DNA of 64,000 bases from Microbacterium hydrocarbonoxydans (GTDB lineage Bacteria; Actinomycetota; Actinomycetes; Actinomycetales; Microbacteriaceae). The DNA is taken from the NCBI RefSeq assembly GCF_904831005.1, contig NZ_LR882982.1:496001-560000 (forward strand), read 5' to 3'. The notes under the pieces were generated by a model, which searched no databases, had not been told where the DNA came from, and saw only the letters and a program-made list of their open reading frames with translations. This document shows, piece after piece, positions 1 to 64,000 of the stretch (position 1 is its first letter; each line of letters opens with the position of its first letter). A program made the position numbers and the translations under genes.

Positions 1-766
1 GCAGCCCGAGCGCGAGCAGATCGTTGGCGGCGAAGAGCGCATCGGGCCATTCGCGGCGAGGTCGGGTGAGCAGACGGGTGCCTGCAGCCACCCCCTCATC
101 GACCGTCATCGCCGCTGTCGGCACGACCTCGAGCTCGACATGCACGGAGGCGTTCTCTGCCGCGGCCCGCGCGCCCGCCAGACGATCGGTGACCTGGCGC
201 ATGTCGAAGGGGCCGCCGACGAAGGCGATGCGTCGCCGCCCGCCCTCGATCAGGTGCTCGACCGCGAGCCGCCCGCCGGCGACGCTGTCGACCGACACCG
301 ACGAGAATCCGCTGTCGGCGCTGAAGCGGTCGACGAGCACGGTGGCGATGCCGCTCGCCCGGAACCGGCGCAGCTGCGTCATGACATCGCCGTAGGGGGC
401 GATGAGCAGGCCGCGCACCTGCTGCTCGCGGAACAGATCGAGGTAGACCTTCTCGCGCGACGGGTCATCGTCGGTGTTGCCGTAGAGAATCGCGATCCCG
501 TGGCTGGACGCCTCGTCTTCGGCCCCTCGCACCACGTCGTTGTAGAACGGGTTCTGCCCGTCGAGCACGACGAAGCCGACGGTCGTGCTGACGCCGGCGC
601 GCAGCTTGCGAGCCGCGTCGTTGCGTACGTAGCCCAGCTCGTCGATGGCCTTCGTCACGCGTTCGACGGATTCGCTGGAGACCTCGTCGGGGCGGTTCAG
701 CACGTTCGAGACGGTGCCCACCGAGACGCCCGCGAGGACGGCGACATCGCGGATGCTGACGGGCAT
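1..766 (-). CDS. LacI-family transcriptional regulator, probable rhamnose-regulon repressor (3' end cut by window edge)
   Basis: The reading frame starts at an ATG preceded by an AGAGGA ribosome site and runs off the left edge, so only about 255 codons are visible. Residues 4-30 form a typical LacI helix-turn-helix (IRDVAVLAGVSVGTVSNVLN). It is followed by the hinge and a periplasmic-binding-protein-like sensor core (GFVVLDGQNPFYNDVVRGAEDE onward, in part). It is divergent from a sugar ABC importer, and a perfect 12-base palindrome sits between them. The same kind of palindrome lies at the rhaM and GH78 promoters, so I infer that this protein represses the rhamnose genes. The ligand is not proven by sequence. 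Confidence 0.9.
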   Translation of the reverse strand, partial: MPVSIRDVAVLAGVSVGTVSNVLNRPDEVSSESVERVTKAIDELGYVRNDAARKLRAGVSTTVGFVVLDGQNPFYNDVVRGAEDEASSHGIAILYGNTDDDPSREKVYLDLFREQQVRGLLIAPYGDVMTQLRRFRASGIATVLVDRFSADSGFSSVSVDSVAGGRLAVEHLIEGGRRRIAFVGGPFDMRQVTDRLAGARAAAENASVHVELEVVPTAAMTVDEGVAAGTRLLTRPRREWPDALFAANDLLALGL

Positions 767-813
767 TCTGCTGTCCTCTCGTCGTCGGGCGGATCACGCT
801 TCGGCATCGGGGG

Positions 814-841
814 TTGACCTGCGGCCGGCATCACATACACT
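814..841 (+). promoter_or_regulatory. Candidate sigma-A-type promoter of the sugar importer operon
   Basis: TTGACC at 814-819 and TACACT at 836-841 are separated by 16 bases. The same -10 hexamer TACACT, followed within a few bases by TGAAACGA, occurs at the rhaM promoter. This supports the two being co-regulated. Confidence 0.55.
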
Positions 842-845
842 AGCC

Positions 846-868
846 TGAAACGAGCTTGAATCGATTCA
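846..868. promoter_or_regulatory. LacI-type operator upstream of importer operon
   Basis: TGAATCGATTCA at 857-868 is a perfect 12-base palindrome. A second half-site, TGAAACGA, begins at 846. Both lie just downstream of the proposed -10 element, a position that would block initiation. Related sites are at 30193-30204 and 30258-30271. Confidence 0.6.
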
Positions 869-916
869 GGTAAAGTTCATTCCGATCATCATCCCCCTCA
901 ACGGAGAGGAAAGCCA

Positions 917-2446
917 GTGGTAGACGCAGCCTCCGCCCGCAGCGCTCCCCCCACCGCGCTCGAGCTGCATCGGGTCGTGAAGTCCTTCGGCCCCGTCGTC
1001 GCACTCCGCTCCGGCAGTCTGACGCTCCGCCCCGGCTCGATCCACGCCCTCATCGGCGAGAACGGCGCAGGCAAGTCCACGCTCGTGAAGATCATGGCCG
1101 GCCTGTACCGCCGCGACTCCGGCGACTTCCGCCTGCACGGCGACGAGGTCGACTTCACCAGTACGGCCCAATCGAAGGCTGCGGGCATCGCGGTCATCTA
1201 TCAGGAGCCGACGCTGTTCCCCGACCTCTCGGTCACCGAGAACATCTTCATGGGGCGTCAGCCCACCGGCGTCCTCGGACGCATCGACCGCAAGGCCATG
1301 CGCACCGAGGTCGACCAGATCTTCCGCCGACTGGGCGTGACGCTCGACCCCGACCGCATCACGGAGGGGCTGTCGATCGCCGACCAGCAGATCATCGAGA
1401 TCGCGAAGGCGATCTCCCTCGACGCCAGCGTGCTGATCATGGACGAGCCGACTGCCGCTCTCAGCGGCGTCGAGGTCGACCGGCTGTTCGCCGTCGCCCG
1501 GAGCCTGCGCGACGAAGGCCGCGCGATCCTCTTCATCTCCCACCGCTTCGACGAGGTGTTCGACCTGTGCGACACCGTCACGGTCATGCGAGACGGCGCC
1601 TACATCGACACCACCCCGATCGCCGAGACGACCGTCGACGAGCTGGTGCGTCAGATGGTCGGCCGCGATGTCACCGAGCTGTTCCCCAAGCAGCAGACGG
1701 TGGTCGGCGAGCCGCTGCTCGAGGTGACCGCGCTCACCCGCCCCGGCGTCTTCCACGACATCTCGTTCACGGTGCGCGCGGGTGAGATCGTCGCTCTCGC
1801 GGGCCTCGTCGGCGCAGGACGCTCTGAGGTCGCCCGCGCGGTCTTCGGAGTGGATCCGTACGACTCGGGGGAGGTGCGGATGCTCGGTGCCGCCGTCGCC
1901 CGCCGCAACCCGACCGCCGCGATGCGCAGCGGACTCGCACTCGTGCCCGAGGACCGCCGCAAGCAGGGCCTCGTGATCGACGCGGCGGTGGGCGGCAACA
2001 TCACGCTCGCGATCCGTCGCCGACTCGCGAAGTGGGGCCTCATCACGAACGGCATCGAGAACCGCGCGGCGAAGGAATGGGCATCGCGCCTCGAGGTCAA
2101 GACCCACGCGCTCGACACCGTGGCATCCACCCTCTCGGGCGGCAACCAACAGAAGGTCGTGCTGGCCAAGTGGCTGGCCACCGACCCGCGCGTCCTCATC
2201 ATCGACGAGCCGACGCGAGGCATCGACGTCGGCACGAAGTCCGAGGTGCACCGACTCCTCTCTCAGCTCGCGGGCGAGGGGATGGGGATCCTGATGATCT
2301 CGTCGGAGCTTCCCGAGGTGCTCGGGATGGCCGACCGCGTGCTCGTGATGCGCGAAGGCCGCATCACCGCCGAGATCTCCCGCGACGAGGCGACCAGCGA
2401 GAACGTCATGTTCGCCGCCACCCACTCATCGGAGCTGCACGCATGA
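917..2446 (+). CDS. rhaT: Sugar ABC transporter ATP-binding protein (RhaT type, CUT2 family)
   Basis: This 509-residue protein is a double ATPase of the RbsA/AraG/RhaT class that energises monosaccharide import. The first nucleotide-binding domain has Walker A GENGAGKST near residues 47-55 and Walker B with DEPTAAL. The second has the degenerate Walker A GLVGAGRSE usual for this class, the signature LSGGNQQKV and DEPTRGID. The start is GTG at 917, preceded by GAGAGGA. Its stop overlaps the next ATG (ATGA). Rhamnose as substrate is inferred from the operator it shares with the rhamnose catabolic genes. Ribose- or xylose-type specificity cannot be excluded from the ATPase alone. Confidence 0.88.
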   Translation: MVDAASARSAPPTALELHRVVKSFGPVVALRSGSLTLRPGSIHALIGENGAGKSTLVKIMAGLYRRDSGDFRLHGDEVDFTSTAQSKAAGIAVIYQEPTLFPDLSVTENIFMGRQPTGVLGRIDRKAMRTEVDQIFRRLGVTLDPDRITEGLSIADQQIIEIAKAISLDASVLIMDEPTAALSGVEVDRLFAVARSLRDEGRAILFISHRFDEVFDLCDTVTVMRDGAYIDTTPIAETTVDELVRQMVGRDVTELFPKQQTVVGEPLLEVTALTRPGVFHDISFTVRAGEIVALAGLVGAGRSEVARAVFGVDPYDSGEVRMLGAAVARRNPTAAMRSGLALVPEDRRKQGLVIDAAVGGNITLAIRRRLAKWGLITNGIENRAAKEWASRLEVKTHALDTVASTLSGGNQQKVVLAKWLATDPRVLIIDEPTRGIDVGTKSEVHRLLSQLAGEGMGILMISSELPEVLGMADRVLVMREGRITAEISRDEATSENVMFAATHSSELHA

Positions 2447-3471
2447 GCACCATCACCACCGCCCCCGCGCCCGCCGCGGCGAAGAAGTCGTTCGGCGGCG
2501 TCGGACGCGCGCGCGAGTTCGGCATCCTCGCAGCTCTCGTGCTCGTCGTGATCGCGGCGACCGTGAAGAACCCGAACTTCCTGTTCAGTGCCGACGGCTG
2601 GCGCGACCTGCTGCTCACCCCGTCGATCCTCATGCTCGTGGCGGTCGGGCAGGCGATCGTCATCATCACGCGCAACGTCGATCTGTCGGTCGGCTCGGTG
2701 ATGGGCCTCACGGCCTATCTGACCGGGCGACTGTTCGTCGACATGCCGGGCATCCCGATCATCCTGGTGGTCATCGCGGCCGTGCTGCTCGGGGCGTTCC
2801 TCGGGCTCGTGAACGGCGCCCTGGTCGCATTCGCCAAGGTCCCGGCGATGGTGATCACGCTCGGCACGCTGTATGCGTATCGCGGCATCAACGTGCTCTG
2901 GACCGGCAGCGACCGCATCAACGCCTCCGACATGCCCAAGGACTTCCTCGGACTCGGCACGCAGCAGATCCTGTTCATCCCGGTTCTCACGATCATCGCG
3001 GTGATCGTGCTGGCCATGGCCGCCTGGTACCTGCGCAACACCCGCGGCGGACGCGAGTACTACGCGATCGGATCCGACCCCTCGGCCGCAGAGCTCTACG
3101 GCCTCAAGGTGACCCGCCGCGTGCTGTCGGCGTTCGTCCTCTCGGGTGCGCTGGCGGGCCTCGCCGGCGTCTTCTACGCCGCCCGATACGGCTCCATCAG
3201 CTCGCAGGCGGGAAGCGGCTGGGAACTGGATGCGGTCGGCGCCGCCGTCATCGGCGGCATCGCGATCACGGGCGGTGTCGGAACGGTCTGGGGCGCCGCC
3301 ATCGGCGCGATGCTCCTGATGACGATCAATCGCGCGCTGCCGATCCTCGGCATCCCGGACTTCTGGCAGCGTGCCGTGGTCGGCGTGCTGATCATCGGGG
3401 CCATCGTGCTCGACCGGGTGCTCGCGGTCAGACAGAGACGCCAGCTCATCGAGGCGAGGGACGCATCATGA
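2443..3471 (+). CDS. rhaP: Sugar ABC transporter permease (RhaP type)
   Basis: This 342-residue CUT2 (BPD_transp_2) permease has about nine hydrophobic segments. It carries the family-typical stretch VDLSVGSVMGL after the third segment and AAVIGGIAITGGVGTVWG near the C-terminus. The start is the ATG at 2443 because it overlaps the ATPase stop as ATGA; frames extending upstream run inside the ATPase gene. It also overlaps the following permease by ATGA. It should form a membrane heterodimer with the next gene product. Confidence 0.87.
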   Translation: MSTITTAPAPAAAKKSFGGVGRAREFGILAALVLVVIAATVKNPNFLFSADGWRDLLLTPSILMLVAVGQAIVIITRNVDLSVGSVMGLTAYLTGRLFVDMPGIPIILVVIAAVLLGAFLGLVNGALVAFAKVPAMVITLGTLYAYRGINVLWTGSDRINASDMPKDFLGLGTQQILFIPVLTIIAVIVLAMAAWYLRNTRGGREYYAIGSDPSAAELYGLKVTRRVLSAFVLSGALAGLAGVFYAARYGSISSQAGSGWELDAVGAAVIGGIAITGGVGTVWGAAIGAMLLMTINRALPILGIPDFWQRAVVGVLIIGAIVLDRVLAVRQRRQLIEARDAS

Positions 3472-4520
3472 CCACCACGACGACCACCACCTCGACCCGC
3501 GTCATCCGCGACTACGACCGCCCGCTCTGGCGGCGCATCTTCATCAATCGCGAGTTCGCGATCATCGCGCTCCTCGTGCTCGTGACCGTCGTGGCAGCGG
3601 CCTCGATCCGCGGCTTCGCTCAGCCGATCACGGCGAACTATCTGCTGCTCGACGTCGCGCCCATCCTGCTGATCGCTCTGCCGATGACGCTGGTCATGAT
3701 CACGGGGGAGATCGATCTCTCGGTCGGATCCATGGTGGGCCTCGCGAGCGTCGTGACAGGAGTCCTCACCGAATCGGGAGCGCCGTTCGAGGTCGCCGCC
3801 CTCGCGGCCCTGCTCGTCGGAGTCGTCGGGGGTGCGTTCAACGGCTTCCTCGTGACGACTGTGGGGCTTCCCTCGCTCGCCGTCACGATCGGCACGCTCG
3901 CGCTGTTCCGCGGACTCGCGGTGGGCCTGCTCGGCACCACGGCCGTCACGGACTTCCCCGAGACATGGACGGCGCTCGCGAAGGCGAAGATCGCCGGCAC
4001 GACCATCCCGTACATCGTGATCCCGTTCCTCATCCTGCTCGTGCTGTTCGTGGTGCTGCTGCACTTCACGCCCTTCGGGCGCGGAGTGTTCGCGATCGGC
4101 CTGTCGAAGGACGCCGCTCGGTTCTCGGGAGTGAACGTCGAGAGGACGAAGTTCATCCTCTTCGTGCTCTCGGGGGTGGTCGCAGCCTTCGCCGGCATCT
4201 TCTACACGCTGCGGTTCGGCAGCGCCCGTGGCGACAACGCGACGGGGCTCGAGCTGCAGGTGATCGCCGCGGTCGTGCTCGGCGGAGTCTCGGTCTTCGG
4301 CGGGCGCGGACATCTGCACGGCGTCGTCGCCGCCGTGCTCCTGATCGGGGTGCTCGGCAGCAGCCTTCGCCTGGCAGGCGTCACCTCCGACGTCATCAAC
4401 ATCATCACCGGCGGGCTGCTGATCTTCTCGGTCGTCGCAGCCAGCATCCTCGCCTGGGCGCAGCGCCTCCGCGCGAAAGCGGGTCCACCGCTGCGCGCAG
4501 CAGCCTCTCCCGCACCATGA
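3468..4520 (+). CDS. rhaQ: Sugar ABC transporter permease (RhaQ type)
   Basis: This second CUT2 permease has 350 residues. It shows the matching motif EIDLSVGSMVGLASV and the C-terminal VVLGGVSVFGGRG block. A Thr-rich N-terminal tail precedes the first membrane segment. Its start overlaps the previous stop as ATGA, which indicates translational coupling. The 55-base gap to the binding-protein gene holds a separate ribosome site. Confidence 0.87.
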   Translation: MTTTTTTTSTRVIRDYDRPLWRRIFINREFAIIALLVLVTVVAAASIRGFAQPITANYLLLDVAPILLIALPMTLVMITGEIDLSVGSMVGLASVVTGVLTESGAPFEVAALAALLVGVVGGAFNGFLVTTVGLPSLAVTIGTLALFRGLAVGLLGTTAVTDFPETWTALAKAKIAGTTIPYIVIPFLILLVLFVVLLHFTPFGRGVFAIGLSKDAARFSGVNVERTKFILFVLSGVVAAFAGIFYTLRFGSARGDNATGLELQVIAAVVLGGVSVFGGRGHLHGVVAAVLLIGVLGSSLRLAGVTSDVINIITGGLLIFSVVAASILAWAQRLRAKAGPPLRAAASPAP

Positions 4521-4575
4521 GGCAGCCTCTCATCGCCGGCACCCGCCAGCGGTGATCATCACGAAAGGAAGAACA

Positions 4576-5619
4576 ATGACGTTTGCACGCAAGAAGATCG
4601 CGGGGTTCGCGGCAGTCGCCGTGGCCGCAGCGCTCGTGCTGAGCGGCTGCGCCGACACGAGCGGCGGCTCGGGTGGCTCGGGCTCCGGCGGTGAAGGCGG
4701 ATCCGACAACCTCGCGATCACGTTCCTGCCCAAGAACCTCGGCAACCCGTACTTCGACACCTCGAGCGAGGGCGGCAAGACGGCCGTCGACGAGTTCGGC
4801 GGCACGTTCGCCGAGGTCGGACCCGCCGAGGCCACCCCTGACGCCCAGGTCAGCTACATCAACACCGCGACGCAGCAGGCCGTCGGTGCGCTGGTCGTCT
4901 CGGCCAACGACCCGAAGGCGATCTGCGACGCGCTGAACGAGGCACGCGACGCCGGCGTCAAGGTCGTCACCTTCGACTCCGACACCAACCCCGAGTGCCG
5001 CGACCTGTTCATCAACCAGGCCGATTCCGAGGGCATCGCCAAGGTGCAGGTCGACCTGATCGCCGACCAGATCGGCGGCGCCGGCGAGGTCGCGATCCTG
5101 TCGGCATCCGCCAACGCGACCAACCAGAACGCCTGGATCGATCTGATGAAGGAGTACGTCGCGAGCGACTACCCCGACATCACGATCGTCGAGACCGTCT
5201 ACGGCGACGACGACGACCAGACGTCGTTCGACAAGACCGCGGCGCTGCTGCAGAGCCACCCGAACCTGAAGGGCATCATCTCGCCCACGACGGTCGGCAT
5301 CGCGGCTGCCGCGCGCTACGTGTCGACCTCGGACTACAAGGGCAAGGTCGCGATCACCGGTCTCGGCACGCCGAACCAGATGCGCGAGTACGTCGAGGAC
5401 GGCACCGTCACGGCGTTCGCACTGTGGAACCCGGCCGACCTCGGCTACCTCGCGGCCTTCGCCTCGAAGGCGCTGATCGAGGGCGAGATCACAGGAGAAG
5501 AGGGCGACACGTTCGAGGCGGGCGAGCTCGGCGAGTACGAGGTCGGCGCCGACGGCGTCGTGCTGCTCGGCGACCCGTTCGAGTTCAACGCCGACAACAT
5601 CGGCGACTTCGACTTCTGA
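4576..5619 (+). CDS. rhaS: Sugar ABC transporter substrate-binding lipoprotein (RhaS type)
   Basis: This 347-residue lipoprotein has the lipobox LSGC with acceptor Cys at position 25, then a Gly/Ser linker and a periplasmic-binding-protein fold of the ribose/rhamnose class (LGNPYFDTSSEGGKTA, then the DxDT segment FDSDTNPECRDLF). The ATG at 4576 was chosen because GAAAGGAAG lies just upstream and it places the signal peptide correctly. It is the last gene of the importer operon and is followed by a strong hairpin. Rhamnose binding is inferred from context. Confidence 0.87.
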   Translation: MTFARKKIAGFAAVAVAAALVLSGCADTSGGSGGSGSGGEGGSDNLAITFLPKNLGNPYFDTSSEGGKTAVDEFGGTFAEVGPAEATPDAQVSYINTATQQAVGALVVSANDPKAICDALNEARDAGVKVVTFDSDTNPECRDLFINQADSEGIAKVQVDLIADQIGGAGEVAILSASANATNQNAWIDLMKEYVASDYPDITIVETVYGDDDDQTSFDKTAALLQSHPNLKGIISPTTVGIAAAARYVSTSDYKGKVAITGLGTPNQMREYVEDGTVTAFALWNPADLGYLAAFASKALIEGEITGEEGDTFEAGELGEYEVGADGVVLLGDPFEFNADNIGDFDF

Positions 5620-5628
5620 GTCGGACCA

Positions 5629-5672
5629 CGACGAAGGGGCGTCGGAGCTTTCGCTCCGGCGCCCCTTCGTCG
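5629..5672. terminator. Bidirectional terminator hairpin
   Basis: Two 20-base arms (5629-5648 and 5653-5672) pair with one G-T wobble around a TTTC loop. The hairpin lies between convergent transcription units: the importer on plus, the glycosidase operon on minus. There is no clear T tract, as is common in actinobacteria. Confidence 0.85.
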
Positions 5673-5686
5673 CGAAGCCGACGGCC

Positions 5687-7441
5687 TCAGGCTCGGGATA
5701 TCCGCACAGCCATGAACGGCCGGCCGGGCAGTTCCACGCGCACCGACCCTGATCCGTGCACACCGGGCAGGCGATCGATCGTCATGTTCCAGGTGTCGAT
5801 CACGTCGATCGTCCACTCGCCCTCGTCGAGCATGACCTGGCGGAAGCGCGGGCGGTTGAATCCGAAATACCCGATGCGGAGTTCGCCGGCCACCCCGCCC
5901 CACGGGACGTCCCAGTCACCGGGCAGAGGATCCCACACGCCGTCAGGGGCTTCGGCGAGGAGCTGCTCGAGGAACCGGATGCGATCGGGCGAGGTCCCGT
6001 GCAGCAGTCCGCCCTTCGACCACCACAGGATCTCGTCGTCGAGCCCGAGGGCCGACGGCAGATACGTCTCGCCGTGCCCGACGTATCCTCCGCGCACCGC
6101 GCCCTCCCAGAACCGGCGCACCATCTCCTCCCCGGTGATGTTGCCCCAGCCCTGATCGATGTCGCCCTCGTACGCGCACTCGTCGATCACGACGGGCTTT
6201 CCCCAGCGCTCGCGCCACTCATCCGTGTTCTCGGCGGTGCGGTAGACGTCGACGCGCTGAATGCTCACGTGCGTGATCCACGGGGCCGAGTAGTCGTAGA
6301 AAGGTCTGCAGTTGTGGATCGAGTTGAGATGCCCGAACGCATCCTCCTCGCCGACCACCGCTGCGAGACGCTCCCAGTCGGCGGTGTCCTTGGCCCACAG
6401 CAGGTCGTACTCGTTCGCCATCGACCACCACACGTTCGCGTAGGCCGAGAGCCGGCGCACGACGTAGCGCAGGTAGCGCTCGTCGACGGCGGGACCGAGG
6501 TCGGCGAATCCCCACCGGTCGTACGCGTGGAAGAGGATGAGATCGGCCTGGATGCCGAGGGCGGCGAGATCGGTGATCCTCTGCTCGAGGCGGCGGAAGT
6601 GCGCGGGGTCGAAGCGCTCGAGGTCGAAGCCGTCGGCCAGTGAACCGGGGAACGGGAAGTCTGCCGGCTCGTTCGCGTTGTACAGGTACGACTTCGGGAA
6701 GATGCACATGCGCATCTTGGTGAACGGGGCATCGGCCAGAGTCGCGAGCGTCTGCTCCTGCAGCTCCTCGGGCTGATGCGTCCACGCGTAGGCGGTGGTG
6801 CCGAGGGGGCGATGCCGTGTGCCGTCGGCATGACGGAAGTGCAGACCCTCGACATGCACGGGGCCGTGCGCTCCGTCGGCGGCCGGGCCGACCGAGACCG
6901 TGCCGCGCAGACCGTCGAGCGACCGTGCCGTCGACCGCGTCTCGAACGACCAGTCTCCGGTGGCATCGGCCAGCGCCCGGATCACGTAGGAGCCGTCGCC
7001 GTCGTAGAACCCGCCGACCCGCAGCTCCTCGCCGTCGCGCACGAACACCGCATCGAGCTCGACATCGACGAACGGATTCCCGTGGGACGGTCCGTCGATG
7101 CGGATCTCCAGCGGTGCCCAGAGCGTGACCGACTCGGGCGAGGTCACGGTGGCCGAACCGCGTTCGACGGTCGCGGACTCGTACCCGGGGTCGGGCGAGA
7201 GCGCCGGCGCGTACGGCGCGCGCTGCACGTCGTCGCCGATCTCGGCGAGTTCGGCCCACAGCGTGTCACGAGCCTCCTGCGTCTCGAGCGCCGGCACCAG
7301 AGCGACGAGGCTGCCGAGTCGGCCGTCGCGGAACTGCACGGCCATCGGCGATGCGGCGAATCCGGGCATGAGGCGTTCGAGCACGGCGCGAGCGCCGGGG
7401 TGGTCGAGGGCTTCTCCGAAGGTGGAGCGGCGATCGAACAT
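5687..7441 (-). CDS. DUF5060/DUF5605 glycoside hydrolase-like protein (clan GH-A fold, apiosidase-like superfamily)
   Basis: This cytoplasmic protein has 584 residues and no signal peptide. Residues about 95-190 form a beta-sandwich resembling DUF5060 (TLWAPLEIRIDGPSHGNPFVDV in part). Residues about 200-490 form a TIM barrel, and a DUF5605-like beta domain ends the protein. Two glutamates sit where clan GH-A places its catalytic pair: the NE of SMANEYDLL (343-344) and the E of VVIDECAYEG (about 421). Proteins of this architecture usually also match the DUF4038 family, which includes the apiosidase family GH140; that link is from memory of the families. It is the last gene of the long operon, 21 bases after the GH78 gene. 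The true substrate is unknown. Confidence 0.75.
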   Translation of the reverse strand: MFDRRSTFGEALDHPGARAVLERLMPGFAASPMAVQFRDGRLGSLVALVPALETQEARDTLWAELAEIGDDVQRAPYAPALSPDPGYESATVERGSATVTSPESVTLWAPLEIRIDGPSHGNPFVDVELDAVFVRDGEELRVGGFYDGDGSYVIRALADATGDWSFETRSTARSLDGLRGTVSVGPAADGAHGPVHVEGLHFRHADGTRHRPLGTTAYAWTHQPEELQEQTLATLADAPFTKMRMCIFPKSYLYNANEPADFPFPGSLADGFDLERFDPAHFRRLEQRITDLAALGIQADLILFHAYDRWGFADLGPAVDERYLRYVVRRLSAYANVWWSMANEYDLLWAKDTADWERLAAVVGEEDAFGHLNSIHNCRPFYDYSAPWITHVSIQRVDVYRTAENTDEWRERWGKPVVIDECAYEGDIDQGWGNITGEEMVRRFWEGAVRGGYVGHGETYLPSALGLDDEILWWSKGGLLHGTSPDRIRFLEQLLAEAPDGVWDPLPGDWDVPWGGVAGELRIGYFGFNRPRFRQVMLDEGEWTIDVIDTWNMTIDRLPGVHGSGSVRVELPGRPFMAVRISRA

Positions 7442-7462
7442 GGAGTTCCTTTCGTACGGAGG

Positions 7463-10273
7463 TCAGGTGGTGGCGGTCGCGGTGGCGGTCGCGGTGGGTG
7501 CGGCGGTCGCCGTGCGGATCGCCTCGTCCACGCGCGCGAGCACGTGCGGAGGGCTGAACATGAGCGCGGTCGAGAGCGGTCGTCCGGCTCCCCACACCGT
7601 GCCGGTGCGCACCGGCTCGACCCTGTCGGGTGCCACCTCGGCGAGCGCGTCGAACAGTGCGCGGTAGGCGCGCGGGTCGTCGACGACGTCGGCGAGCGAG
7701 GCGGCGAGCCCGGGCAGCGCACGAGGCGGATGCTGCGGCGGCGCCGCATAGCGCCACTCGTGGGTGCCCGCACCGACGTCTCCCGGCGCCCCGGGCACCG
7801 AGATCGCTGCGGTCGTGTTGGGCGGGACCACCGCGGTCACCACGATCTCGTCGCCGTCCCGCCGCCAGGCCACGGATGCCGTGCCATAGGGCGTCTCGTG
7901 TCGAGCGGAGGCGTGGTCGAGCGCCGTGAGAGGTCGCGGCGCGATGCGCAGCCGTCGGTAGCCGGCATCCGCCGGGGCGAGTCCGGCGACCGTGCGGTGC
8001 ATCCAGTCGGCGACGGCGCCGAGAGCGTAGTGATTGAACGAGGTCATCTCGCCCGGATTCACCGACCCGTCGGGCAGGAGCGAGTCCCAGCGCTCCCACA
8101 CGGTCGTCGCCCCTTGCGTGACGGGATACAGCCATGACGGGCATTCGGTCTGCAGCAGCAGTCGCTCGGCGGCATGCAGGTGCCCCGCGTTCGTGAGCGC
8201 ATCGGCCACGAGCGGTGTGCCCACGAAGCCGGTCGCGATGCGATAGCCGCCCTCGCGGACCAGCGCCGCGAGGCGGTCGCCGAGTCCTTCGCGCTGCCGG
8301 GCGTCGGTGACCAGGTCGAACTCCAGCGCGAGCGCGTAGGCCGTGACGGCGTCGCTCATCATGCGCCCGGCGGGCGTGACGTACTCGGCGACGAACGCGG
8401 CGCGGCTTCGCTCGGCGAGAGCGGCGTAGCGCGCGGCGTCATCGAGGCGCCCGAGCAGCGTCGCCGCGTCCGCCACCAGACGCAGCGACCGAGCGAGGTA
8501 GGCGCTCGCGACGATGTCGGAGTCGACTCTCGCCTGCCCCGGCTTGTCGGCGGGAGCTGCCGGGTCGAGCCAGTCGCCCAGCTGCATGCGCCCCGCCCAC
8601 AGTCCGTCGTCGCCGGCATCGCGCAGCACCGCGTCGACCCACGACCGCATGCTGTCGTACTGCGCGGCCACCACGGTGGTGTCTCCGAAGCGCTCGAGAA
8701 GCACGCTCGGCACCACGGTCGCGGCATCGCCCCACGCGGCCGGCGTCGCGCCGTCGGAGGCACCGAAACCGGGGAGCGCGGCAGGGACCACGAGCGGAAC
8801 TGCACCGTCGGCGCGCGTCTGCTCGAGCGCCAGATCGTGCAACCACGAGGTGAGGAAGCCGTTGCAGTCGTACAGGAAGCTCGCGGTCGGCGCGAAGACC
8901 TGGATGTCGCCGGTCCACCCCAGGCGCTCGTCGCGCTGCGGGCAGTCGGTGGGGATCGAGAGGAAGTTCCCGCGCATGCCCCAGAGCACGTTGTCGTGCA
9001 GACGGTCGAGCAGAGGGTGGGAGGACTCGAACCATCCGGTGCGCCGCATGTCGGTGTGCAGCACGATCGCCTCGACATCGTCGGGAGCGACGTCGCCGCC
9101 GGTGATCTGGGCATAGCGGAACCCGTAGAAGGAGAAACGCGATTCGAGCACCTCGTCGGCGCCCGAGAGGTCGAACGTCGCAGTCGCCGCCGCGTTGCGG
9201 AGCGGCCGCAGTGCGAGCTCGCCGTTCTCGAGCACCTCCGCATGGCGCACCACGAGGCGCTGCCCTGCGTCGCCTCGCACGCGGATGCGCAGCCTGCCCA
9301 CCAGGTTCTGCCCGAAGTCGAGGATCCGTCCGCCGGACGGCGTCTCGATCACGGCCGCGACCGGAAGGGCGCCCGTGCGGCGCACCGGAGGCGCGATCCG
9401 CGCCTCCGGCACCGGGACATCCTCGTAGCCCGGCAGCGCGGCGGCGCCGATCCGCGCCGGAGCCCACGCCGAGGGACTGAGACGCAGATCCTGGTGCTCA
9501 CCGGGGTACACGCCGCTGTCGACCACGGGACCGTCGCCGGCAGCCTGCCACCCCTCGCCCGTGGGGGCGATGGTCTCGGTCGTGCCGTCGACGTAGGTGA
9601 CGCGGATCTGAGCGAGGAACGAGGGCTGTGTGCCGTAGAGCCGTGCGGCGAACGCGAAGAAGCCGTACTTCTCGGTGTACCAGGCGCCGGCCACGGTGGC
9701 GCGCAGCTCGTTGACGCCGGTGCGCAGGAGCGCGGTGATGTCGACGGTCTCGTGCACCAGCCGGTCGCGGTAGGCGGTCCAGCCCGGGGCGAGCACGTCG
9801 TCCGAGACGGGGGTGCCGTTCACCTCGGGTTCGGCGGCCCCGAGCGCGGTCCAGAACAGCAGAGCCCGTGAGACCTCGCGATCGAGAGCGAACGATGTGC
9901 GCACCACGGCGGGCTGGGCGTCGCGCTCGGCCGCCGCGAGGCCCACCGGCCGTGCGACCCACTCACCCTCATCGAGGAAGCCGGACTCGATCGCGAGCGG
10001 TTCGCTCCAGTCGGTGCTCGATCCGGCGACGGAGTGCGCCCGCACGCGGACCTCCCTCGCCTCACCCGCCGACAGCGGTGCGAAGGGCCAGGCCACGAGC
10101 GAGCTCTCGCCGCCGTCGAGCCTGACCGTCTCGAGCCCGTCGGTCACCTCGCAGGCGGATTGCAGCCACCCGTTCTCACGCGTGACGACGGTCCAGCTCA
10201 GCCGCGGCGTCGGGGTGGCCACGAACGCGGTGTCGTGTCGCAGCTCGGCCCTGAGTGATCCGATCTCCGCCAT
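7463..10273 (-). CDS. Alpha-L-rhamnosidase, GH78 (first copy)
   Basis: This 936-residue enzyme lacks a signal peptide, so it should cleave imported rhamnosides in the cytoplasm. Beta-sandwich domains fill the first 400 residues. The GH78 (alpha/alpha)6 catalytic domain begins at the family motif CPQRDERLGWTGD (about 444-456). A later block reads TTVWERWDSLLPDG, followed by SFNHYALGAV. The ATG at 10273 lies 5 bases after the stop of the GH43 gene; an open frame continues far upstream of it but is only a shadow of that gene. The C-terminus ends in a low-complexity Ala/Thr tail encoded by short GGTGGCGGTCGC repeats. Confidence 0.9.
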   Translation of the reverse strand: MAEIGSLRAELRHDTAFVATPTPRLSWTVVTRENGWLQSACEVTDGLETVRLDGGESSLVAWPFAPLSAGEAREVRVRAHSVAGSSTDWSEPLAIESGFLDEGEWVARPVGLAAAERDAQPAVVRTSFALDREVSRALLFWTALGAAEPEVNGTPVSDDVLAPGWTAYRDRLVHETVDITALLRTGVNELRATVAGAWYTEKYGFFAFAARLYGTQPSFLAQIRVTYVDGTTETIAPTGEGWQAAGDGPVVDSGVYPGEHQDLRLSPSAWAPARIGAAALPGYEDVPVPEARIAPPVRRTGALPVAAVIETPSGGRILDFGQNLVGRLRIRVRGDAGQRLVVRHAEVLENGELALRPLRNAAATATFDLSGADEVLESRFSFYGFRYAQITGGDVAPDDVEAIVLHTDMRRTGWFESSHPLLDRLHDNVLWGMRGNFLSIPTDCPQRDERLGWTGDIQVFAPTASFLYDCNGFLTSWLHDLALEQTRADGAVPLVVPAALPGFGASDGATPAAWGDAATVVPSVLLERFGDTTVVAAQYDSMRSWVDAVLRDAGDDGLWAGRMQLGDWLDPAAPADKPGQARVDSDIVASAYLARSLRLVADAATLLGRLDDAARYAALAERSRAAFVAEYVTPAGRMMSDAVTAYALALEFDLVTDARQREGLGDRLAALVREGGYRIATGFVGTPLVADALTNAGHLHAAERLLLQTECPSWLYPVTQGATTVWERWDSLLPDGSVNPGEMTSFNHYALGAVADWMHRTVAGLAPADAGYRRLRIAPRPLTALDHASARHETPYGTASVAWRRDGDEIVVTAVVPPNTTAAISVPGAPGDVGAGTHEWRYAAPPQHPPRALPGLAASLADVVDDPRAYRALFDALAEVAPDRVEPVRTGTVWGAGRPLSTALMFSPPHVLARVDEAIRTATAAPTATATATATT

Positions 10274-10278
10274 GACGC

Positions 10279-11793
10279 TCACTCGTCGTCTCCCTCGGCG
10301 CTCCAGCGCAGAACTGCCACGTCGCCCGAGACGGCGTAGACGCCGATCACCCGACCCGTGAACGACTCGGCCGTCTCCGACGAGAGGAAGCGGCCGTCGA
10401 CGGTCGCGAGCTCGCGCCGCTCCCCGTCGGCGGTGACCGCGAGGTGGAACACGTCGGAGGTCTTCGGGAAGCCGCCCCCGGCGGCGGGGCTGCGGGAGTC
10501 GATGTGGAACTCGAGGACGTCGGATGCCACCGGCATGCTCCACTCCTGTACGAGATCCGCGACGACGGCGCGGGCGGTGACGACGCCGGCTCCCGCCTCG
10601 ACCTCGACGTGGAAGCGCTCGTCGTAGCGCACGGCCAGGCCGCCCACGCCTGCGCTGACGTCGACGGTCACGGAGGCGGCGTTCGTCAGGTGCTCCTGCC
10701 TGCGACCGAGGAACACCGGGTGCGGGTCGTCGAGCGTGCGCCCCGTGCCGTGCAGCACCACGGCATCGGCGCGGGAGTCGAGGTCGGCGACCGTGTCGGG
10801 GGTGGTGCGCACGGCGATCCATTCGCCGTCGAGCGCGCGCTGCCGGGAGAAGTCGATCTCGACGCGGGTGCCCGGACGCACGTTCAGCAGCACGGGATCG
10901 ATGGCCGGCCAGCCGTCGTCGCGCCAGTGCACCGTCGTCACGAACGTCTCTCGTCCCAAGGCCGAGAACGCCCGGGTCATGCTGCGAGGGCGGACCCCGA
11001 GCAGCACGCACAGCCAGTCGCCGTCGGGACCGCTCACCAGGTCGCCGTGTCCGGTGTTCTGCACGGGGCGGGTCGTGGACCGGGCTGAGACGAGCGGATT
11101 CTGCGGGGCGGTCTCGAACGGGCCCTCGGGCGAGTCGCCGCGCGCGATCGAGATGCCGTGGCCGCGCTCGGTGCCGCCCTCGGCGATCATCAGGTACCAG
11201 CGACCGTCGACAGCGTAGAGGTGGGGCGCCTCGGGGAACCCGCCTCCTGTGCCCGACCACAGCGACCGCGGCTCCTCGAGCGCGACGTGTCGATCGAGAT
11301 CGACCCTGACCTGCTGGATGCCGAGGTGCCGGCCCACGCCCTCTCCGCTGAGGAGGAGCCCCGAGAAGGTGATGTACACGGTGCCGTCGTCGCCCCACGC
11401 GATGTCGGGATCGATCCCGTCGAGCGATCCCGACCCGTCGTGCGTGGTCAGCAGCGCGCCGTCGCTCCAGGGGCCTGCGGCGTCGGTCGCGGTGAAGTGC
11501 AGCATCCCGCGCCCCATCGCATCGGTGATGACGAGGTGGAAGATCCCGTCGCGGTGACGGATGGTGGGCGCCCAGGCGCCGCCGGCCGTGGGCACATCGG
11601 CGACGGCGAGCTGGTCGGCTCGAGTGGCCACGTGCCCGATGAGCTCCCAGTTCTCGAAGTCGCGCGAGCGGTGGATCGGGATGCCGGGCAGATACTCGAA
11701 CGTCGAGGTCGCGAGGAACCACTCGTCGCCGACCCGCACGACCGAGGGGTCGGGGTGGAAGCCGTTGAGGAGCGGGTTGTGGAGCGTGGTCAT
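10279..11793 (-). CDS. GH43 glycosidase (beta-xylosidase/alpha-L-arabinofuranosidase type)
   Basis: This 504-residue GH43 protein has a five-bladed beta-propeller domain (residues about 5-300) and a C-terminal beta-sandwich. The expected catalytic residues are visible: general base Asp15 in GFHPDPSVV, the pKa-tuning Asp in GIDPDIAWG (128-130) and general acid Glu188 in GGFPEAPHL. It has no signal peptide, which fits oligosaccharide import by the operon's transporter followed by internal hydrolysis. Members act on xylosides or arabinofuranosides, and the sequence alone does not decide between them. It is in tight operonic spacing with the genes on both sides. Confidence 0.88.
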   Translation of the reverse strand: MTTLHNPLLNGFHPDPSVVRVGDEWFLATSTFEYLPGIPIHRSRDFENWELIGHVATRADQLAVADVPTAGGAWAPTIRHRDGIFHLVITDAMGRGMLHFTATDAAGPWSDGALLTTHDGSGSLDGIDPDIAWGDDGTVYITFSGLLLSGEGVGRHLGIQQVRVDLDRHVALEEPRSLWSGTGGGFPEAPHLYAVDGRWYLMIAEGGTERGHGISIARGDSPEGPFETAPQNPLVSARSTTRPVQNTGHGDLVSGPDGDWLCVLLGVRPRSMTRAFSALGRETFVTTVHWRDDGWPAIDPVLLNVRPGTRVEIDFSRQRALDGEWIAVRTTPDTVADLDSRADAVVLHGTGRTLDDPHPVFLGRRQEHLTNAASVTVDVSAGVGGLAVRYDERFHVEVEAGAGVVTARAVVADLVQEWSMPVASDVLEFHIDSRSPAAGGGFPKTSDVFHLAVTADGERRELATVDGRFLSSETAESFTGRVIGVYAVSGDVAVLRWSAEGDDE

Positions 11794-11816
11794 GACGGTT
11801 CTTTCCGAGTGGGGAG

Positions 11817-12950
11817 TCAGAGTGAGAGGAGGTGGCCGAGCTCACGCGCGAGGGCCACGGCGCGAGGATCCGCGCCGCCCGGCCACGGGCCGCGCGCGAT
11901 CGTCCACGCGAACGCGATGCCCGTGTCGGGGTCGACGCACGCGAGGGCGCCCATGGCGCCGTCGTGGCCGAACGATCGAGGACCCCCGAAGGCCAGCTGC
12001 TGGGACGGCTTCTGGAAGACCACCGCATGCGCGCGGTCGTGCTGATGCAGGACCTCGTCGTAGCCGCGGATCTGCTGCTGACCGATCCGGCCGACCGTGT
12101 CGGGGGAGAGGATGGCCTGCTCGCCCTCGACTCCGGTGACGGCTGCCGCGAGGAGCCGGGCGATACCGCGAGCCGTGCCCGCGCCGGACCCTGCAGGGTG
12201 CCCGTAGCGCCAGCTGCGCGGGGAGAGCGCGAGATCGACGTCACCCGGAAGCGCGAACACCACCGGTCCGAGCGCAGACGACGACGGGGCCGTGGAGTCG
12301 TCGCTCGGCCGGACCATCGGCAGCAGCGGCACCAGTCGGTCTTCATGCTCGGCAGGCAGTCCGAGGAAGAAGTCGATGTCGTGCGGGGCGCGGATGTCGT
12401 GCTCGTACACGTCATGCAGAGTGCGCCCGGTGACGCGATGCACGAGCTCGTCGGCGAGATTGCCGATGGTGATGGCGTGGTAGCCGAAGGCGCTGCCCGG
12501 GTGCCAGAACGGGCGTTCCTGCGCCAGACGGTCGGCGGCCGCATGGTGATCGAGGAGTTCGTCCCACGTCAGGCCGGGGGAGGTCTGGGGAAGCCCTGCC
12601 TGGTGCGAGAGGAGCTGTCGCACGGTGACGTGCTGCTTGCCCTTCGCCGCGAACTCGGGCCAGTACTTCGCCACCCGCTCGTCGAGGTCGAGATCGCCAC
12701 GCTCGACGAGCAGCCCCACCGTCACCCCGATGATGTTCTTCGTCACCGAGTACGGGACTGTGAGCGACCGCTCTGCGAGGTGCGGACCGCCCCATGCGTC
12801 GAGCACCGGCACGCCGTGCCGATAGGCGGCGACCTGGAACGAGAGGTCCGGATCCGCGGCGAGCGCGTCGTCGAGCCGACCGACGAGAGCGGCGAGGCGC
12901 TCGTCGGCGCGTCCGTGCACCGGGCCGCCGAGAGGCACGAGACCGGTCAC
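11817..12950 (-). CDS. Serine hydrolase of the class C beta-lactamase/EstB family
   Basis: This 377-residue protein has the S-x-x-K active site SVTK (68-71) and a later tyrosine region at FGYHAITIG, typical of EstB-type esterases. The GTG at 12950 was chosen because it overlaps the GH3 stop as GTGA. A GTG at 12962 is possible but would overlap by 16 bases. Within a glycosidase operon it may remove ester groups from oligosaccharides or plant glycosides; that role is inference. A second, unrelated serine hydrolase of this superfamily lies at 60981-61946. Confidence 0.8.
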   Translation of the reverse strand: MTGLVPLGGPVHGRADERLAALVGRLDDALAADPDLSFQVAAYRHGVPVLDAWGGPHLAERSLTVPYSVTKNIIGVTVGLLVERGDLDLDERVAKYWPEFAAKGKQHVTVRQLLSHQAGLPQTSPGLTWDELLDHHAAADRLAQERPFWHPGSAFGYHAITIGNLADELVHRVTGRTLHDVYEHDIRAPHDIDFFLGLPAEHEDRLVPLLPMVRPSDDSTAPSSSALGPVVFALPGDVDLALSPRSWRYGHPAGSGAGTARGIARLLAAAVTGVEGEQAILSPDTVGRIGQQQIRGYDEVLHQHDRAHAVVFQKPSQQLAFGGPRSFGHDGAMGALACVDPDTGIAFAWTIARGPWPGGADPRAVALARELGHLLSL

Positions 12951-15382
12951 GGCTGATCCCACTCGACCCGCAGGGGAAGATCGGTCGCGGACGAGCCGAT
13001 GTGCAGTGTGTACCGCCCGGGTTCCACGACCCAGCCGTCGGCCCAGTGGGCCAGACGCCGGGGGGCGACGGGTACGACCGCCGTGATCGTCTCACCCGGT
13101 TCGGCGTGCACGACGGCGAATCCGACCAGCCACAGCAGCGGACGCTCGACCGACGAGTCCGCGCGCTCGGCATAGACCTGCACGACCTGCTTGCCCGCGC
13201 GGGATCCGGTGTTGGCGAGAGTCACCTCGATCGTCTCGTCGTGACGTTGCGCGGCTCCCCACGACCAGGTGGTGTAGCCGAGTCCATGGCCGAATGCGAA
13301 CGCCGGGGTCGTGCCCTGCTTCAGCCAGGCGCGATACCCGATGTGCAGGCCCTCGGCGTAGGCGAGTCGACCCTCGACCGGAGTCACGTCGGCCACCGGC
13401 ACATCGTCGAGAGACGCGGGCCAGGTCGTGGGCAGCCGACCGCCGGGTTCGGCGATGCCGGTCACGACGTCGGAGATCGCGTGTCCGAACTCCTGCCCGC
13501 CGAAGTAGCCCTGGATGATCGCTGCGACCTCGCCCGACCACGGCAGCACCACGGGGGAGCCGGCGTTCACCACGACGACCGTCGGTGTGCCCGTCGCCGC
13601 CACGGCGCGCACCAGATCGTCCTGCCGACCGGGAAGGTCGAGGTCGACGCGGTCGTATCCCTCGGACTCGACCTTCGAGTTGGTGCCGACGACGATGATC
13701 GCGACCTCTGCCGATCTCGCGGCCTCCGCGGCCCTCGCGATCAGCGCGTCGGGGTCGGTGCGCTCGGGGGCGATGCCCAGCGTCACGCTGAGCGCCCCGT
13801 CGAGTGCTCCCTGCGAGGCGCGGGTGAGCTCGAGACGGATGTCGATCGGCCGACCCGACTCGACCGCCACCGAGGTCGTGAGAGACGGCGGGTTCAGGAA
13901 CGCCGCGCCGAGATCCGAGCCCTCGATCACCGGGGTGTCATCGAGCACGAGTGCTCCGCCGACGAAGACCCGGCCCGGATTCGCACCGGCGAATCCCAAC
14001 TCGATGCGTCCCGTCTCGGACGGCGTGTATCTGGTCGACAGCACCACCGTGCGGCTTGCGCCGATCGGCGCGTCCCCGCCGAACCAGACGAGCGCGGTGG
14101 CGCGCCGGTCCTCAGCGAAGAGCTCGCTGCCCGAGTCGTCGACGAAGCTCACGCGCAGACCGGGCTCGCCCGTGACAGGATTCACGATCGACGCCAGCGG
14201 GATCTCGGCGACGCCCTCCTGCACGACGGCTCCGATCTCGTAGCGCACATCTGCCCGGGGGAACGCCGCCCGCAGCGCGTCCCACGGCGATACGACCTCG
14301 TCGGGGATCACGGTGGCGGAGCCTCCGCCCTGGGTGCGCGCCTCGGTCGCGTTGTGGCCGATGATCGCGATCCGGCCCGCGGTGCCGGTGTCGAGCGGCA
14401 GGATGCCGTCGTTCTGCAGCAGCACGGTGCCCTCGATCGCCGCCTCCCGCGCGAACGCAGGACCGTCTACCGGGGCGGGGACGACGGCATCCGCGCCCTC
14501 GAGAGCGCCGACGCGCTCGGCGAGCAGGAGGATCCGCAGCACCTTGCGGTCGATGTCGGCCTCACGCACGCGGCCGTCGCGCACGGCGTCGACCAGGTCG
14601 GCCCACGCCGGTGCCGGGCCCGGCATCGCCAGGTCCTGCGCAGCGGCGACCGCATCGAGCGAGCGCACGGCCGTCCAGTCGCTCACGACGACCCCGTCGA
14701 AGCCCCACTCGCTGTTGAGCGGGGTCTCGAGCAGTTCGTTCTCGGTCATGGTGACGCCGTCGACCGAGTTGTAGGCGCTCATGATCGACCAGGCTCCGGC
14801 CTCGACGGCGCGCTCGAACGGAGCCAGGTACAACTCACGCAGCGTTCTCTCGTCGACCTCGACGTCGACCGTGAAGCGATCGGTCTCGGAGTCGTTGGCG
14901 ACGTAGTGCTTGGGCGTCGCGGCGACGCCGTTGTCCTGCAGACCCCGCACGTAGGCTGCTCCGAGCTCGGAGGTCAGCTCCGGGTCCTCGCTGAAGCACT
15001 CGAAGTGGCGGCCGCCGAGCGGAGACCGGTGCAGGTTGATCGTCGGGCCGAGCACGACGTCCACTCCCTTGCGCCGTGCCTCCGAGGCTGCGGCCGCGCC
15101 GTAGCGATACGCGAGTCGCACATCCCACGACGCCGCGAGGGCCGATCCTGAGGGGAGGTTGAGCGAGGGCTCGCGCTCGTCCCAGCGCGGACCACGCACA
15201 CCGGCAGGACCGTCGGACAGCGTGAGAGCACGCAGACCGATCTCGGGCAGCGGCACGGTGGTCCAGAAGTCGGCGCCCTGCACGAGTGCCGCCTTCTGCT
15301 CGAGCGTGAGCCTGTCGAGCAGAGGCTGCAGGTGCGCTGTGGAGTCGGCGGAGACCGCGGACTCGATGTCGGGGGTGGTCAT
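12947..15382 (-). CDS. GH3 beta-glycosidase with PA14-like insert
   Basis: This 811-residue GH3 enzyme has an N-terminal TIM barrel whose nucleophile Asp235 is in GVVVSDWTAV, with the substrate-binding blocks KHYVANDSE and SDGPAGVRG. A second alpha/beta domain is interrupted near residues 430-560 by a PA14-like beta segment (FVGGALVLDD). A fibronectin-III-like domain closes the protein. The start ATG at 15382 overlaps the ATPase stop (ATGA). No export signal is seen. Beta-glucosidase, xylosidase or arabinosidase activity is possible; the PA14 insert is common in beta-glucosidases. Confidence 0.88.
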   Translation of the reverse strand: MTTPDIESAVSADSTAHLQPLLDRLTLEQKAALVQGADFWTTVPLPEIGLRALTLSDGPAGVRGPRWDEREPSLNLPSGSALAASWDVRLAYRYGAAAASEARRKGVDVVLGPTINLHRSPLGGRHFECFSEDPELTSELGAAYVRGLQDNGVAATPKHYVANDSETDRFTVDVEVDERTLRELYLAPFERAVEAGAWSIMSAYNSVDGVTMTENELLETPLNSEWGFDGVVVSDWTAVRSLDAVAAAQDLAMPGPAPAWADLVDAVRDGRVREADIDRKVLRILLLAERVGALEGADAVVPAPVDGPAFAREAAIEGTVLLQNDGILPLDTGTAGRIAIIGHNATEARTQGGGSATVIPDEVVSPWDALRAAFPRADVRYEIGAVVQEGVAEIPLASIVNPVTGEPGLRVSFVDDSGSELFAEDRRATALVWFGGDAPIGASRTVVLSTRYTPSETGRIELGFAGANPGRVFVGGALVLDDTPVIEGSDLGAAFLNPPSLTTSVAVESGRPIDIRLELTRASQGALDGALSVTLGIAPERTDPDALIARAAEAARSAEVAIIVVGTNSKVESEGYDRVDLDLPGRQDDLVRAVAATGTPTVVVVNAGSPVVLPWSGEVAAIIQGYFGGQEFGHAISDVVTGIAEPGGRLPTTWPASLDDVPVADVTPVEGRLAYAEGLHIGYRAWLKQGTTPAFAFGHGLGYTTWSWGAAQRHDETIEVTLANTGSRAGKQVVQVYAERADSSVERPLLWLVGFAVVHAEPGETITAVVPVAPRRLAHWADGWVVEPGRYTLHIGSSATDLPLRVEWDQP

Positions 15383-16227
15383 GCGGCTGATCCTTCGGAG
15401 GTCTGAGCGTCGATGAGGGCACGGCGGTCGGCGCGACGCTTCTGCTGCGCATCGGGGTCGGGAACGGGGGCGGCGAGGAAGAGCCGCTGCGTGTAGGGGT
15501 GCTCGGGGCGCGCGGTGACCTGGTCGCCGTCGCCGGTCTCGACCAGCTCGCCTCGATACATCACTGCCACGCGATGACTGATGTGGCGGACCACGGCGAG
15601 GTCGTGCGAGATGAAGAGGTACGCGACCCCGGTGCGCTCCTGGATCTCGATGAAGAGATCGAGCACCCTGGCCTGCGTCGACAGATCGAGCGCCGAGACC
15701 GGCTCGTCGCACACGATCAGACGGGGGTCGAGCGCCAGCGCGCGCGCGATCGCGACGCGCTGGCGCTGCCCGCCCGAGAACTCGCGGGGCAGCCGACGGG
15801 CAGCATCCGTCGGCAGCCCCACGCGGTCGAGCAGGTCGGCGACCCTGGCGTTCGCCTCTTTCGACGAGACCCCGCGGGCGGTGAGTGGTTCGGCGAGGAT
15901 CTGCGCGATCGTCATCGACGGGTTCAGCGACGAGTACGGGTCCTGGAACACGACCTGGATCTCGCTCGAGAGCGTGCGTCGCTCGCGCCGGTTGAGGTGA
16001 CCGATCTCGCGACCGTCGTAGCGGATCGACCCCTCGGTCACCGGAGCGAGGCCCAGCACGGCCCGACCCAGCGTTGTCTTGCCCGAACCCGATTCGCCCA
16101 CCAGGCCCACGGTCTCGCCCGGGCGGATGTCGAGGGACACGCCCTTGAGCGCATGGAACGGCTCGGCGCGGAAGCCCTTGCCGGGATACGTGACGTGCAG
16201 GTCCTTGACCTCGAGCAGTGCATTCAT
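15379..16227 (-). CDS. Oligopeptide-class ABC transporter ATP-binding protein (DppF/OppF type)
   Basis: This 282-residue ATPase carries Walker A GESGSGKTT, signature FSGGQRQRVAIARAL, Walker B with CDEPVSALD and the family C-terminal segment around HPYTQRLFLAA. The ATG at 16227 overlaps the upstream stop (ATGA), and the gene's own stop overlaps the GH3 start. In a glycosidase operon the Dpp-class importer most likely carries oligosaccharides rather than peptides, as known for several plant-glycan importers of this class. That is an inference. Confidence 0.87.
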   Translation of the reverse strand: MNALLEVKDLHVTYPGKGFRAEPFHALKGVSLDIRPGETVGLVGESGSGKTTLGRAVLGLAPVTEGSIRYDGREIGHLNRRERRTLSSEIQVVFQDPYSSLNPSMTIAQILAEPLTARGVSSKEANARVADLLDRVGLPTDAARRLPREFSGGQRQRVAIARALALDPRLIVCDEPVSALDLSTQARVLDLFIEIQERTGVAYLFISHDLAVVRHISHRVAVMYRGELVETGDGDQVTARPEHPYTQRLFLAAPVPDPDAQQKRRADRRALIDAQTSEGSAA

Positions 16228-18107
16228 GACCGGCCTCCTTCGGCGGTTCCTGCAGAGATGAGCGGGCCGCGGGCGGGACCCTCGTCGAGGATCGCGTCGA
16301 GCAGCGACTGCGTGTAGGCGTGCGAGGGCGAGCCGAGGATGGTGCGCACGGGCCCCTGCTCGACGAAGAGCCCCTGCTGCATCACCGTGACCCGGTCGCA
16401 CAGGTCGGCGACGACTCCGAAGTTGTGCGTGACCAGCAGCATCGCCATCTGGCGCTCCCGCTGCAGGTCGCGCAGCAGGTCGAGCACCTCGGCCTGCACC
16501 GTGACGTCGAGCGCCGTCGTGGGCTCGTCGGCGATGATGAGGTCGGGGTCGGTCGACACGGCCCCGGCGATCAGGACACGCTGCGCCATGCCCCCCGACA
16601 CCTCGAAGGGATACGCCTCGAAGGTGCGCTTCGGGTTCGGGATGCCGACGCGGTCGAGCAGCGCGAGCGCCCTCTCGGTGGCCTCCTTCTTCGACAGGTT
16701 GAGGTTCTTGCGCAGCGGCTCGACGAGTTGGTAGCCGATCGTGAACGACGGGTCGAGGTTGCTCATCGGCTCCTGAGGGATGTAGCCGATGCGCCGACCG
16801 CGGATGCCGGCATACGCGCTCTCGGAGGCGTCGGCGAGCTGCGTCCCCTCGTAGACGATGGAGCCGCCGGTGACCCGGCCGCCCCGAGGCAGCAGGCCGA
16901 GCACGGCGAACGCGGTCTGCGTCTTGCCCGAGCCCGATTCACCGATGAGTCCGTGCACCTCGCCCTTGCGGATCTGCAGCGAGACCCCGTGGACGACCTC
17001 GATGTCCTCTCCCTCGGACTGCTCGTATGCGACGCGCAGATCAGACACGGTCAGGATCGCCGGAGCTCCGGCGACGGTGCTGCCCGCATCGTCGGGATGC
17101 ACGATCGTGTCTCCCACGACGGGCAGCGGAGACGAGTCGTCGAGTTCGGAGGCGTCGCCTCCCGAGAGGCTGAACGACGTGGTCACGGCCGCGATCGAGC
17201 CGGTTGCCGTCGTGACTGCGCGGCGGCGGCGACGGCGCACGACGGCCGTGCGCTCGAGCACGTCGCGCATGCCGTTCGCGAGCAGGGTGAGAGCGATGGC
17301 CGTGAGCGCGATCGCGAGCGAGGGCCAGAGCATCAGCAGCGGCTGCTTGTAGATGTTCGCGAACCCGTCGTTGAGCATGCCGCCCCAGGTCGGAACACTC
17401 ATGTCGCCGAGGCCGAGGAACTCGAGACCCGACTGGATGGCGATCGCGATGCCGGTGATGATCGCCGACTGGATGATGATCGGGGCGCGCACGACCGACA
17501 GGATGTGGCGCCCGATGATGCGCACGTCCGAGAGGCCCGACACCTTGGCCGCGTCGACGTACAGCTCGCCGCGCACTCCCGTGACCGCCGCGTAGACCAG
17601 ACGGTAGTAGGCGGGGGCGAGCAGGATGCCGAAGATGAACATCGCGAGCCACACGCTCGGGCCGAGGACGGCGCGGGCGGCGAGCAGCACGACGATGCCG
17701 GGAAGGGCCATGACGAGAGAGGTGACCCACGAGGCCACCGCGTCGAACCAGCCTCGGTAGTAGCCGGCGATGAGGCCCGAGATCACGCCGATCACGAGAG
17801 CCGTGACGACCGCCACGAGTGCGGCGGCGAGCGTGATCTGAGTCGCCGCCAGCAGGCGGGACAGAACATCCCGGCCGGCGCTGTCGGCACCGAGCAGGTG
17901 CTCGGCGCTCGGCGGAGCGAGCACGAGCTGGAGCGATGCGAGGTTCGGATCGAACGGGGCGATCCACCGGCCCGTGATCGCGATCACGGCGACGACGACG
18001 AGGAAGAGCAGTGAGATCAGCGAGACGGGACGTCGCACGAGTCGACGAAGCAGCGAGGTCTTCGCCGTGGGCGTCGGCACCGCGACGGGAACGTCGATAG
18101 CGGTCAT
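16224..18107 (-). CDS. Fused DppC-type permease and DppD-type ATPase
   Basis: One 627-residue chain joins two ABC subunits that are usually separate. Residues about 20-300 form a DppC-like permease with a cytoplasmic loop (DVRIIGRHILSVVRAP) and LEFLGLGDMSVPTWGGML. Residues about 300-360 are an Arg-rich then acidic linker. Residues about 360-627 are a complete DppD-like ATPase with GESGSGKTQT, signature SGGMAQRV and DEPTTALD. No stop codon or frameshift separates the halves. ATGA overlaps tie it to dppB and dppF on either side. Confidence 0.9.
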   Translation of the reverse strand: MTAIDVPVAVPTPTAKTSLLRRLVRRPVSLISLLFLVVVAVIAITGRWIAPFDPNLASLQLVLAPPSAEHLLGADSAGRDVLSRLLAATQITLAAALVAVVTALVIGVISGLIAGYYRGWFDAVASWVTSLVMALPGIVVLLAARAVLGPSVWLAMFIFGILLAPAYYRLVYAAVTGVRGELYVDAAKVSGLSDVRIIGRHILSVVRAPIIIQSAIITGIAIAIQSGLEFLGLGDMSVPTWGGMLNDGFANIYKQPLLMLWPSLAIALTAIALTLLANGMRDVLERTAVVRRRRRRAVTTATGSIAAVTTSFSLSGGDASELDDSSPLPVVGDTIVHPDDAGSTVAGAPAILTVSDLRVAYEQSEGEDIEVVHGVSLQIRKGEVHGLIGESGSGKTQTAFAVLGLLPRGGRVTGGSIVYEGTQLADASESAYAGIRGRRIGYIPQEPMSNLDPSFTIGYQLVEPLRKNLNLSKKEATERALALLDRVGIPNPKRTFEAYPFEVSGGMAQRVLIAGAVSTDPDLIIADEPTTALDVTVQAEVLDLLRDLQRERQMAMLLVTHNFGVVADLCDRVTVMQQGLFVEQGPVRTILGSPSHAYTQSLLDAILDEGPARGPLISAGTAEGGRS

Positions 18108-19045
18108 GAGAGTCGCACCTTCGGGTTGAGCGCTGCCTGCGCGAGGTCGATCAGGAGGTTCACGATGAGCACGATCACGGCGAACGCGATCACGACGCCC
18201 ATGACCACGGGGATGTCGCCCTGCGTCGTGGCCGACACCGTGAGCTGCCCCATGCCGGGCAGGGCGAAGACCTGCTCCACGATGACGGCGCCGCCGAGAA
18301 GGCCGATGAACTGCACCGCGAGCACGGCGAGGGCCGGGCCTCCGGCATTTCGCAGCACGTGCTTGTACACGACGCTGCCCGACGACAGCCCGCGGGATCG
18401 GAGCGTGCGCACGTAGTCGCGCGACATCGCGTCGACGACCGAGCCGCGCACCTGCTGTGCGACGGCCGCGATCGCTCCGATCGACAGAGCGACGATCGGC
18501 AGAGTCACCGACGAGAGCCAGCCGCTGAACGACTGCGCGATGGGTATGTACCCGGTCGCCTTGAACCAGTGCAGGTTGATCGCGAAGATCAGCACGAGAT
18601 ACAGGGCGATGAGGAAGCCCGGGATCGCGAAGCCGATCACCGAGATGAACTGCACGACGGTGTCGACCCAGCCGCCGCGACGAGCCGCCAGCACACCGAG
18701 GACGACGGCGAGCACGGCCGAGATGAGGGTCGCGCCGATCACGAGGGAGAGGCTGACGCTGAGTCGACCGCTGAGGCTGACCGACACGAGCTGGCCGTTG
18801 AACCAGGAGCGACCGAGATCGCCGGTGAGCGCCGAGGTCAGCCAGTCCCAGTACTGGGCGGCGAGCGGACGGTCGAGGCCCAGCTCAGCCGCCTTCTGGG
18901 CGACCAGCTCTTCGGTGGCGTTCTGACCGAGGATCCGGCGGGCGATGTTGGCGCTGTCGAGGAAGAGGAGCCCGAACGTCACGATCGAGATGACGACGAG
19001 CAGGACGATGCCGGCGAGGATCCGGCGCACGATGAACATGAGCAT
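18104..19045 (-). CDS. Oligopeptide-class ABC transporter permease (DppB type)
   Basis: This 313-residue membrane protein has six hydrophobic segments and the DppB-specific N-terminal helix (FIVRRILAGIVLLVV). The EAA-like loop reads DYVRTLRSRGLSSGSVVYKH, and the end includes VEQVFALPGMGQL. The ATG at 19045 has AGGAG 7 bases upstream; the second ATG two codons later is less well spaced. It is the second gene of the operon and overlaps the permease-ATPase fusion by ATGA. Confidence 0.88.
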   Translation of the reverse strand: MLMFIVRRILAGIVLLVVISIVTFGLLFLDSANIARRILGQNATEELVAQKAAELGLDRPLAAQYWDWLTSALTGDLGRSWFNGQLVSVSLSGRLSVSLSLVIGATLISAVLAVVLGVLAARRGGWVDTVVQFISVIGFAIPGFLIALYLVLIFAINLHWFKATGYIPIAQSFSGWLSSVTLPIVALSIGAIAAVAQQVRGSVVDAMSRDYVRTLRSRGLSSGSVVYKHVLRNAGGPALAVLAVQFIGLLGGAVIVEQVFALPGMGQLTVSATTQGDIPVVMGVVIAFAVIVLIVNLLIDLAQAALNPKVRLS

Positions 19046-19118
19046 GCTGCGCTCCTGTGGTGAGAGGAATCGGGGTCCGGTCCCCCCGCCGACGGGCAGG
19101 GGGACCGGAGGGTCCGCG

Positions 19119-20645
19119 TCAGGACTTGGGCGTGAAGTCGTAGATCGCGGGGTAGGCGTTCGTCGGGAGCACCTCGACGGCCGTGCCGGCATCCGTGGCG
19201 AAGCTGCCCTGCACGCGGTAGAACGGCGCGAACCACGCCTGCTCCACGATGTACGCGTTCAGCTCCTTCGCCACCGACTCCTGCGTGGCCTCGTCACCGA
19301 ACTGGATCTGCTGGATGTACTCGTCGACCTTCGGGTCCTCGTAGCCGAACGGGTTGAAGATCGCGGAGGGAGCGATCATGAACTGGATCAGCTGCCAATC
19401 CGGGTTCTGCTCCAGAGCCATGAACGAGACCGGGAACTTCGGCGCCAGGAGGTCGGCGATGAAGTTGTTGCCCGGATCGGTGTACTCGACGCCGATCCCC
19501 ACGTCGGCGAGCTGCTGCTCGATCAGCGTGTAGGTGGTGGCGCCCAGCAGTGTGGACGACGGCATCGACAGCGTGAGACCGGTGGCGTAGCCGGCTTCGG
19601 CCAGAAGCTCCTTCGCCTTCTCGGGGTCGTACGTGTAGTAGTCGTCCAGCTCGGGATCGTACGCCGCCGAGCTCTCGGGGAACACCTGGGTCGTGACGGT
19701 GCCGTTGCCGAGCTGCAGTGCGTCGAGCAGACCCTCACGGTCGAACGCGTAGTTCAGTGCCTGGCGGACGCGCACGTCGGCGAGTGCCGGGTTCATGGTG
19801 CCGGCGCGGTCGAGCAGCAGCATCCCCTGGAAGTCGAGCTCGTTCGCGTTGACGGTCCACCCCGCCCCTTCGACCTCGGCGAGGTTGTCGTTGCTGGCGA
19901 GCTTGACGCCGTTCGCCTCTCCCGCCTTGATCGCGTTGAGCGAGGCGGTGGCGTCGGCGAGCACGTTGATCACGAGGTTGTCGTAGTGCTGCACGTCGGG
20001 GTTCCAGTAGTCGGGGTTCTTCGTGTACGTGTAGCTGGTGCCGGTGACCGTGGCAGCCGTGTCGAGGATGTAGGGTCCGGAGCCGACCGGGTCGGTCGCG
20101 AGATTGTCGTTCTCGAGCGATTCGCCGCTGGCCACGAGTCCCGGGTCTCGCGTGAGGTAGTTGAGCAGCGCGGGATCGGGTGCGCTGAGCGTGATCACGA
20201 CGGTCGTGTCGTCGGGGGCCTCGAAGCTCGTGATCCCGGCGAAGTAGTTCGCGTCGGGCGAGGTGCCGTCTTTGAAGCGCTGGAGGTTGTCGGCGACGAC
20301 CTGGCCGGTGAGTGCCGAGCCGTCGGAGAACGTGACATCGTCACGCAGCGTGAGGGTGAGGACGGTGTTGTCCTCGTTGTACGACCATTCGGTCGCAAGC
20401 CAGGGCTCGATGGTGCCCTCGGGAGTGGCGAGAAGAAGAGTGTCGAAGACCGCCTGGTAGAACGGAGCGCGGTTGCCCCATTCCGAACCAGCGGGATCGA
20501 ACGTGGTGGGCGGAGTGATCGCCCCGAGTGTGAGCGTGCCGCCGCTCCCGTCCCCCGAGCCGCCGTCTTCCGCACCGCCGGCGCAGCCGGTGAGTACGAG
20601 AGCAGCGATGGCGATGGTGGCTGCTGTGGCCTTCCAACGGAACAT
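19119..20645 (-). CDS. Extracellular solute-binding lipoprotein, family 5 (oligosaccharide/oligopeptide class)
   Basis: This 508-residue SBP_bac_5 protein has the lipobox LTGC with acceptor Cys21. Typical family blocks are WLATEWSYNEDNTVLTLTLR (in part), NYAFDRE and SGPYILD. The ATG at 20645 follows GAAAGGGACAAAGG; an open frame upstream lacks a ribosome site and would spoil the signal peptide. It is the first gene of the nine-gene glycosidase operon, with TetR-type palindromes in its promoter region. The real ligand is probably an oligosaccharide, by context. Confidence 0.88.
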   Translation of the reverse strand: MFRWKATAATIAIAALVLTGCAGGAEDGGSGDGSGGTLTLGAITPPTTFDPAGSEWGNRAPFYQAVFDTLLLATPEGTIEPWLATEWSYNEDNTVLTLTLRDDVTFSDGSALTGQVVADNLQRFKDGTSPDANYFAGITSFEAPDDTTVVITLSAPDPALLNYLTRDPGLVASGESLENDNLATDPVGSGPYILDTAATVTGTSYTYTKNPDYWNPDVQHYDNLVINVLADATASLNAIKAGEANGVKLASNDNLAEVEGAGWTVNANELDFQGMLLLDRAGTMNPALADVRVRQALNYAFDREGLLDALQLGNGTVTTQVFPESSAAYDPELDDYYTYDPEKAKELLAEAGYATGLTLSMPSSTLLGATTYTLIEQQLADVGIGVEYTDPGNNFIADLLAPKFPVSFMALEQNPDWQLIQFMIAPSAIFNPFGYEDPKVDEYIQQIQFGDEATQESVAKELNAYIVEQAWFAPFYRVQGSFATDAGTAVEVLPTNAYPAIYDFTPKS

Positions 20646-20714
20646 CCTTTGTCCCTTTCGTGGGTGGCGGTACCCCTGCGGACCGCCTCTGGTGGGAGAA
20701 GCTAGCAGCAATAT

Positions 20715-20728
20715 CTAGCAGCCGCTAG
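20715..20728. promoter_or_regulatory. TetR-type operator, site 1
   Basis: CTAGCAGCCGCTAG is a 14-base inverted repeat with one mismatched pair. It lies in the divergent region between the importer lipoprotein and the TetR gene. A further half-site, CTAGCAG, begins at 20702. Site 1 starts 31 bases from site 2, about three helical turns. Confidence 0.6.
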
Positions 20729-20745
20729 GTTTTTGGAACAAAAAG

Positions 20746-20759
20746 CTAGCGGTCGCTAG
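20746..20759. promoter_or_regulatory. TetR-type operator, site 2
   Basis: CTAGCGGTCGCTAG has perfect 6-base arms around a GT centre and shares 12 of 14 bases with site 1. A possible -10 element for the TetR gene, TATAGA, is at 20768-20773, so binding here could repress the regulator itself as well as the divergent operon. Confidence 0.6.
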
Positions 20760-20840
20760 GAATTCGTTATAGAACGGTACTCGGAGGCGTGCGATCGGCG
20801 AAGATGGCGGCTACCCGTGACGGGGGATACGGTGACAACG

Positions 20841-21647
20841 ATGACGAACACCATGAACAAGGGACCGAAAGTCCGGCGAGGCGTGCGCGGCCAGTACGCC
20901 AAGACGCGCGAACGTCGCAAGGCGATCCTCGACGCGGCTCTCGAGGTGTTCTCCGAGGGCGGCTACCGCGCCGGGTCGCTTCGTGAGATCGCCCAGCGCG
21001 TGGGGATCAGCGAGGCGGGCCTGCTGCACCACTTCCCGAACAAGGGGGCACTTCTCGAGGCCGTGCTCGACCACCGCGACGATCGTTCGCGCGAGATGGT
21101 GCCGCTCGAGTCCGGCGACGGCGCAGCGATGATGCGCGGACTCGTGCGACTCGCGGAGTACAACGCCTCCGTGCCCGGTGTCATCGAGCTGTACTGCACG
21201 CTGTCGGCCGAGGCCACCTCGCCCGACCACCCCGCCCACGGCTACTTCGTGCGTCGATACGTCTACACCCGCACCAACATCGAGAAGGGCTTCGGCAACC
21301 TCGCGGACCGCGGGATGCTGCGGTCGGGAGTGACACCGTATCGCTGCGCCGTGGCGCTGATCGCGCTGATGGACGGACTGCAGGTGCAGTGGCTCCTCGA
21401 TCGATCGGTCGTCGACATGGCCGAAGAGCTTCGAGCCTGGATCGACGGGGTCGCCGACATCGACTGGGACGCGCCGCTCGATGCGCCGACCGACGCTGCG
21501 CCGACCGATGCTGCGCCGACCGATGCTGCGCCGACCGACGCTGCGCCGACCGACGCTGCGCCGACCGATGCTGCGCCGACCGATGCTGCGCCGACCGACG
21601 CTGCGCCGACCGACGCTGCGCCGACCGACGAAGGAGCCGGAGAATGA
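20841..21647 (+). CDS. TetR-family regulator with C-terminal pentapeptide repeat tail
   Basis: The protein has about 268 residues. The helix-turn-helix spans about 47-67 ([19 protein letters not shown]), followed by a TetR-type ligand domain. The C-terminal 50 residues are a repeat of Ala-Pro-Thr-Asp-Ala, which is not part of the TetR fold. The start is uncertain: ATG at 20841 was chosen, but GTG at 20832 (with GGGGGA upstream) and GTG at 20817 are in frame. It is divergent from the glycosidase-importer operon and overlaps the following GH2 gene by ATGA. It probably controls both. Confidence 0.85.
21483..21629 (+). repeat. 15-base coding tandem repeat with 60-base higher-order period
   Basis: Nine full copies and one partial copy of GCGCCGACCGAYGCT encode Ala-Pro-Thr-Asp-Ala units. 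The Asp codon alternates as C,T,T,C,C,T,T,C,C, so a block of four units (60 bases) has itself been duplicated. The array is in frame at the 3' end of the TetR gene, just before the ribosome site of the next gene. There are no unique spacers, so it is not a CRISPR. Confidence 0.95.
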
Positions 21648-24067
21648 CCCGCATCCCGTTCGTCGACGGCTGGAGCGTCGGCCCGAAACTCGGCGCCTTC
21701 GAATCGCGTGACGCCTCGACCGCGTCGCGGGCGGTCACGGTGCCGCATGACGCTCTGCGAGATCTGCCTCGCGCGGCCGATTCGGTGCAGGGCGTGCACA
21801 GCGGGTACATCCCCGGGGGCGTCTTCGAGTACACCAAGACGTTCGACGTGCCGCTGCACTGGCGTGACAAGACCGTGCGCGTCGAGTTCGAGGGCGTGTA
21901 CCGCGATGCGACCGTCTACGTGAACGGCGACTTCGCCGGCCATCAGGCGAACGGGTATGCCGCATTCGTGGTCGACCTCGACCCGTTCCTCCTCCCGGGA
22001 GAGACCAACACGATCTCGGTGGAGGCGCGCGTGCATCGCGACAGCCGGTGGTACACGGGCGGCGGCATCTACCGACCCGTGCATCTCCTGGTCGACGAGC
22101 CCGTGCATCTCGCACTCGACGGAACGCTGATCGTGAGCCGTGACATCGACGAGGAGCGCGCGATCCTCGAGGTGTCGACGCGAGTCGAGAACCGTGCGCG
22201 GCACACCGCGACGCGACGGCTGACCTGGACGGTCACGGACGCCGACGATGCGGTCGTGGCGACGGGCACCGCTCCCGTCACCGTGTTGCCGGGCAGTCAC
22301 GCCGTCGGCCGGGTGCGCCTGGCGGTGGACTCGCCTCGGCTGTGGGGGCCCGACTCGCCGCACCTGTACCGGGTGCGGACGGAGCTCGCGGATGCCGATG
22401 CCGTTGCCGAGGCCGTCGCGGACGAGACGGTGACCGCCCACGGCATCCGTCGGCTGCAGCTCGACACGCGTCACGGATTGCGTGTGAACGGCGTCTCGGT
22501 CGACCTGCGCGGCGCGTGCATCCATCACGACAACGGTCCCCTCGGTGCGGTGTCGATCGCAGATGCCGAGAGCCGCCGCGTCCGCATCCTGAAGGAGGCC
22601 GGGTTCAACGCGATCCGCAGCGCGCACAATCCGGCCAGCCGTGCGCTGCTCGATGCGTGCGACGCCCACGGGATGCTCGTGATGGACGAGCTGACCGACG
22701 TGTGGACGAAGTCGAAGACCGCGTTCGACTCGTCGATCGGCTTCGACGAGCACTGGCGGCGCGACGTCGAGGCGCTCGTGGCCAAGGATGCGAATCATCC
22801 CTCCGTGATCCTGTACTCGATCGGCAACGAGATCCTCGAGCTCGCGACTCCCCACGGGGCCACCTGGAGCCGCCGTCTCGCCGAGGAGTTCCGCACCCTC
22901 GACCCGACGCGGTTCGTCACGAACGGGATCAACGGCATCATCGCGAACCTCGATCGCATGGCCGACACCATGGCGGAGGTCGCGGCATCCGACCCCAACA
23001 CGATGATGGCCGGGATGGGCGAGCAGATGGCTCGCATGAACGCCTCGGATCTTGTGACCAGGACCACGGAGGAGTCCGCGGCCGTGCTCGACGTGGTCGG
23101 CTTCAACTACGCCGACTCCCGGTACGACCTCGATGCGCAGCTGTTCCCGAATCGGGTGATCGTCGGATCCGAGACCTTCCCCGACCGCATCGCATCGCTC
23201 TGGGCCGACGTGCGACGGCTGCCGCACGTGATCGGCGACTTCACCTGGACGGGCTGGGATTACATCGGCGAGGCCGGGATCGGGCGCGTCGACTACACCG
23301 ATGTCGAGGGGTACGAGCCCACCGGCACGGCAGGGCCTTTCCCGTACCTGCTCGCGCAGTGCGGTGACATCGACATCACGGGTCACCGCCTGCCCGCGTC
23401 GTACTACCGCGAGATCGCCTTCGGTCTGCGCTCGGAGCCCGCCATCGCGGTGCACCGCCCCGCGCATCACGGCCGACCCGTCGCCAAGACGCCGTGGTCC
23501 TGGGACGACGTCGTGGCGAGCTGGACGTGGGATGCGGCACCGGGATCGCCCGTGACGGTCGATGTGTACGCGGATGCCGACGAGGTCGAGCTGCTGCGTG
23601 ACGGCGAGCCGGTGGGGCGCGTCGCGGTCGGCGCCCTCATGCCGTTGACGGCTCGATTCGAGACCGAGTACCACCCGGGCGCCCTCACTGCCGTGGCCTA
23701 CACCGGCGGAGTCGAGAGCGGTCGCACGACGGTGCGGACCGCCGGAGCGCCGATGCTCGCGGCGAGTGCAGAGAATGCCGAGATCCCGGTCGGCGGCCTC
23801 GGATACGTCGTGGTCACGATCGCCGACGGCGAGGGCACGCTGCACTGCGACCGCGACGCTCTGGTCGAGATCGAGGTGGCAGGAGGGCAGTTGGCCGGAC
23901 TCGGCTCGGCCAGGGCGCGCACAGAGGAGTCGTTCGGCGCGAGCACCGCTACGACCTTCGACGGGCGGCTGCTCGCCATCGTGCGTGCGGATGCTCCGGG
24001 AGAGATCCGGGTGACGGCGACGGCCGCGGGTTTCGCGCCGGCCACCGCGGTGGTCACGGTCGCATAG
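21644..24067 (+). CDS. GH2 beta-galactosidase-like glycosidase (DUF4982-type C-terminus)
   Basis: This 807-residue GH2 enzyme has a sugar-binding jelly roll (about 50-150), an immunoglobulin-like domain, then a TIM barrel. The acid/base Glu396 is in YSIGNEILE and the nucleophile Glu510 is in [10 protein letters not shown]-terminal beta domains resemble those of the shorter GH2 beta-galactosidases (DUF4982 and an Ig-like tail). The ATG at 21644 overlaps the TetR stop, with AAGGAG upstream. No signal peptide is seen. Beta-galactosidase, glucuronidase or a related activity is possible. Confidence 0.85.
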
Positions 24068-24129
24068 CCTCGGCGCGCGGGAGCGGGGGCGCATCCGGGC
24101 GCTCGGCACCGGTGCAGATGCATGCTCAG

Positions 24130-24177
24130 ATCACGGATGCATGCCCAGGAACCGTGTTCTCGGCATGCATCCGTGAT
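24130..24177. terminator. Bidirectional terminator-like hairpin
   Basis: Perfect 16-base arms (24130-24145 and 24162-24177) flank a 16-base loop between the convergent GH2 and rhaB genes. The loop is longer than usual for an intrinsic terminator. Confidence 0.65.
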
Positions 24178-24215
24178 TCCGGCAGCCATGTGGACCGCCG
24201 CGGGGGAGCTGCTGG

Positions 24216-25613
24216 TCAGCGCGGGTCGAAGCGCTCGGGCTCGTGGGTGGCCGCGACGAGCGCGCGCAGCTCCTCGAGTGATGCCGGGGCGGCACCGAGA
24301 GCGCGCGCCTGCACGAGCACGTTGCCGAGAGCGGTGGCCTCGACGGGGCCGGCCAGCACGGGCAGACCGGTGCGGTCGGCCGTCGCCTGGCACAGCAGTC
24401 GGTTCAGCGACCCGCCTCCCACGAGGTTGATGCTGTCGAGTTCGCGCCCCGACAGGTCGGATGCGGTCTGCACGGCCTTCGCGAAGGCCTTGGCGATCGA
24501 CTCGACGATCGACCGGGCGAAGGCGGGTCGCGTCGACGGGGCCTCCGCACCGAGCAGCGCCGCGATGCGCGCGGGCATGCCTCCCGGCGCGCTGAGGCTC
24601 GGATCGTTCGCGTCGAAGAGCGGCACCTCTCCGCTGACGGCGGATGCGGCGGCGAGAAGATCCGGCAGATCGATCGCCGATCCGTCCTCCGCCTCCCATG
24701 CGCGCACGGTCTCACTGAGAAGCCAGAGGCCGGTGACGTTGTGCAGGAAGCGGTAGCGGCCGTCGACGCCGAGCTCATGCGTGAAGTTCGCCTCGCGCGC
24801 GGCATCCGTCAGCACCGCCTCGGTCAGCTCGACGCCGACCAGGCCCCACGTGCCGCACGAGATGTAGGCCGAGTGCGGGGTCGACAGGGGTGCCGCGACG
24901 ACAGCGGATGCCGTGTCGTGCGAGCCGACCGCGATGACGGGCAGCTCCTTGCCGACCCGTGCAGCAAGATCGGCCCTGAGCGCGCCGATCGTCGCACCGG
25001 GATCGACGAGCGAGGGAAGGATGCTCGACGGGATGCCGAGGCGATCGGCCAGCTCGGCGTCCCACTCGCCCGACTCGACATCGAGCAGCCCCGTGGTCGA
25101 GGCGTTGGTGCGTTCGGCGACCGCGGAGCCGGTCAGCAGGCAGGCGATCAGATCGGGGATCAGCAGCGCCGTGTCGGCATCGGCGAGGTGTGCGTCGACC
25201 CGGTACTGGTACAGCGTGTTGAACGGCAGGAACTGCAGGCCGTTGCGCTGGTACAGCTCGGCGAACGGCACGATCGCGTGCACTTCGTCGACACCGCGCG
25301 CGGTGCGGTCGTCACGGTAGTGGAACGGTTCGGCGAGCAGTTCGCCGTCGTTCACGAGGCCGTAGTCGACCGCCCACGAGTCGATCCCGATGCTCTCGAT
25401 GCCCGGCTCGCGGCGCACGGCCTCGGCGAGCCCTGAGACGACGTGCTCGTACAGTGCTCCGAAGTCCCAGTGCAGACCGTCCTCGCGCTCGACAGGGCCG
25501 TTCGGAAAGCGCGAGACGAGCTCGAGGTCGAGGCGGCCGTCGCCGATCCGCCCGATCATGACCCGGCCGCTGGTCGCACCGAGGTCGACGGCGGCGACGG
25601 ACCGCACCGTCAT
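24216..25613 (-). CDS. rhaB: L-rhamnulokinase
   Basis: This 465-residue FGGY-family kinase phosphorylates L-rhamnulose to L-rhamnulose 1-phosphate. The N-terminal phosphate-binding segment is AVDLGATSGRVM, followed by GIDSWAVDYGL and the second-domain motif AVGSHDTASAVVA. The C-terminal adenosine region is INLVGGGSLNRLLCQ. These blocks are specific to rhamnulokinases. It overlaps the aldolase-dehydrogenase gene by ATGA and is the last gene of the rhamnose operon. Confidence 0.93.
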   Translation of the reverse strand: MTVRSVAAVDLGATSGRVMIGRIGDGRLDLELVSRFPNGPVEREDGLHWDFGALYEHVVSGLAEAVRREPGIESIGIDSWAVDYGLVNDGELLAEPFHYRDDRTARGVDEVHAIVPFAELYQRNGLQFLPFNTLYQYRVDAHLADADTALLIPDLIACLLTGSAVAERTNASTTGLLDVESGEWDAELADRLGIPSSILPSLVDPGATIGALRADLAARVGKELPVIAVGSHDTASAVVAAPLSTPHSAYISCGTWGLVGVELTEAVLTDAAREANFTHELGVDGRYRFLHNVTGLWLLSETVRAWEAEDGSAIDLPDLLAAASAVSGEVPLFDANDPSLSAPGGMPARIAALLGAEAPSTRPAFARSIVESIAKAFAKAVQTASDLSGRELDSINLVGGGSLNRLLCQATADRTGLPVLAGPVEATALGNVLVQARALGAAPASLEELRALVAATHEPERFDPR

Positions 25614-27646
25614 CGCAGGAACGCCGCTGCGACGCCGGAGTCCACCGGGATGTGCAGGCCCGTGGTGCGGCTGAGCTCGGGGCCGGTCAGCACGAAGACG
25701 GCATCCGCCACGTTCTCGGGAACGACCTCGCGCTTGAGGATCGTGCGGTTGGCGTAGAACTGGCCGAGGTCCTCTTCGGCGACGCCGTAGGTGGCGGCGC
25801 GATTCGCACCCCAGCCGGACGCGAAGATGCCCGAGCCGCGCACGACGCCGTCGGGGTTGATCCCGTTGACCCGGATGCCGAACTCGCCGAGCTCGACGGC
25901 CAGCAGTCGCACCTGGTGCGCCTGGTCCGCCTTGGTCGCCGAGTACGCGATGTTGTTCGGGCCGGCGAACACGGAGTTCTTCGACGAGATGTAGATGATG
26001 TCGCCGCCGAGCTTCTGGTCGATCAGCACGCGGGCTGCGGCCTTCGACACCAGGAACGAGCCCTTGGCCATGACATCGTGCTGCAGATCCCAGTCCTTCT
26101 CGGTGGTCTCGAGCAGCGGCTTCGACAGCGAGAGCCCGGCATTGTTGACGACCAGGTCGACACCGCCGAACGCGAGCACGGCGTCGTTCAGCGCGGCCTG
26201 GATGGCGTCAGCGTCGGCGACGTTGGCCGCGACGCCGATCGCGACGTCGGTGCTGCCCAGCTCGGCCGCAGCCGCCTGGGCCTTCTCGAGGTCGAGGTCG
26301 GCGATGACCACGCACGCGCCCTCCGCTGCGAGGCGGGTGGCGATGGCCTTGCCGATGCCGCTGGCGGCACCCGTGACGAACGCGATGCGGCCCTGGTGCG
26401 ACTTGGGCTTGGGCATGCGCTGCAGCTTCGCCTCTTCGAGCGCCCAGTACTCGATGCGGAACTTCTCGGCGTCGGAGATGGGGGAGTAGGTCGAGAGCGC
26501 CTCGGCGCCGCGCATCACGTTGATCGCGTTGACGTAGAACTCGCCGGCGACGCGGGCGGTCTGCTTGTTCGCGCCGTACGAGAACATGCCGATGCCCGGC
26601 ACGAGCACGATGAGCGGGTCGGCGCCGCGGATCGCGGGCGACTCGGCGGTGGCGTGTGCGTCGTAGTACGCCTGGTAGTCGGCGCGGTACTCGGCGTGCA
26701 GCTCGTGCAGACGCGCGATCTGCTCGTCGACCGAGGCCGTGACGGGCAGATCGAGGATGAGCGGCTTGACCTTGGTGCGCAGGAAGTGGTCGGGGCAGCT
26801 GGTGCCGAGAGCGGCGAGCTCGGGCGCGCGCTCGGAGGCGAGGAAGTCGAGCACGACGTCGGAGTCGGTGAAGTGACCGACCATCGGCTTGTCGGTCGAC
26901 GCGATGCCGCGGATGGTGCCCGCGAGGGCCGCGGCGCGCTCACGGCGCTCGGTCTCGGCAAGAGCCTCGAAGCCGCTGCGGACCCCGCCGAACGGCTCGG
27001 CCGTGCCGTTCGCCTCGATGTAGGCCGCCGCGGTGTCGATGATCCACAGCGAGTTGGCCTCGGACTCCTCCGACGTGTCACCCCACGCCGTGATGCCGTG
27101 GCCGCCCAGGATGCATCCGATCGCCGCGGGGTTCGCCGCCTTGATCTCGGCGATGTCGAGTCCGAGCTGGAATCCGGGACGGCGCCACGGGACCCAGACC
27201 ACCTTGTCGCCGAAGATCTTGGCCGTGAGCTCCTCGCCGTCGGCGGCGGTCGCGATCGCGATGCCGGAGTCGGGGTGCAGGTGGTCGACGTGCGCCGCGT
27301 CGACGAGGCCGTGCATCGCGGTGTCGATCGACGGCGCGGCGCCGCCCTTGCCGTGCAGGCAGTAGTCGAACGCGGCGACCATCTCGTCCTCGCGCTCCAG
27401 ACCCGGGTACACGTCGACGAGGGCGCGCATACGGTCGAGGCGCAGCACCGCGAGGCCCTGCTCCTTCAGCGTTCCCAGGTCTCCGCCCGAGCCCTTGACC
27501 CAGAGCAGCTCGACCGGCTGCCCCGTGACGGGATCGGTCTCGGTGCCCTTGGCCGAGGTGTTGCCCCCGGCGTAGTTGGTGTTCTTGGGGTCGGCGCCCA
27601 GGCGGTTCGACCGCTCGATGAGGGCGGCGGCGGTGGGATTCGTCAT
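25610..27646 (-). CDS. rhaEW: Bifunctional L-rhamnulose-1-phosphate aldolase / L-lactaldehyde dehydrogenase
   Basis: This 678-residue fusion carries out two consecutive steps of rhamnose breakdown. The N-terminal 400 residues are a class II aldolase (zinc ligands in HLHPDSGIAIA and GCILGGHGITAWG). They split rhamnulose 1-phosphate to dihydroxyacetone phosphate and L-lactaldehyde. The C-terminal 250 residues are a short-chain dehydrogenase (TGAASGIGKAIA and YSATKADQ). The domain order and length match the RhaEW enzymes described in Bacillus subtilis, Chloroflexus and actinobacteria. Confidence 0.92.
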   Translation of the reverse strand: MTNPTAAALIERSNRLGADPKNTNYAGGNTSAKGTETDPVTGQPVELLWVKGSGGDLGTLKEQGLAVLRLDRMRALVDVYPGLEREDEMVAAFDYCLHGKGGAAPSIDTAMHGLVDAAHVDHLHPDSGIAIATAADGEELTAKIFGDKVVWVPWRRPGFQLGLDIAEIKAANPAAIGCILGGHGITAWGDTSEESEANSLWIIDTAAAYIEANGTAEPFGGVRSGFEALAETERRERAAALAGTIRGIASTDKPMVGHFTDSDVVLDFLASERAPELAALGTSCPDHFLRTKVKPLILDLPVTASVDEQIARLHELHAEYRADYQAYYDAHATAESPAIRGADPLIVLVPGIGMFSYGANKQTARVAGEFYVNAINVMRGAEALSTYSPISDAEKFRIEYWALEEAKLQRMPKPKSHQGRIAFVTGAASGIGKAIATRLAAEGACVVIADLDLEKAQAAAAELGSTDVAIGVAANVADADAIQAALNDAVLAFGGVDLVVNNAGLSLSKPLLETTEKDWDLQHDVMAKGSFLVSKAAARVLIDQKLGGDIIYISSKNSVFAGPNNIAYSATKADQAHQVRLLAVELGEFGIRVNGINPDGVVRGSGIFASGWGANRAATYGVAEEDLGQFYANRTILKREVVPENVADAVFVLTGPELSRTTGLHIPVDSGVAAAFLR

Positions 27647-28497
27647 GACTGTTCCTTGTTCTCGGGAGAAGTGGCGAGGATGCGGGCGGCGAAGCGGTCG
27701 ATCGATGCTGTCGCCGCCGGGTGTTCCGGACGGTTGAGGTGGCCATGGCGGGTGCCGGGCTCGGTCGAGATGTCGAGATCGACGCCGGCCGCCTGCAGCG
27801 CGGCGCCGAACGCCTCGCCCGACACGCGCAGTTCGTCGACCTCGTCGTTGATCATGATCGTGGCGGGGAAGCGTCGCAGTTCGTCGACGGATGCAGTGCC
27901 CGGCGCGGCGTAGACGTCGGCCGCTTCGGCGGGGCCGCCGAGGTAGTTCTCGTACATGACCCGCACGGGATCGGGGCCGAACACGTCGGCATCCGGGTCG
28001 TCGTCGAGCGCGGCGCGCAGGGCGGCGTCAGGGGGTCCCTGAACGGGGTGCAGGGTCGGATAGGCGAGCACTGCCAGCGCGGGCACGGGGCCGTCGCCGT
28101 GACTGAGGCGCAGCGTGGCGCCGGTCACGAGGTTGCCGCCGGCGCTTGCTCCGCCGATCGACCAGGGGCCTCCGGCGAGACCCGACCCGACCGCCCAGCG
28201 GAACGCGTGCTCGACCTCCTCCGAGGCGACCGGGTAGAGCACTCCCGGGCGCTCGGGCGAGGCGGAGTCCGTGGCCCAGGTGCGCGGGAAGGGCGCGAGC
28301 GAGTAGTCGACCGACACCACGACGATGCCCCGGTCGGCGAAGCTCCGCGCGACCCAGTCGGCCTCGGGCATGTCGATCTCGCCCGCGGCGAACCCGCCGC
28401 CGTGCGCCCACACGAGCCCGGGGCCCGCAGGGCGATCGGGTTCGTAGACGCGCACGCGCAGGGGGCCGTGCGGCCCGTCGAGCACATGGTCTCTCAC
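27643..28497 (-). CDS. Alpha/beta hydrolase of the HSL/acetyl-esterase type
   Basis: This 284-residue enzyme has the oxyanion motif HGGG (32-35) and the nucleophile elbow GGASAGG (Ser118). The C-terminal acid and His are in NDEVDELRVS and GTRHGHLN. The GTG at 28497 was chosen because AAGGA lies 8 bases upstream; an in-frame ATG at 28551 falls inside a terminator-like hairpin. Its place between rhaI and rhaEW suggests a link to acylated rhamnose, for example removal of acetyl groups. That is inference. Confidence 0.85.
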   Translation of the reverse strand: MRDHVLDGPHGPLRVRVYEPDRPAGPGLVWAHGGGFAAGEIDMPEADWVARSFADRGIVVVSVDYSLAPFPRTWATDSASPERPGVLYPVASEEVEHAFRWAVGSGLAGGPWSIGGASAGGNLVTGATLRLSHGDGPVPALAVLAYPTLHPVQGPPDAALRAALDDDPDADVFGPDPVRVMYENYLGGPAEAADVYAAPGTASVDELRRFPATIMINDEVDELRVSGEAFGAALQAAGVDLDISTEPGTRHGHLNRPEHPAATASIDRFAARILATSPENKEQS

Positions 28498-28522
28498 AGC
28501 ATCCGTCCTTCTGTCGATGAGG

Positions 28523-28558
28523 CGTCGGGATGCGGGGATCGGCTCCCGCATCCCGACG
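28523..28558 (-). terminator. Hairpin between rhaI and the esterase gene
   Basis: Perfect 14-base arms (28523-28536 and 28545-28558) with an 8-base loop lie just after the rhaI stop. In the middle of an operon it may partly terminate transcription or stabilise the rhaM-rhaI message. Confidence 0.7.
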
Positions 28559-28583
28559 GGTCCAGGGTGTCAGACGGGAGCGG

Positions 28584-29750
28584 TCAGGCTCCCCAGCCGG
28601 CCTGCACGCCGCCCACGCGGTCGGCGGCGATCTTCTGCTGGTAGCCCGACTCGGCATAGGCCTTCATCGGATCGGCGGCGAGGCCGCGCGATTCGCGCCA
28701 CTCGGCGAGAGCGGGCCGCACGTCGGTGTAGAAGGCGTCCATGAAGACGGCGTTCGCGGCGAGCACGTCACCCGACTTCTGCGCGGCGGTCAGGGCGTCG
28801 CGGTCGACGATCAGCGCGCGGGCCGTCATCTCCTGCACGTTGAGCACCGAGCGGATCTGTCCGGGGATCTTGTCCTCGACGTTGTGGCACTGGTCGAGCA
28901 TGAAGGCCACGTCGGGGTTGTTGAGGCCGCCGCCGCGCACGACCTCGAACAGGATGCGGAACAGCTGGAACGGGTCGGCGGCACCGACGATCAGGTCGTC
29001 GTCGGCGTAGAAGCGCGAGTTGAAGTCGAACGAGCCGAGCTTGCCGAGGCGCAGCAGCTGCATCACGATGAACTCGATGTTGGTGCCGGGCGCGTGGTGG
29101 CCCGTGTCGAGGCAGACCATGGCCTTCTCGCCCAGGGACGAGACCTGCGCGTACGAGGTTCCCCAGTCGGGAACGTCGGTGTGGTAGAACGCGGGCTCGA
29201 AGAACTTGTACTCGAGCACCAGGCGCTGGTCGTCGCCGAGTCGAGCGTAGATCTGCTGCAGCGACTCCTGCAGGCGGTCCTGACGACCGCGCAGGTCGGC
29301 CTGGCCCGGGTAGTTCGAGCCCTCGGCGAGCCAGATCTTCAGGTCGCGGCTGCCCGTGGCATCCATCACGTCGATGCAGGCGAGGTGGTGATCGATCGCC
29401 TTCTGGCGGATCGAAGCGTCTTCATGAGTCAGGGCGCCGAACTTGTAGTCGTCGTCCTGGAAGGTGTTGGAGTTGATCGTGCCGAGCGTCACGCCGAGAT
29501 CTTCGGCGTGCTTGCGCAGATCCGAGAAGGAGTCGACGAGGTCCCACGGGATGTGCAGGGCGACCGAGGGCGCGAGCGCGGTGTACTTGTTGACCTGCGC
29601 GGCGTCGGCGATCTTCTCCCACGGGTCGCGCGGGGTGCCCGGGGTGCCGAACACCTTGAAGCGGGTGCCGGAGTTGCCGAACGCCCAGCTGGGGAGCTCG
29701 ATGCCCTGCTGCTCGAGGGCGGCGAGGTTGTCGGACGAGAGGATGCTCAT
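28584..29750 (-). CDS. rhaI: L-rhamnose isomerase (Pseudomonas stutzeri type)
   Basis: This 388-residue TIM-barrel enzyme converts L-rhamnose to L-rhamnulose. It matches the RhaI branch (not the longer E. coli RhaA) through blocks such as LEYKFFEPAFYHTDVPDWG, CLDTGHHAPGTNIE and DFNSRFYADDDLIVG, which contain the metal-binding acidic and His residues. The ATG overlaps the rhaM stop (ATGA). Confidence 0.92.
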   Translation of the reverse strand: MSILSSDNLAALEQQGIELPSWAFGNSGTRFKVFGTPGTPRDPWEKIADAAQVNKYTALAPSVALHIPWDLVDSFSDLRKHAEDLGVTLGTINSNTFQDDDYKFGALTHEDASIRQKAIDHHLACIDVMDATGSRDLKIWLAEGSNYPGQADLRGRQDRLQESLQQIYARLGDDQRLVLEYKFFEPAFYHTDVPDWGTSYAQVSSLGEKAMVCLDTGHHAPGTNIEFIVMQLLRLGKLGSFDFNSRFYADDDLIVGAADPFQLFRILFEVVRGGGLNNPDVAFMLDQCHNVEDKIPGQIRSVLNVQEMTARALIVDRDALTAAQKSGDVLAANAVFMDAFYTDVRPALAEWRESRGLAADPMKAYAESGYQQKIAADRVGGVQAGWGA

Positions 29751-30166
29751 GAGGCGCTGCCTTCGGTTTCGGTGCGGGTGTCGATGTCGTTGCGGTGGTC
29801 GGTGTGAGATGTGGGGGAGCCGCCGACCGCGGCGAGCTGGTCTTCGAGGTTGAACACCTCGCTGAGCGGCGCGGCCGCCTGGTCGGGGCGTCCGTCGAGG
29901 CCGATGAAGAACCGGCTCATGTCGGCCTCCCAGCGGGCGGCGATCGGGGAGGCGGCGAGGTACGCCTGCGCTGCGGCGTCGTCGTCGACCTCGTAGTAGC
30001 CGATCAGCGTTCCGCCCTCGGCGAGGAAGAGCGAGTAGTTGCGGCGTCCGGCGGCCTCGATCTCGGCCAGCATCTCGGGCCAGACGGGCGAATGGCGATC
30101 GAGGTACTCGTCGAGCATCTCGGGGTGCACCTGCAGCCGGAAGCACACGCGTGTGGGTGTTGTCAT
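29747..30166 (-). CDS. rhaM: L-rhamnose mutarotase
   Basis: This 139-residue protein interconverts rhamnose anomers. The conserved core is CFRLQVHPEMLDEYLDRHS then VWPEMLAEIEAAGRRNYSLF (in part) and WEADMSRFF. The family is usually near 104-115 residues, so this copy has an extra acidic/Thr-rich C-terminal tail of about 30 residues. The ATG at 30166 was chosen because AGGAG is upstream and the family starts here. It is the first gene of the rhamnose operon, directly behind a LacI-type operator. Confidence 0.9.
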   Translation of the reverse strand: MTTPTRVCFRLQVHPEMLDEYLDRHSPVWPEMLAEIEAAGRRNYSLFLAEGGTLIGYYEVDDDAAAQAYLAASPIAARWEADMSRFFIGLDGRPDQAAAPLSEVFNLEDQLAAVGGSPTSHTDHRNDIDTRTETEGSAS

Positions 30167-30192
30167 CGTCGACGACTCCTGGGTTTGGTTTG

Positions 30193-30204
30193 TGAATCGT
30201 TTCA
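30193..30204. promoter_or_regulatory. LacI-type operator at rhaM promoter
   Basis: TGAATCGTTTCA (TGAAACGATTCA on the coding strand of rhaM) is a near-perfect inverted repeat that abuts the -10 element. It is related to the sites at 857-868 and 30258-30271. Confidence 0.6.
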
Positions 30205-30233
30205 AGTGTATGCATCCGAGGGAGGTCGCGCAA
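30205..30233 (-). promoter_or_regulatory. Candidate promoter of rhaM-rhaI-esterase-rhaEW-rhaB
   Basis: On the minus strand TTGCGC (30233-30228) and TACACT (30210-30205) are 17 bases apart. The -10 hexamer is identical to that of the importer promoter. Confidence 0.55.
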
Positions 30234-30244
30234 GCGCGACGCGC

Positions 30245-30272
30245 TTGACACCGATCGTTGAATGCATTCAAT
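30245..30272 (+). promoter_or_regulatory. Candidate promoter of second GH78 gene
   Basis: A consensus -35, TTGACA (30245-30250), is followed after 16 bases by TTCAAT (30267-30272). The palindrome at 30258-30271 covers the spacer and -10. Confidence 0.5.
30258..30271. promoter_or_regulatory. LacI-type operator at GH78 promoter
   Basis: TTGAATGCATTCAA is a perfect 14-base palindrome overlapping the proposed promoter. Its TGAAT/ATTCA arms match the importer operator, while the centre (GC) differs from the CG of the other sites. Confidence 0.55.
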
Positions 30273-30339
30273 ATGACAGTGCGCGGCGATCCGAAGTCCG
30301 CACGATGCGATGACGCACCCACCCGGAAGGAACCTCGCC

Positions 30340-32991
30340 ATGGCGGCAGCACCCGATCCCTCGCTGACGGACGACCTCACTCGGGTGGTGTCGCTGCGCT
30401 CTCAGCACGGTGCTGATCTCGTCGGAGTCCCGGGCGAGGGACTGCGCCTCACATGGCGGTGGACGAGTGATCGCGAGGGCGCTGCGCAACTCGCGTACCA
30501 ACTCGCCACGGGCGAGGTCGGCACCGAGCTCGAGCAGGCCGACGTGGTCGCCTCGCCGGACTCGGTCGCGATTCCCGCGGGCGATCTCGGGTCGGGGGAG
30601 CGCCGCTCATTCGCCGTCCGCATCGCGACCGCCCACGGGTGGAGCGAGTGGAGCGACCCGCTCGTGGTGGAGGCCGGGATCGATGCGAGTGACATGCGCG
30701 CGCGGGTGATCGGCATCCGCAGCGTGGTCGAGGGGCCGGCGGCGCTGCTGCGCACGGAGTTCACCGTCGACGCCCTGCCCGGGCGGGCGCGACTTCGCCT
30801 GAGCGCCCTCGGACTGGTCGACGCCTGGATCAACGGCCGGCGCGCCGGCGACGCGCATCTGACTCCGGGATGGACCTCGTACCAGGAGCGCGTGCTGGTC
30901 GACACCGTCGACGTCACCGGTCTGCTGCGCGAGGGGACCAACGTCATCGTGCTCGAGATCGGCGACGGGTGGTATCGAGGGCGCATGGGGTTCGCGCACC
31001 GTACCGAGATCTACGGGGACCGTTCGGGTGCGCTCGCGCAGATCGACACGGAAGACCGAGTCCTCGTCGCGACCGACGCGAGGTGGCGCGGCGGATTCGG
31101 AGCAGTGCGGTCCGCGAGCATCTACGACGGCACCACGATCGACCTGAATCGCACACCCGCAGGCGTTCACGCTCCCGGTTTCGACGACTCGGAGTGGGCG
31201 TCGGCCGAGGTGATCGAGTCGGATCTCACCCGGTTCGAGCCGCGCTCGGCGCCACCGGTGCGCACCGTCGCGGAACTCGACATGGCCCGCACGGCGTACC
31301 ACGACGGTGCGCAGTTCGACGCCGGTCAGAACATCACCGGCTGGGTCCGACTGGTGGTGTGCGGGTCAGCGGGCGAGCAGGTGACGATCCGCCACGCAGA
31401 GATCCTCGAGCCGTCAGGCGAACTCCACACCGCCGCGCTGCGCACCGCCTCGGCGACCGATCGCTACGTGCTCGACCGTGATGGCGAGCACGTCCTCGAG
31501 CCGCGCTTCACGTTCCACGGCTTCCAGTACGCGCAGGTCAGCGGAGACGTCGAGGTGCTGTCGGTCACCGCGGTCGCGATCTCGAGCGACCTGCCTGCGC
31601 GCTCCACCTTCCGCTCCGCGTCGGATGCGCTGGATCGCTTCCACTCCAATGTCGTCTGGTCGCAGCGCGACAACTTCGTCTCGGTGCCGACCGACTGCCC
31701 GCAGCGCGACGAGCGGCTCGGCTGGACGGGCGATGCGCAGGCGTTCGCGGCGACCGCCAGCACGCTGATGGATGCCGAGGCGTTCTGGCGCAGCTGGCTG
31801 CGCGACCTCGAGATCGATCAGACCGACGAGGGCGGCGTGCCGTCGGTGGTGCCCGACATCATCCGCTTCGAGGACATGCGCATGGGGTCGGCCTACGTCG
31901 ACAACATGGGCAGGGCGGGATGGGCCGACGCCGCCACGATCGTGCCGTGGGCGGTCTACGAGGCCAGCGGCAGCGATGAGGTGCTCCGGCAGCAGCTGAG
32001 CAGTATGCGCCGGTGGGTCGAGCACCTGCGCGCCAGATCCGGCGACGGCATCGTGCTGCCCACCGAGCCGTTCCAGTACGGCGATTGGCTCGATCCCGAT
32101 GCGCCGGGTGCGCAGCCCTGGCAGGCGAAGGTGTCGAGCGACTACGTCGCGAACGCGTTCTACGTGCATTCGGCCCGACTCCTCGCGAAGGCCGAAGCGC
32201 TGGTGGGCGAGCGGGAGCGAGCGAAGGACTACGACGCGCTGGCCGACCGCGTCACGGCCGAGACGTGGCGACGGTGGGGAGCCGAGGCCGTCACGACCCA
32301 GACCGGCGCCGCGCTCGCGCTCGAGTTCGGGATCGCCCCCGTCGGCGAGCGCGCCGCGATCGCCGACGGGCTCGCCGCGAACGTGCGGGCCGAGGGCGGC
32401 CGCATCTCCACCGGCTTCCTCGGGACGCCGCTCGTGCTGTTCGCCCTGTCGAACAACGGCCACCTCGACGAGGCGTACCTGATGCTGCTGCGCCGCGAGG
32501 CGCCGAGCTGGCTGTACCAAGTCGATCGCGGTGCCACCACCGTGTGGGAGCGCTGGGATGCGATCCTGCCCGACGGGCGCATCCACTCGGGGGCCATGGA
32601 CGCCGGCTCCAAGGAGGAGGGCGGCAGCATGCTCTCCTTCAACCACTACGCGTACGGCGCAGTCATCGACTGGGTGTACCGCACGGTGGCGGGCATCGCT
32701 CCGGCGCAGCCGGGCTACAGAACGTCCCGCATCGCACCGCGCCCCGCGGTGGGGATGCCCGAGGCCGCAGCATCCGTCGACACTCCGTACGGCCGGCTCG
32801 CGATCGAGTGGAGACTCGACGGCGATGTGCTCCGGGTCTCGCTCGACGTGCCGTTCGGCACCGATGCCGAGCTGGATCTGCCCCTGACCGCCGACTCCTC
32901 GGTCGACACGAACGGCACCGGCGCGGGCCTTCGGGTGGGTGCCGGCAGGCATGAGATCACGGTGACGGCGCCCGCCGTCGCCGGACGATGA
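30340..32991 (+). CDS. Alpha-L-rhamnosidase, GH78 (second copy)
   Basis: This 883-residue GH78 enzyme has N-terminal beta domains and the catalytic motif CPQRDERLGWTGDAQAF (453-469), then TTVWERWDAILPDG and SFNHYAYGAV. The ATG at 30340 was chosen over the upstream ATG at 30310 because AAGGA lies 8 bases before it. No signal peptide is visible, so it likely acts on imported rhamnosides. It is divergent from rhaM and under a rhamnose-type operator, unlike the first copy, which sits in the TetR-linked operon. Confidence 0.9.
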   Translation: MAAAPDPSLTDDLTRVVSLRSQHGADLVGVPGEGLRLTWRWTSDREGAAQLAYQLATGEVGTELEQADVVASPDSVAIPAGDLGSGERRSFAVRIATAHGWSEWSDPLVVEAGIDASDMRARVIGIRSVVEGPAALLRTEFTVDALPGRARLRLSALGLVDAWINGRRAGDAHLTPGWTSYQERVLVDTVDVTGLLREGTNVIVLEIGDGWYRGRMGFAHRTEIYGDRSGALAQIDTEDRVLVATDARWRGGFGAVRSASIYDGTTIDLNRTPAGVHAPGFDDSEWASAEVIESDLTRFEPRSAPPVRTVAELDMARTAYHDGAQFDAGQNITGWVRLVVCGSAGEQVTIRHAEILEPSGELHTAALRTASATDRYVLDRDGEHVLEPRFTFHGFQYAQVSGDVEVLSVTAVAISSDLPARSTFRSASDALDRFHSNVVWSQRDNFVSVPTDCPQRDERLGWTGDAQAFAATASTLMDAEAFWRSWLRDLEIDQTDEGGVPSVVPDIIRFEDMRMGSAYVDNMGRAGWADAATIVPWAVYEASGSDEVLRQQLSSMRRWVEHLRARSGDGIVLPTEPFQYGDWLDPDAPGAQPWQAKVSSDYVANAFYVHSARLLAKAEALVGERERAKDYDALADRVTAETWRRWGAEAVTTQTGAALALEFGIAPVGERAAIADGLAANVRAEGGRISTGFLGTPLVLFALSNNGHLDEAYLMLLRREAPSWLYQVDRGATTVWERWDAILPDGRIHSGAMDAGSKEEGGSMLSFNHYAYGAVIDWVYRTVAGIAPAQPGYRTSRIAPRPAVGMPEAAASVDTPYGRLAIEWRLDGDVLRVSLDVPFGTDAELDLPLTADSSVDTNGTGAGLRVGAGRHEITVTAPAVAGR

Positions 32992-33061
32992 GACGCATGC
33001 GGCCGACGCGCGGCGCGCAGGAGATCGCGAGCCGGGAGATCCGCGCTCAGGGGGACCCGAG

Positions 33062-34108
33062 TCAGTAGAACTCGATCGTGTCGACCCGGTTCATCAGCGG
33101 TTCGCCGTCGATGAGCCGCGTCGCGTTGGCCGCGAACAGCTCGGCGATGCGGCGTTCCTCATCCGTGTCCGTTCCGGCGTTGTGTGGGCTGACCAGCACG
33201 TTCGACATCGACCACAGCGGACTCGTCGCAGGCAGAGGCTCGACGGCGAACACATCGAGAGCGGCGAACCCGACCCGTCCGCGTGCGAGGGCGTCGACGA
33301 GAGCGGGCTCCTCGATCGTCGACCCGCGCCCGACGTTCACGACCGTGATGCCCGGCTTGGCCCGCGCCAGCACGTCTCTCGAGAGCATGTCGCGGGTCGC
33401 CTCGGTCCCGGGGAGGGCGAGCACCACGGCATCCGCTGTCGAGAGGGCATCGGCGAGTTCGGCCGGAGGGCGGATCTCGCTCACGCCGGGGGCGTCGACC
33501 GTGCGTCGATGGATGCCGGTGACCCGCGCACCGAGCGCGTGCAGCTTGTGCGCGACGGTGCGTCCGATGCCACCGAGACCGACGACGACCACGTGGCTGC
33601 CGTCGACCTGCGGCACGGGGCGGCGCGAGCCCCACTCGCGTCGGTGCTGATCGGCGAGCAGGCGGGCGAGGTTCTGGGCTCCGGCGAGCACACCGAACAC
33701 GGCGAACTCCGCCAGCGGGCCGCCGTGCACACCGCCCGAGGTGGTGAAGGCGATGCGGTGCAGCTGCTCGGCGGTGAGAGCCGCGTTTTTGATCTGTGCG
33801 CCGCCTCCGGCCGGCGTCGTGTGCACCCAGCGCAGCGACGGGTTGGCTGCGGCCGTGCGGTGCAGCTGCTCGGGTGACTGGTCGGGCACCCCGTAGAGAG
33901 CCTCGGCCTCGTCGATCAGCTGCTCGAAACGCTGCTGCTGCGCGGCGGATCGACGGAACGAGGGATCGCCCAGGTGGTCGCCCTGATAGAGCTGAGGGGG
34001 CAGCAGCTCGGGGTCGCGCACCAGCTCGAGGCGTGGTTCCCGCTCCTCGATCAACGCGCAGAGGTGGTCGGGAAGCGGGGTGGGCACGAACACGCGCAGG
34101 GCGGTCAT
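33062..34108 (-). CDS. D-isomer-specific 2-hydroxyacid dehydrogenase family protein
   Basis: This 348-residue NAD(P)-dependent oxidoreductase has the Rossmann motif VVGLGGIGRTV in the middle. The catalytic triad regions are NVGRGSTIEE (Arg), DVFAVEPLP (Glu) and VSPHNAG (His). The ATG at 34108 follows GGAGA. It is divergent from the LacZ-type gene. The substrate cannot be told from the sequence. In this region it might reduce a 2-oxo acid from sugar breakdown, or oxidise lactate or glycerate. Confidence 0.85.
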   Translation of the reverse strand: MTALRVFVPTPLPDHLCALIEEREPRLELVRDPELLPPQLYQGDHLGDPSFRRSAAQQQRFEQLIDEAEALYGVPDQSPEQLHRTAAANPSLRWVHTTPAGGGAQIKNAALTAEQLHRIAFTTSGGVHGGPLAEFAVFGVLAGAQNLARLLADQHRREWGSRRPVPQVDGSHVVVVGLGGIGRTVAHKLHALGARVTGIHRRTVDAPGVSEIRPPAELADALSTADAVVLALPGTEATRDMLSRDVLARAKPGITVVNVGRGSTIEEPALVDALARGRVGFAALDVFAVEPLPATSPLWSMSNVLVSPHNAGTDTDEERRIAELFAANATRLIDGEPLMNRVDTIEFY

Positions 34109-34172
34109 GGGAATCTCCGATCGTCGGGGCGTCGATGCCGGGGTGGGAATCGGTGCTGTACCCACGGTATAG

Positions 34173-34183
34173 TTGGTATCCAA
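34173..34183. promoter_or_regulatory. Inverted repeat resembling a FadR/GntR-type site
   Basis: TTGGTATCCAA (TTGG, three bases, CCAA) lies between the divergent dehydrogenase and GH2 genes, near a TATAGT hexamer at 34169-34174. Its form recalls FCD-type GntR sites, but it differs from the 14-base motif found at 49, 56 and 59 kb. Confidence 0.35.
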
Positions 34184-34208
34184 TTCATAGACGAATGGAT
34201 ATTCACCA

Positions 34209-37205
34209 ATGCGCTCTCCACTGTCGGAGTCCTCTCTCACGACCGGCCGTTACTGGGAGAGCACTCGTCCTGGTGAGGGACGACGGCGTCCGCGGACCGA
34301 CGCGATCACGGATGCTCCGCGACAGAGCCTCAACGGCACCTGGCGATTCCGCCTGAGCCCGACCGCGGCAGGCACCGGAGAGGAATTCCTCGCCGCCGAG
34401 TTCGACGACCGCGACTGGGACCCCATGGCGGTCCCGTCGCACTGGGTGCTCGAGGAGTTCACGCCGCTCGCCGGTGGTCGACGGCGGCGGATGCTCGGAA
34501 CATCCGAGGGACCCCTCTATACGAACACGGCGTACCCGATCCCGCTCGATGCCCCACGCGTCTCCGAGGCGAATCCGACCGGCGACTACCGGCTCGTCTT
34601 CGACGCCCCCGACGGCTTCGAGAACGCCGTGCTGCGCTTCCAGGGCGTCGATTCCTGTGCCAAGGTCTGGCTCAACGGCGAGGAGCTGGGGTGGTCGATG
34701 GGCAGTCGCCTTCCCTTCGAGTTCGACGTCGCCGTGCGGCCGGGGCGCAACGTGCTCGCCGTGCGCGTGCATCGCTGGTCGGCGGGGACGTACCTCGAGG
34801 ATCAGGACATGTGGTGGCTGCCGGGCATCTTCCGCGACGTCGACCTGCTCTCCCGGCCCGTCGGAGCGATCGACGACCACTTCGTGCATGCCGACTACGA
34901 CCACCGCACCGGGCTCGGCACGCTGTGCGTCGAGGCGAGTGTCGAGGCGGTCGTCGACATCCCTGAGCTCGGCATCTCGATGCCCGCGGGAGCGCGAGTC
35001 GAGATACCGGTCGAGCCCTGGAGTGCCGAGTCGCCGACCCTGTATCGCGGCACGCTGCGGTCGGCGGGCGAGACGGTCGAGCTCGCGGTCGGGTTCCGCC
35101 ACGTCGAGATCGTCGACGGGGTCTTCACGGTCAACGGCCGACCCGTCACCTTCCGCGGCGTCAACCGTCACGAACACGATCCGCACCGAGGACGCACGCT
35201 CGACATCGAGACCATGCGCCAGGACATCGTGCTGATGAAGCGCGCGAACATCGACGCCGTGCGCACCAGCCACTATCCGCCGCATCCCGACTTCCTGCGG
35301 CTCTGCGACGAGCTGGGGATGTGGGTGGTGCTCGAGAACGATCTCGAGACCCACGGCTTCATCTACGAGGGGTGGGAACACAATCCTCCGGCCCTGCCCG
35401 AGTGGCACGACACCATCCTCGACCGCATGCAGCGCAGCGTCGAGCGAGACAAGAACCACCCGAGCATCGTGATCTGGTCGATGGCGAACGAGAGCATGAC
35501 GGGTGAGGCCTTCGCCGTGATGCGGCGCTGGCTCGACGAGCGCGACCCGTCGCGGCCGGTGCTGTACGAGCGCGACCCGACCTATCAGGACTCCGACTTC
35601 TACTCGCTCATGTATCCGTCGCTCGAGCTCCTCGACCGGATCGGACGTCGCGAGGAGCCGCGCGGCGGCAGGCTCAGCATGCACGGCATGGTGTTCGGCG
35701 AGAGCGGCGCGGATGCCGACGCACCCCTGGATCCTGTCGACGAGCGCCGCCGCGGTCTGCCGTTCCTGCTGGTCGAGTACGCCCACGCGATGGGCAACGG
35801 CCCCGGCTCGCTGTCGGACTACTGGCGCATCATGCGCGAGCACGACCGCATCTGCGGAGGGTTCGTGTGGGAGTGGATCGACCACGGCTTCGCATCGACG
35901 ACGCCCGAGGGCATCCGCTACATCATGCACGGGGAGGACGTGGAGTACGAGCCGAACGGCGGACGCTTCTCGCTGCACGGACTGGTCACCTCGGATCGCA
36001 CTCCGACGTCGGGTCTGGTCGAGCTGTCGAAGGCCTATGCGCCGCTGCGGATCGAGGTCGGCGATGACGCGATCGTCGTGCGCAACGATCGCCACACCGC
36101 ATCCACCGCAGACCTGCGGCTTGTCTGGCGGCTCGAGCGGGGAGCCCGGACGGTGGCCGAGGGCGAGATCGATGCGCCGCCGATCGAGGCGGGCGGCGCC
36201 GCGACCTTCGCCGTGCCCGACGGCGACGGACTCCTGACCGTGAGCGCCGTGCTACGCGACAGCACGGCGTGGGCGGATGCCGGCCATGTCGTGTCGTGGG
36301 GTCAGCGTGACGAGGCGCCGCGGGCCGTGCCCGCCCTCAGAGCCCCGACCGGAGGATCGCGCCCTGGCCCCGGCTCGCTGAGGCTGGGAGCGGCCGAGTT
36401 CGACGGGACGAGCGGTCGTCTGCTCTCGCTCGGCGGAGTCGAGGTCGACGGACCGTGGCTCGACCTGCATCGAGCACCGACCGAGAACGACCGCGGACAG
36501 GGTGAGACGAACAACGTCGCCAAGGTCTGGCATCAGACCGGGATGGACCGGCTCGAGCACCGCACCGACGACGTGCGCGCGGGCGACGGCTGGCTCGAGG
36601 TCAGCGGCCGCACGGCGCCGTCGACCCACCCGCACGGCGTGGTCTGGACCATGCTGTGGCAGGAGCAGGGCGATGGCCTCGAGCTGTCGGTGTCGGCGGA
36701 CTTCGTGGGTCCCTGGGCAGACACTCCCTACATGCATCGCGACATCTGGGTGCCCCGACTCGGGCTGCTGCTGGCGCTTCCCGGCGGCTATGCCGACGTC
36801 GAGTGGCGGGGCCGCGGTCCCGGCGAGTCCTACGTCGACTCCTTCGAGGCGGCACCGCTGGGCTACTACCGTGCCGGTGTCGACGAGCTGCAGGTGCACT
36901 ATCCCGTGCCGCAGGAGAACGGCAACCACATCGACACGAGTCTGCTGCTGCTCTCGGGGCCGGAGCTGCCCACGCTGCGCGTCGACGGCCGAGACGTGTT
37001 CGACTTCACCGCGCGTCGATGGACGTCGGCGGATCTGCAGACGGCATCACGCCCTCATGAGCTGGTCGATTCCGGACGCGTCTGGCTCAACCTCGACCAT
37101 CGTCAGCTCGGACTCGGCTCGGCATCCGTGGGTCCGGCGACTCCCGAGCGGTATCGGATCCCCCGGCAGCCCACGAGCTGGAGACTCCGACTCTCGGTCG
37201 ACTGA
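34209..37205 (+). CDS. Beta-galactosidase, LacZ type (GH2)
   Basis: This 998-residue enzyme has the full LacZ architecture: jelly roll, Ig-like, TIM barrel, Ig-like and the C-terminal beta-galactosidase small chain (WRGRGPGESYVDS). Acid/base Glu428 is in WSMANESMTG and nucleophile Glu523 is in LVEYAHAMGN. The usual metal/substrate residues in GVNRHEHDP are present. There is no signal peptide. The 5' end lacks a clear ribosome site, so the start is slightly uncertain. Confidence 0.92.
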   Translation: MRSPLSESSLTTGRYWESTRPGEGRRRPRTDAITDAPRQSLNGTWRFRLSPTAAGTGEEFLAAEFDDRDWDPMAVPSHWVLEEFTPLAGGRRRRMLGTSEGPLYTNTAYPIPLDAPRVSEANPTGDYRLVFDAPDGFENAVLRFQGVDSCAKVWLNGEELGWSMGSRLPFEFDVAVRPGRNVLAVRVHRWSAGTYLEDQDMWWLPGIFRDVDLLSRPVGAIDDHFVHADYDHRTGLGTLCVEASVEAVVDIPELGISMPAGARVEIPVEPWSAESPTLYRGTLRSAGETVELAVGFRHVEIVDGVFTVNGRPVTFRGVNRHEHDPHRGRTLDIETMRQDIVLMKRANIDAVRTSHYPPHPDFLRLCDELGMWVVLENDLETHGFIYEGWEHNPPALPEWHDTILDRMQRSVERDKNHPSIVIWSMANESMTGEAFAVMRRWLDERDPSRPVLYERDPTYQDSDFYSLMYPSLELLDRIGRREEPRGGRLSMHGMVFGESGADADAPLDPVDERRRGLPFLLVEYAHAMGNGPGSLSDYWRIMREHDRICGGFVWEWIDHGFASTTPEGIRYIMHGEDVEYEPNGGRFSLHGLVTSDRTPTSGLVELSKAYAPLRIEVGDDAIVVRNDRHTASTADLRLVWRLERGARTVAEGEIDAPPIEAGGAATFAVPDGDGLLTVSAVLRDSTAWADAGHVVSWGQRDEAPRAVPALRAPTGGSRPGPGSLRLGAAEFDGTSGRLLSLGGVEVDGPWLDLHRAPTENDRGQGETNNVAKVWHQTGMDRLEHRTDDVRAGDGWLEVSGRTAPSTHPHGVVWTMLWQEQGDGLELSVSADFVGPWADTPYMHRDIWVPRLGLLLALPGGYADVEWRGRGPGESYVDSFEAAPLGYYRAGVDELQVHYPVPQENGNHIDTSLLLLSGPELPTLRVDGRDVFDFTARRWTSADLQTASRPHELVDSGRVWLNLDHRQLGLGSASVGPATPERYRIPRQPTSWRLRLSVD

Positions 37206-37211
37206 TCGCGT

Positions 37212-37250
37212 CCTGCCCTCCCGGCGCGCCGAGTGGCGGGGGAGGGCAGG
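37212..37250. terminator. Bidirectional terminator hairpin
   Basis: Arms CCTGCCCTCCC (37212-37222) and GGGAGGGCAGG (37240-37250) are perfectly complementary. They lie between the convergent beta-galactosidase and DUF1537 kinase genes. Confidence 0.75.
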
Positions 37251-37265
37251 AGCGGATCGGGGGAG

Positions 37266-38528
37266 TCAGGCTCCGAGCGACCGGATGTCGTCGAACAGCG
37301 ACTCCGCGCCGACCTGACCGCCCTTGAGGAGCAGTTCGAGCCCGTCGATGTGCGGGTCGTCGGACGAGGCGCGCAGCAGCACGACGTTGCCGACCGGATT
37401 CGCGGCGATCGCGAGCGACCTGACCCCGAGCAGGCGGGTGACCCGACCGCTGGTGTCGCCTCCTGCCACGATCACGCGACGCGTGAGATCCGCTGTGGCT
37501 CGCACCACGTCGGCGGCGACGGTCGCGATGCGCTCGAGCGTGTCCGATCCCGAAGGCGCGTCATCCGAGGTCAAGGCGACGCTGCGACCGGTCGCGAGAG
37601 CCGCGCGCACGAGCTCGATCTGCGACGCGGAGTCGGTGAACGACAGTGGTGCGACGAGCCATCCGGCAACCTGGGCGTGCTCGATCTGGCGCCCGGTCTG
37701 GGCCGACCGGCTTCCCGAGACCGCGAGCACGGGTCCGTGCGACGGGGTCGAGGATGCGAGGGCCGCGGCGGTGCCGGGTTCGGCAGCGCCGATGCCCCAG
37801 CTGAGGCCGCCTGACCCGATCGCGAACGCAGGTGCCGAGGTGGCGAGCACCGCGCGGCCGACGACTGCCACATCGTCATTGTCGACGGCGTCGAGCACGA
37901 CCGCGGCGTGCGGCGACCGTGCGAGGACCTCGCCGAGACGGGCGTACTCGGTGCGCGGGACGCCGCCGATCGGCAGCGCCGTCTGAGCCGAGAGGTGTCG
38001 TACGAGATCCGCTTCGTGCATAGGCGTCGACGGGTGCGCAGACATGGTCGGCTGACGATCGAGGCGGTGGATCACCCCGCCCTCGGCGGCGAAGTGCGTG
38101 CCGAAGACGGTGTAGCGCCCGAAGTCCGGTTGCGCGAACAGCAGGGGCACCGTGGCCTCGCCCACGATCTGCCGACCGAGTTCTATGACGCGACCGATGC
38201 TGCCGATGGTCGCAGACGAGTCGGCCGTCGAGCAGGCCTTGTACTGCACGATCCGCGGCGAGAGCGCTCGCAGCGCCTCGAGAGCGGGGCGCACCTCGGC
38301 CTCGATGGCCTCGGTGGGCAGCGAGCGCGCGATACCGGCGATCCCGACGACGTCGTGCGTGCGGGCAGCTTCGCGCAGACGATCGTCATCGGGCACTCCG
38401 ACGAAGAGCCGGCCGGTCCAGCCGTGCCTCGCGAACTGCAGCAGCACGTCGACGCTTCCCGTGAAGTCGTCGCCGTAGTAGCCGACGCGCACGTGCGGCG
38501 CGGCAGCGTTCGCCGACGACTCAGACAC
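37266..38528 (-). CDS. Four-carbon acid sugar kinase family (DUF1537) protein, candidate 3-oxo-isoapionate kinase (OiaK)
   Basis: This 420-residue DUF1537 kinase has the N-terminal substrate segment YYGDDFTGSVDVLLQF and the C-terminal nucleotide-binding motif VIVAGGDTSGRV. The family phosphorylates acid sugars. It overlaps the RuBisCO-like gene by 8 bases. The pairing of a DUF1537 kinase with a RuBisCO-like protein is the published arrangement for OiaK and OiaX, which phosphorylate and then decarboxylate 3-oxo-isoapionate in D-apiose catabolism. The family is clear; the exact substrate is inferred from the pairing and from the ApnO-like gene at 51.4 kb. Confidence 0.82.
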   Translation of the reverse strand: MSESSANAAAPHVRVGYYGDDFTGSVDVLLQFARHGWTGRLFVGVPDDDRLREAARTHDVVGIAGIARSLPTEAIEAEVRPALEALRALSPRIVQYKACSTADSSATIGSIGRVIELGRQIVGEATVPLLFAQPDFGRYTVFGTHFAAEGGVIHRLDRQPTMSAHPSTPMHEADLVRHLSAQTALPIGGVPRTEYARLGEVLARSPHAAVVLDAVDNDDVAVVGRAVLATSAPAFAIGSGGLSWGIGAAEPGTAAALASSTPSHGPVLAVSGSRSAQTGRQIEHAQVAGWLVAPLSFTDSASQIELVRAALATGRSVALTSDDAPSGSDTLERIATVAADVVRATADLTRRVIVAGGDTSGRVTRLLGVRSLAIAANPVGNVVLLRASSDDPHIDGLELLLKGGQVGAESLFDDIRSLGA

Positions 38529-39783
38529 GGACCGGACCGAAGCGCTCGACCGCCCGTCGCAGTTCGACCGATGCGCGCAGTGCGTCGTCGACCGTTTCGC
38601 CGCGTTCCGCGGACGCCCAGGCCTCGCGCATGCTCGAGACCCCGGCCGCGGCGCCGTCGGGGTGACCGTGGATGCCGCCGCCGGCGAGCACCAGCACGTC
38701 GCTCGTGCCGACAGCCGAGTAGGTCGCGTGGGCGAGCCCGCCCCATTGTCCGCTCGAGAGTACGGGCACCGTGGGGGTGATGCCGAGCAGCGGCTGCCGC
38801 ACTGCGGCGATCGAGTCGAGCACTTCAGCGTCGGTCTCGTAGAACTTGTTGCTGATGCCGTTCGTGTGCAGGTGGTCGGCGCCCGAGAGCCGTGCGATCT
38901 TCTGCCATGCTCGGAACCCTATCCCGACCTGCTCCGATCGCATGATGCCCCCGAGCATGGTGCGGTGGCCATGGATCGGGACCTCGGCGTGACGGTGCAG
39001 GAACTCCAGCCCGGCGAAGCCCACCAGGTTCACGCAGGCCATGACGCACGTGCCGCCGGCCGACACCACCAGGTCGTGATTGGCCTCGAGTCGCCCGATG
39101 TCGTCGGTGATGTTGAAGGCGTACATCGGCATCACGCCGGTGCGGTCGGCGTGCCGCAGCAGCACCGGCATCACGGCCTCGACGCGCGCCTCGAGCGGAG
39201 CTGCGGGTCCGTTGCCCTGCAGCTCGTCGTCCTTGATGAAATCGACTCCTGCCGCGGCGAGCTCGCCGACCAGCTCGCCGAGCTGCGCGGGAGTGAGCCC
39301 GATGCTGGGCTTCACGATCGTGCCGATCATCGCCCCCGTCGGTCGTGACATGAGTCGTCTGGTCCCCTCGACGCCGAACTTGGGTCCCGGGTAGCGGGCG
39401 GCGAATGCGGGCGGCAGATCGAGGTCGATCAGCTTGATCGCCGCGAGCTCCTTGATCTCGAAGAGGTTGCCGGCGACGGCCGCCAGCAGGTTGGGCAGCG
39501 AAGGGCCGAAGTTGTCGAGCGGGAAGCGCAGGCGCAGCACCGCACGACGACGCAGAGCAGGATCTCCGACAGCACCCGGCAGGGGAGAGGCGCCGGTGAG
39601 AGGGATCTCGGTGAGGCTCTCGACCTGGGCGGCGAAGCGCGCGCGGACCTCGTCGGATTCGCGCTCGACCCGGACGAATGTGCCTGTCGACTGCTCTCCT
39701 GCGAGCACCTCGGCCGCGCGGGCCAGGGGCAGCGACGTCTCGATGACGTACGTCGCGATCACGTGTTCTGCGTGCGTCGACAT
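38521..39783 (-). CDS. RuBisCO-like protein (form IV), candidate 3-oxo-isoapionate-4-phosphate decarboxylase (OiaX/OiaT type)
   Basis: This 420-residue protein has the RuBisCO large-chain fold. Active-site equivalents are visible: IVKPSIGL (Lys158), FIKDDE with the carbamylatable Lys184 and metal ligands Asp186 and Glu187, PIHGHR (His271) and LHTNGISNK. Loop sequences differ from true RuBisCO. Its start overlaps the GH127 stop (TGATG) and its end overlaps the DUF1537 kinase. Together with that kinase it fits the OiaX decarboxylase, yielding L-erythrulose 1-phosphate, or the related OiaT transcarboxylase/hydrolase. The sequence does not decide between them. A methionine-salvage enolase role is unlikely in this context. 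Confidence 0.83.
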   Translation of the reverse strand: MSTHAEHVIATYVIETSLPLARAAEVLAGEQSTGTFVRVERESDEVRARFAAQVESLTEIPLTGASPLPGAVGDPALRRRAVLRLRFPLDNFGPSLPNLLAAVAGNLFEIKELAAIKLIDLDLPPAFAARYPGPKFGVEGTRRLMSRPTGAMIGTIVKPSIGLTPAQLGELVGELAAAGVDFIKDDELQGNGPAAPLEARVEAVMPVLLRHADRTGVMPMYAFNITDDIGRLEANHDLVVSAGGTCVMACVNLVGFAGLEFLHRHAEVPIHGHRTMLGGIMRSEQVGIGFRAWQKIARLSGADHLHTNGISNKFYETDAEVLDSIAAVRQPLLGITPTVPVLSSGQWGGLAHATYSAVGTSDVLVLAGGGIHGHPDGAAAGVSSMREAWASAERGETVDDALRASVELRRAVERFGPVRV

Positions 39784-41756
39784 CACCACACCACCGGCAT
39801 CCAGACGGACATCTCGGACGAGCCGCGATTGCCCCACGCGAAGTAGGGGATGAGGGTGACCGGAACCGTCTGCAGCTCCGTGTCGTCGAGGTCGGCGTAG
39901 AGCGCGTCCTCGTCGGTGTCGGGAATCACCGCGAGCTGCGTGGTGAGCACGGTCACGGGCGAGCCGGCGATCGTGCTGCGCGCCGTCTCGATCGCGGTGC
40001 CGCGGCGCAGGGCGGCCCGCTCGAGCGTGACTCCGTCAGGCAGATCCGTGCTCTCGAGGGCATAGACCACGGGGCCGCGCTGCACGGCGACCTGGTTCGT
40101 GATCTCCTCTGCCAGCCGGTGACCGCGCAGCACCCGCACGGGCATGGGCAGGGTGAGCACGATGACATCGCCTTCGGTCCATGCGCGGTCGACACGCGTA
40201 TAGGTGCCGGGCGCCGAGACCGGCACCGTCTCTCCGTCGACCGTGAGAGTCGCGCCCGCCGACCATCCGGGGATGCGCAGGTGCACCGGGACCCCGCCGT
40301 CGGCGGCCGCGGTCACCGTGAACGTGATCTGCTCGCTCCACGGGTAGTCGCTGTCTTCCCGCAGGCTCAGGACGCCTCCGGCCAGATCGATCGAGCTGCC
40401 GCCGTACTGGTGCACGAAGAGCCCGTCGGAAGAGAGGGAGGCGGCGCGCTCGTGGAATCGGGCGAGCGTGCGTGCGATGTTCGGCGGGCAGCAGAAGCAG
40501 CTGAGGTAGCGTTCGCGCAGCCGTTCGTCGGAGGGCGGCGGACTGGGAACCGGGTGGAGCGCGGTGTCGCCGGGGCGGCGGAGCGGGAACGGCAGGTCGC
40601 GCACCTGACGCAGGGGGTTCGTGTAGAAGTACTCCGCGCCGTCGAGGCTGATGCTCGCGAGCAGGCTGTTGTACGAGATCTGCTCGATCACGTCGGCGTA
40701 GCGTGCCTCCCCGGTGAGCGACAGCATCCGCTCGCTCCACAGGACCATGCCGATGTTCGCGCACGACTCGTTGTGGGCGGTCGTGTTGGGCAGCTGGAAC
40801 GCACGACCGTACGCCTGGTGCACGCGGCTGATGTCCTGCTGCCACGGCGACCCGTCGGGCGACGCCCCGTCATAGAGGGCACCGCATCCGCCGGTGATGT
40901 AGAGCTTGGTGTCGACGACGTCGTTCCACACGCCCTCGAGCACCGAGAGCAGCTCCTGGTCGCCGTTCTCGGCGACCAGGTCGGCGAGACCCGCGTACAG
41001 GTAGTTGGCGCGCACCGCATGGCCGGCCGCGACCTTCTGCTCCCGCACGGGAAGGCGGTCCTGATTGTCGTCACCGCCGTCGAAGTCGTCGCGCACTCGC
41101 AGGAAGGCCTCGGCGAGCTCGAGATACTGCGGGTCATCCGTCGCCCGGTACAACTCGATGACCGCCATGTAGTGCGAGGGGCAGATCGCGCTGCGAGCGA
41201 GTTCGACAGGCTTGTTCACGGCCAGGTCCTCGAGGAAGGATGCCGCACGCCGCGCGACGTCGAGCAGTGTGGCGCTGCCGGTGACCTGGTGGTGGCGCAC
41301 GCCCATCGTGATGAGGTGGCCGAGGTTGTACGTCTCGAAGTGGAACCGGTCGGCGAGGGCGACGGCCTGCTCGGCATGGCGACTCTGGATGAGCACGGGG
41401 GTGTGCAGATAGCCGTCTGCGCGCTGCACCGAGGCGATGAGCTGCGCGAGCTCCTCGATCTGTGCGGCGAGCGCGGCGTCGGGAGCGACCTCGAGCTGCG
41501 CGATCGCCGCCTCGAGCCACTTGTAGAAGTCGCCGTCCATGAAGGGGGGACCGTCGTGCCCGCCGTCTTCGAGGCCCGCCGCGATGCGGAAATTGCGCAG
41601 GCCCGGGCTGACCTCGCCGTCGCTGAGCGACTGCCAGATGCTCGGCACGGTGGAGGAGAAGGTGCGGTGCTGCACGGATCCCCAGAAGCCGCTCGACCAT
41701 CGCGCCTCTGCGGCGTGCAGCGGGCGGAGCGGAGCGTGGGGGGAAGAGGTCGTCAT
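39783..41756 (-). CDS. GH127-family glycosidase (beta-L-arabinofuranosidase fold)
   Basis: This 657-residue protein has an (alpha/alpha)6 barrel of the GH127 family. The cysteine-zinc active site is conserved: Glu330 and Cys332 in HNESCANIG, and Cys422-Cys423 in CFCCPPN. The ATG at 41756 follows AGGGA. It has no signal peptide. Known GH127 enzymes release beta-L-arabinofuranose. Because this gene is translationally coupled to a RuBisCO-like decarboxylase and an acid-sugar kinase, it may instead release a related furanose such as apiose; that is speculative. Confidence 0.87.
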   Translation of the reverse strand: MTTSSPHAPLRPLHAAEARWSSGFWGSVQHRTFSSTVPSIWQSLSDGEVSPGLRNFRIAAGLEDGGHDGPPFMDGDFYKWLEAAIAQLEVAPDAALAAQIEELAQLIASVQRADGYLHTPVLIQSRHAEQAVALADRFHFETYNLGHLITMGVRHHQVTGSATLLDVARRAASFLEDLAVNKPVELARSAICPSHYMAVIELYRATDDPQYLELAEAFLRVRDDFDGGDDNQDRLPVREQKVAAGHAVRANYLYAGLADLVAENGDQELLSVLEGVWNDVVDTKLYITGGCGALYDGASPDGSPWQQDISRVHQAYGRAFQLPNTTAHNESCANIGMVLWSERMLSLTGEARYADVIEQISYNSLLASISLDGAEYFYTNPLRQVRDLPFPLRRPGDTALHPVPSPPPSDERLRERYLSCFCCPPNIARTLARFHERAASLSSDGLFVHQYGGSSIDLAGGVLSLREDSDYPWSEQITFTVTAAADGGVPVHLRIPGWSAGATLTVDGETVPVSAPGTYTRVDRAWTEGDVIVLTLPMPVRVLRGHRLAEEITNQVAVQRGPVVYALESTDLPDGVTLERAALRRGTAIETARSTIAGSPVTVLTTQLAVIPDTDEDALYADLDDTELQTVPVTLIPYFAWGNRGSSEMSVWMPVVW

Positions 41757-41820
41757 TGAGCGGTCCCTGTGTCGAGTCGAGCGGTCGTTCGAATGGCAGT
41801 ATGACACGTTTTCGGGTCCA

Positions 41821-41839
41821 AGTGAATAATCTTTCAGTA
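41821..41839. promoter_or_regulatory. Candidate SorC-regulator operator upstream of sugar importer
   Basis: AGTGAATAATCTTTCAGTA matches the reverse complement of 46819-46837, next to the SorC gene, at 15 of 19 positions. It includes the inverted arms TGAA and TTCA. It ends 8 bases before the -35 of the importer promoter, a place suited to activation, and also lies upstream of the divergent GH127 gene. Confidence 0.55.
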
Positions 41840-41846
41840 CTGAGTG

Positions 41847-41875
41847 TTGACACGCCGGGGCAATATCCGTAACGT
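41847..41875 (+). promoter_or_regulatory. Candidate promoter of the CUT1 importer operon
   Basis: A consensus TTGACA (41847-41852) is followed after 17 bases by TAACGT (41870-41875). A ribosome site AGGAGG at 41911-41916 precedes the binding-protein gene. Confidence 0.55.
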
Positions 41876-41924
41876 TTCATTCACACCGACACACAGCATC
41901 ATCGACGTCAAGGAGGACGCCTCA

Positions 41925-43262
41925 ATGAACTCTCGCCGCACTCCCCGCGCGCTTCTCGCGTCGGGATTCGCACTGCTCACCATCGCCTCGCTCGCGGCGT
42001 GCTCGACCGGTGCCGCTGAGGGCGGCGACGGCGGCGCCGGCGGCGGAGCCACGGGCACCGATCCCGAAAGCTTCACCGTCCTCAGCGCCAACGAGAACAC
42101 CACGCTCGCGACCGAGCTCGACGCGCTCGCCGACGGCGCGTGCAAGGCCGAGAACGAGGCACTCCCGCTCGAGCACCAGACCGTCGCGCAGGCCGACGTC
42201 GTGCAGAAGGTCACGCTGCTCGCCAGCCAGGACTCGCTTCCCGCGCACTTCATCGCCGGTACCGCGATGGTCCGCCCCGACGGCGACCTCGGCGCCGCCG
42301 ATCTCGTGCTCGACTACAAGAAGGCTCTCGACGACCTGGGAGTGTGGGACCAGATCCTGCCCGCGGCCTCGTCGACCATCGAGAACGTCTACGGCCAGAT
42401 GGTCTCGCTGCCCTACCAGTACAACCTCGAGGGCATCTTCTACAACAAGGAGATCTTCGCCGAACTCGACATCGACGAGCCCCAGACCTGGGACGAGCTG
42501 CTCGATGCCAACGACACGCTCCTCGCCGCCGGCTACACGCCGATGGCCGAGGCCGGTGCCGCCGCCTGGCCCGTGACCCGACTCATCGGCATGTACGCCT
42601 ACCGCCTCGCAGGGCCGGACGCGATGACCGCGATCCGCGACGATGAGGCCAAGCTCACCGACCCCGACTACGTGGAGGCCGCCCAGGCGGTCGCCGACCT
42701 CGCGGCGGCCGGCTACTTCGGTGACGGCTTCATCTCGAAGGATCCGGCAGCGGCCACCAACGACTTCCTCACCGGCAAGGCCGCGATGAAGTACGACGGC
42801 ACCTGGCTCCTCAGCAACATCAACAACGAGGACGAGAACCAGATCGGTCTCGACAACGTCGGCTTCATGCCGTTCCCCGCGGTCGACGGCGGCAAGGGCA
42901 CGATCGACCAGTGGCCGGCGAACGCGGGTACCGCGTTCGCCATGAACCCCAAGACCTTCGGACCGAAGGTCGGCGACTGGCTCTCGTGCATCGCCGAGAA
43001 CTACGGCGCTCAGGCGCTGTCGGATGCCGGTGTCATCTCGGGCTTCAAGGTGAACGAAGAGGTCGCAGACCTTCCCGTCACCACCCAGGCGATCCAGGAG
43101 AAGGTCGCCGAGGTCGAGGAGACCGTGCTCTGGTTCGAAGCCCTGATGGACGGCAAGTCGACCAGTCTCGCGCAGTCCAACATGTCGCTCCTCGTCTCGG
43201 GCCAGCTGTCTGCGGAGGACTACATGTCGCAGCTGCAGCAGAGCATCGACCAGAACCGATGA
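41925..43262 (+). CDS. CUT1 sugar ABC transporter substrate-binding lipoprotein
   Basis: This 445-residue SBP_bac_1 lipoprotein has its lipobox ending in LAAC (Cys26). Family blocks include LPYQYNLEGIFYNKEIFAEL (in part), TWDELLDAND and GKAAMKYDGTWLL. The ATG at 41925 has AGGAGG 8 bases upstream. It is followed by a strong hairpin and two permeases. The ligand may be a mono- or oligosaccharide. No ATPase gene accompanies the operon, so a shared MsmK-type ATPase elsewhere must energise it. Confidence 0.88.
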   Translation: MNSRRTPRALLASGFALLTIASLAACSTGAAEGGDGGAGGGATGTDPESFTVLSANENTTLATELDALADGACKAENEALPLEHQTVAQADVVQKVTLLASQDSLPAHFIAGTAMVRPDGDLGAADLVLDYKKALDDLGVWDQILPAASSTIENVYGQMVSLPYQYNLEGIFYNKEIFAELDIDEPQTWDELLDANDTLLAAGYTPMAEAGAAAWPVTRLIGMYAYRLAGPDAMTAIRDDEAKLTDPDYVEAAQAVADLAAAGYFGDGFISKDPAAATNDFLTGKAAMKYDGTWLLSNINNEDENQIGLDNVGFMPFPAVDGGKGTIDQWPANAGTAFAMNPKTFGPKVGDWLSCIAENYGAQALSDAGVISGFKVNEEVADLPVTTQAIQEKVAEVEETVLWFEALMDGKSTSLAQSNMSLLVSGQLSAEDYMSQLQQSIDQNR

Positions 43263-43292
43263 CGTCCCTCGTCCGCACCGGACACTGACCTC

Positions 43293-43325
43293 CGGCCCGG
43301 GCCCGCTCCGTGCGGGCCCGGGCCG
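43293..43325 (+). terminator. Intra-operon hairpin after binding-protein gene
   Basis: Perfect 14-base GC-only arms (43293-43306 and 43312-43325) with a 5-base loop sit between the lipoprotein and its permeases. Such hairpins commonly raise binding-protein levels over permease by partial termination or RNA protection. Confidence 0.7.
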
Positions 43326-43348
43326 ACACACGTCACGAAAGCACGCCC

Positions 43349-44233
43349 ATGAATCGAGTCTTCGGTGATCGCAAGACGATCATCATCCTGCTCGCCCCCG
43401 CTCTGATCCTGTACGTCGCGCTCAAGCTCGTGCCGGTCGCCTGGTCGCTCGGCCTGTCGTTCTTCGAGGGCAACACCCTGCGGGGCTTCGAGTTCGTCGG
43501 AGTCGACAACTTCGCGAAGTTCTTCCAGGACCCGGCCGGCATCCAGTCGCTGTGGGTGAGCATCATCTTCGCCGTGCTCGCCACCGCCGGACAGATCGTC
43601 TTCGGCTATCTGCTCGCACTGCTCTACGTGTTCGTGCTCCGCAAGGGCTCGGCGTTCCTGCGGACCGCGGTCTTCTTCCCCATGGTGCTGCCGACCGTGG
43701 CCGTCGCACTGCTCTTCAAGAGCTTCGTCGCCGTGGGCGACAATCAGGGTCCCGTGAACGACCTGCTCAACTTCTTCGGCCTCGGCAGCGTCGAGTTCCT
43801 CGCCTCGACCGTGGGCACCATGAGCGTCGCACTCGCGATGACGTGGTGGAGTTCGATGGGTTTCTACGCCGTGCTGTTGTACACGGGCCTCCTCGACATC
43901 CCCGACGAGGTCATCGAGTCGGCGCGCATCGACGGCGCCAACGGCCTCAAGCTCGTGCGACACATCGTCGTGCCGCTCTCGCTGCCCATCCTGATCTCGT
44001 CGATCATCTTCAGCTTCAACTCCACGCTCAAGGTGTTCGACAGCCTGCTCGCCCTGAACGGCGGAGGCCCCGGCACCTCGACGGCGCCGCTGACCCTGTA
44101 CATGTACCGCACGGCGTTCGAGTACGCCGAATACGGCTACGGCAGCACCATCGCCCTCGTCCTCACCATCCTGTGCCTGGTGTTCACGCTCGCGGTGTTC
44201 CGGTCGTCCAGCAAGAAGAACGCGGAGGCGTGA
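43349..44233 (+). CDS. CUT1 sugar ABC transporter permease (MalF-like)
   Basis: This 294-residue permease has six hydrophobic segments. The EAA loop reads EVIESARIDGANGLKLVRHI, with the Gly and hydrophobic pattern of the family. The ATG at 43349 was chosen because it precedes the first membrane helix; only a weak GAAAG ribosome site is present. A one-base gap separates its stop from the next permease. Confidence 0.87.
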   Translation: MNRVFGDRKTIIILLAPALILYVALKLVPVAWSLGLSFFEGNTLRGFEFVGVDNFAKFFQDPAGIQSLWVSIIFAVLATAGQIVFGYLLALLYVFVLRKGSAFLRTAVFFPMVLPTVAVALLFKSFVAVGDNQGPVNDLLNFFGLGSVEFLASTVGTMSVALAMTWWSSMGFYAVLLYTGLLDIPDEVIESARIDGANGLKLVRHIVVPLSLPILISSIIFSFNSTLKVFDSLLALNGGGPGTSTAPLTLYMYRTAFEYAEYGYGSTIALVLTILCLVFTLAVFRSSSKKNAEA

Positions 44234-44234
44234 G

Positions 44235-45140
44235 ATGACCGAGACGCAGACCCTGGTGAGCGCACGGCCGCTCTCGCGCAAGGCACCGTCGCCGCAGGCG
44301 GGACGACAGCTCCTGCGCGTCATCCGCCGCATCCCCGTGTGGTTCGTCGTCACGCTGCTGCTGATCGTCGTGCTGTATCCGCAGGTGTGGATGATCCTCG
44401 GATCCTTCAAGACGCAGGCGGAGTTCCTCTCGAACCCGACCTGGGCGCTGCCCGAGGCGTTCAACCTCGACAACTACATCCAGGCGTTCACCCGCGGCAA
44501 CGTCGCGACCAATTACCGCAACAGCCTGCTGGTGACCCTGCCGTCGGTGGCGCTGATCGTGCTGCTCGGTGTGGCTGCGGGCTTCGCGCTCGAGGTCATG
44601 ATCTGGAAGGGACGGCACACCACACTGCTGCTCATCCTCGCCGGCATCATGGTGCCGGGACAGATGATCCTGGTGCCGCTGTTCACGGTGTACTTCAAGC
44701 TCGGACTGACCAACTCGCTGTGGCCGCTCATCATCACCTACACGGTGATGGGACTCCCGCTCACGACGTTCCTGATGGCGACGTACTTCCGATCCGTCCC
44801 GCGTGAGGTCTTCGAGGCCGCGACGATGGACGGATGCAGTCCGCTGAAGCAGTTCTTCGTGATCGGACTCCCGCTCATGAAGAACGCGATCCTCACGATC
44901 TCGCTCGTGCAGTTCTTCAGCGTCTGGAACGACCTCCTGATCGCGCTGACGTTCACCTCCAAGCCCGAGCTCGCGACGATCCAGGTGGGACTGCTGAGCA
45001 TGAACGACGAGTACGGATCGACCCAGTACGGACCGCTCTTCGCGGCCATCAGCATCAACATCGTGGCACTGTTGATCGTGTTCGTGTTCCTCAACAAGAA
45101 GATCATGGCCGGCATGGCCGCCGGCTCCGTGAAGGGATAG
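44235..45140 (+). CDS. CUT1 sugar ABC transporter permease (MalG-like)
   Basis: This 301-residue second permease has the EAA motif EVFEAATMDGCSPLKQFFVI and six membrane segments, ending in a typical NKKIMAGMAAGSVKG tail. GGAGG lies just before its ATG, inside the upstream gene. It pairs with the MalF-like protein. Confidence 0.88.
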   Translation: MTETQTLVSARPLSRKAPSPQAGRQLLRVIRRIPVWFVVTLLLIVVLYPQVWMILGSFKTQAEFLSNPTWALPEAFNLDNYIQAFTRGNVATNYRNSLLVTLPSVALIVLLGVAAGFALEVMIWKGRHTTLLLILAGIMVPGQMILVPLFTVYFKLGLTNSLWPLIITYTVMGLPLTTFLMATYFRSVPREVFEAATMDGCSPLKQFFVIGLPLMKNAILTISLVQFFSVWNDLLIALTFTSKPELATIQVGLLSMNDEYGSTQYGPLFAAISINIVALLIVFVFLNKKIMAGMAAGSVKG

Positions 45141-45142
45141 TC

Positions 45143-45793
45143 ATGACCCGCATCGCATTCCTGCACACCGGCGCCGTCGTCATCCCCCCGGTCGCGGAAC
45201 TGGCGGGGCGTCTGCTGCCCGAGGTCACGACCGTCAACTACCTCGACGACAAGATCGTCGCCGACCTCGCCGACTCTGATCGTGCGGCCTCGGTCGAGCA
45301 GCGACTGGAGGATCTCGTGCGCGCAGCGCAGTCTGCCGGCGCGGATGCCGTCATGCTGACCTGCTCGTCGATCTCGGGCTTCGCCGCGGGGCTCGGCGCC
45401 AGGGTCGGCATCCCGGTGCTGCGCGTCGACGAGGCGATGGCCGATCAGGCGGTCGCGACGGGCGAGCGGATCGCCGTGATCGCGACGCTGCCCACCACGC
45501 TGGCGCCGACGACGGCACTGATCGCCGAGCGCGCCGAGATCGCGGGGGCCACCCCCACGATCATCAGCGAGGTCGTCGACGGGGCGTTCGCCGCCGTGGC
45601 CTCTGGTGACAGGGAGACGCATGACTCGCTCGTCGTCGCCGCGATCGAGCGGCTGGCCGCGCAGGCCGACGTCGTCGTGCTCGCTCAGGCCTCGATGGCG
45701 AGCGCCGCGACCAGGGCCAGCGTCGACGTGCCGGTCCTCACGAGCCTGGAACCGGGGATCACCCGGCTCCGAGATGCCCTCGCCGCGAGGTGA
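45143..45793 (+). CDS. Aspartate/glutamate/hydantoin racemase-family protein
   Basis: This 216-residue protein resembles the Asp/Glu racemase superfamily. The first catalytic Cys is present (Cys74 in MLTCSSISGF). The position expected for the second Cys reads VVLAQASMA, so one catalytic cysteine is missing and true racemase activity is doubtful. It starts 2 bases after the MalG-like stop and belongs to the importer operon, suggesting action on the imported sugar acid or a product of it. Confidence 0.75.
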   Translation: MTRIAFLHTGAVVIPPVAELAGRLLPEVTTVNYLDDKIVADLADSDRAASVEQRLEDLVRAAQSAGADAVMLTCSSISGFAAGLGARVGIPVLRVDEAMADQAVATGERIAVIATLPTTLAPTTALIAERAEIAGATPTIISEVVDGAFAAVASGDRETHDSLVVAAIERLAAQADVVVLAQASMASAATRASVDVPVLTSLEPGITRLRDALAAR

Positions 45794-45803
45794 CCGCCGG
45801 CGC

Positions 45804-46781
45804 TCAGGAGTCGAGCAGCGAGCGTGCCGTGGCGAGGTCGGTCACGAGCGCATTGACCCAGCCGCCGGCCAGTGCGCCGCGGATCGCGTCGACCTTGTGC
45901 GCACCGCCGGCGATGCCGAGACGGCGGGGGATGCGGCGCAGGTCGTCGACCGGGATCGCGATCACCCGCTCGTCGAACCCCTCCTGCACGGGGCTGCCGT
46001 CGAGCCGATAGGTGCGGTGGCAGATGTCGCCGACGGCTCCATCCGCCAGCAGCTCGGCGCGCTCGTTCGCCGCGAAGGCGTTGCCGCTCGAGGCGAGCAC
46101 ATCGCTGGGCTCGATGTTCCCGATCCCCATGATCGCCATGGTGAGCTCTCTCCAGCGTCGGCTGATCTCCTGCATGGAGGGGTCTTCCAGCAGCGAATCC
46201 CTGATCGCGGCGCTGGCCACGATGCCCGGCGCCTGCACGTGCACGGCTTCCGCGCCGAGTGTGCGGGCGAGGTCTCCGAGCAGATGGTGGCTGTGGCCCT
46301 GCACTTCGGGCGCCCCGGAACCGCCGAGCAGCTGCACGACCTCGGTGGCGCCGCGCGCGGCGAAGGGCCGCATACGGTCGACCACCGCGAGCAGCGTCTG
46401 ACTCCACGACGAGACGCCGATCCTGTCGGTGCCCGAGAGCGTCGCCTCGAGGTAGGCGGCAGCACCCGCGCCGATCGCCGCGAGGGTCTCGTCGCGGTCG
46501 GCGTCGGGATCGACGTCGACCACCACGGCTTCGGCCAGACCGAAGCGCTGTTCGAGGAGCTCCTCGGTCTCGGCGTACACGCCAGGGGCGACGGTCACGA
46601 TCGTGCGGACGATGCCCATGGTCGTGGCGCGCTTGAGCAGGCGAGAGACCTTGGCCTGGGAGATGTTGAGCGCGTCGGCGATGTCGGCCTGGCGGATGCC
46701 GCGCTCGTGGTACATGCGGGCGACCTTGGTCATCAGCCGTACCTGTCCGTCGAGCGGTCGACTGTAGGTGTTCGCAGGCAA
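45804..46781 (-). CDS. SorC-family sugar-responsive transcriptional regulator
   Basis: This 325-residue protein has an N-terminal helix-turn-helix (GIRQADIADALNISQAKVSR, about 28-47) and the sugar-phosphate-binding SorC/CggR domain (DRIGVSSWSQTL, ending near AGGAHKVDAIRGAL). It is convergent with the importer operon and divergent from the oxidoreductase gene. A 19-base motif next to its start recurs at the importer promoter. It probably responds to a phosphorylated sugar intermediate. Confidence 0.87.
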   Translation of the reverse strand: MPANTYSRPLDGQVRLMTKVARMYHERGIRQADIADALNISQAKVSRLLKRATTMGIVRTIVTVAPGVYAETEELLEQRFGLAEAVVVDVDPDADRDETLAAIGAGAAAYLEATLSGTDRIGVSSWSQTLLAVVDRMRPFAARGATEVVQLLGGSGAPEVQGHSHHLLGDLARTLGAEAVHVQAPGIVASAAIRDSLLEDPSMQEISRRWRELTMAIMGIGNIEPSDVLASSGNAFAANERAELLADGAVGDICHRTYRLDGSPVQEGFDERVIAIPVDDLRRIPRRLGIAGGAHKVDAIRGALAGGWVNALVTDLATARSLLDS

Positions 46782-46818
46782 CGTCGGCGTCCTCTCTTGC
46801 GAACTGATGATGATTCGC

Positions 46819-46837
46819 TAACGAAAGAATATTCAAT
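46819..46837. promoter_or_regulatory. Candidate SorC-regulator operator (autoregulatory)
   Basis: TAACGAAAGAATATTCAAT lies between the SorC gene and the divergent oxidoreductase. Its reverse complement shares 15 of 19 bases with the site at 41821-41839. It contains GAATATTC and part of TTCG-CTAA-CGAA inverted repeats. Confidence 0.55.
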
Positions 46838-46900
46838 GCGGGCAGTATGCGCCAGCCGCTACGCCGTCGGCACTCGCACATCACTCGAAGGAGTCTGCAT

Positions 46901-47758
46901 ATGATCATCGGCGTCACCGGCAGTCAGGGCAAGCTGGGCAGAGCGACCGTCGCGAGATTGCGCGATGAGGGGCATGAGGTCGTCGGCTTCGACCTCGCGG
47001 GCCCGCAGGGCGCAGGCTTCACGCGTCTCGACCTCGCCGACTACGGACAGGTGCTGGATGCGTTCCTCGGAGTCACCGCCCGCCACACCGGGCTCGACGC
47101 GCTGGTGCACCTGGCCGCGATCCCCGTGAACGGGCTGGTGCCCGACGTCACGACGTTCGAGAACAACGTCATGGCCTCGTTCCACGTCATGCTCGCCGCG
47201 CACCGGGCCGGCATCCGCACGCTCGTCACGGCATCGAGCATCACCGCCACCGGGTTCCCCTTCGAGGTGCCGCCGCCGTTCCTGCCGCTCGACGAGTCGC
47301 ACGCCCAGGCGTTCAACACCTACGCGCTGGGCAAGATCGTCGAGGAATCGATGGCCGCGCAGCTCGTGCACTGGGCGGACGGCACGTCGATCACCGCGCT
47401 GCGCTTCACCCACGTCGTCGCCGCCGACGAGTACTCGACGTTCGAGCGCGCCGCCGAGCCGGGCTATCGCCGTGATCTCCTCGGCTCCTGGATCGACGCC
47501 CGCGACGGTGCTCAGGCCATCTCGCTGGCGCTCCGCCATGCGCGGCCGGGGTTCGAGGTCTTCCACGTCGGGCACCCGCTGTCGGGCATCCAGGCGCCGT
47601 CGCGCGACGCCGCCGAGCGCTGGTTCCCCGGTGTGCCTCTGGCCGACGATCTGGGGCCGTACGAGTCTCTGTTCTCGGTGCGCAAGATTCAGGAACGGCT
47701 CGGTTTCGCGCCCGATTTCGATTGGCGCGACGGGTCAACGAGCGCGGCGAGAGACTGA
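46901..47758 (+). CDS. NAD(P)-dependent oxidoreductase of the extended SDR (epimerase/uronate dehydrogenase-like) family
   Basis: This 285-residue protein has the dinucleotide motif GVTGSQGKLG (4-13) and the catalytic Tyr141-x-x-x-Lys145 in TYALGK, with a Ser/Thr run (TASSITATG) before it. The ATG at 46901 follows GAAGGAG. The size and motif spacing resemble sugar 1-dehydrogenases such as uronate dehydrogenase, which make lactones. Being tail-to-tail with the candidate lactonase (24-base overlap), it is a candidate apiose or aldose dehydrogenase. The family is firm; the substrate is not. Confidence 0.78.
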   Translation: MIIGVTGSQGKLGRATVARLRDEGHEVVGFDLAGPQGAGFTRLDLADYGQVLDAFLGVTARHTGLDALVHLAAIPVNGLVPDVTTFENNVMASFHVMLAAHRAGIRTLVTASSITATGFPFEVPPPFLPLDESHAQAFNTYALGKIVEESMAAQLVHWADGTSITALRFTHVVAADEYSTFERAAEPGYRRDLLGSWIDARDGAQAISLALRHARPGFEVFHVGHPLSGIQAPSRDAAERWFPGVPLADDLGPYESLFSVRKIQERLGFAPDFDWRDGSTSAARD

Positions 47759-49453
47759 CAGACGCATCCACTCGCCGCCGTCGAGCTGCACCTCGATCGC
47801 CGAGCCGCCGTCGGCGCGCACCGAGAATCGGCGGCGAGCGCGGTCGAGGTTGGCCACGAGCACGTCATCGCCGGCGTCCGTCCTCGAGCCGATGGCCCAG
47901 AGCAGGCCGTCGGGGCTGTCGCCCGTGAGCAGGGTCCCGCCTCCGAGAGCCAGGAGTGCGCGCAGTGCGCTCTCGGCAGGCGTGCCGACGAGCCCACGGG
48001 AGCCGGCCGTCTCGAACCACGAGACCGTCGCCACGCCCGGTGCGGCGAGCGCGGCGGCGCTGGCGACGAGCCAGGCGGCGAGCTGCGGGGCGCTCTGCCT
48101 GTCGTCGTCTGCGCCGGTGAACTGCGCGCCGTAGCCCTCGCTGAGGTCGGCTCTCGTGGGACTGGGTTCGGGACTCGTCGCGACGTTGTTGAAGCGCGGG
48201 CGCAGCGAGACCGGGCCGATGTGCACGGGAAGCCCCGAGGCGATGTCGACGCTCTGCCGCGCGATGAGCCGCTGCATGACGACCGCCTCGACGAGCTGTT
48301 CGGTGTCGCCGGTGTGGAACAGGGGAGTGGTCGTGACGACGATGCCGTCGACCTCGCGGGCGATGCGCTGCTGTTCGCGATTCAGCTCGGTGAAGTGCGA
48401 CCGCGCGCCGGCGAGCACGGGGGCTGCGACGCCGGCATCCGCGAGCGCGGTCCGCAGTGCTCCGACGGTCGGATCGTCGCTCACATGCAGCACCGAGTCG
48501 AACGCGGTGATGCGCGCGATGCGGTGCCCGCCGAGCGCCTGCACGGCAGTATGCAACGCGCGGGGTGAGCCGTCGGTGATCAGCCTGACGTCGAGGGGGA
48601 TGCCGTCGTCGCCGGCCCGCGAGAGCGCCGCCGCCCACGTGGGCGTCGTGAGATCGAGCTCGACCACGCGGAAGTCTCCGAGGTCTGCGGGCGCGACCGA
48701 CGAGGGGGCTGTGGACGCCTCGACGCCGATCCGGGGGAAGGGTCCTCCCTCCGCCAGCTCGATCACGACGTCGTTCGCGGGACCACCCGCCGCCGGGGAA
48801 GGCAGTGCTGCGCGCGGCGCCTCGACGGTGATGGTCTGACGGATGCTCTCGCCCGCCGGCAGTCGGTACGGGTAGGGCAGATCGAGAGGGCGGCTGTACG
48901 TCTTGAAGGACGCATCCGACCAGTTGCGCTGGTCCTCCATCTCGAAGACGTCGCCCTCGAAGCGGATCGTCGGCCCCGCGTCGATGCGCAGTTCCCGGAT
49001 GTCGGTGATCGGCTGGTGCGGGCTGATCGCGGTGGGGAAGCTCGTCGTCTCGACCCGGTCGTCCGTGTGCACGACCGCCACCGTGCGGCCCGCGTCGGCG
49101 GCAGGATGCAGAGCGACCAGGCCCACGCGACAGGTGTCGAGATCGGTGTGGTTGTCGGCGCGCCAGTCGATCGTGAGCCGGCGGGGTGTGGCGCGCGCCG
49201 ACAACCGCGAGGAGATCGACGCACCGAGTCCCTCGTGGCGCAGCGTCAGGATCAGTGCGTCCTCGCCCGACTCGACGGCGTCCACCGTCGCCGGCACCGT
49301 CAGCCAGCCGTGATCGCGCACTGCCGCGCGCACGCCGCGCAGCAGCATCCGGCCGTCGTGTCGGATCTCGGCCAGCTCGTCTCCGCGCAGCGCGAGGGTC
49401 CAGGGGCCCGAACTCCAGAGCACCTCGTCGTCGCGCCACCAGGAAGTCGTCAT
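47735..49453 (-). CDS. Conserved protein, candidate D-apionate lactonase (ApnL-like)
   Basis: This 572-residue cytoplasmic protein has a beta-rich N-terminal half. It contains the block FEMEDQRNWSDASFKTY near residues 180-196, which I associate with the ApnL lactonase family from memory; I cannot confirm it here. The C-terminal half looks TIM-barrel-like (ALHTAVQALGGHRIARITAF in part, TTTPLFHTGDTEQLVE). The ATG at 49453 follows GGAGG. Its promoter region carries one of three identical 14-base motifs shared with the ApnO-like operon and the GntR region. Alternatively it is an uncharacterised glycosidase-like protein. Confidence 0.6.
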   Translation of the reverse strand: MTTSWWRDDEVLWSSGPWTLALRGDELAEIRHDGRMLLRGVRAAVRDHGWLTVPATVDAVESGEDALILTLRHEGLGASISSRLSARATPRRLTIDWRADNHTDLDTCRVGLVALHPAADAGRTVAVVHTDDRVETTSFPTAISPHQPITDIRELRIDAGPTIRFEGDVFEMEDQRNWSDASFKTYSRPLDLPYPYRLPAGESIRQTITVEAPRAALPSPAAGGPANDVVIELAEGGPFPRIGVEASTAPSSVAPADLGDFRVVELDLTTPTWAAALSRAGDDGIPLDVRLITDGSPRALHTAVQALGGHRIARITAFDSVLHVSDDPTVGALRTALADAGVAAPVLAGARSHFTELNREQQRIAREVDGIVVTTTPLFHTGDTEQLVEAVVMQRLIARQSVDIASGLPVHIGPVSLRPRFNNVATSPEPSPTRADLSEGYGAQFTGADDDRQSAPQLAAWLVASAAALAAPGVATVSWFETAGSRGLVGTPAESALRALLALGGGTLLTGDSPDGLLWAIGSRTDAGDDVLVANLDRARRRFSVRADGGSAIEVQLDGGEWMRLSVSRRAR

Positions 49454-49473
49454 CGAGTCCACACCTCCACCCT

Positions 49474-49487
49474 AACCGGTTGACCAA
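49474..49487. promoter_or_regulatory. Shared 14-base motif, copy 1 (GntR-type operator)
   Basis: AACCGGTTGACCAA (TTGGTCAACCGGTT toward the gene) lies 20 bases before the ATG of the candidate lactonase gene. It is identical to copies at 56132-56145 and 59223-59236. The TGGT-CA-ACC core fits FadR-subfamily GntR sites. Confidence 0.7.
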
Positions 49488-49509
49488 TCCGAGGCGAGGC
49501 GCGCGTCCT

Positions 49510-50577
49510 TCACATCGGGGAACGGCGGGCCGCAGCGCCCAGAGTGCTCTCGCCCGGGCTGATGCGCACCGGCAGCACGACACGCTCGTGCACATGATCG
49601 GGCGCTGCCTCGGCGGTCAGCAGCCGCACTCCCTCGGCACCCATCGCGAAGCCGGGGAGGTCGATCGACGTGAGGGTCATCCAGTCCGCCCCGTCGTCGC
49701 GATGGTCGCCGTCCATGCCCATCACCGCGACGTCGTGCGGCACGCTCAGGGTGCCGTGTTCGCGCAGCAGCTGCAGCGCACCCAGGGCCACCTTGTCGGT
49801 GACGGCGAGGATCGCGCACCGCTCCTCGCCGAGCGAGGGCAGAAGCGAGTGCGCCACCCCGCGCCCGTCCGCCGCCATGAGCCCGCCGACCTCGATCTCG
49901 GTGACCTGCACGCCTCGGGTCGCGGCCGCGTGACGCAGGCCACGGCGGCGTTCGACCACGGGCTGCACGAGATCGGGGATCGACAGGAAGAACACCCGAC
50001 GGATGCCCAGGTCGGCGACATGATCGATCGCCGCCCGACCGACCTGCTCGTTGTCCATCAGCACGGTGCACCAGTCGGCACCGGGCACATCGTGGTTCAC
50101 GACCACGATCGGTCGCACGTGGTTGCGGATCCTCGCGATCCCGGAGGTGGGGTCGCGCATCGACGCGACCATGATCCCTCCGGTCCTCGCCTCGGCGAAG
50201 TGCGCGAGGACCTCGTCCTGCAGATCGTGCTGCACGGTGCCTGCGGCGAGCTCGTGGACGTTGAAGAGACTGTTCGCCATCATCAGGTAGCTGCCGTCGG
50301 CCGCGGCGCTGAGCTGTGCGCCGCGCGCGATCTCGACGAACAGCACGTTGACCAGATCCGGCGTGATGAGCCCGAGCGCATCCGAGCGATTGCGGATCAG
50401 GGTGCGGCCCGCCGAGCTGCGGATGTATCCGAGGCGGTCGATGACCTCCTGCACCCGCAGCAGGGTCTCGGGCGCCAACCGCTCGGGGGCGTTGATCGCG
50501 TTCGAGACGGTGCCGACCGACACCCCGGCTTCACGGGCCACGGCGTTGATCGTGGGATTCGCTCGGGAATCCGTCAT
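49510..50577 (-). CDS. LacI-family transcriptional regulator
   Basis: This 355-residue protein has the LacI helix-turn-helix at residues about 9-32 (TINAVAREAGVSVGTVSNAI) and hinge, then a sugar-binding core ending DVAVMGMDGDHRDDGADWMT (in part) and SIDLPG. The ATG at 50577 was chosen because GAGGGGGAA precedes it. A TACGAT hexamer (50615-50610) between the upstream terminator and the gene may be its -10. It sits between the ApnO-type operon and the lactonase candidate; targets are unknown. Confidence 0.88.
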   Translation of the reverse strand: MTDSRANPTINAVAREAGVSVGTVSNAINAPERLAPETLLRVQEVIDRLGYIRSSAGRTLIRNRSDALGLITPDLVNVLFVEIARGAQLSAAADGSYLMMANSLFNVHELAAGTVQHDLQDEVLAHFAEARTGGIMVASMRDPTSGIARIRNHVRPIVVVNHDVPGADWCTVLMDNEQVGRAAIDHVADLGIRRVFFLSIPDLVQPVVERRRGLRHAAATRGVQVTEIEVGGLMAADGRGVAHSLLPSLGEERCAILAVTDKVALGALQLLREHGTLSVPHDVAVMGMDGDHRDDGADWMTLTSIDLPGFAMGAEGVRLLTAEAAPDHVHERVVLPVRISPGESTLGAAARRSPM

Positions 50578-50620
50578 GGGTTCCCCCTCAGGGTATGCGC
50601 TGTGACGCAATCGTAGGGGA

Positions 50621-50649
50621 GTGCGGGGATCGTGCTGGGATCCCCGCAC
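50621..50649 (-). terminator. Terminator hairpin at the end of the acid-sugar operon
   Basis: Perfect 11-base arms GTGCGGGGATC (50621-50631) and GATCCCCGCAC (50639-50649) with a 7-base loop lie directly after the SDR stop. Confidence 0.8.
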
Positions 50650-50655
50650 GACCGC

Positions 50656-51411
50656 TCACAGGGTGGTCATCCCGCCGTCCACGGCGAACAGGGACCCCGT
50701 CGCGAACTCCGCGTCGGCGCTCGCGAGGAACACCATGATGCCCTCGACGTCGGCGGGGGTGCCCGCGCGGCCGATCGGGATGCGGCCGACGATCGCGGCG
50801 CGTGACTCGGGGTCGTCCGAGATCGTCGACACCAGCCCCGTCTCGGTGTAGGCCGGCACCACGGTGTTCACGCGGATGCCGTCGCGGGCGTAGGCCGCGG
50901 CGACCGTGCGGGCGAGTCCGTGGATGCCCGCCTTCGACGCCGAGTAGGCGGTGAAGTCCTGCCCCTCGCCGTTGATGCCGGTCGGGCTGCCGGTCAGGAT
51001 GATCGAGCCGCCCCCCGAGCCGAGCATCGCGCGGACCGCGTGCTTCACCGTCAGGAAGGTGCCCGTCAGGTTGATGTCCATCGTGCGTCGCCAGACGTCG
51101 AGGTCGAGGTCTGCGGCCTTGGCATCCTGCCCGAACAGCTGCACGCCGGCGTTCGCGACGACCACGTCCGGCGACCAGCCGTCGGCCACCGAGTCCGCGA
51201 AGGCCGCGGCGACCGAGGGCTCGTCCGAGATGTCGACGACCACCGCGCGTGCACGTTCGCCGATCGATGCCGCGACGGCGGACGCGGCGTCGGCATCGCG
51301 ATCGGCGATGATCACCCTGGCGCCTTCACGGGCGAACCTCTCGGCGACGCTGCGTCCGATCCCGGCACCTGCGCCTGTGACCAGGGCGGTCCTGCCCTCG
51401 AGCCGCGCCAT
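50656..51411 (-). CDS. Short-chain dehydrogenase/reductase
   Basis: This 251-residue classical SDR has TGAGAGIG cofactor binding (12-19), NAG in VVANAGVQ, and the catalytic YSASKAG. GRAGTPADVEGIMVFLASADA near the C-terminus is typical of 3-oxoacyl reductase-like sugar dehydrogenases. It starts one base after the ApnO-like stop and is the last gene of the operon. It may oxidise the sugar or tetritol that feeds the pathway, such as apiose or threitol; the substrate is undetermined. Confidence 0.85.
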   Translation of the reverse strand: MARLEGRTALVTGAGAGIGRSVAERFAREGARVIIADRDADAASAVAASIGERARAVVVDISDEPSVAAAFADSVADGWSPDVVVANAGVQLFGQDAKAADLDLDVWRRTMDINLTGTFLTVKHAVRAMLGSGGGSIILTGSPTGINGEGQDFTAYSASKAGIHGLARTVAAAYARDGIRVNTVVPAYTETGLVSTISDDPESRAAIVGRIPIGRAGTPADVEGIMVFLASADAEFATGSLFAVDGGMTTL

Positions 51412-51412
51412 G

Positions 51413-52261
51413 TCAGCGCTCGATCCGGTCGAGGTGCAGCATGCGCGCGAGATTCTTGTCGAGTTCGTCGTCGCGGAAGATCTTCTTCCAGTCGTCCTTG
51501 ATGATGCTCTCGCGCCCGTAATCCATCGCGATCAGGCACGCGTCGGAGAACGGATTGTCTCCGCGCAGTCCGTTGGCGAGCGCGACCTGCGTGTGTCCGT
51601 ACAGGATGCTGCGCGCTGCGGCCTCGGGAACGCCCATGGTCGTGACGGCCTCGTGCAGCGCCTCGTTGAGCAGGGCGCCGATCATGCAGGCCACGGTCTC
51701 GACGAGTGTCGGTTCGAGCTGGGCGAGCTGCTTGACGCTCACCCAGTGCACGTCGATCACGGGGGCGTAGATGGCGCGCACGGTCTCTTCGACGATCGCC
51801 CGTGCGGCAGGATCGTCGCTCTCGACAGCGGCGATCGCATCCTGAGGCGCGGCGATCCCGCCGAAGGTGTCGGCCCACTGCTCGGGCGTCTCGCGCTGCA
51901 GGAAGATCGAGGGATGGCAGGGGTGCGCCACGGCCTGGATCACGTCGTCGCGGGTGGTGAGCAGGCCGGCGTAGGCGGCGGCGGGGTCGAGCGTGAGCAC
52001 GATCGCACCGGCGCGCAGCTGAGGCACCAGCTCCGCCGTGACGGGACCCAGCGCGAGATCGGGCACCGCGAGCACCACGATGTCGGCGTCGGAGACCGCG
52101 ACGTGTGCATCGGTGAGCTCGCGCCCGGCATCCGTCGTGCGCTGACGACCGGCAGGGGAGTTCTCGACGTACCAGACGGTGTGCTCGGTCTTCACCAGGT
52201 TGTCGGACACGCGCATGCCCATCTTGCCTCCGGCGCCGATCACGGCGATCTTGTGGCTCAT
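51413..52261 (-). CDS. apnO: D-apionate oxidoisomerase-like dehydrogenase (ApnO)
   Basis: This 282-residue protein has a Rossmann domain (IAVIGAGGKMGMRV, GAGGKMG at 9-15) and the signature VAHPCHPSIF (about 111-120), then FGGIAAPQ and an alpha-helical C-terminal domain like phosphogluconate dehydrogenase. This combination matches the ApnO family, which oxidises and isomerises D-apionate to 3-oxo-isoapionate. The ATG at 52261 overlaps the TIM-barrel gene stop (ATGA). Neighbouring erythrulose-type kinase and isomerases support the role. It has not been tested by alignment here. Confidence 0.75.
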   Translation of the reverse strand: MSHKIAVIGAGGKMGMRVSDNLVKTEHTVWYVENSPAGRQRTTDAGRELTDAHVAVSDADIVVLAVPDLALGPVTAELVPQLRAGAIVLTLDPAAAYAGLLTTRDDVIQAVAHPCHPSIFLQRETPEQWADTFGGIAAPQDAIAAVESDDPAARAIVEETVRAIYAPVIDVHWVSVKQLAQLEPTLVETVACMIGALLNEALHEAVTTMGVPEAAARSILYGHTQVALANGLRGDNPFSDACLIAMDYGRESIIKDDWKKIFRDDELDKNLARMLHLDRIER

Positions 52262-53052
52262 TGTGTGCTCCTCAGGTGGTCCAGTGTGGCGCGGGTCCAT
52301 GCCCGCTCGGTTCGGATGGTGGTCTCTGCGTCGCCCTGCCACGGCAGCCAGTGCTCGACGATCTCGTTGATGCCGCGCTCGCGCGGCCGCACGGTGCGCT
52401 CGAGGTGCGGGTAGTCGTGCAGCCCCGTCCCCATGGCGGTGCCGGAGTAGGTGAAGCCGACCCAGCCATCCTGGCGTGCGAACGCGAAGTCCTTGACGTG
52501 CACGTTGCGCACGAGGGGAGCTGTCTGCTCGACGCAGGAGCGGGGCAGCTCGAGTCGCGCGACGACGTTCGCAGGATCGAGGCAGATGCCGAGCCGGTCG
52601 CTGCCGACGCTCTCGACCAGGCCGATCAGGTCGGTCGTCGCCACCTGCTCATACGTCTCGAGGGCGAGGGTCACCCCGGCGGTCTCGAAGGAGCGGATGC
52701 CGTCGCGCAGCCACGATCCGGCCTCGGCGAGCGAGGGGCGTGAGTCGGGGCCGTGGAGCATGCTGCGCACGAGCACCGCGTCGAAGATCTCAGCGATGCG
52801 GAGGTAGCGGGTCAGATGCTCTGTGGTGATCCCCTTGGTGCCCAGCTCGATCGTGAGGCCGAGGTCTCGGGCGGCCGAGGCGGCGGTGCGGAGCGCGGCC
52901 GTGCTCATCGCGTCCAACGGCGCGTAGTCGCAGATCTGGAAGAGCTCGACGCCCTGCGCGCGAGTGTCCTCGAAGGCTCCGACAAGGCTCAGCGGCTCGG
53001 GTGAGCGCTCGGAGTGCTGCCAGAAGTAGGCGTAGGTTCCCAGGCCGATCAC
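52258..53052 (-). CDS. Xylose-isomerase-like TIM-barrel protein, candidate 3-oxo-isoapionate decarboxylase (OiaC-like)
   Basis: This 264-residue protein of the sugar phosphate isomerase/epimerase superfamily has metal-ligand blocks LALETYEQ, CLDPANVVA and VHVKDFAF. The N-terminus is IGLGTYAYFW and the ICDYAPLD segment is also distinctive. The GTG at 53052 overlaps the upstream stop (GTGA). It lies directly next to the ApnO-like gene, in the position where a decarboxylase turning 3-oxo-isoapionate into L-erythrulose would fit. That function is inferred; an epimerase is the main alternative. Confidence 0.72.
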   Translation of the reverse strand: MIGLGTYAYFWQHSERSPEPLSLVGAFEDTRAQGVELFQICDYAPLDAMSTAALRTAASAARDLGLTIELGTKGITTEHLTRYLRIAEIFDAVLVRSMLHGPDSRPSLAEAGSWLRDGIRSFETAGVTLALETYEQVATTDLIGLVESVGSDRLGICLDPANVVARLELPRSCVEQTAPLVRNVHVKDFAFARQDGWVGFTYSGTAMGTGLHDYPHLERTVRPRERGINEIVEHWLPWQGDAETTIRTERAWTRATLDHLRSTQ

Positions 53053-53840
53053 GCGGAGTCTCCGATCGGTTCCCGACCACGTCGCAGAGCCGCGAGAGCC
53101 GCGGCCTCATCGAGCACTGCGACGAGTGCCGCGGGGTCGTGCGCGAAGCGCCCGAGGAAGACGCCGTCCACGCCATCGCCCAGCGCGGTGAGGAGTCCCG
53201 GGCCCGCGGCTCCTCCGTAGATCACGACGGATCCCGCTCGGGCGGCGTCGGCGTCGAGGGCCGCGCGCAGGGCCGCGGCGACGACACGGATGTGGTCGTG
53301 CCCCGCCGGTTCCGCAGCGCCGATCGCCCACACGGGCTCGTACGCGACGATGACCGCGCCGGCATCCGCTGCGGCCAGAGCGGAACCGAGCTGGGCGACG
53401 GCGACGAGTGCGGCATCAGCGGGATCGGCCTCTGCGGTCTCGCCGATGCACAGCAGCGGGGTGAGGCCTGCGCGCAGCGCGGCACGAGTCTTGGCGGCGA
53501 CGACGGCATCCGTCTCGCCGTAGAGGCGCCGCCTCTCGGCATGCCCGATCTCGGCGATGCGCGCACCGACCTCGGCGAGCTCTGCCGCCGTCACCTCTCC
53601 CGTGAAAGCGCCCGCGTCGTCGGCCGACACATCCTGGCCACCGATGCGCACCCCGGTCCCCTCGAAGGCGCTGATCGCCGGTGCGACCTGCAGGTACGTG
53701 GGGGTGATGAACAGCGAGACCGCACCGCGTGAGACCGCGTCGTGCTCGCGCACGCGCGACGCCACCTCGTCGAACCAGCTCCGCGCCCGCTCATGCCCGA
53801 AGTACGTCTTCAGGCTCACCCCGACCGTGACCTGCCGCAT
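53049..53840 (-). CDS. Triosephosphate isomerase-like enzyme, candidate L-erythrulose-1-phosphate isomerase (LerI-like)
   Basis: This 263-residue TIM-fold enzyme has the catalytic residues Lys11 (VSLKTYF), His100 (EIGHAERRRLYGE) and Glu168 (VAYEPVWAIG). The canonical Asn-x-Lys start and GHSERR segment are changed to Ser-Leu-Lys and GHAERR, which argues against the housekeeping TPI and for the tetrulose-phosphate isomerases of the LerI/EryH type. Its start overlaps the RpiB-like stop (TGATG). In this operon it should convert L-erythrulose 1-phosphate to D-erythrulose 4-phosphate. Confidence 0.83.
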   Translation of the reverse strand: MRQVTVGVSLKTYFGHERARSWFDEVASRVREHDAVSRGAVSLFITPTYLQVAPAISAFEGTGVRIGGQDVSADDAGAFTGEVTAAELAEVGARIAEIGHAERRRLYGETDAVVAAKTRAALRAGLTPLLCIGETAEADPADAALVAVAQLGSALAAADAGAVIVAYEPVWAIGAAEPAGHDHIRVVAAALRAALDADAARAGSVVIYGGAAGPGLLTALGDGVDGVFLGRFAHDPAALVAVLDEAAALAALRRGREPIGDSA

Positions 53841-54310
53841 CAGCAGGATCCGGTGGTCTCGTACTCGTCGATCACCGCGACCTTCTCGGCACTGGCGCTC
53901 GAGCTGTCGAACCGGTACCCGAGCCACTCGCGCACGAGGCGACGCGCGAGCTCGATGCCGATCACGCGCTGGCCCATCGTCAGCACCTGTGCGTTGTTCG
54001 AGAGCACGGCGCGCTCCACCGAGAAGGAATCGTGGGCTGTCACGGCGCGCACACCCGCGACCTTGTTCGCGGCGATCGCGACTCCCAGTCCGGTGCCGCA
54101 GATGAGCAGGGCGCGGTCGGCCTCGCCGCGGGCGACGAGTTCGGCCGCGGCGATCGCGACGCGCGGGTACGCCGTATGTCCGTCGGCATCGACGCCGACG
54201 TCGACCACCGTGGCGACGCGCTCGTCGCCGTCGAGGTCCTTCTTCAGGATCTCCTTGTAGTCGAAGCCCGCGTCATCGGAGCCGATCACGAGGCGGAGCT
54301 TTTCTGTCAT
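53840..54310 (-). CDS. RpiB/LacAB-family isomerase, candidate D-erythrulose-4-phosphate isomerase (DerI/EryI-like)
   Basis: This 156-residue RpiB-fold enzyme has the active-site Cys71 in [14 protein letters not shown] and the phosphate-binding [11 protein letters not shown]. In the standard ribose enzyme the first block reads with His (GCDHAG); here it is SDDAG, as in tetrulose-phosphate isomerases. The gene follows the kinase by 10 bases and overlaps the TPI-like gene, so erythrose 4-phosphate formation is the likely role. Ribose 5-phosphate isomerase is the alternative. Confidence 0.85.
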
Positions 54311-54320
54311 GGTGTGCCTT

Positions 54321-56045
54321 TCAGTGCGTGACCCGCGCGAGCGAGTCGCCGAGTGCCGTGACGATCAGCGCGAACGAGACCGCGCCGGGGTCTGGGGTGC
54401 CGAGCGCATGCGCGCCGTGGGATCGGGCGCGACCCATCTTCGGCAGAAGGTCTGCGGATGCGGTGGCGGCGCGGGACGCGGCATCCGCCGCCGCAGCCCA
54501 GGCGTCGACGAGAAGGGCGCCACCGGTCAGTGCATCCGAAAGCGTGCGGGTGAACGGCACGAGGGCGTCGACCATGGTCTTGTCGCCCACGTCGGCCTTG
54601 CCGTATGCCTGGACCGCGTGCACGGCATCTGCGACTCCCGCGCTCACCGCTGCGGCATCGGGGCGTCCCTCGTCGCCGAGGCGCTCGGCGACGGCGTGCA
54701 GCATGACGCCCCAGAGCGCGCCCGAGGTGCCGCCCGCGCGGTCGGCCCACGCGTCGGCGGCCCTGATCAGGGTCGTGCGTGCGCCGGCTCCGCGCTCGAG
54801 TGCATCGACGCCGGCGTCCCGTGCCGCGTGCGACCCGCGCTGCATGCCGATGCCGTGATCGCCGTCGCCCGCGATCGAGTCGATGCGACCGAACTCCTCG
54901 ACGTTCGCGTCGACCGTGTCGACGATGATCTGCAGTGCGGTGCCCACATGCCGGGCGATGGCCTGCGAGACCTCGTCGCCGGGCGTGAGCACATCATCGA
55001 TCCGGTCGACTGCGGCCACGACGGCCTGGTCGGCCGGCGCCACCGAGCCGCGGCGATAGGCCGGTGCATCGACGGGTGTCTCCCACAGGCGCTCGAGCTC
55101 CTCGTCGAGCCAGAAGAGCGTGAGCGAGGTGCCGGCCATGTCGAAGCTCGTGCAGTACTCGCCGACATGCGGATCCACGAGCACGAGGCCCGCGTCGTCG
55201 AGCAGCTGGGCGATACGTCGGTAGACGACGAACATCTCTTCGTACTTGAGCGATCCGAGTCCGTTGAGGATGGGCACGACGCGTGCTCCCTCGACGGTCA
55301 CGCCGTCGGGGACCTCGGCGAGCAGCCGCTCCACCAGCAGCGCCGCGAGTTCGTCGGCCGACGGGATGTCGACCTCGTCGATGCCCGGCTCGCCGTGGAT
55401 GCCGAGGCCGATCGCCATGCGCCCCTCTGGCACCGAGAACAGGGGTGCGGCGGCGCCGGGGAGCGTGCACCCGGTGAAGGCGACGCCGAACGACCGCGTG
55501 CGCTCATTGGCGAGCTGCGCCACGCGCGCCACCCCGTCGAGGTCGTATCCGGCCTCGGCCGCGGCGCAGGCGGTGCGGAACACCGTCAGGTCGCCGGCGA
55601 TGCCGCGTCGACGGTGCTTCTCCGAGGGCGGCGCGCTGAAGATGTCGTCCGTGACCGCCACGGTGCGGGTGGGGATGCCGTCGAGACGCAGCCGGTCCTG
55701 CGCCGCGTCGAAGTTCAGCACATCGCCGGCGTAGTTGCCGTAGCTGAAGAAGACGCCGCCGCCCCGCTCGGCCTCGATCGCGACGGAGTACACCTGCTGG
55801 GTCGACGGCGAGGCGAAGAGGTTGCCCATCGCCGCTCCGTGCGCGAGTCCCTGGCCCACGAGCCCGCCGAACGCGGGGTAGTGGCCCGAGCCCCCGCCCA
55901 CCACCACGGCCACCTGTCCTCGAGGGACCACGGTGCTGCGCACGACGCCGCCCTGCACCCGGCGCACCGAGCGCGAGTGGGCTGCGACGAAGCCGTCGAT
56001 CATCTCGTCGGCGAAGGCGGCGGGGTCGTTCCACAGCCGGGTCAT
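54321..56045 (-). CDS. DhaK-DhaL ketose kinase, candidate L-erythrulose kinase (LerK/DerK type)
   Basis: This 574-residue single-chain dihydroxyacetone-type kinase has a DhaK domain (about 1-330; [11 protein letters not shown] and the His that covalently binds the ketose in GLGIHGEPG) and a DhaL ATP-binding domain (about 370-574; [21 protein letters not shown]). Such fused kinases phosphorylate dihydroxyacetone or, in mycobacterial tetritol pathways, D- or L-erythrulose. The operon context with TPI- and RpiB-like isomerases points to erythrulose. The ATG has no ribosome site of its own but overlaps a short upstream reading frame. Confidence 0.88.
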
Positions 56046-56083
56046 GCGGCGGCGCTCGCTGCGGCGGGTGTGATCGTGTTCAC
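56042..56083 (-). CDS. Possible 13-residue leader peptide before the ketose kinase
   Basis: A GTG at 56083, with AGGAGA 4 bases upstream, opens a 14-codon frame (V N T I T P then Ala/Ser-rich) that ends in TGA overlapping the kinase ATG (ATGA). The kinase start lacks its own ribosome site, so coupling through this mini-frame would explain its translation. It could also be chance. Confidence 0.4.
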   Translation of the reverse strand: MNTITPAAASAAA

Positions 56084-56131
56084 GGTGTCTCCTGGCATCG
56101 ACGGTGATCGCGGGATGAGTTCAGTGTGGCA

Positions 56132-56145
56132 AACCGGTTGACCAA
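56132..56145. promoter_or_regulatory. Shared 14-base motif, copy 2 (GntR-type operator)
   Basis: AACCGGTTGACCAA is identical to copies 1 and 3, here 48 bases before the leader frame of the kinase-isomerase-ApnO operon. Flanking bases (GGCA before, TTGC after) partly match copy 3. Confidence 0.7.
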
Positions 56146-56181
56146 TTGCAAGCGCGCGTGCGAACCGGGTGCGCAGACCCT

Positions 56182-57816
56182 TCATCGCTCCCGCGCCGCG
56201 CCGATCTCGAACTCGAGGGTCTCGCCGGTGGCATCCGCCGGCCTGATGCGCAGCTCGTGGCCGCCGAAGCGCTGCGTCCAGATGTCGGGAGCGCCCGAGC
56301 CGGCCGCGATCGCTTCCTGAGCCTGCGGGTCATCGAAGCTCTCGTACACGATCCATCGGCCGGTGCCGACTCGCGTGCTTGCGGCGTGCGCGCCGCACAG
56401 CCACGCGGCGATCAGCACTGTGGCCCCCTTCTCGGCGCACGAGCGCAATCCGGCCAGCGTCGCACTTGGCAGGCGGCTGCCCGCGACGACGATCAGCTCG
56501 GCATCCTCGAGCGTCTGCGGACGCACGTGCTCGTCATACGCGATCACGCCGCGCACCGCCTGGAACAGCCCGTGCGTGCGAGTCGGCGTCGCGGCGCCGC
56601 GCGCGAGGGGGAAGTCCGGCCGAGGCACGGTGTCGAGACCGTGTCGGGGAAAGTCGAACCCCGGGATGTGCATGCAGCTGCCCGTCTCCGGCAGCTGCCC
56701 GTGGCTGAGTGCATGCCACGCCGCGAAGACGCTTCGCGCCGCCTCGGGGGCCGCCGTCAGCCTGTTCCCGAACGGTCGGGCGCCCCTGCCGAAGTCGCTG
56801 TCGTCGGCGTGCACCAGCGCGACATCCGGGCGAGCGTCGCGATACGACCATGCGGGCGCGTTCTGCGGCGCCCAGTCCAGAGCGAATTCGCGCCATACCT
56901 CACCGTGCTCGGTCGCCTCCACCTTCCCGTCGCCGTGATGCCGCACGAGAGCGTCGATGTTCTCGACGAACAGGCGGGTCGGGGCGAAGTGGTGGGCCAG
57001 ACGCAATGCCGAGGCGAACTCGGCGGGAGAGTGCCCGGGGAATCCGGGGGCCCTCGTCGCCCACGGGCCGATGTCGGGCCCCCAGAGGTCTGCGCAGATC
57101 CACAGCTCACGGTCGTACTGCAGCGCCGCGCCGAGGGCCGTGCCGAGCTGAAGGGGCTGGAACGACTCCTTCATGACCTTCGGCGCCGGGGTCATGCCTG
57201 CTCGGGCGAGGAAGTGGAACATCACGGGGAACACGTGCTCCGCGAGCACCGGGACGCGCGGTGCGCCGACGGTGTCGGTGGCCACGTCGATCGTGTCGAT
57301 CATGCGGCGCACGGCCGCGTCGATGACGGCGATCGCTTGCTCGGCGGGCAGGCCCTCGGTCTGGCCGAACTGCGGCAGATGCGCGTCGCGCCGGTACTGA
57401 TCGGCGTGGATCTGCAGATGCTCCGGCTCGTCGTACAGCATCCCGACGAGCGCGCCCGCAGCGGCGGCCGCACCGATCAGATGCGGATCCACGTCGTAGC
57501 GGTTGGTGCCCTCTGCGAACGGACCGTTGATGTTGCCGTACTCATTGCCGAGTACGAGGTCGATCCCGGCGGCGGTCAGGTCGTGCAGCAGCGCGTCGAT
57601 GTCGGTGTGCGTCGGCACCTGATGGTGCACGTAGAACTCCGCCCCGAGTTCCCGCAGCAGCGCGGTGAAGCGGGTCGAGGTCATCGGAGGGTCCTGCGAC
57701 GGGATCGGGATGCCGGTGCCGGTGCGCATGATCTCCTCCGAGGCGGCACCGGCCCAGGGATCCTGGAACGCGACCACGGGCCCCTGGATGCCGAGCGACG
57801 GGGCGTTGCGGGTCAT
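56182..57816 (-). CDS. Unrecognised TIM-barrel glycosidase-like protein
   Basis: This 544-residue cytoplasmic protein does not match a family I can name. Its first 330 residues read like a TIM barrel (ITHL-type strands such as LVLGNEYGNINGP and LWICADLWGPDIGPW), with many conserved-looking Trp, His and acidic residues. Residues about 390-480 resemble a class I glutamine-amidotransferase-like domain as in GH42 trimerisation domains (DAELIVVAGSRLPSATL, KGATVLIAAWL). Its start overlaps the lipoprotein stop (TGATG), so it probably acts on what that lipoprotein binds. GTG at 57819 is an alternative start. Confidence 0.7.
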   Translation of the reverse strand: MTRNAPSLGIQGPVVAFQDPWAGAASEEIMRTGTGIPIPSQDPPMTSTRFTALLRELGAEFYVHHQVPTHTDIDALLHDLTAAGIDLVLGNEYGNINGPFAEGTNRYDVDPHLIGAAAAAGALVGMLYDEPEHLQIHADQYRRDAHLPQFGQTEGLPAEQAIAVIDAAVRRMIDTIDVATDTVGAPRVPVLAEHVFPVMFHFLARAGMTPAPKVMKESFQPLQLGTALGAALQYDRELWICADLWGPDIGPWATRAPGFPGHSPAEFASALRLAHHFAPTRLFVENIDALVRHHGDGKVEATEHGEVWREFALDWAPQNAPAWSYRDARPDVALVHADDSDFGRGARPFGNRLTAAPEAARSVFAAWHALSHGQLPETGSCMHIPGFDFPRHGLDTVPRPDFPLARGAATPTRTHGLFQAVRGVIAYDEHVRPQTLEDAELIVVAGSRLPSATLAGLRSCAEKGATVLIAAWLCGAHAASTRVGTGRWIVYESFDDPQAQEAIAAGSGAPDIWTQRFGGHELRIRPADATGETLEFEIGAARER

Positions 57817-59126
57817 CACTGGTCGACGACCACATCCATCTCCGCGAAGAACTGCGTGGCGGCGTCCTCGACGGTGATGGTGCCGAATCCGAGCTCCTCG
57901 CCGAGCTCGCGGAACTTCTCATGCAGCGACCCGTATCCGACGATCGGCACGGGCGGCGCGTCGCCGAGGCGATCGGCGACCGACGCCTCGTAGTCGGCGA
58001 TCGTCTGACTCAGCTCGTCGAGGTCGGCGGCGTCGCGAGCGGTGGCCGAGGCCGGCAGCCCGCGGTTCGTGCCGAAGATCTCTCCCGACTCAGGCGAGTT
58101 GATCAGGAAGTCGATCAGCGTCGCCGCGGCGGCAGGATGATCGGAGTTCGCGGCGATCGAGTACATCTGGGATGCCTTGAGGTAGAGGTCCTTCCCCCCG
58201 TTCTCCGAGAGCGGAGGCGCCATCAGCTCGATGTCGAAGCCCTCGCCGAGATTGCCCAGGAACCCGGCTCCGGTGTTGTCCCACGTGGCATCGCTGGCCG
58301 TGAGCGCCGAGTCGAATGCGGTGAGCGGCTGCACCTCGGCGACCCGCTGCTGCGGGGCGACCCCGCCGTCCTTCCGCAGCGCGGACGTCGAGTCCCAGAA
58401 CTCCGCGAGGCGCTCCTCGTCGAAGCCCGGTGTGCCGTCCTCCTCAAACAGGTTGCCGCCCTCGGCGCGTAGCTGGAGTTCGAAATTCTCTATGCGTGTC
58501 GTCGGGTCGACTCCGCCCCAGACGTCGGCGCCCTGTGCGGCGGCCGCAGTGCTCACCTCGGTCATCCAGTCGTAGTACTCGTCCCAGCTGCCGCCCTCGA
58601 AGGCGTCGACGCCGAACTTCTCGAGCAGAGTGGTGTTGAGGAACATGCCCCACGAGTTGGTCGAGAGAGGCACGGCGGTGGTGGTGTCGTCGACGACCCC
58701 CGCCGACAGCACCTGGCTGTCGATCGGCTCGGTCTGGATGATCGTGCCGAGATACGGCTCGAGGTCCAGCAGCGATCCGCTCTCCGAGTACTGCCGCAGG
58801 TAGGCGAGGTCCATCGTGACGACGTCGGGAAGACCGCCACCGGCCGCTTCGATCTGCCGCTTCTCCCAGTAGTCGTTGGGGGAGAGGAAGAGGATCTTCA
58901 CGTCGATGTTCGGATACTGCTCCTCGAACGCCGCGATGGCCTCGTCGTACAGTGCGGCACGAACGTCGTTGCCCCAGAAGGTGAAGCTGAGCGAGACGTC
59001 CTCGTCGGGGTCGAGTGTGGCCGGGGCGTCGGACGCCGGTGCGCTCGCCGCGCAGCCCGTCACGGCGAGTGCGGCTGCCAGCCCCATCGCCATGACCGTG
59101 ATCGTGCGCATGTGTCGGAATCTCAT
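57816..59126 (-). CDS. Sugar ABC transporter substrate-binding lipoprotein (CUT1), without adjacent permeases
   Basis: This 436-residue SBP_bac_1 lipoprotein has the lipobox VTGC (Cys25). Blocks such as FTFWGNDVRAALYDEAIAAF and SPNDYWEKRQIEA are typical. The ATG at 59126 follows AGAGG. No permease or ATPase gene is next to it, so it must work with permeases elsewhere or share another importer. It is divergent from the GntR regulator with copy 3 of the 14-base motif between them. Confidence 0.87.
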   Translation of the reverse strand: MRFRHMRTITVMAMGLAAALAVTGCAASAPASDAPATLDPDEDVSLSFTFWGNDVRAALYDEAIAAFEEQYPNIDVKILFLSPNDYWEKRQIEAAGGGLPDVVTMDLAYLRQYSESGSLLDLEPYLGTIIQTEPIDSQVLSAGVVDDTTTAVPLSTNSWGMFLNTTLLEKFGVDAFEGGSWDEYYDWMTEVSTAAAAQGADVWGGVDPTTRIENFELQLRAEGGNLFEEDGTPGFDEERLAEFWDSTSALRKDGGVAPQQRVAEVQPLTAFDSALTASDATWDNTGAGFLGNLGEGFDIELMAPPLSENGGKDLYLKASQMYSIAANSDHPAAAATLIDFLINSPESGEIFGTNRGLPASATARDAADLDELSQTIADYEASVADRLGDAPPVPIVGYGSLHEKFRELGEELGFGTITVEDAATQFFAEMDVVVDQ

Positions 59127-59222
59127 CGTGGGGACCTCTCGTCGTCGAGCTGGAACCAGGAAACGTTTTCTTGGAATGGCCGGAGAATGGCGACCACCGG
59201 CCGCCATCTCGCCAGTTTGCCA

Positions 59223-59236
59223 AACCGGTTGACCAA
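59223..59236. promoter_or_regulatory. Shared 14-base motif, copy 3 (GntR-type operator)
   Basis: AACCGGTTGACCAA lies between the divergent lipoprotein and GntR genes, so it can serve both. This location next to the regulator gene is the reason to assign the motif to the GntR protein. Confidence 0.7.
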
Positions 59237-59278
59237 AAGCAATGCTCAGATGATGCCAACTGCCGTATGTTGTCGTAT

Positions 59279-60016
59279 ATGCCCGCATTTCCTGATGACC
59301 GGTCCTCGGAGATCACGGCCGCGCTCGGAGTGCTCCCCACCGGCACCCCCGTCTCAGAGGTCGCCCGGCGCATGCTCGACCTCTTCACCGGCGGATCGAT
59401 CGCGGCCGGCACGAGGCTTCCTCCCGAGCGTCAGCTCGCCGCGACGCTCGGCGTGGGCAGGTCGGCGGTGCGCGAGGCGCTCGCCGCACTCGAGATCCTG
59501 GGAATAGTCGACGTGCGCCCCGGCTCCGGCACCTATCTGCGAGGGGCCGCGAGCGAGCTGTTGCCGCAGACGCTGCGGTGGGGCCTGCTGATCGGCGAGC
59601 GGAACACCACAGAGCTCCTCGAGATGCGCGAGGGGCTCGAGATCTTCGTGTGCCGTCTCGCTGCGGCCAGGGCCGACGCCGCTGTGATCGCTCGCCTCGA
59701 GAAGGACGTGGCTCGGATGCGCGAGTCGTACGACGACCTGGCGGTCTTCGCGCGCGCGGATCTCGACTTCCACCACGCTCTCGCCGAGGCGGCGGGCAAC
59801 CACACGCTCACCGACCACCTGCACGTGATCCGCTCGCTGCTCCAGGTCTACGCCGACCGTGCGGTGCATGACCGCGCGCACGCAGAGGTCGCGACCGCCG
59901 AGCACGAGGCGGTGCTGGCCGGAGTCCGCGCCGGCGACGGCGATGCCGCGGCATCCGCGATGGCGGTGCACATGGCCACCGCCACCGCCCGACTGCTCGC
60001 GGAACGCGGCGACTGA
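59279..60016 (+). CDS. GntR-family (FadR/FCD) transcriptional regulator
   Basis: This 245-residue protein has the GntR winged helix-turn-helix (LPPERQLAATLGVGRSAVREALAAL, in part, near 43-70, and RPGSGTYL) and an FCD ligand domain with its metal-binding region (DLDFHHALAEAAGNHTL). The start is uncertain: ATG at 59279 is given, ATG at 59267 is possible, and neither has a clear ribosome site. FCD regulators usually sense acid sugars or small carboxylates, which fits control of the apionate genes. Confidence 0.87.
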   Translation: MPAFPDDRSSEITAALGVLPTGTPVSEVARRMLDLFTGGSIAAGTRLPPERQLAATLGVGRSAVREALAALEILGIVDVRPGSGTYLRGAASELLPQTLRWGLLIGERNTTELLEMREGLEIFVCRLAAARADAAVIARLEKDVARMRESYDDLAVFARADLDFHHALAEAAGNHTLTDHLHVIRSLLQVYADRAVHDRAHAEVATAEHEAVLAGVRAGDGDAAASAMAVHMATATARLLAERGD

Positions 60017-60038
60017 CCCTCCCCACCAGAAGGACGAC

Positions 60039-60929
60039 ATGATCAACGACGATCGACGCACCCGCCGCGTCATCATCAACTCCGATGTGAAGAACGAGGC
60101 CGACGACCAGTTCGCCATCGTGCATGCGCTGCTCTCGCACACGCTCGACGTGCGAGGTGTGATCCCCGCCCACTTCGGCACGCACCGCACCACCGAATCC
60201 CTCGCCGAGTCCCGCGCGGAGCTCGACCTGCTGCTCGATCTGCTCGACCTCGACCACGACGTTCCCACGGCCGACGGCGCCCCGGGCGCGCTGGTCGACG
60301 AGCGCACCCCGATCGACAGCCCGGGTGCGCGTCTGATCATCGAGGAGGCGCGACGCGAAGACGCCGGGCCGCTGTTCATCGCGTTCCTCGGCCCCCTCAC
60401 CGACATGGCCTCGGCGCTGCTGCTGGCGCCCGACATCGCCGATACCGATACGACCGTGATCTGGATCGGGGGGCCGCCATACGGCGATCTCGTCTCGGTC
60501 GGCTCGTGGCCGGAGTTCAACCTGCGCAACGACATCGCCTCGGCGAACGTCGTGTTCGACTCCGGCATCCGGCTGTGGCAGGTGCCGTCGAACGTGTACC
60601 GACAGGTCAACGTCGGCTACGCAGAGCTCGAGGCCCGCGTCGAGCCGTACGGGGAGTTCGGCCGCTACCTCGCCCAGCAGGTCGTGGACTTCAACTCGCA
60701 GTATCACCGCGTCGCCGTCGAGTCGCGGTCGCTCGGAGACTCTCCCGCGATCGCGCTGATGATCGATCCGTTCTGCGCGGCGATGCGCCGACAGAGCGGT
60801 GTGCGCTTCGCCGCCGACGGCCACTACGAGCCCGCGGATCCCGCTCGCGAGATCCTGGTGGTCGAGAGCGTCGACGTGCGATTCCTGCTCGAGGACATGT
60901 TCGCCAAGATCGCTCGCCACGCGGCATGA
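60039..60929 (+). CDS. Nucleoside-hydrolase-like enzyme
   Basis: This 296-residue protein has the metal-binding N-terminal motif NSDVKNEADDQFAI, the NE-x-DD version seen in nucleoside-hydrolase-like proteins rather than the classical DTDPGIDD. It also has FLGPLTDMASAL and GGPPYGDLV blocks. The ATG at 60039 follows AGAAGGA and starts 22 bases after the GntR stop, so the two are probably co-transcribed. It likely cleaves an N- or O-ribosyl-type or other furanosyl bond. A furanoside such as an apiofuranoside is an idea only. Confidence 0.78.
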   Translation: MINDDRRTRRVIINSDVKNEADDQFAIVHALLSHTLDVRGVIPAHFGTHRTTESLAESRAELDLLLDLLDLDHDVPTADGAPGALVDERTPIDSPGARLIIEEARREDAGPLFIAFLGPLTDMASALLLAPDIADTDTTVIWIGGPPYGDLVSVGSWPEFNLRNDIASANVVFDSGIRLWQVPSNVYRQVNVGYAELEARVEPYGEFGRYLAQQVVDFNSQYHRVAVESRSLGDSPAIALMIDPFCAAMRRQSGVRFAADGHYEPADPAREILVVESVDVRFLLEDMFAKIARHAA

Positions 60930-60940
60930 TCGGCGTCGCC

Positions 60941-60983
60941 TGATCGCATCCGCGCCGCGACGGTCGCGATCGCGGCCCGATCA
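60941..60983. terminator. Complex inverted repeat between convergent genes
   Basis: Outer arms TGATCG (60941-60946) and CGATCA (60978-60983) enclose the hairpin CGCGAC-G-GTCGCG (60956-60968). It lies between the convergent nucleoside-hydrolase-like and serine hydrolase genes. Weak outer pairing limits confidence. Confidence 0.45.
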
Positions 60984-61946
60984 GAGCCCGGTCACGACCG
61001 CATTGTCGAGCTCGTCGGCGTCCACACCCGGCCGCACGGCGGCGTTCGTCAGCAGCACCCACGCCACGCCGGCACCGGGATGCACCCAGAACTCGGTGCC
61101 GGCCCAGCCCCCGTGGCCGTAGGCATCACGGTCGATGAGCCCGGGCGCGCGGGTGCGCAGGTTGAACGTGAAGCCCCAGTCCTGGCCGCGCTCGAGGGGG
61201 TAGGGGTCGAGCCGGGGGATGTCGCCGGTCAGCGGACGCCGCATCATCGCCAGGCCGGCCGGTGACAGCACGCCGCCGCTCTCTCCCCGGCCGATCCGCA
61301 GCAGCTCCGCTCCCAGGTGCAGCAGATCTTCGGCGCGGCCCAGCAGCCCCGCCCCCGGTGCTCGTGTGGCATGGAACCGGTCGAGGTCGAGTCCGCCGGC
61401 TGCCGCATCGGGCACGCCCACCGACTGCGCGGTGTCGAGCGTCAGGCCGTCCGCACCGATGCCGTGCGCCCAGTCGAGAGTGCCGACATCCCACGTGGTG
61501 CCCGTCGCATGCTCGATCATGGCGGCGATGCCCTCGAAGGCCAGCGTCGAGTACCGCGACGCCGTGCCCGCGGCGAAGTCCCGCCCTCGGGTGAGCAGCT
61601 CGCGGCGCAGCGGCACGTCGGTGTCGAGCGGCGGCTCGGAGATGCCCGAGGTGTGAGACGCCAGATGCCACAGCCGCACCGTGTCGTCACGGTTGGCGCC
61701 GAAGTCGGGAAGTGCCTCGGTGAGCGGGGTGTGCGGGGTGAGCAGGCCTCGTTCGATCGCTCTCGTCGCGGTGATCCCGGTGAGCACCTTGGTGATCGAG
61801 AACAGCGGGTACACGGCGTCGGTCGCTGCGCCGAAGCCCTCGAGGTCGACGATGCCGTCTGCCGTCGCCATGCCGAGCACGGCTGTGGGAAGGCGATCCG
61901 CCTGCACGTGGCGACGGGCCCAGTCGAATGCTGCGTGGAAGGTCAT
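60981..61946 (-). CDS. Serine hydrolase of the beta-lactamase superfamily
   Basis: This 321-residue protein has the S-x-x-K motif SITK (50-53). It also has the family block TRAIERGLLTPHTPL and a C-terminal YGHGGWAGTEFWVHPG block matching the third active-site element (HGGW). No signal peptide is visible, so it is probably an esterase or amidohydrolase in the cytoplasm, not a penicillin-degrading enzyme. It is divergent from the ABC exporter. Confidence 0.83.
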   Translation of the reverse strand: MTFHAAFDWARRHVQADRLPTAVLGMATADGIVDLEGFGAATDAVYPLFSITKVLTGITATRAIERGLLTPHTPLTEALPDFGANRDDTVRLWHLASHTSGISEPPLDTDVPLRRELLTRGRDFAAGTASRYSTLAFEGIAAMIEHATGTTWDVGTLDWAHGIGADGLTLDTAQSVGVPDAAAGGLDLDRFHATRAPGAGLLGRAEDLLHLGAELLRIGRGESGGVLSPAGLAMMRRPLTGDIPRLDPYPLERGQDWGFTFNLRTRAPGLIDRDAYGHGGWAGTEFWVHPGAGVAWVLLTNAAVRPGVDADELDNAVVTGL

Positions 61947-62001
61947 GGCTGCTCCCGGCCGATTCGGGTCGCCGTGCTTCCCTGGCGACAGTTCGTGACT
62001 C

Positions 62002-62007
62002 TACGAT
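62002..62007 (+). promoter_or_regulatory. Candidate -10 element for a leaderless transcript
   Basis: TACGAT ends 6 bases before the ATG at 62014, so transcription would begin at or next to the start codon. No ribosome site is seen. This matches the leaderless promoters common in actinobacteria. Confidence 0.45.
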
Positions 62008-62013
62008 AGGACC

Positions 62014-63789
62014 ATGGCACAGAAAGCGCTTTCCCATCCGGCCGCGCTCATCGACGGGCAGCATCCGACGCGTTCTGTGCTGCGCCTCGTGGCACGCCGT
62101 CCCTGGCGACTCACCTTCGCGATCACGGCCTTCGCGGTCAAAGAGATCCCGATGTGGTTCCTGCCCGTCATCACCGCGGCGATCATCGATGTCGTGGCGA
62201 CCCAGGGCGAGGTGAGCGAGGTTCTGTGGTGGTTCGCGCTCGCCGCGGTGCTGCTGCTGCAGAACTATCCGAACCACATCATCTACACCCGCAACTTCAT
62301 GACCGTGGTGCGCGACCTCGGCGCCGACCTGCGCAATGCCCTGACCGCACGCCTGCAGAGCCTGTCTATCGGCTACCACACGCGCGTGAGCTCGTCGATC
62401 GTGCAGACCAAGGTGGTGCGCGACGTCGAGAACGTCGAGCTCATGCTGCAGCAGGTCACGCATCCGCTTCTGTCGTCGACCATGGTCATGATCGGCGCCC
62501 TCGCCATGACGGCCATCACCGTGCCGCAGTTCCTTCCCGTCTACGCGCTGGCCGTGCCCATCGCGATCGGCATCCGATACGGCATGCGCAATCGCTCCCA
62601 GCGACGCAACGAGGTCTTCCGACGCGAGATCGAGACGCTGTCGGCGCGCGTCGGCGAGATGGCCTCTCTGATCCCCGTCACCCGCGCGCACGGCCTCGAG
62701 CAGACGGCGATCACGCGCGTCGCCGGAGGCGCCGACGGGGTGCGCCGCGCCGGGCTCGATCTCGATCTGCTCAACGGCCGGGTCGCCTCGATCTCGTGGG
62801 TCGCGATGCAGGTGCTCGGCGTGGCGTGCCTCATGCTGGCCGCGGTGTGCGCACTCACCGGCTTCCTTCCCATCACGCCCGGCGAGGTCGTGATGCTCTC
62901 GAGCTACTTCACCCTGCTCACCGGCGGCCTCACCCAGCTGCTCATGCTCATCCCGGTCGGCGCTCGCGGCCTCGAGTCCGTGCGGTCGATCGCCGAGGTG
63001 CTGCAGGAGCCCGATGTCGAGCAGAACTCCGGCAAGCGCGTCGTGTCGGCCGTCCGCGGCGAGATCGTCCTCGACTCCGCCACGCATCGATATGCGGATG
63101 CCGACGAAGACGCCCTGGTCGAGATCGACCTGCGGATCGCACCCGGCGAGACCGTCGCCTTCGTGGGCTCCTCGGGCTCGGGCAAATCGACCCTCTTGAA
63201 TCTCGTGCTCGGATTCGTCCGGCCCTCGAGCGGTCGCATCCTCCTCGACGGGGCGGACATGCAGGAGCTCGATCTTCGAACGGTGCGCCGCTCGATCTCT
63301 GTCGTGCCGCAGGAGTCGGTGCTGTTCGAGGGATCCGTGTTCGACAACATCGCCTACGGCATGCCCGACATCACGCCCGATCGCGTCGAGCGGGCGCTGC
63401 GAGACGCGAATGCCTGGGAGTTCGTGAGCGAGCAGCCCGAGGGATGGCACACGGTCGTCGGCGAGAGGGGAGCGCGCCTGTCGGGCGGACAGCGCCAGCG
63501 CCTGGCCATCGCGCGCGCACTCGTGCGAGATCCGCGGATCCTGCTGCTCGACGAGGCGACGAGCGCGCTCGACCCCGAATCGGAGGGGCTCGTCAAAGAG
63601 GCGCTCGAACGACTCATGCGGGGCCGTACCACCCTCGTGGTCGCGCATCGCCTGTCGACGATCCGACAGGCCGACCGCATCGTGGTGCTCGAGCACGGAC
63701 GCATCGTCGAGCAGGGATCACACGACGAGCTGCTCGCCGCCGACGGTCGATACGCTCGACTGCACCTCGTGCAGAACGGTATGAGATGA
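62014..63789 (+). CDS. ABC exporter, fused membrane and ATPase domains
   Basis: This 591-residue half-transporter has an N-terminal six-helix exporter domain (about 25-320) and a C-terminal ATPase. It shows Walker A GSSGSGKST, signature LSGGQRQRLAIARAL, Walker B LLLDEATSALD and a final H-loop VAHRLST. It should work as a homodimer exporting lipids, drugs or another small molecule; the substrate is unknown. Its operon continues into an oxidoreductase gene 28 bases downstream. Confidence 0.88.
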   Translation: MAQKALSHPAALIDGQHPTRSVLRLVARRPWRLTFAITAFAVKEIPMWFLPVITAAIIDVVATQGEVSEVLWWFALAAVLLLQNYPNHIIYTRNFMTVVRDLGADLRNALTARLQSLSIGYHTRVSSSIVQTKVVRDVENVELMLQQVTHPLLSSTMVMIGALAMTAITVPQFLPVYALAVPIAIGIRYGMRNRSQRRNEVFRREIETLSARVGEMASLIPVTRAHGLEQTAITRVAGGADGVRRAGLDLDLLNGRVASISWVAMQVLGVACLMLAAVCALTGFLPITPGEVVMLSSYFTLLTGGLTQLLMLIPVGARGLESVRSIAEVLQEPDVEQNSGKRVVSAVRGEIVLDSATHRYADADEDALVEIDLRIAPGETVAFVGSSGSGKSTLLNLVLGFVRPSSGRILLDGADMQELDLRTVRRSISVVPQESVLFEGSVFDNIAYGMPDITPDRVERALRDANAWEFVSEQPEGWHTVVGERGARLSGGQRQRLAIARALVRDPRILLLDEATSALDPESEGLVKEALERLMRGRTTLVVAHRLSTIRQADRIVVLEHGRIVEQGSHDELLAADGRYARLHLVQNGMR

Positions 63790-63817
63790 CCCCGTCCCGG
63801 CGTCCTGAGGAGGACCG

Positions 63818-64000
63818 ATGACATCCGACAAGATCCTTCGCGCAGCCCTCGTGGGCACAGGCTCCGTGGCGAACTCGCACGCGAGAGCGGTGGCGGCGTA
63901 CCCTCGAGCGGAACTCGTGGCGGTCGCCGACCTGAGCCGTGAGAAGGCCGAGGAGTTCGCCGCTCGATACGGTGTCGAGGCCGCGTACGGCGACCTCGAC
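63818..64000 (+). CDS. Gfo/Idh/MocA-family oxidoreductase (3' end cut by window edge)
   Basis: Only the first 61 codons are in the window. The N-terminal Rossmann segment reads AALVGTGSVANSHARAVAAYP and is typical of the Gfo/Idh/MocA family of sugar dehydrogenases. The ATG at 63818 follows GAGGAGGA. As the known D-apiose dehydrogenases belong to this family, it is a candidate first step of the apiose route, but the visible part cannot tell it from inositol or other sugar dehydrogenases. Confidence 0.8.
   Translation, partial: MTSDKILRAALVGTGSVANSHARAVAAYPRAELVAVADLSREKAEEFAARYGVEAAYGDLD

Follow-up and report, generated by a model that had tools for sequence, protein, structure and literature searches.

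The window analysed here, a 64,000-nucleotide stretch of DNA from Microbacterium hydrocarbonoxydans, carries genes that we infer, with a probability of about 0.82, to belong to a catabolic regulon for D-apiose and D-apionate. The genes, their protein families, a shared operator, synteny and co-occurrence are observed directly, and every activity is deduced from them; both D-apiose, a branched plant sugar, and apionate probably serve as substrates. In the proposed scheme, an RbsABC-type transporter would import D-apiose, which an apiosidase-like enzyme may free from glycosides, an SDR would convert it to D-apionolactone, and ApnL would open the lactone ring to give D-apionate. The oxidoisomerase ApnO would convert D-apionate to 3-oxo-isoapionate, which an OiaC-like TIM barrel would decarboxylate to L-erythrulose; DhaKL, a TPI-like enzyme and an RpiB-like enzyme would then yield L-erythrulose 1-phosphate, D-erythrulose 4-phosphate and D-erythrose 4-phosphate in succession. 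A repressor, most likely of the GntR-FCD type, would sit between the -35 and -10 elements until released by a pathway intermediate. The route from apionolactone through apionate, 3-oxo-isoapionate and L-erythrulose to erythrose 4-phosphate is known in kind; the present analysis brings a full predicted apiose route and its regulon to Microbacterium, with an SDR predicted to replace ApsD. An initial annotation had read the locus as a D-apionate operon with a kinase, isomerases and ApnO, and this reading is supported by a match to the lactonase model NF049900, by the gene order of Erwinia and Pantoea and by the genes of R. etli.

The core genes and the hairpin behind the operon are arranged as follows:

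54321..56045, minus strand: DhaKL gene, then a gap of 10 to the RpiB-like gene
53840..54310, minus strand: RpiB-like gene, with a 1-base overlap with the TPI-like gene
53049..53840, minus strand: TPI-like gene, with a 4-base overlap with the TIM barrel gene
52258..53052, minus strand: TIM barrel gene with a GTG start and a 4-base overlap with the ApnO-like gene
51413..52261, minus strand: ApnO-like gene, with a gap of 1 to the SDR gene
50656..51411, minus strand: SDR gene, last of the six-gene operon 50656-56045
50621..50649, minus strand: terminator-like hairpin just past the SDR stop, with an 11-bp perfect stem and a 7-base loop
49510..50577, minus strand: LacI-family regulator gene after the SDR gene (Pfam LacI and Peripla_BP_3)
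47735..49453, minus strand: gene for the ApnL-like protein of 572 residues, after the LacI gene

All eight of these frames are free of internal stops. Their coordinates bear out the earlier description of a run from DhaKL to ApnO, followed by an SDR, joined by overlaps or gaps of at most 10 bases. The "perfect terminator" placed at its end stands in part: the stem is perfect and the fold strong (-24.2 kcal/mol, z -4.69, with 0 of 200 shuffles as stable), but there is no T-run at the hairpin and a simple terminator scan gives no entry there. Conservation was followed in 68 loci around ApnO (67 relatives and the window, some of them cut by contig ends), presence being scored at identity thresholds of 40-65% depending on the gene. 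The TIM barrel gene occurs in 67 of these loci, ApnL in 63, the SDR in 61, RpiB in 60, TPI in 59 and DhaKL in 58. Because it recurs across the genus, the gene set is beyond chance, and gene order, overlaps and recurrence together confirm the operon.

Protein comparisons agree with the families that had been predicted for the lactonase, oxidoisomerase, TIM barrel, kinase and isomerases. The sole NCBIfam match of the ApnL-like protein is NF049900 (D-apionate lactonase; E 1.3e-56, 192 bits against a cut-off of 750), and it is 29% identical to the product of the R. etli gene, which itself reaches 1064 bits in this model. The ApnO-like protein (Pfam PGDH_C, 5.6e-56; best PDB match 5t57) is 58, 57 and 42% identical to its partners in Erwinia, Pantoea and R. 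etli, respectively, the last encoded at the ApnO position of an apiose-type locus. The GAGGKMG and HPCHP motifs noted earlier are present and common to all of these proteins; together with membership in the PGDH_C family, they point to a putative ApnO oxidoisomerase. The TIM barrel protein (PF01261, xylose-isomerase-like, 6.1e-14) matched no NCBIfam family; it is 52 and 50% identical to the TIM barrels at the same position in Erwinia and Pantoea, and residues E132, D159, H185 and E233 are unchanged across eight aligned sequences. Family and context make it a predicted 3-oxo-isoapionate decarboxylase resembling OiaC.

LerK, LerI and DerI are enzymes of the DhaKL, TPI and RpiB types, respectively. 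The DhaKL protein of the window (Pfam Dak1, 6.1e-106; Dak2, 2.9e-43) is 60 and 59% identical to those of Erwinia and Pantoea and 44% (DhaK) and 30% (DhaL) identical to the R. etli products, and is a predicted LerK-like L-erythrulose kinase. The TPI-like protein (Pfam TIM, 6.8e-51) retains K11, H100 and E168, which are unchanged in Erwinia, Pantoea and R. etli. The initial annotation had singled out variant active-site motifs in both isomerases, and these are indeed found: GHAERR in the TPI-like protein, also in Erwinia and Pantoea and replaced by GHSERR in R. etli, and SDDAG in the RpiB-like protein, where relatives have ADDAA or ADSAG; the active-site variant of the RpiB-like protein is as in Erwinia and Pantoea. 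This protein matches the DerI model NF051858 (9.7e-43) with 146 bits, under the cut-off of 240, and the actinobacterial ribose-5-phosphate isomerase model TIGR02133 (RPI_actino) with 207 bits, over the cut-off of 168. This result and the low NF049900 score of the ApnL-like protein weigh against the apiose reading.

Carter et al. (Nat Chem Biol 14:696) reportedly described, in 2018, a degradation of D-apionate by way of a decarboxylase of the xylose isomerase family, with ApnL, ApnO, OiaC and LerK/LerI/DerI. This decarboxylase-type pathway uses the same enzyme families as are predicted for the window and leads to the end product proposed here. Plasmids of Erwinia E602 and Pantoea At-9b carry the order MFS-DhaKL-TPI-TIM-ApnO, with rpiB on the opposite strand. 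The window differs from the decarboxylase pathway in being actinobacterial and in its additional SDR, ApnL, GntR-linked operator, apiose-type ABC transporter, solute-binding protein (SBP) and orphan family. Apiose clusters of R. etli and Rhodobacteraceae with a RuBisCO-like protein (OiaK, OiaX) are described in PMC11747546. Like the window, R. etli has ApnL-, ApnO-, TPI- and RpiB-like genes, DhaK/DhaL and an RbsB-DUF2291-RbsA-RbsC transporter; unlike the window operon, it has a Gfo/Idh-type oxidoreductase, PC0973 (by NCBIfam matches), and OiaK/OiaX, whereas the window operon has the TIM barrel in their place and no close ApsD relative adjoining. R. etli OiaX and OiaK gave no tblastn match at 1e-8 in the 68 ApnO loci (the window taken from position 44001).

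The SDR at 50656-51411 is a predicted D-apiose 1-dehydrogenase that probably replaces ApsD, the Gfo/Idh-type D-apiose dehydrogenase; other substrates are conceivable. To our knowledge, no role in D-apiose oxidation has been assigned to this SDR family before. A second gene bears on this prediction:

5687..7441, minus strand: apiosidase-like protein (DUF5060, PF13204, DUF5605), whose relatives directly precede the SDR gene in four genomes

The SDR and ApnL are both present in 19 of 23 chosen ApnO-positive genomes and both absent in the other four, and each of the four off-operon SDR genes seen, in four genomes, stands directly behind an apiosidase-like gene. There are exceptions: one genome (G009) has the SDR but neither ApnL nor ApnO, and another (G052) has an ApnL gene but neither the SDR nor ApnO. 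SDR and ApnL genes are missing beside ApnO in 5 of the 68 loci, among which the genome G005 has both elsewhere. No clear relative of ApsD was found: R. etli PC0973 has as the best of its 11 matches in the genome one of 28% identity (3.5e-18), and it matches in only 3 of the 68 loci, always at 25%. A Gfo/Idh gene was rejected as ApsD counterpart on account of these weak matches. Catabolism of erythritol or threitol, in which the SDR would be a tetritol dehydrogenase supplying L-erythrulose for phosphorylation and isomerisation, and the remaining genes incidental neighbours, would employ the same DhaKL-, TPI- and RpiB-type enzymes (LerK, LerI and DerI, whose steps are described in PMC10733421) and a plausible alditol dehydrogenase family. 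Such a pathway is nonetheless highly improbable, for the most constant members are ApnO (68/68, by selection) and the TIM barrel (67/68), the regulon contains a transporter related to that of R. etli, and the absence of the SDR exactly where ApnL is missing in the 23 genomes would not be explained by a tetritol dehydrogenase.

This transporter, DUF2291-RbsA-RbsC-RbsB, is preceded by the operator and lies away from the window, at about 3281108-3285517 of the genome (G000). Its RbsB scores 371 bits to 5ibq and 4ry0, which we take to be R. etli proteins, against 188 for the next match, and identities to the R. etli system are 63% for RbsB, 55% for RbsC, 47% for RbsA and 33% for DUF2291. The same components as in the R. 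etli RbsB-DUF2291-RbsA-RbsC transporter are found, and apiose is the predicted ligand. The transporter is present in only 6 of the 23 chosen genomes, its own included, and most SDR-positive genomes therefore require another apiose importer. An MFS transporter related to those of Erwinia and Pantoea occurs in 32 of the 68 loci; the copy in L006 shares 67 and 69% identity with these two. Since 28 of these 32 loci also hold the SDR, the presence of the SDR does not follow the type of transporter, which was dropped as a marker of acid versus sugar uptake. These MFS loci, together with the five lacking the SDR and ApnL beside ApnO, speak for an operon devoted to D-apionate alone, with the acid imported and the SDR acting elsewhere in the pathway, for example as reductase of an erythrulose-type intermediate. 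We regard this as improbable, since an MFS gene of this kind is absent from the window operon, the genome encodes an apiose-type transporter with an operator, and the four off-operon SDR genes seen adjoin apiosidase-like genes.

The operators within the window and the divergent regulator gene are the following:

56132..56146, no strand: operator AACCGGTTGACCAAT, within the spacer of the DhaKL promoter, TTGCAA-N17-CACACT
49474..49488, no strand: operator upstream of ApnL
59223..59237, no strand: operator between the GntR and SBP genes, with 1 mismatch in 15 and an exact 14-mer core
59279..60016, plus strand: GntR-family regulator with FCD, start codon inferred (Pfam GntR 2e-16, FCD 3.9e-24; frame 59171-60016)

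The genome contains four exact operators: three fall within the window, and the fourth precedes DUF2291-RbsA-RbsC-RbsB. In L078, GntR is flanked by the transporter and the operon, with an operator before each. An exact operator is present in 64 of the 68 loci, and its flanks are conserved across 76 aligned exact sites. This one sequence would define a new regulon comprising the operon, ApnL, the SBP and orphan p545 genes and the distant apiose-type transporter, and it gives a handle for testing that regulon. The core operon of the initial annotation holds, while the regulon is larger than the extent given there, reaching to 59126 and to the distant transporter through the shared operator.

LacI was favoured at first as the regulator because it is located in the window's cluster. 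Within the operator core lies AACCGGTT, whose central CG is common in LacI-type operators, and seven GntR-bearing loci lack an exact operator inside 400 bp. Against this, GntR is present in 61 of the 68 loci, 54 of them with an exact operator at most 400 bp away, whereas a LacI relative (at least 60% identity) occurs in seven of these loci, the window counted; LacI was demoted on these counts. The conserved core also reads AATTGGT-CA-ACCGGTT, which resembles UxuR/ExuR-type FCD sites. The protein acting at the shared operator is likely the divergent GntR-FCD regulator, and binding by LacI is unlikely.

Between the operon and the GntR gene lie two further genes:

57816..59126, minus strand: extracellular solute-binding protein (SBP_bac_1, 3e-24), a regulon member with no permease adjoining
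56182..57819, minus strand: p545, orphan family with conserved acidic and His residues

For p545, Pfam and NCBIfam gave no match, a PDB profile search was empty and the best E value of a single-sequence search was 0.31. It is perhaps a glycoside hydrolase, and to call it an apiosidase would be only a guess. Among 53 non-Microbacterium loci, counted from crude ORF clusters with one representative checked per family and with no control for GH-rich genomes, its neighbours include apiosidase-like proteins in 18, GH95 in 24, GH2 in 25 and GH29 in 14. GH140m was rejected as a gene of the apionate operon: it accompanies a second set elsewhere (GH42, epimerase-like, SorC-like, racemase-like and ABC genes; L094 by eye) and is therefore not counted as apiose evidence.

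A side module (37266-41807) forms a separate operon about 8 kb from ApnL:

39783-41807: GH127 gene
38521-39837: OiaX-like RuBisCO-like protein (RLP), best model OiaX, 390 against a cut-off of 700
37266-38528: OiaK-like kinase, best model OiaK, 255 against a cut-off of 700

The best PDB match of the GH127 protein is 5mqo (621 bits, next 332), presumably BT1003, a GH127 aceric acid hydrolase, and the module possibly serves aceric acid. Tentatively, the window could be part of a catabolic island for the rare sugars of rhamnogalacturonan-II (RG-II), although we think this doubtful: the SDR would oxidize apiose, p545 would be an RG-II or apioside hydrolase, and GH127 would release L-aceric acid, which an aldose-ketose isomerase and then the kinase would convert by analogous chemistry. 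The RLP would decarboxylate the product to 5-deoxypentulose 1-phosphate, and aldol cleavage would give DHAP and acetaldehyde. A limited literature search found no description of L-aceric acid catabolism; if the module acts on aceric acid, it would assign a substrate to a clade of RuBisCO-like proteins and provide that sugar acid with a route of breakdown. All 39 RLP-positive genomes are also ApnO-positive, a pattern compatible both with a dependence of the RLP on ApnO and with an RG-II island. The RLP branches apart from OiaX in the tree and sits with GH127 rather than with ApnO/ApnL. The OiaX/OiaK-like pair is a possible parallel branch of apionate catabolism; against this, all 30 loci retrieved, that of the window among them, keep the GH127-RLP-kinase order, and three genomes have a separate OiaK-ApnO-OiaX locus (the ApnL gene checked in L183 only).

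The genes run in the order DhaKL, RpiB-like, TPI-like, TIM barrel, ApnO-like, short-chain dehydrogenase (SDR, 50656-51411), hairpin, LacI and ApnL-like (572 residues, 47735-49453), within a single-contig genome of 3.72 Mb in which the window spans bases 496001-560000. Gene coordinates bear out the minus-strand operon of the initial annotation, with its gaps and overlaps; its "perfect terminator" is a strong hairpin after the SDR (-24.2 kcal/mol, z -4.69), although it lacks a T-run. Pfam matches in this region comprise Dak1/Dak2, LacAB_rpiB, TIM, AP_endonuc_2, PGDH_C, adh_short and LacI, and the ApnO-like protein retains the motifs GAGGKMG and HPCHP in alignment. The ApnL-like protein matched no Pfam family, and its sole NCBIfam match, D-apionate lactonase (1.3e-56), fell under that model's strict cut-off; the Rhizobium etli ApnL gene scored 1064 bits against the cut-off of 750. 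The TPI-like protein retains K11, H100 and E168 in alignment, which we take to be the catalytic residues. Ordinary RpiB carries His at a position that is Asp in the RpiB-like protein and in its Erwinia and Pantoea counterparts, and Ser in R. etli.

Two kinds of locus were available for comparison. Erwinia E602 and Pantoea At-9b have rpiB on the strand opposite to MFS-DhaKL-TPI-TIM-ApnO. Plasmid pC of R. etli CIAT 652 carries an rbcL gene that scores 785 bits with the OiaX model, together with an OiaK-like gene (itself under the OiaK cut-off, 467 vs 700), tpiA, rpiB, an ApnO-like gene, ApnL, DhaK/DhaL, an SBP-DUF2291-RbsA-RbsC transporter (SBP, solute-binding protein) and a Gfo/Idh-type oxidoreductase. 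Identities of the window proteins to Erwinia, Pantoea and R. etli, respectively, were 58, 57 and 42% for ApnO, 49, 47 and 35% for TPI, 48, 50 and 42% for RpiB, and 60, 59 and 44% for DhaKL (R. etli DhaL, 30%); the TIM barrel was 52 and 50% identical to the first two and had no match in R. etli. ApnO was found in 70 of 247 genus genomes (threshold 1e-100). The window and 67 loci fetched from the other 69 positive genomes gave 68 ApnO loci, some cut by contig ends and excluding G132 and G195, which lie on short pieces; an MFS gene occurs in 32. None of the 68 was matched by R. etli OiaX or OiaK as queries. Because of this absence and the identities to the comparison loci, the window operon, as judged from sequence, belongs to the type with a TIM-barrel decarboxylase. 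Carter and colleagues reportedly described this type and the reactions it carries out in 2018. The branch using a RuBisCO-like protein (RLP) is treated in PMC6302742 and PMC11747546, and the erythrulose phosphate steps in PMC10733421. In substance the initial annotation holds, and the proposed pathway is of a known kind; a predicted SDR step, an operator linked to GntR and the wider reach of the regulon make this variant new.

The putative operator, AACCGGTTGACCAAT, has copies in the window at 49474 and 56132 and a third, with a single mismatch, at 59223. With as many as three mismatches tolerated, at least three matches arose in one of 100 shuffles. Its 14-base core, with up to one mismatch allowed, has four sites genome-wide, all exact: these three and one upstream of DUF2291-RbsA-RbsC-RbsB (reversed-pattern control, one match). 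The best PDB matches of this RbsB are 5ibq and 4ry0 (371 bits; next, 188), the former presumably an R. etli protein with D-apiose. An exact operator is present in 64/68 ApnO loci, a GntR gene in 61 (the operator within 400 bp of it in 54) and a LacI relative in 7. In locus L078 transporter, GntR gene and operon adjoin, with an operator on each side. Among 76 aligned sites, picked for an exact core and from related genomes, TTGCAA ahead and CANAAT behind form a -35/-10-like pair 17 bases apart, so that a repressor would likely occupy the promoter spacer. Nucleoside-hydrolase-like genes also adjoin the regulon, at 5199-6275 and 6342 in locus L007 and, putatively, at 59859-60929 in the window; one of the L007 genes (PF01156) is preceded by a one-mismatch operator.

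The SDR is the predicted D-apiose 1-dehydrogenase. Beside ApnO, SDR and ApnL occur together in 61 of the 68 loci, ApnL alone in 2, neither in 5 and SDR alone in none. A whole-genome search (SDR E <= 1e-75; ApnL E <= 1e-15) of 23 ApnO-positive genomes, namely the 7 exceptions and 16 chosen by hand, our own included, found SDR in 19, ApnL in the identical 19 and neither in the same 4 (Fisher p 1.1e-4, for a non-random sample of related species). In a draw of 59 genomes SDR was present in 14/14 ApnO-positive and 1/45 ApnO-negative genomes, and ApnL in 1 of 17 searched among the latter. Where the SDR lies off the operon (three exceptions and the one ApnO-negative genome), it stands directly behind an apiosidase-like gene on the same strand in 4/4 cases seen, 74-87% identical to window gene 5687-7441. 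The product of that gene matches PDB entry 4n0r, a putative glycoside hydrolase, and may cleave apiosides. Against the pairing, G009 has SDR without ApnL, and G052 has ApnL without SDR or ApnO (L149, 9067-11121), in frame behind an apparent MFS fragment and perhaps an operon relic. Also on the opposing side, a transporter relative occurs in 6/23 genomes, and SDR in 28/32 MFS loci.

A further regulon member is an orphan protein:
56182-57819, minus strand, p545, whose family occurs in Microbacterium, Paenibacillus and Cohnella

Its gene overlaps that of an SBP in the window, and the two share one operator. p545 matched no Pfam or NCBIfam model and had no PDB relative by profile search; its nearest named relatives, like those of the TIM barrel, are from Microbacterium. 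It occurs in 5/59 genomes, all ApnO-positive (p 4e-4). Among 65 fetched p545 loci, nine from Microbacterium (L006-L013, L058) carry SBP-p545 followed by DhaKL, RpiB and TPI, extending to ApnL in eight (L011 ends at a contig edge). Apionate genes are absent from Microbacterium loci L014-L016 and from the other 53. The surroundings of the 53 hold, among others, GH95, GH2, apiosidase-like, Gfo/Idh, TIM-barrel and ABC genes.

The lead of greatest novelty is a separate operon:
39783-41807, minus strand, GH127, best PDB match 5mqo
38521-39837, minus strand, RLP
37266-38528, minus strand, OiaK-like kinase

GH127 matches 5mqo, which we take to be BT1003, at 621 bits (next, 332). BT1003 is an aceric acid hydrolase according to PMC5698469 and PMC10850190, and the module could possibly act on aceric acid. 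RLP occurs in 39/244 genomes, all 39 ApnO-positive. The GH127-RLP-kinase order is kept in 30/30 loci fetched for the best 30 of the 39 RLP matches, the window's own (L151) included; the kinase match in L178 is partial, and GH127 in L160 is cut. Three of the other nine are 48-49% relatives within an OiaK-ApnO-OiaX locus, and in a tree of 34 RLPs these and R. etli OiaX split from the GH127 type (support 1.0). The three genomes concerned hold this second locus (L181, 6036-11287; L182; L183) in addition to a TIM-barrel operon, ApnL being seen in L183, and possibly have two apionate routes each.

Elsewhere in the window, 5687-37205 holds genes of plant-polysaccharide type (GH43, two GH2, GH78, FGGY kinase, aldolase-dehydrogenase fusion, apiosidase-like). 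SBP, two permease, racemase-like, SorC-like and epimerase-like genes occupy 41925-47758, and in other genomes relatives of this set accompany GH42 together with a further apiosidase-like gene.
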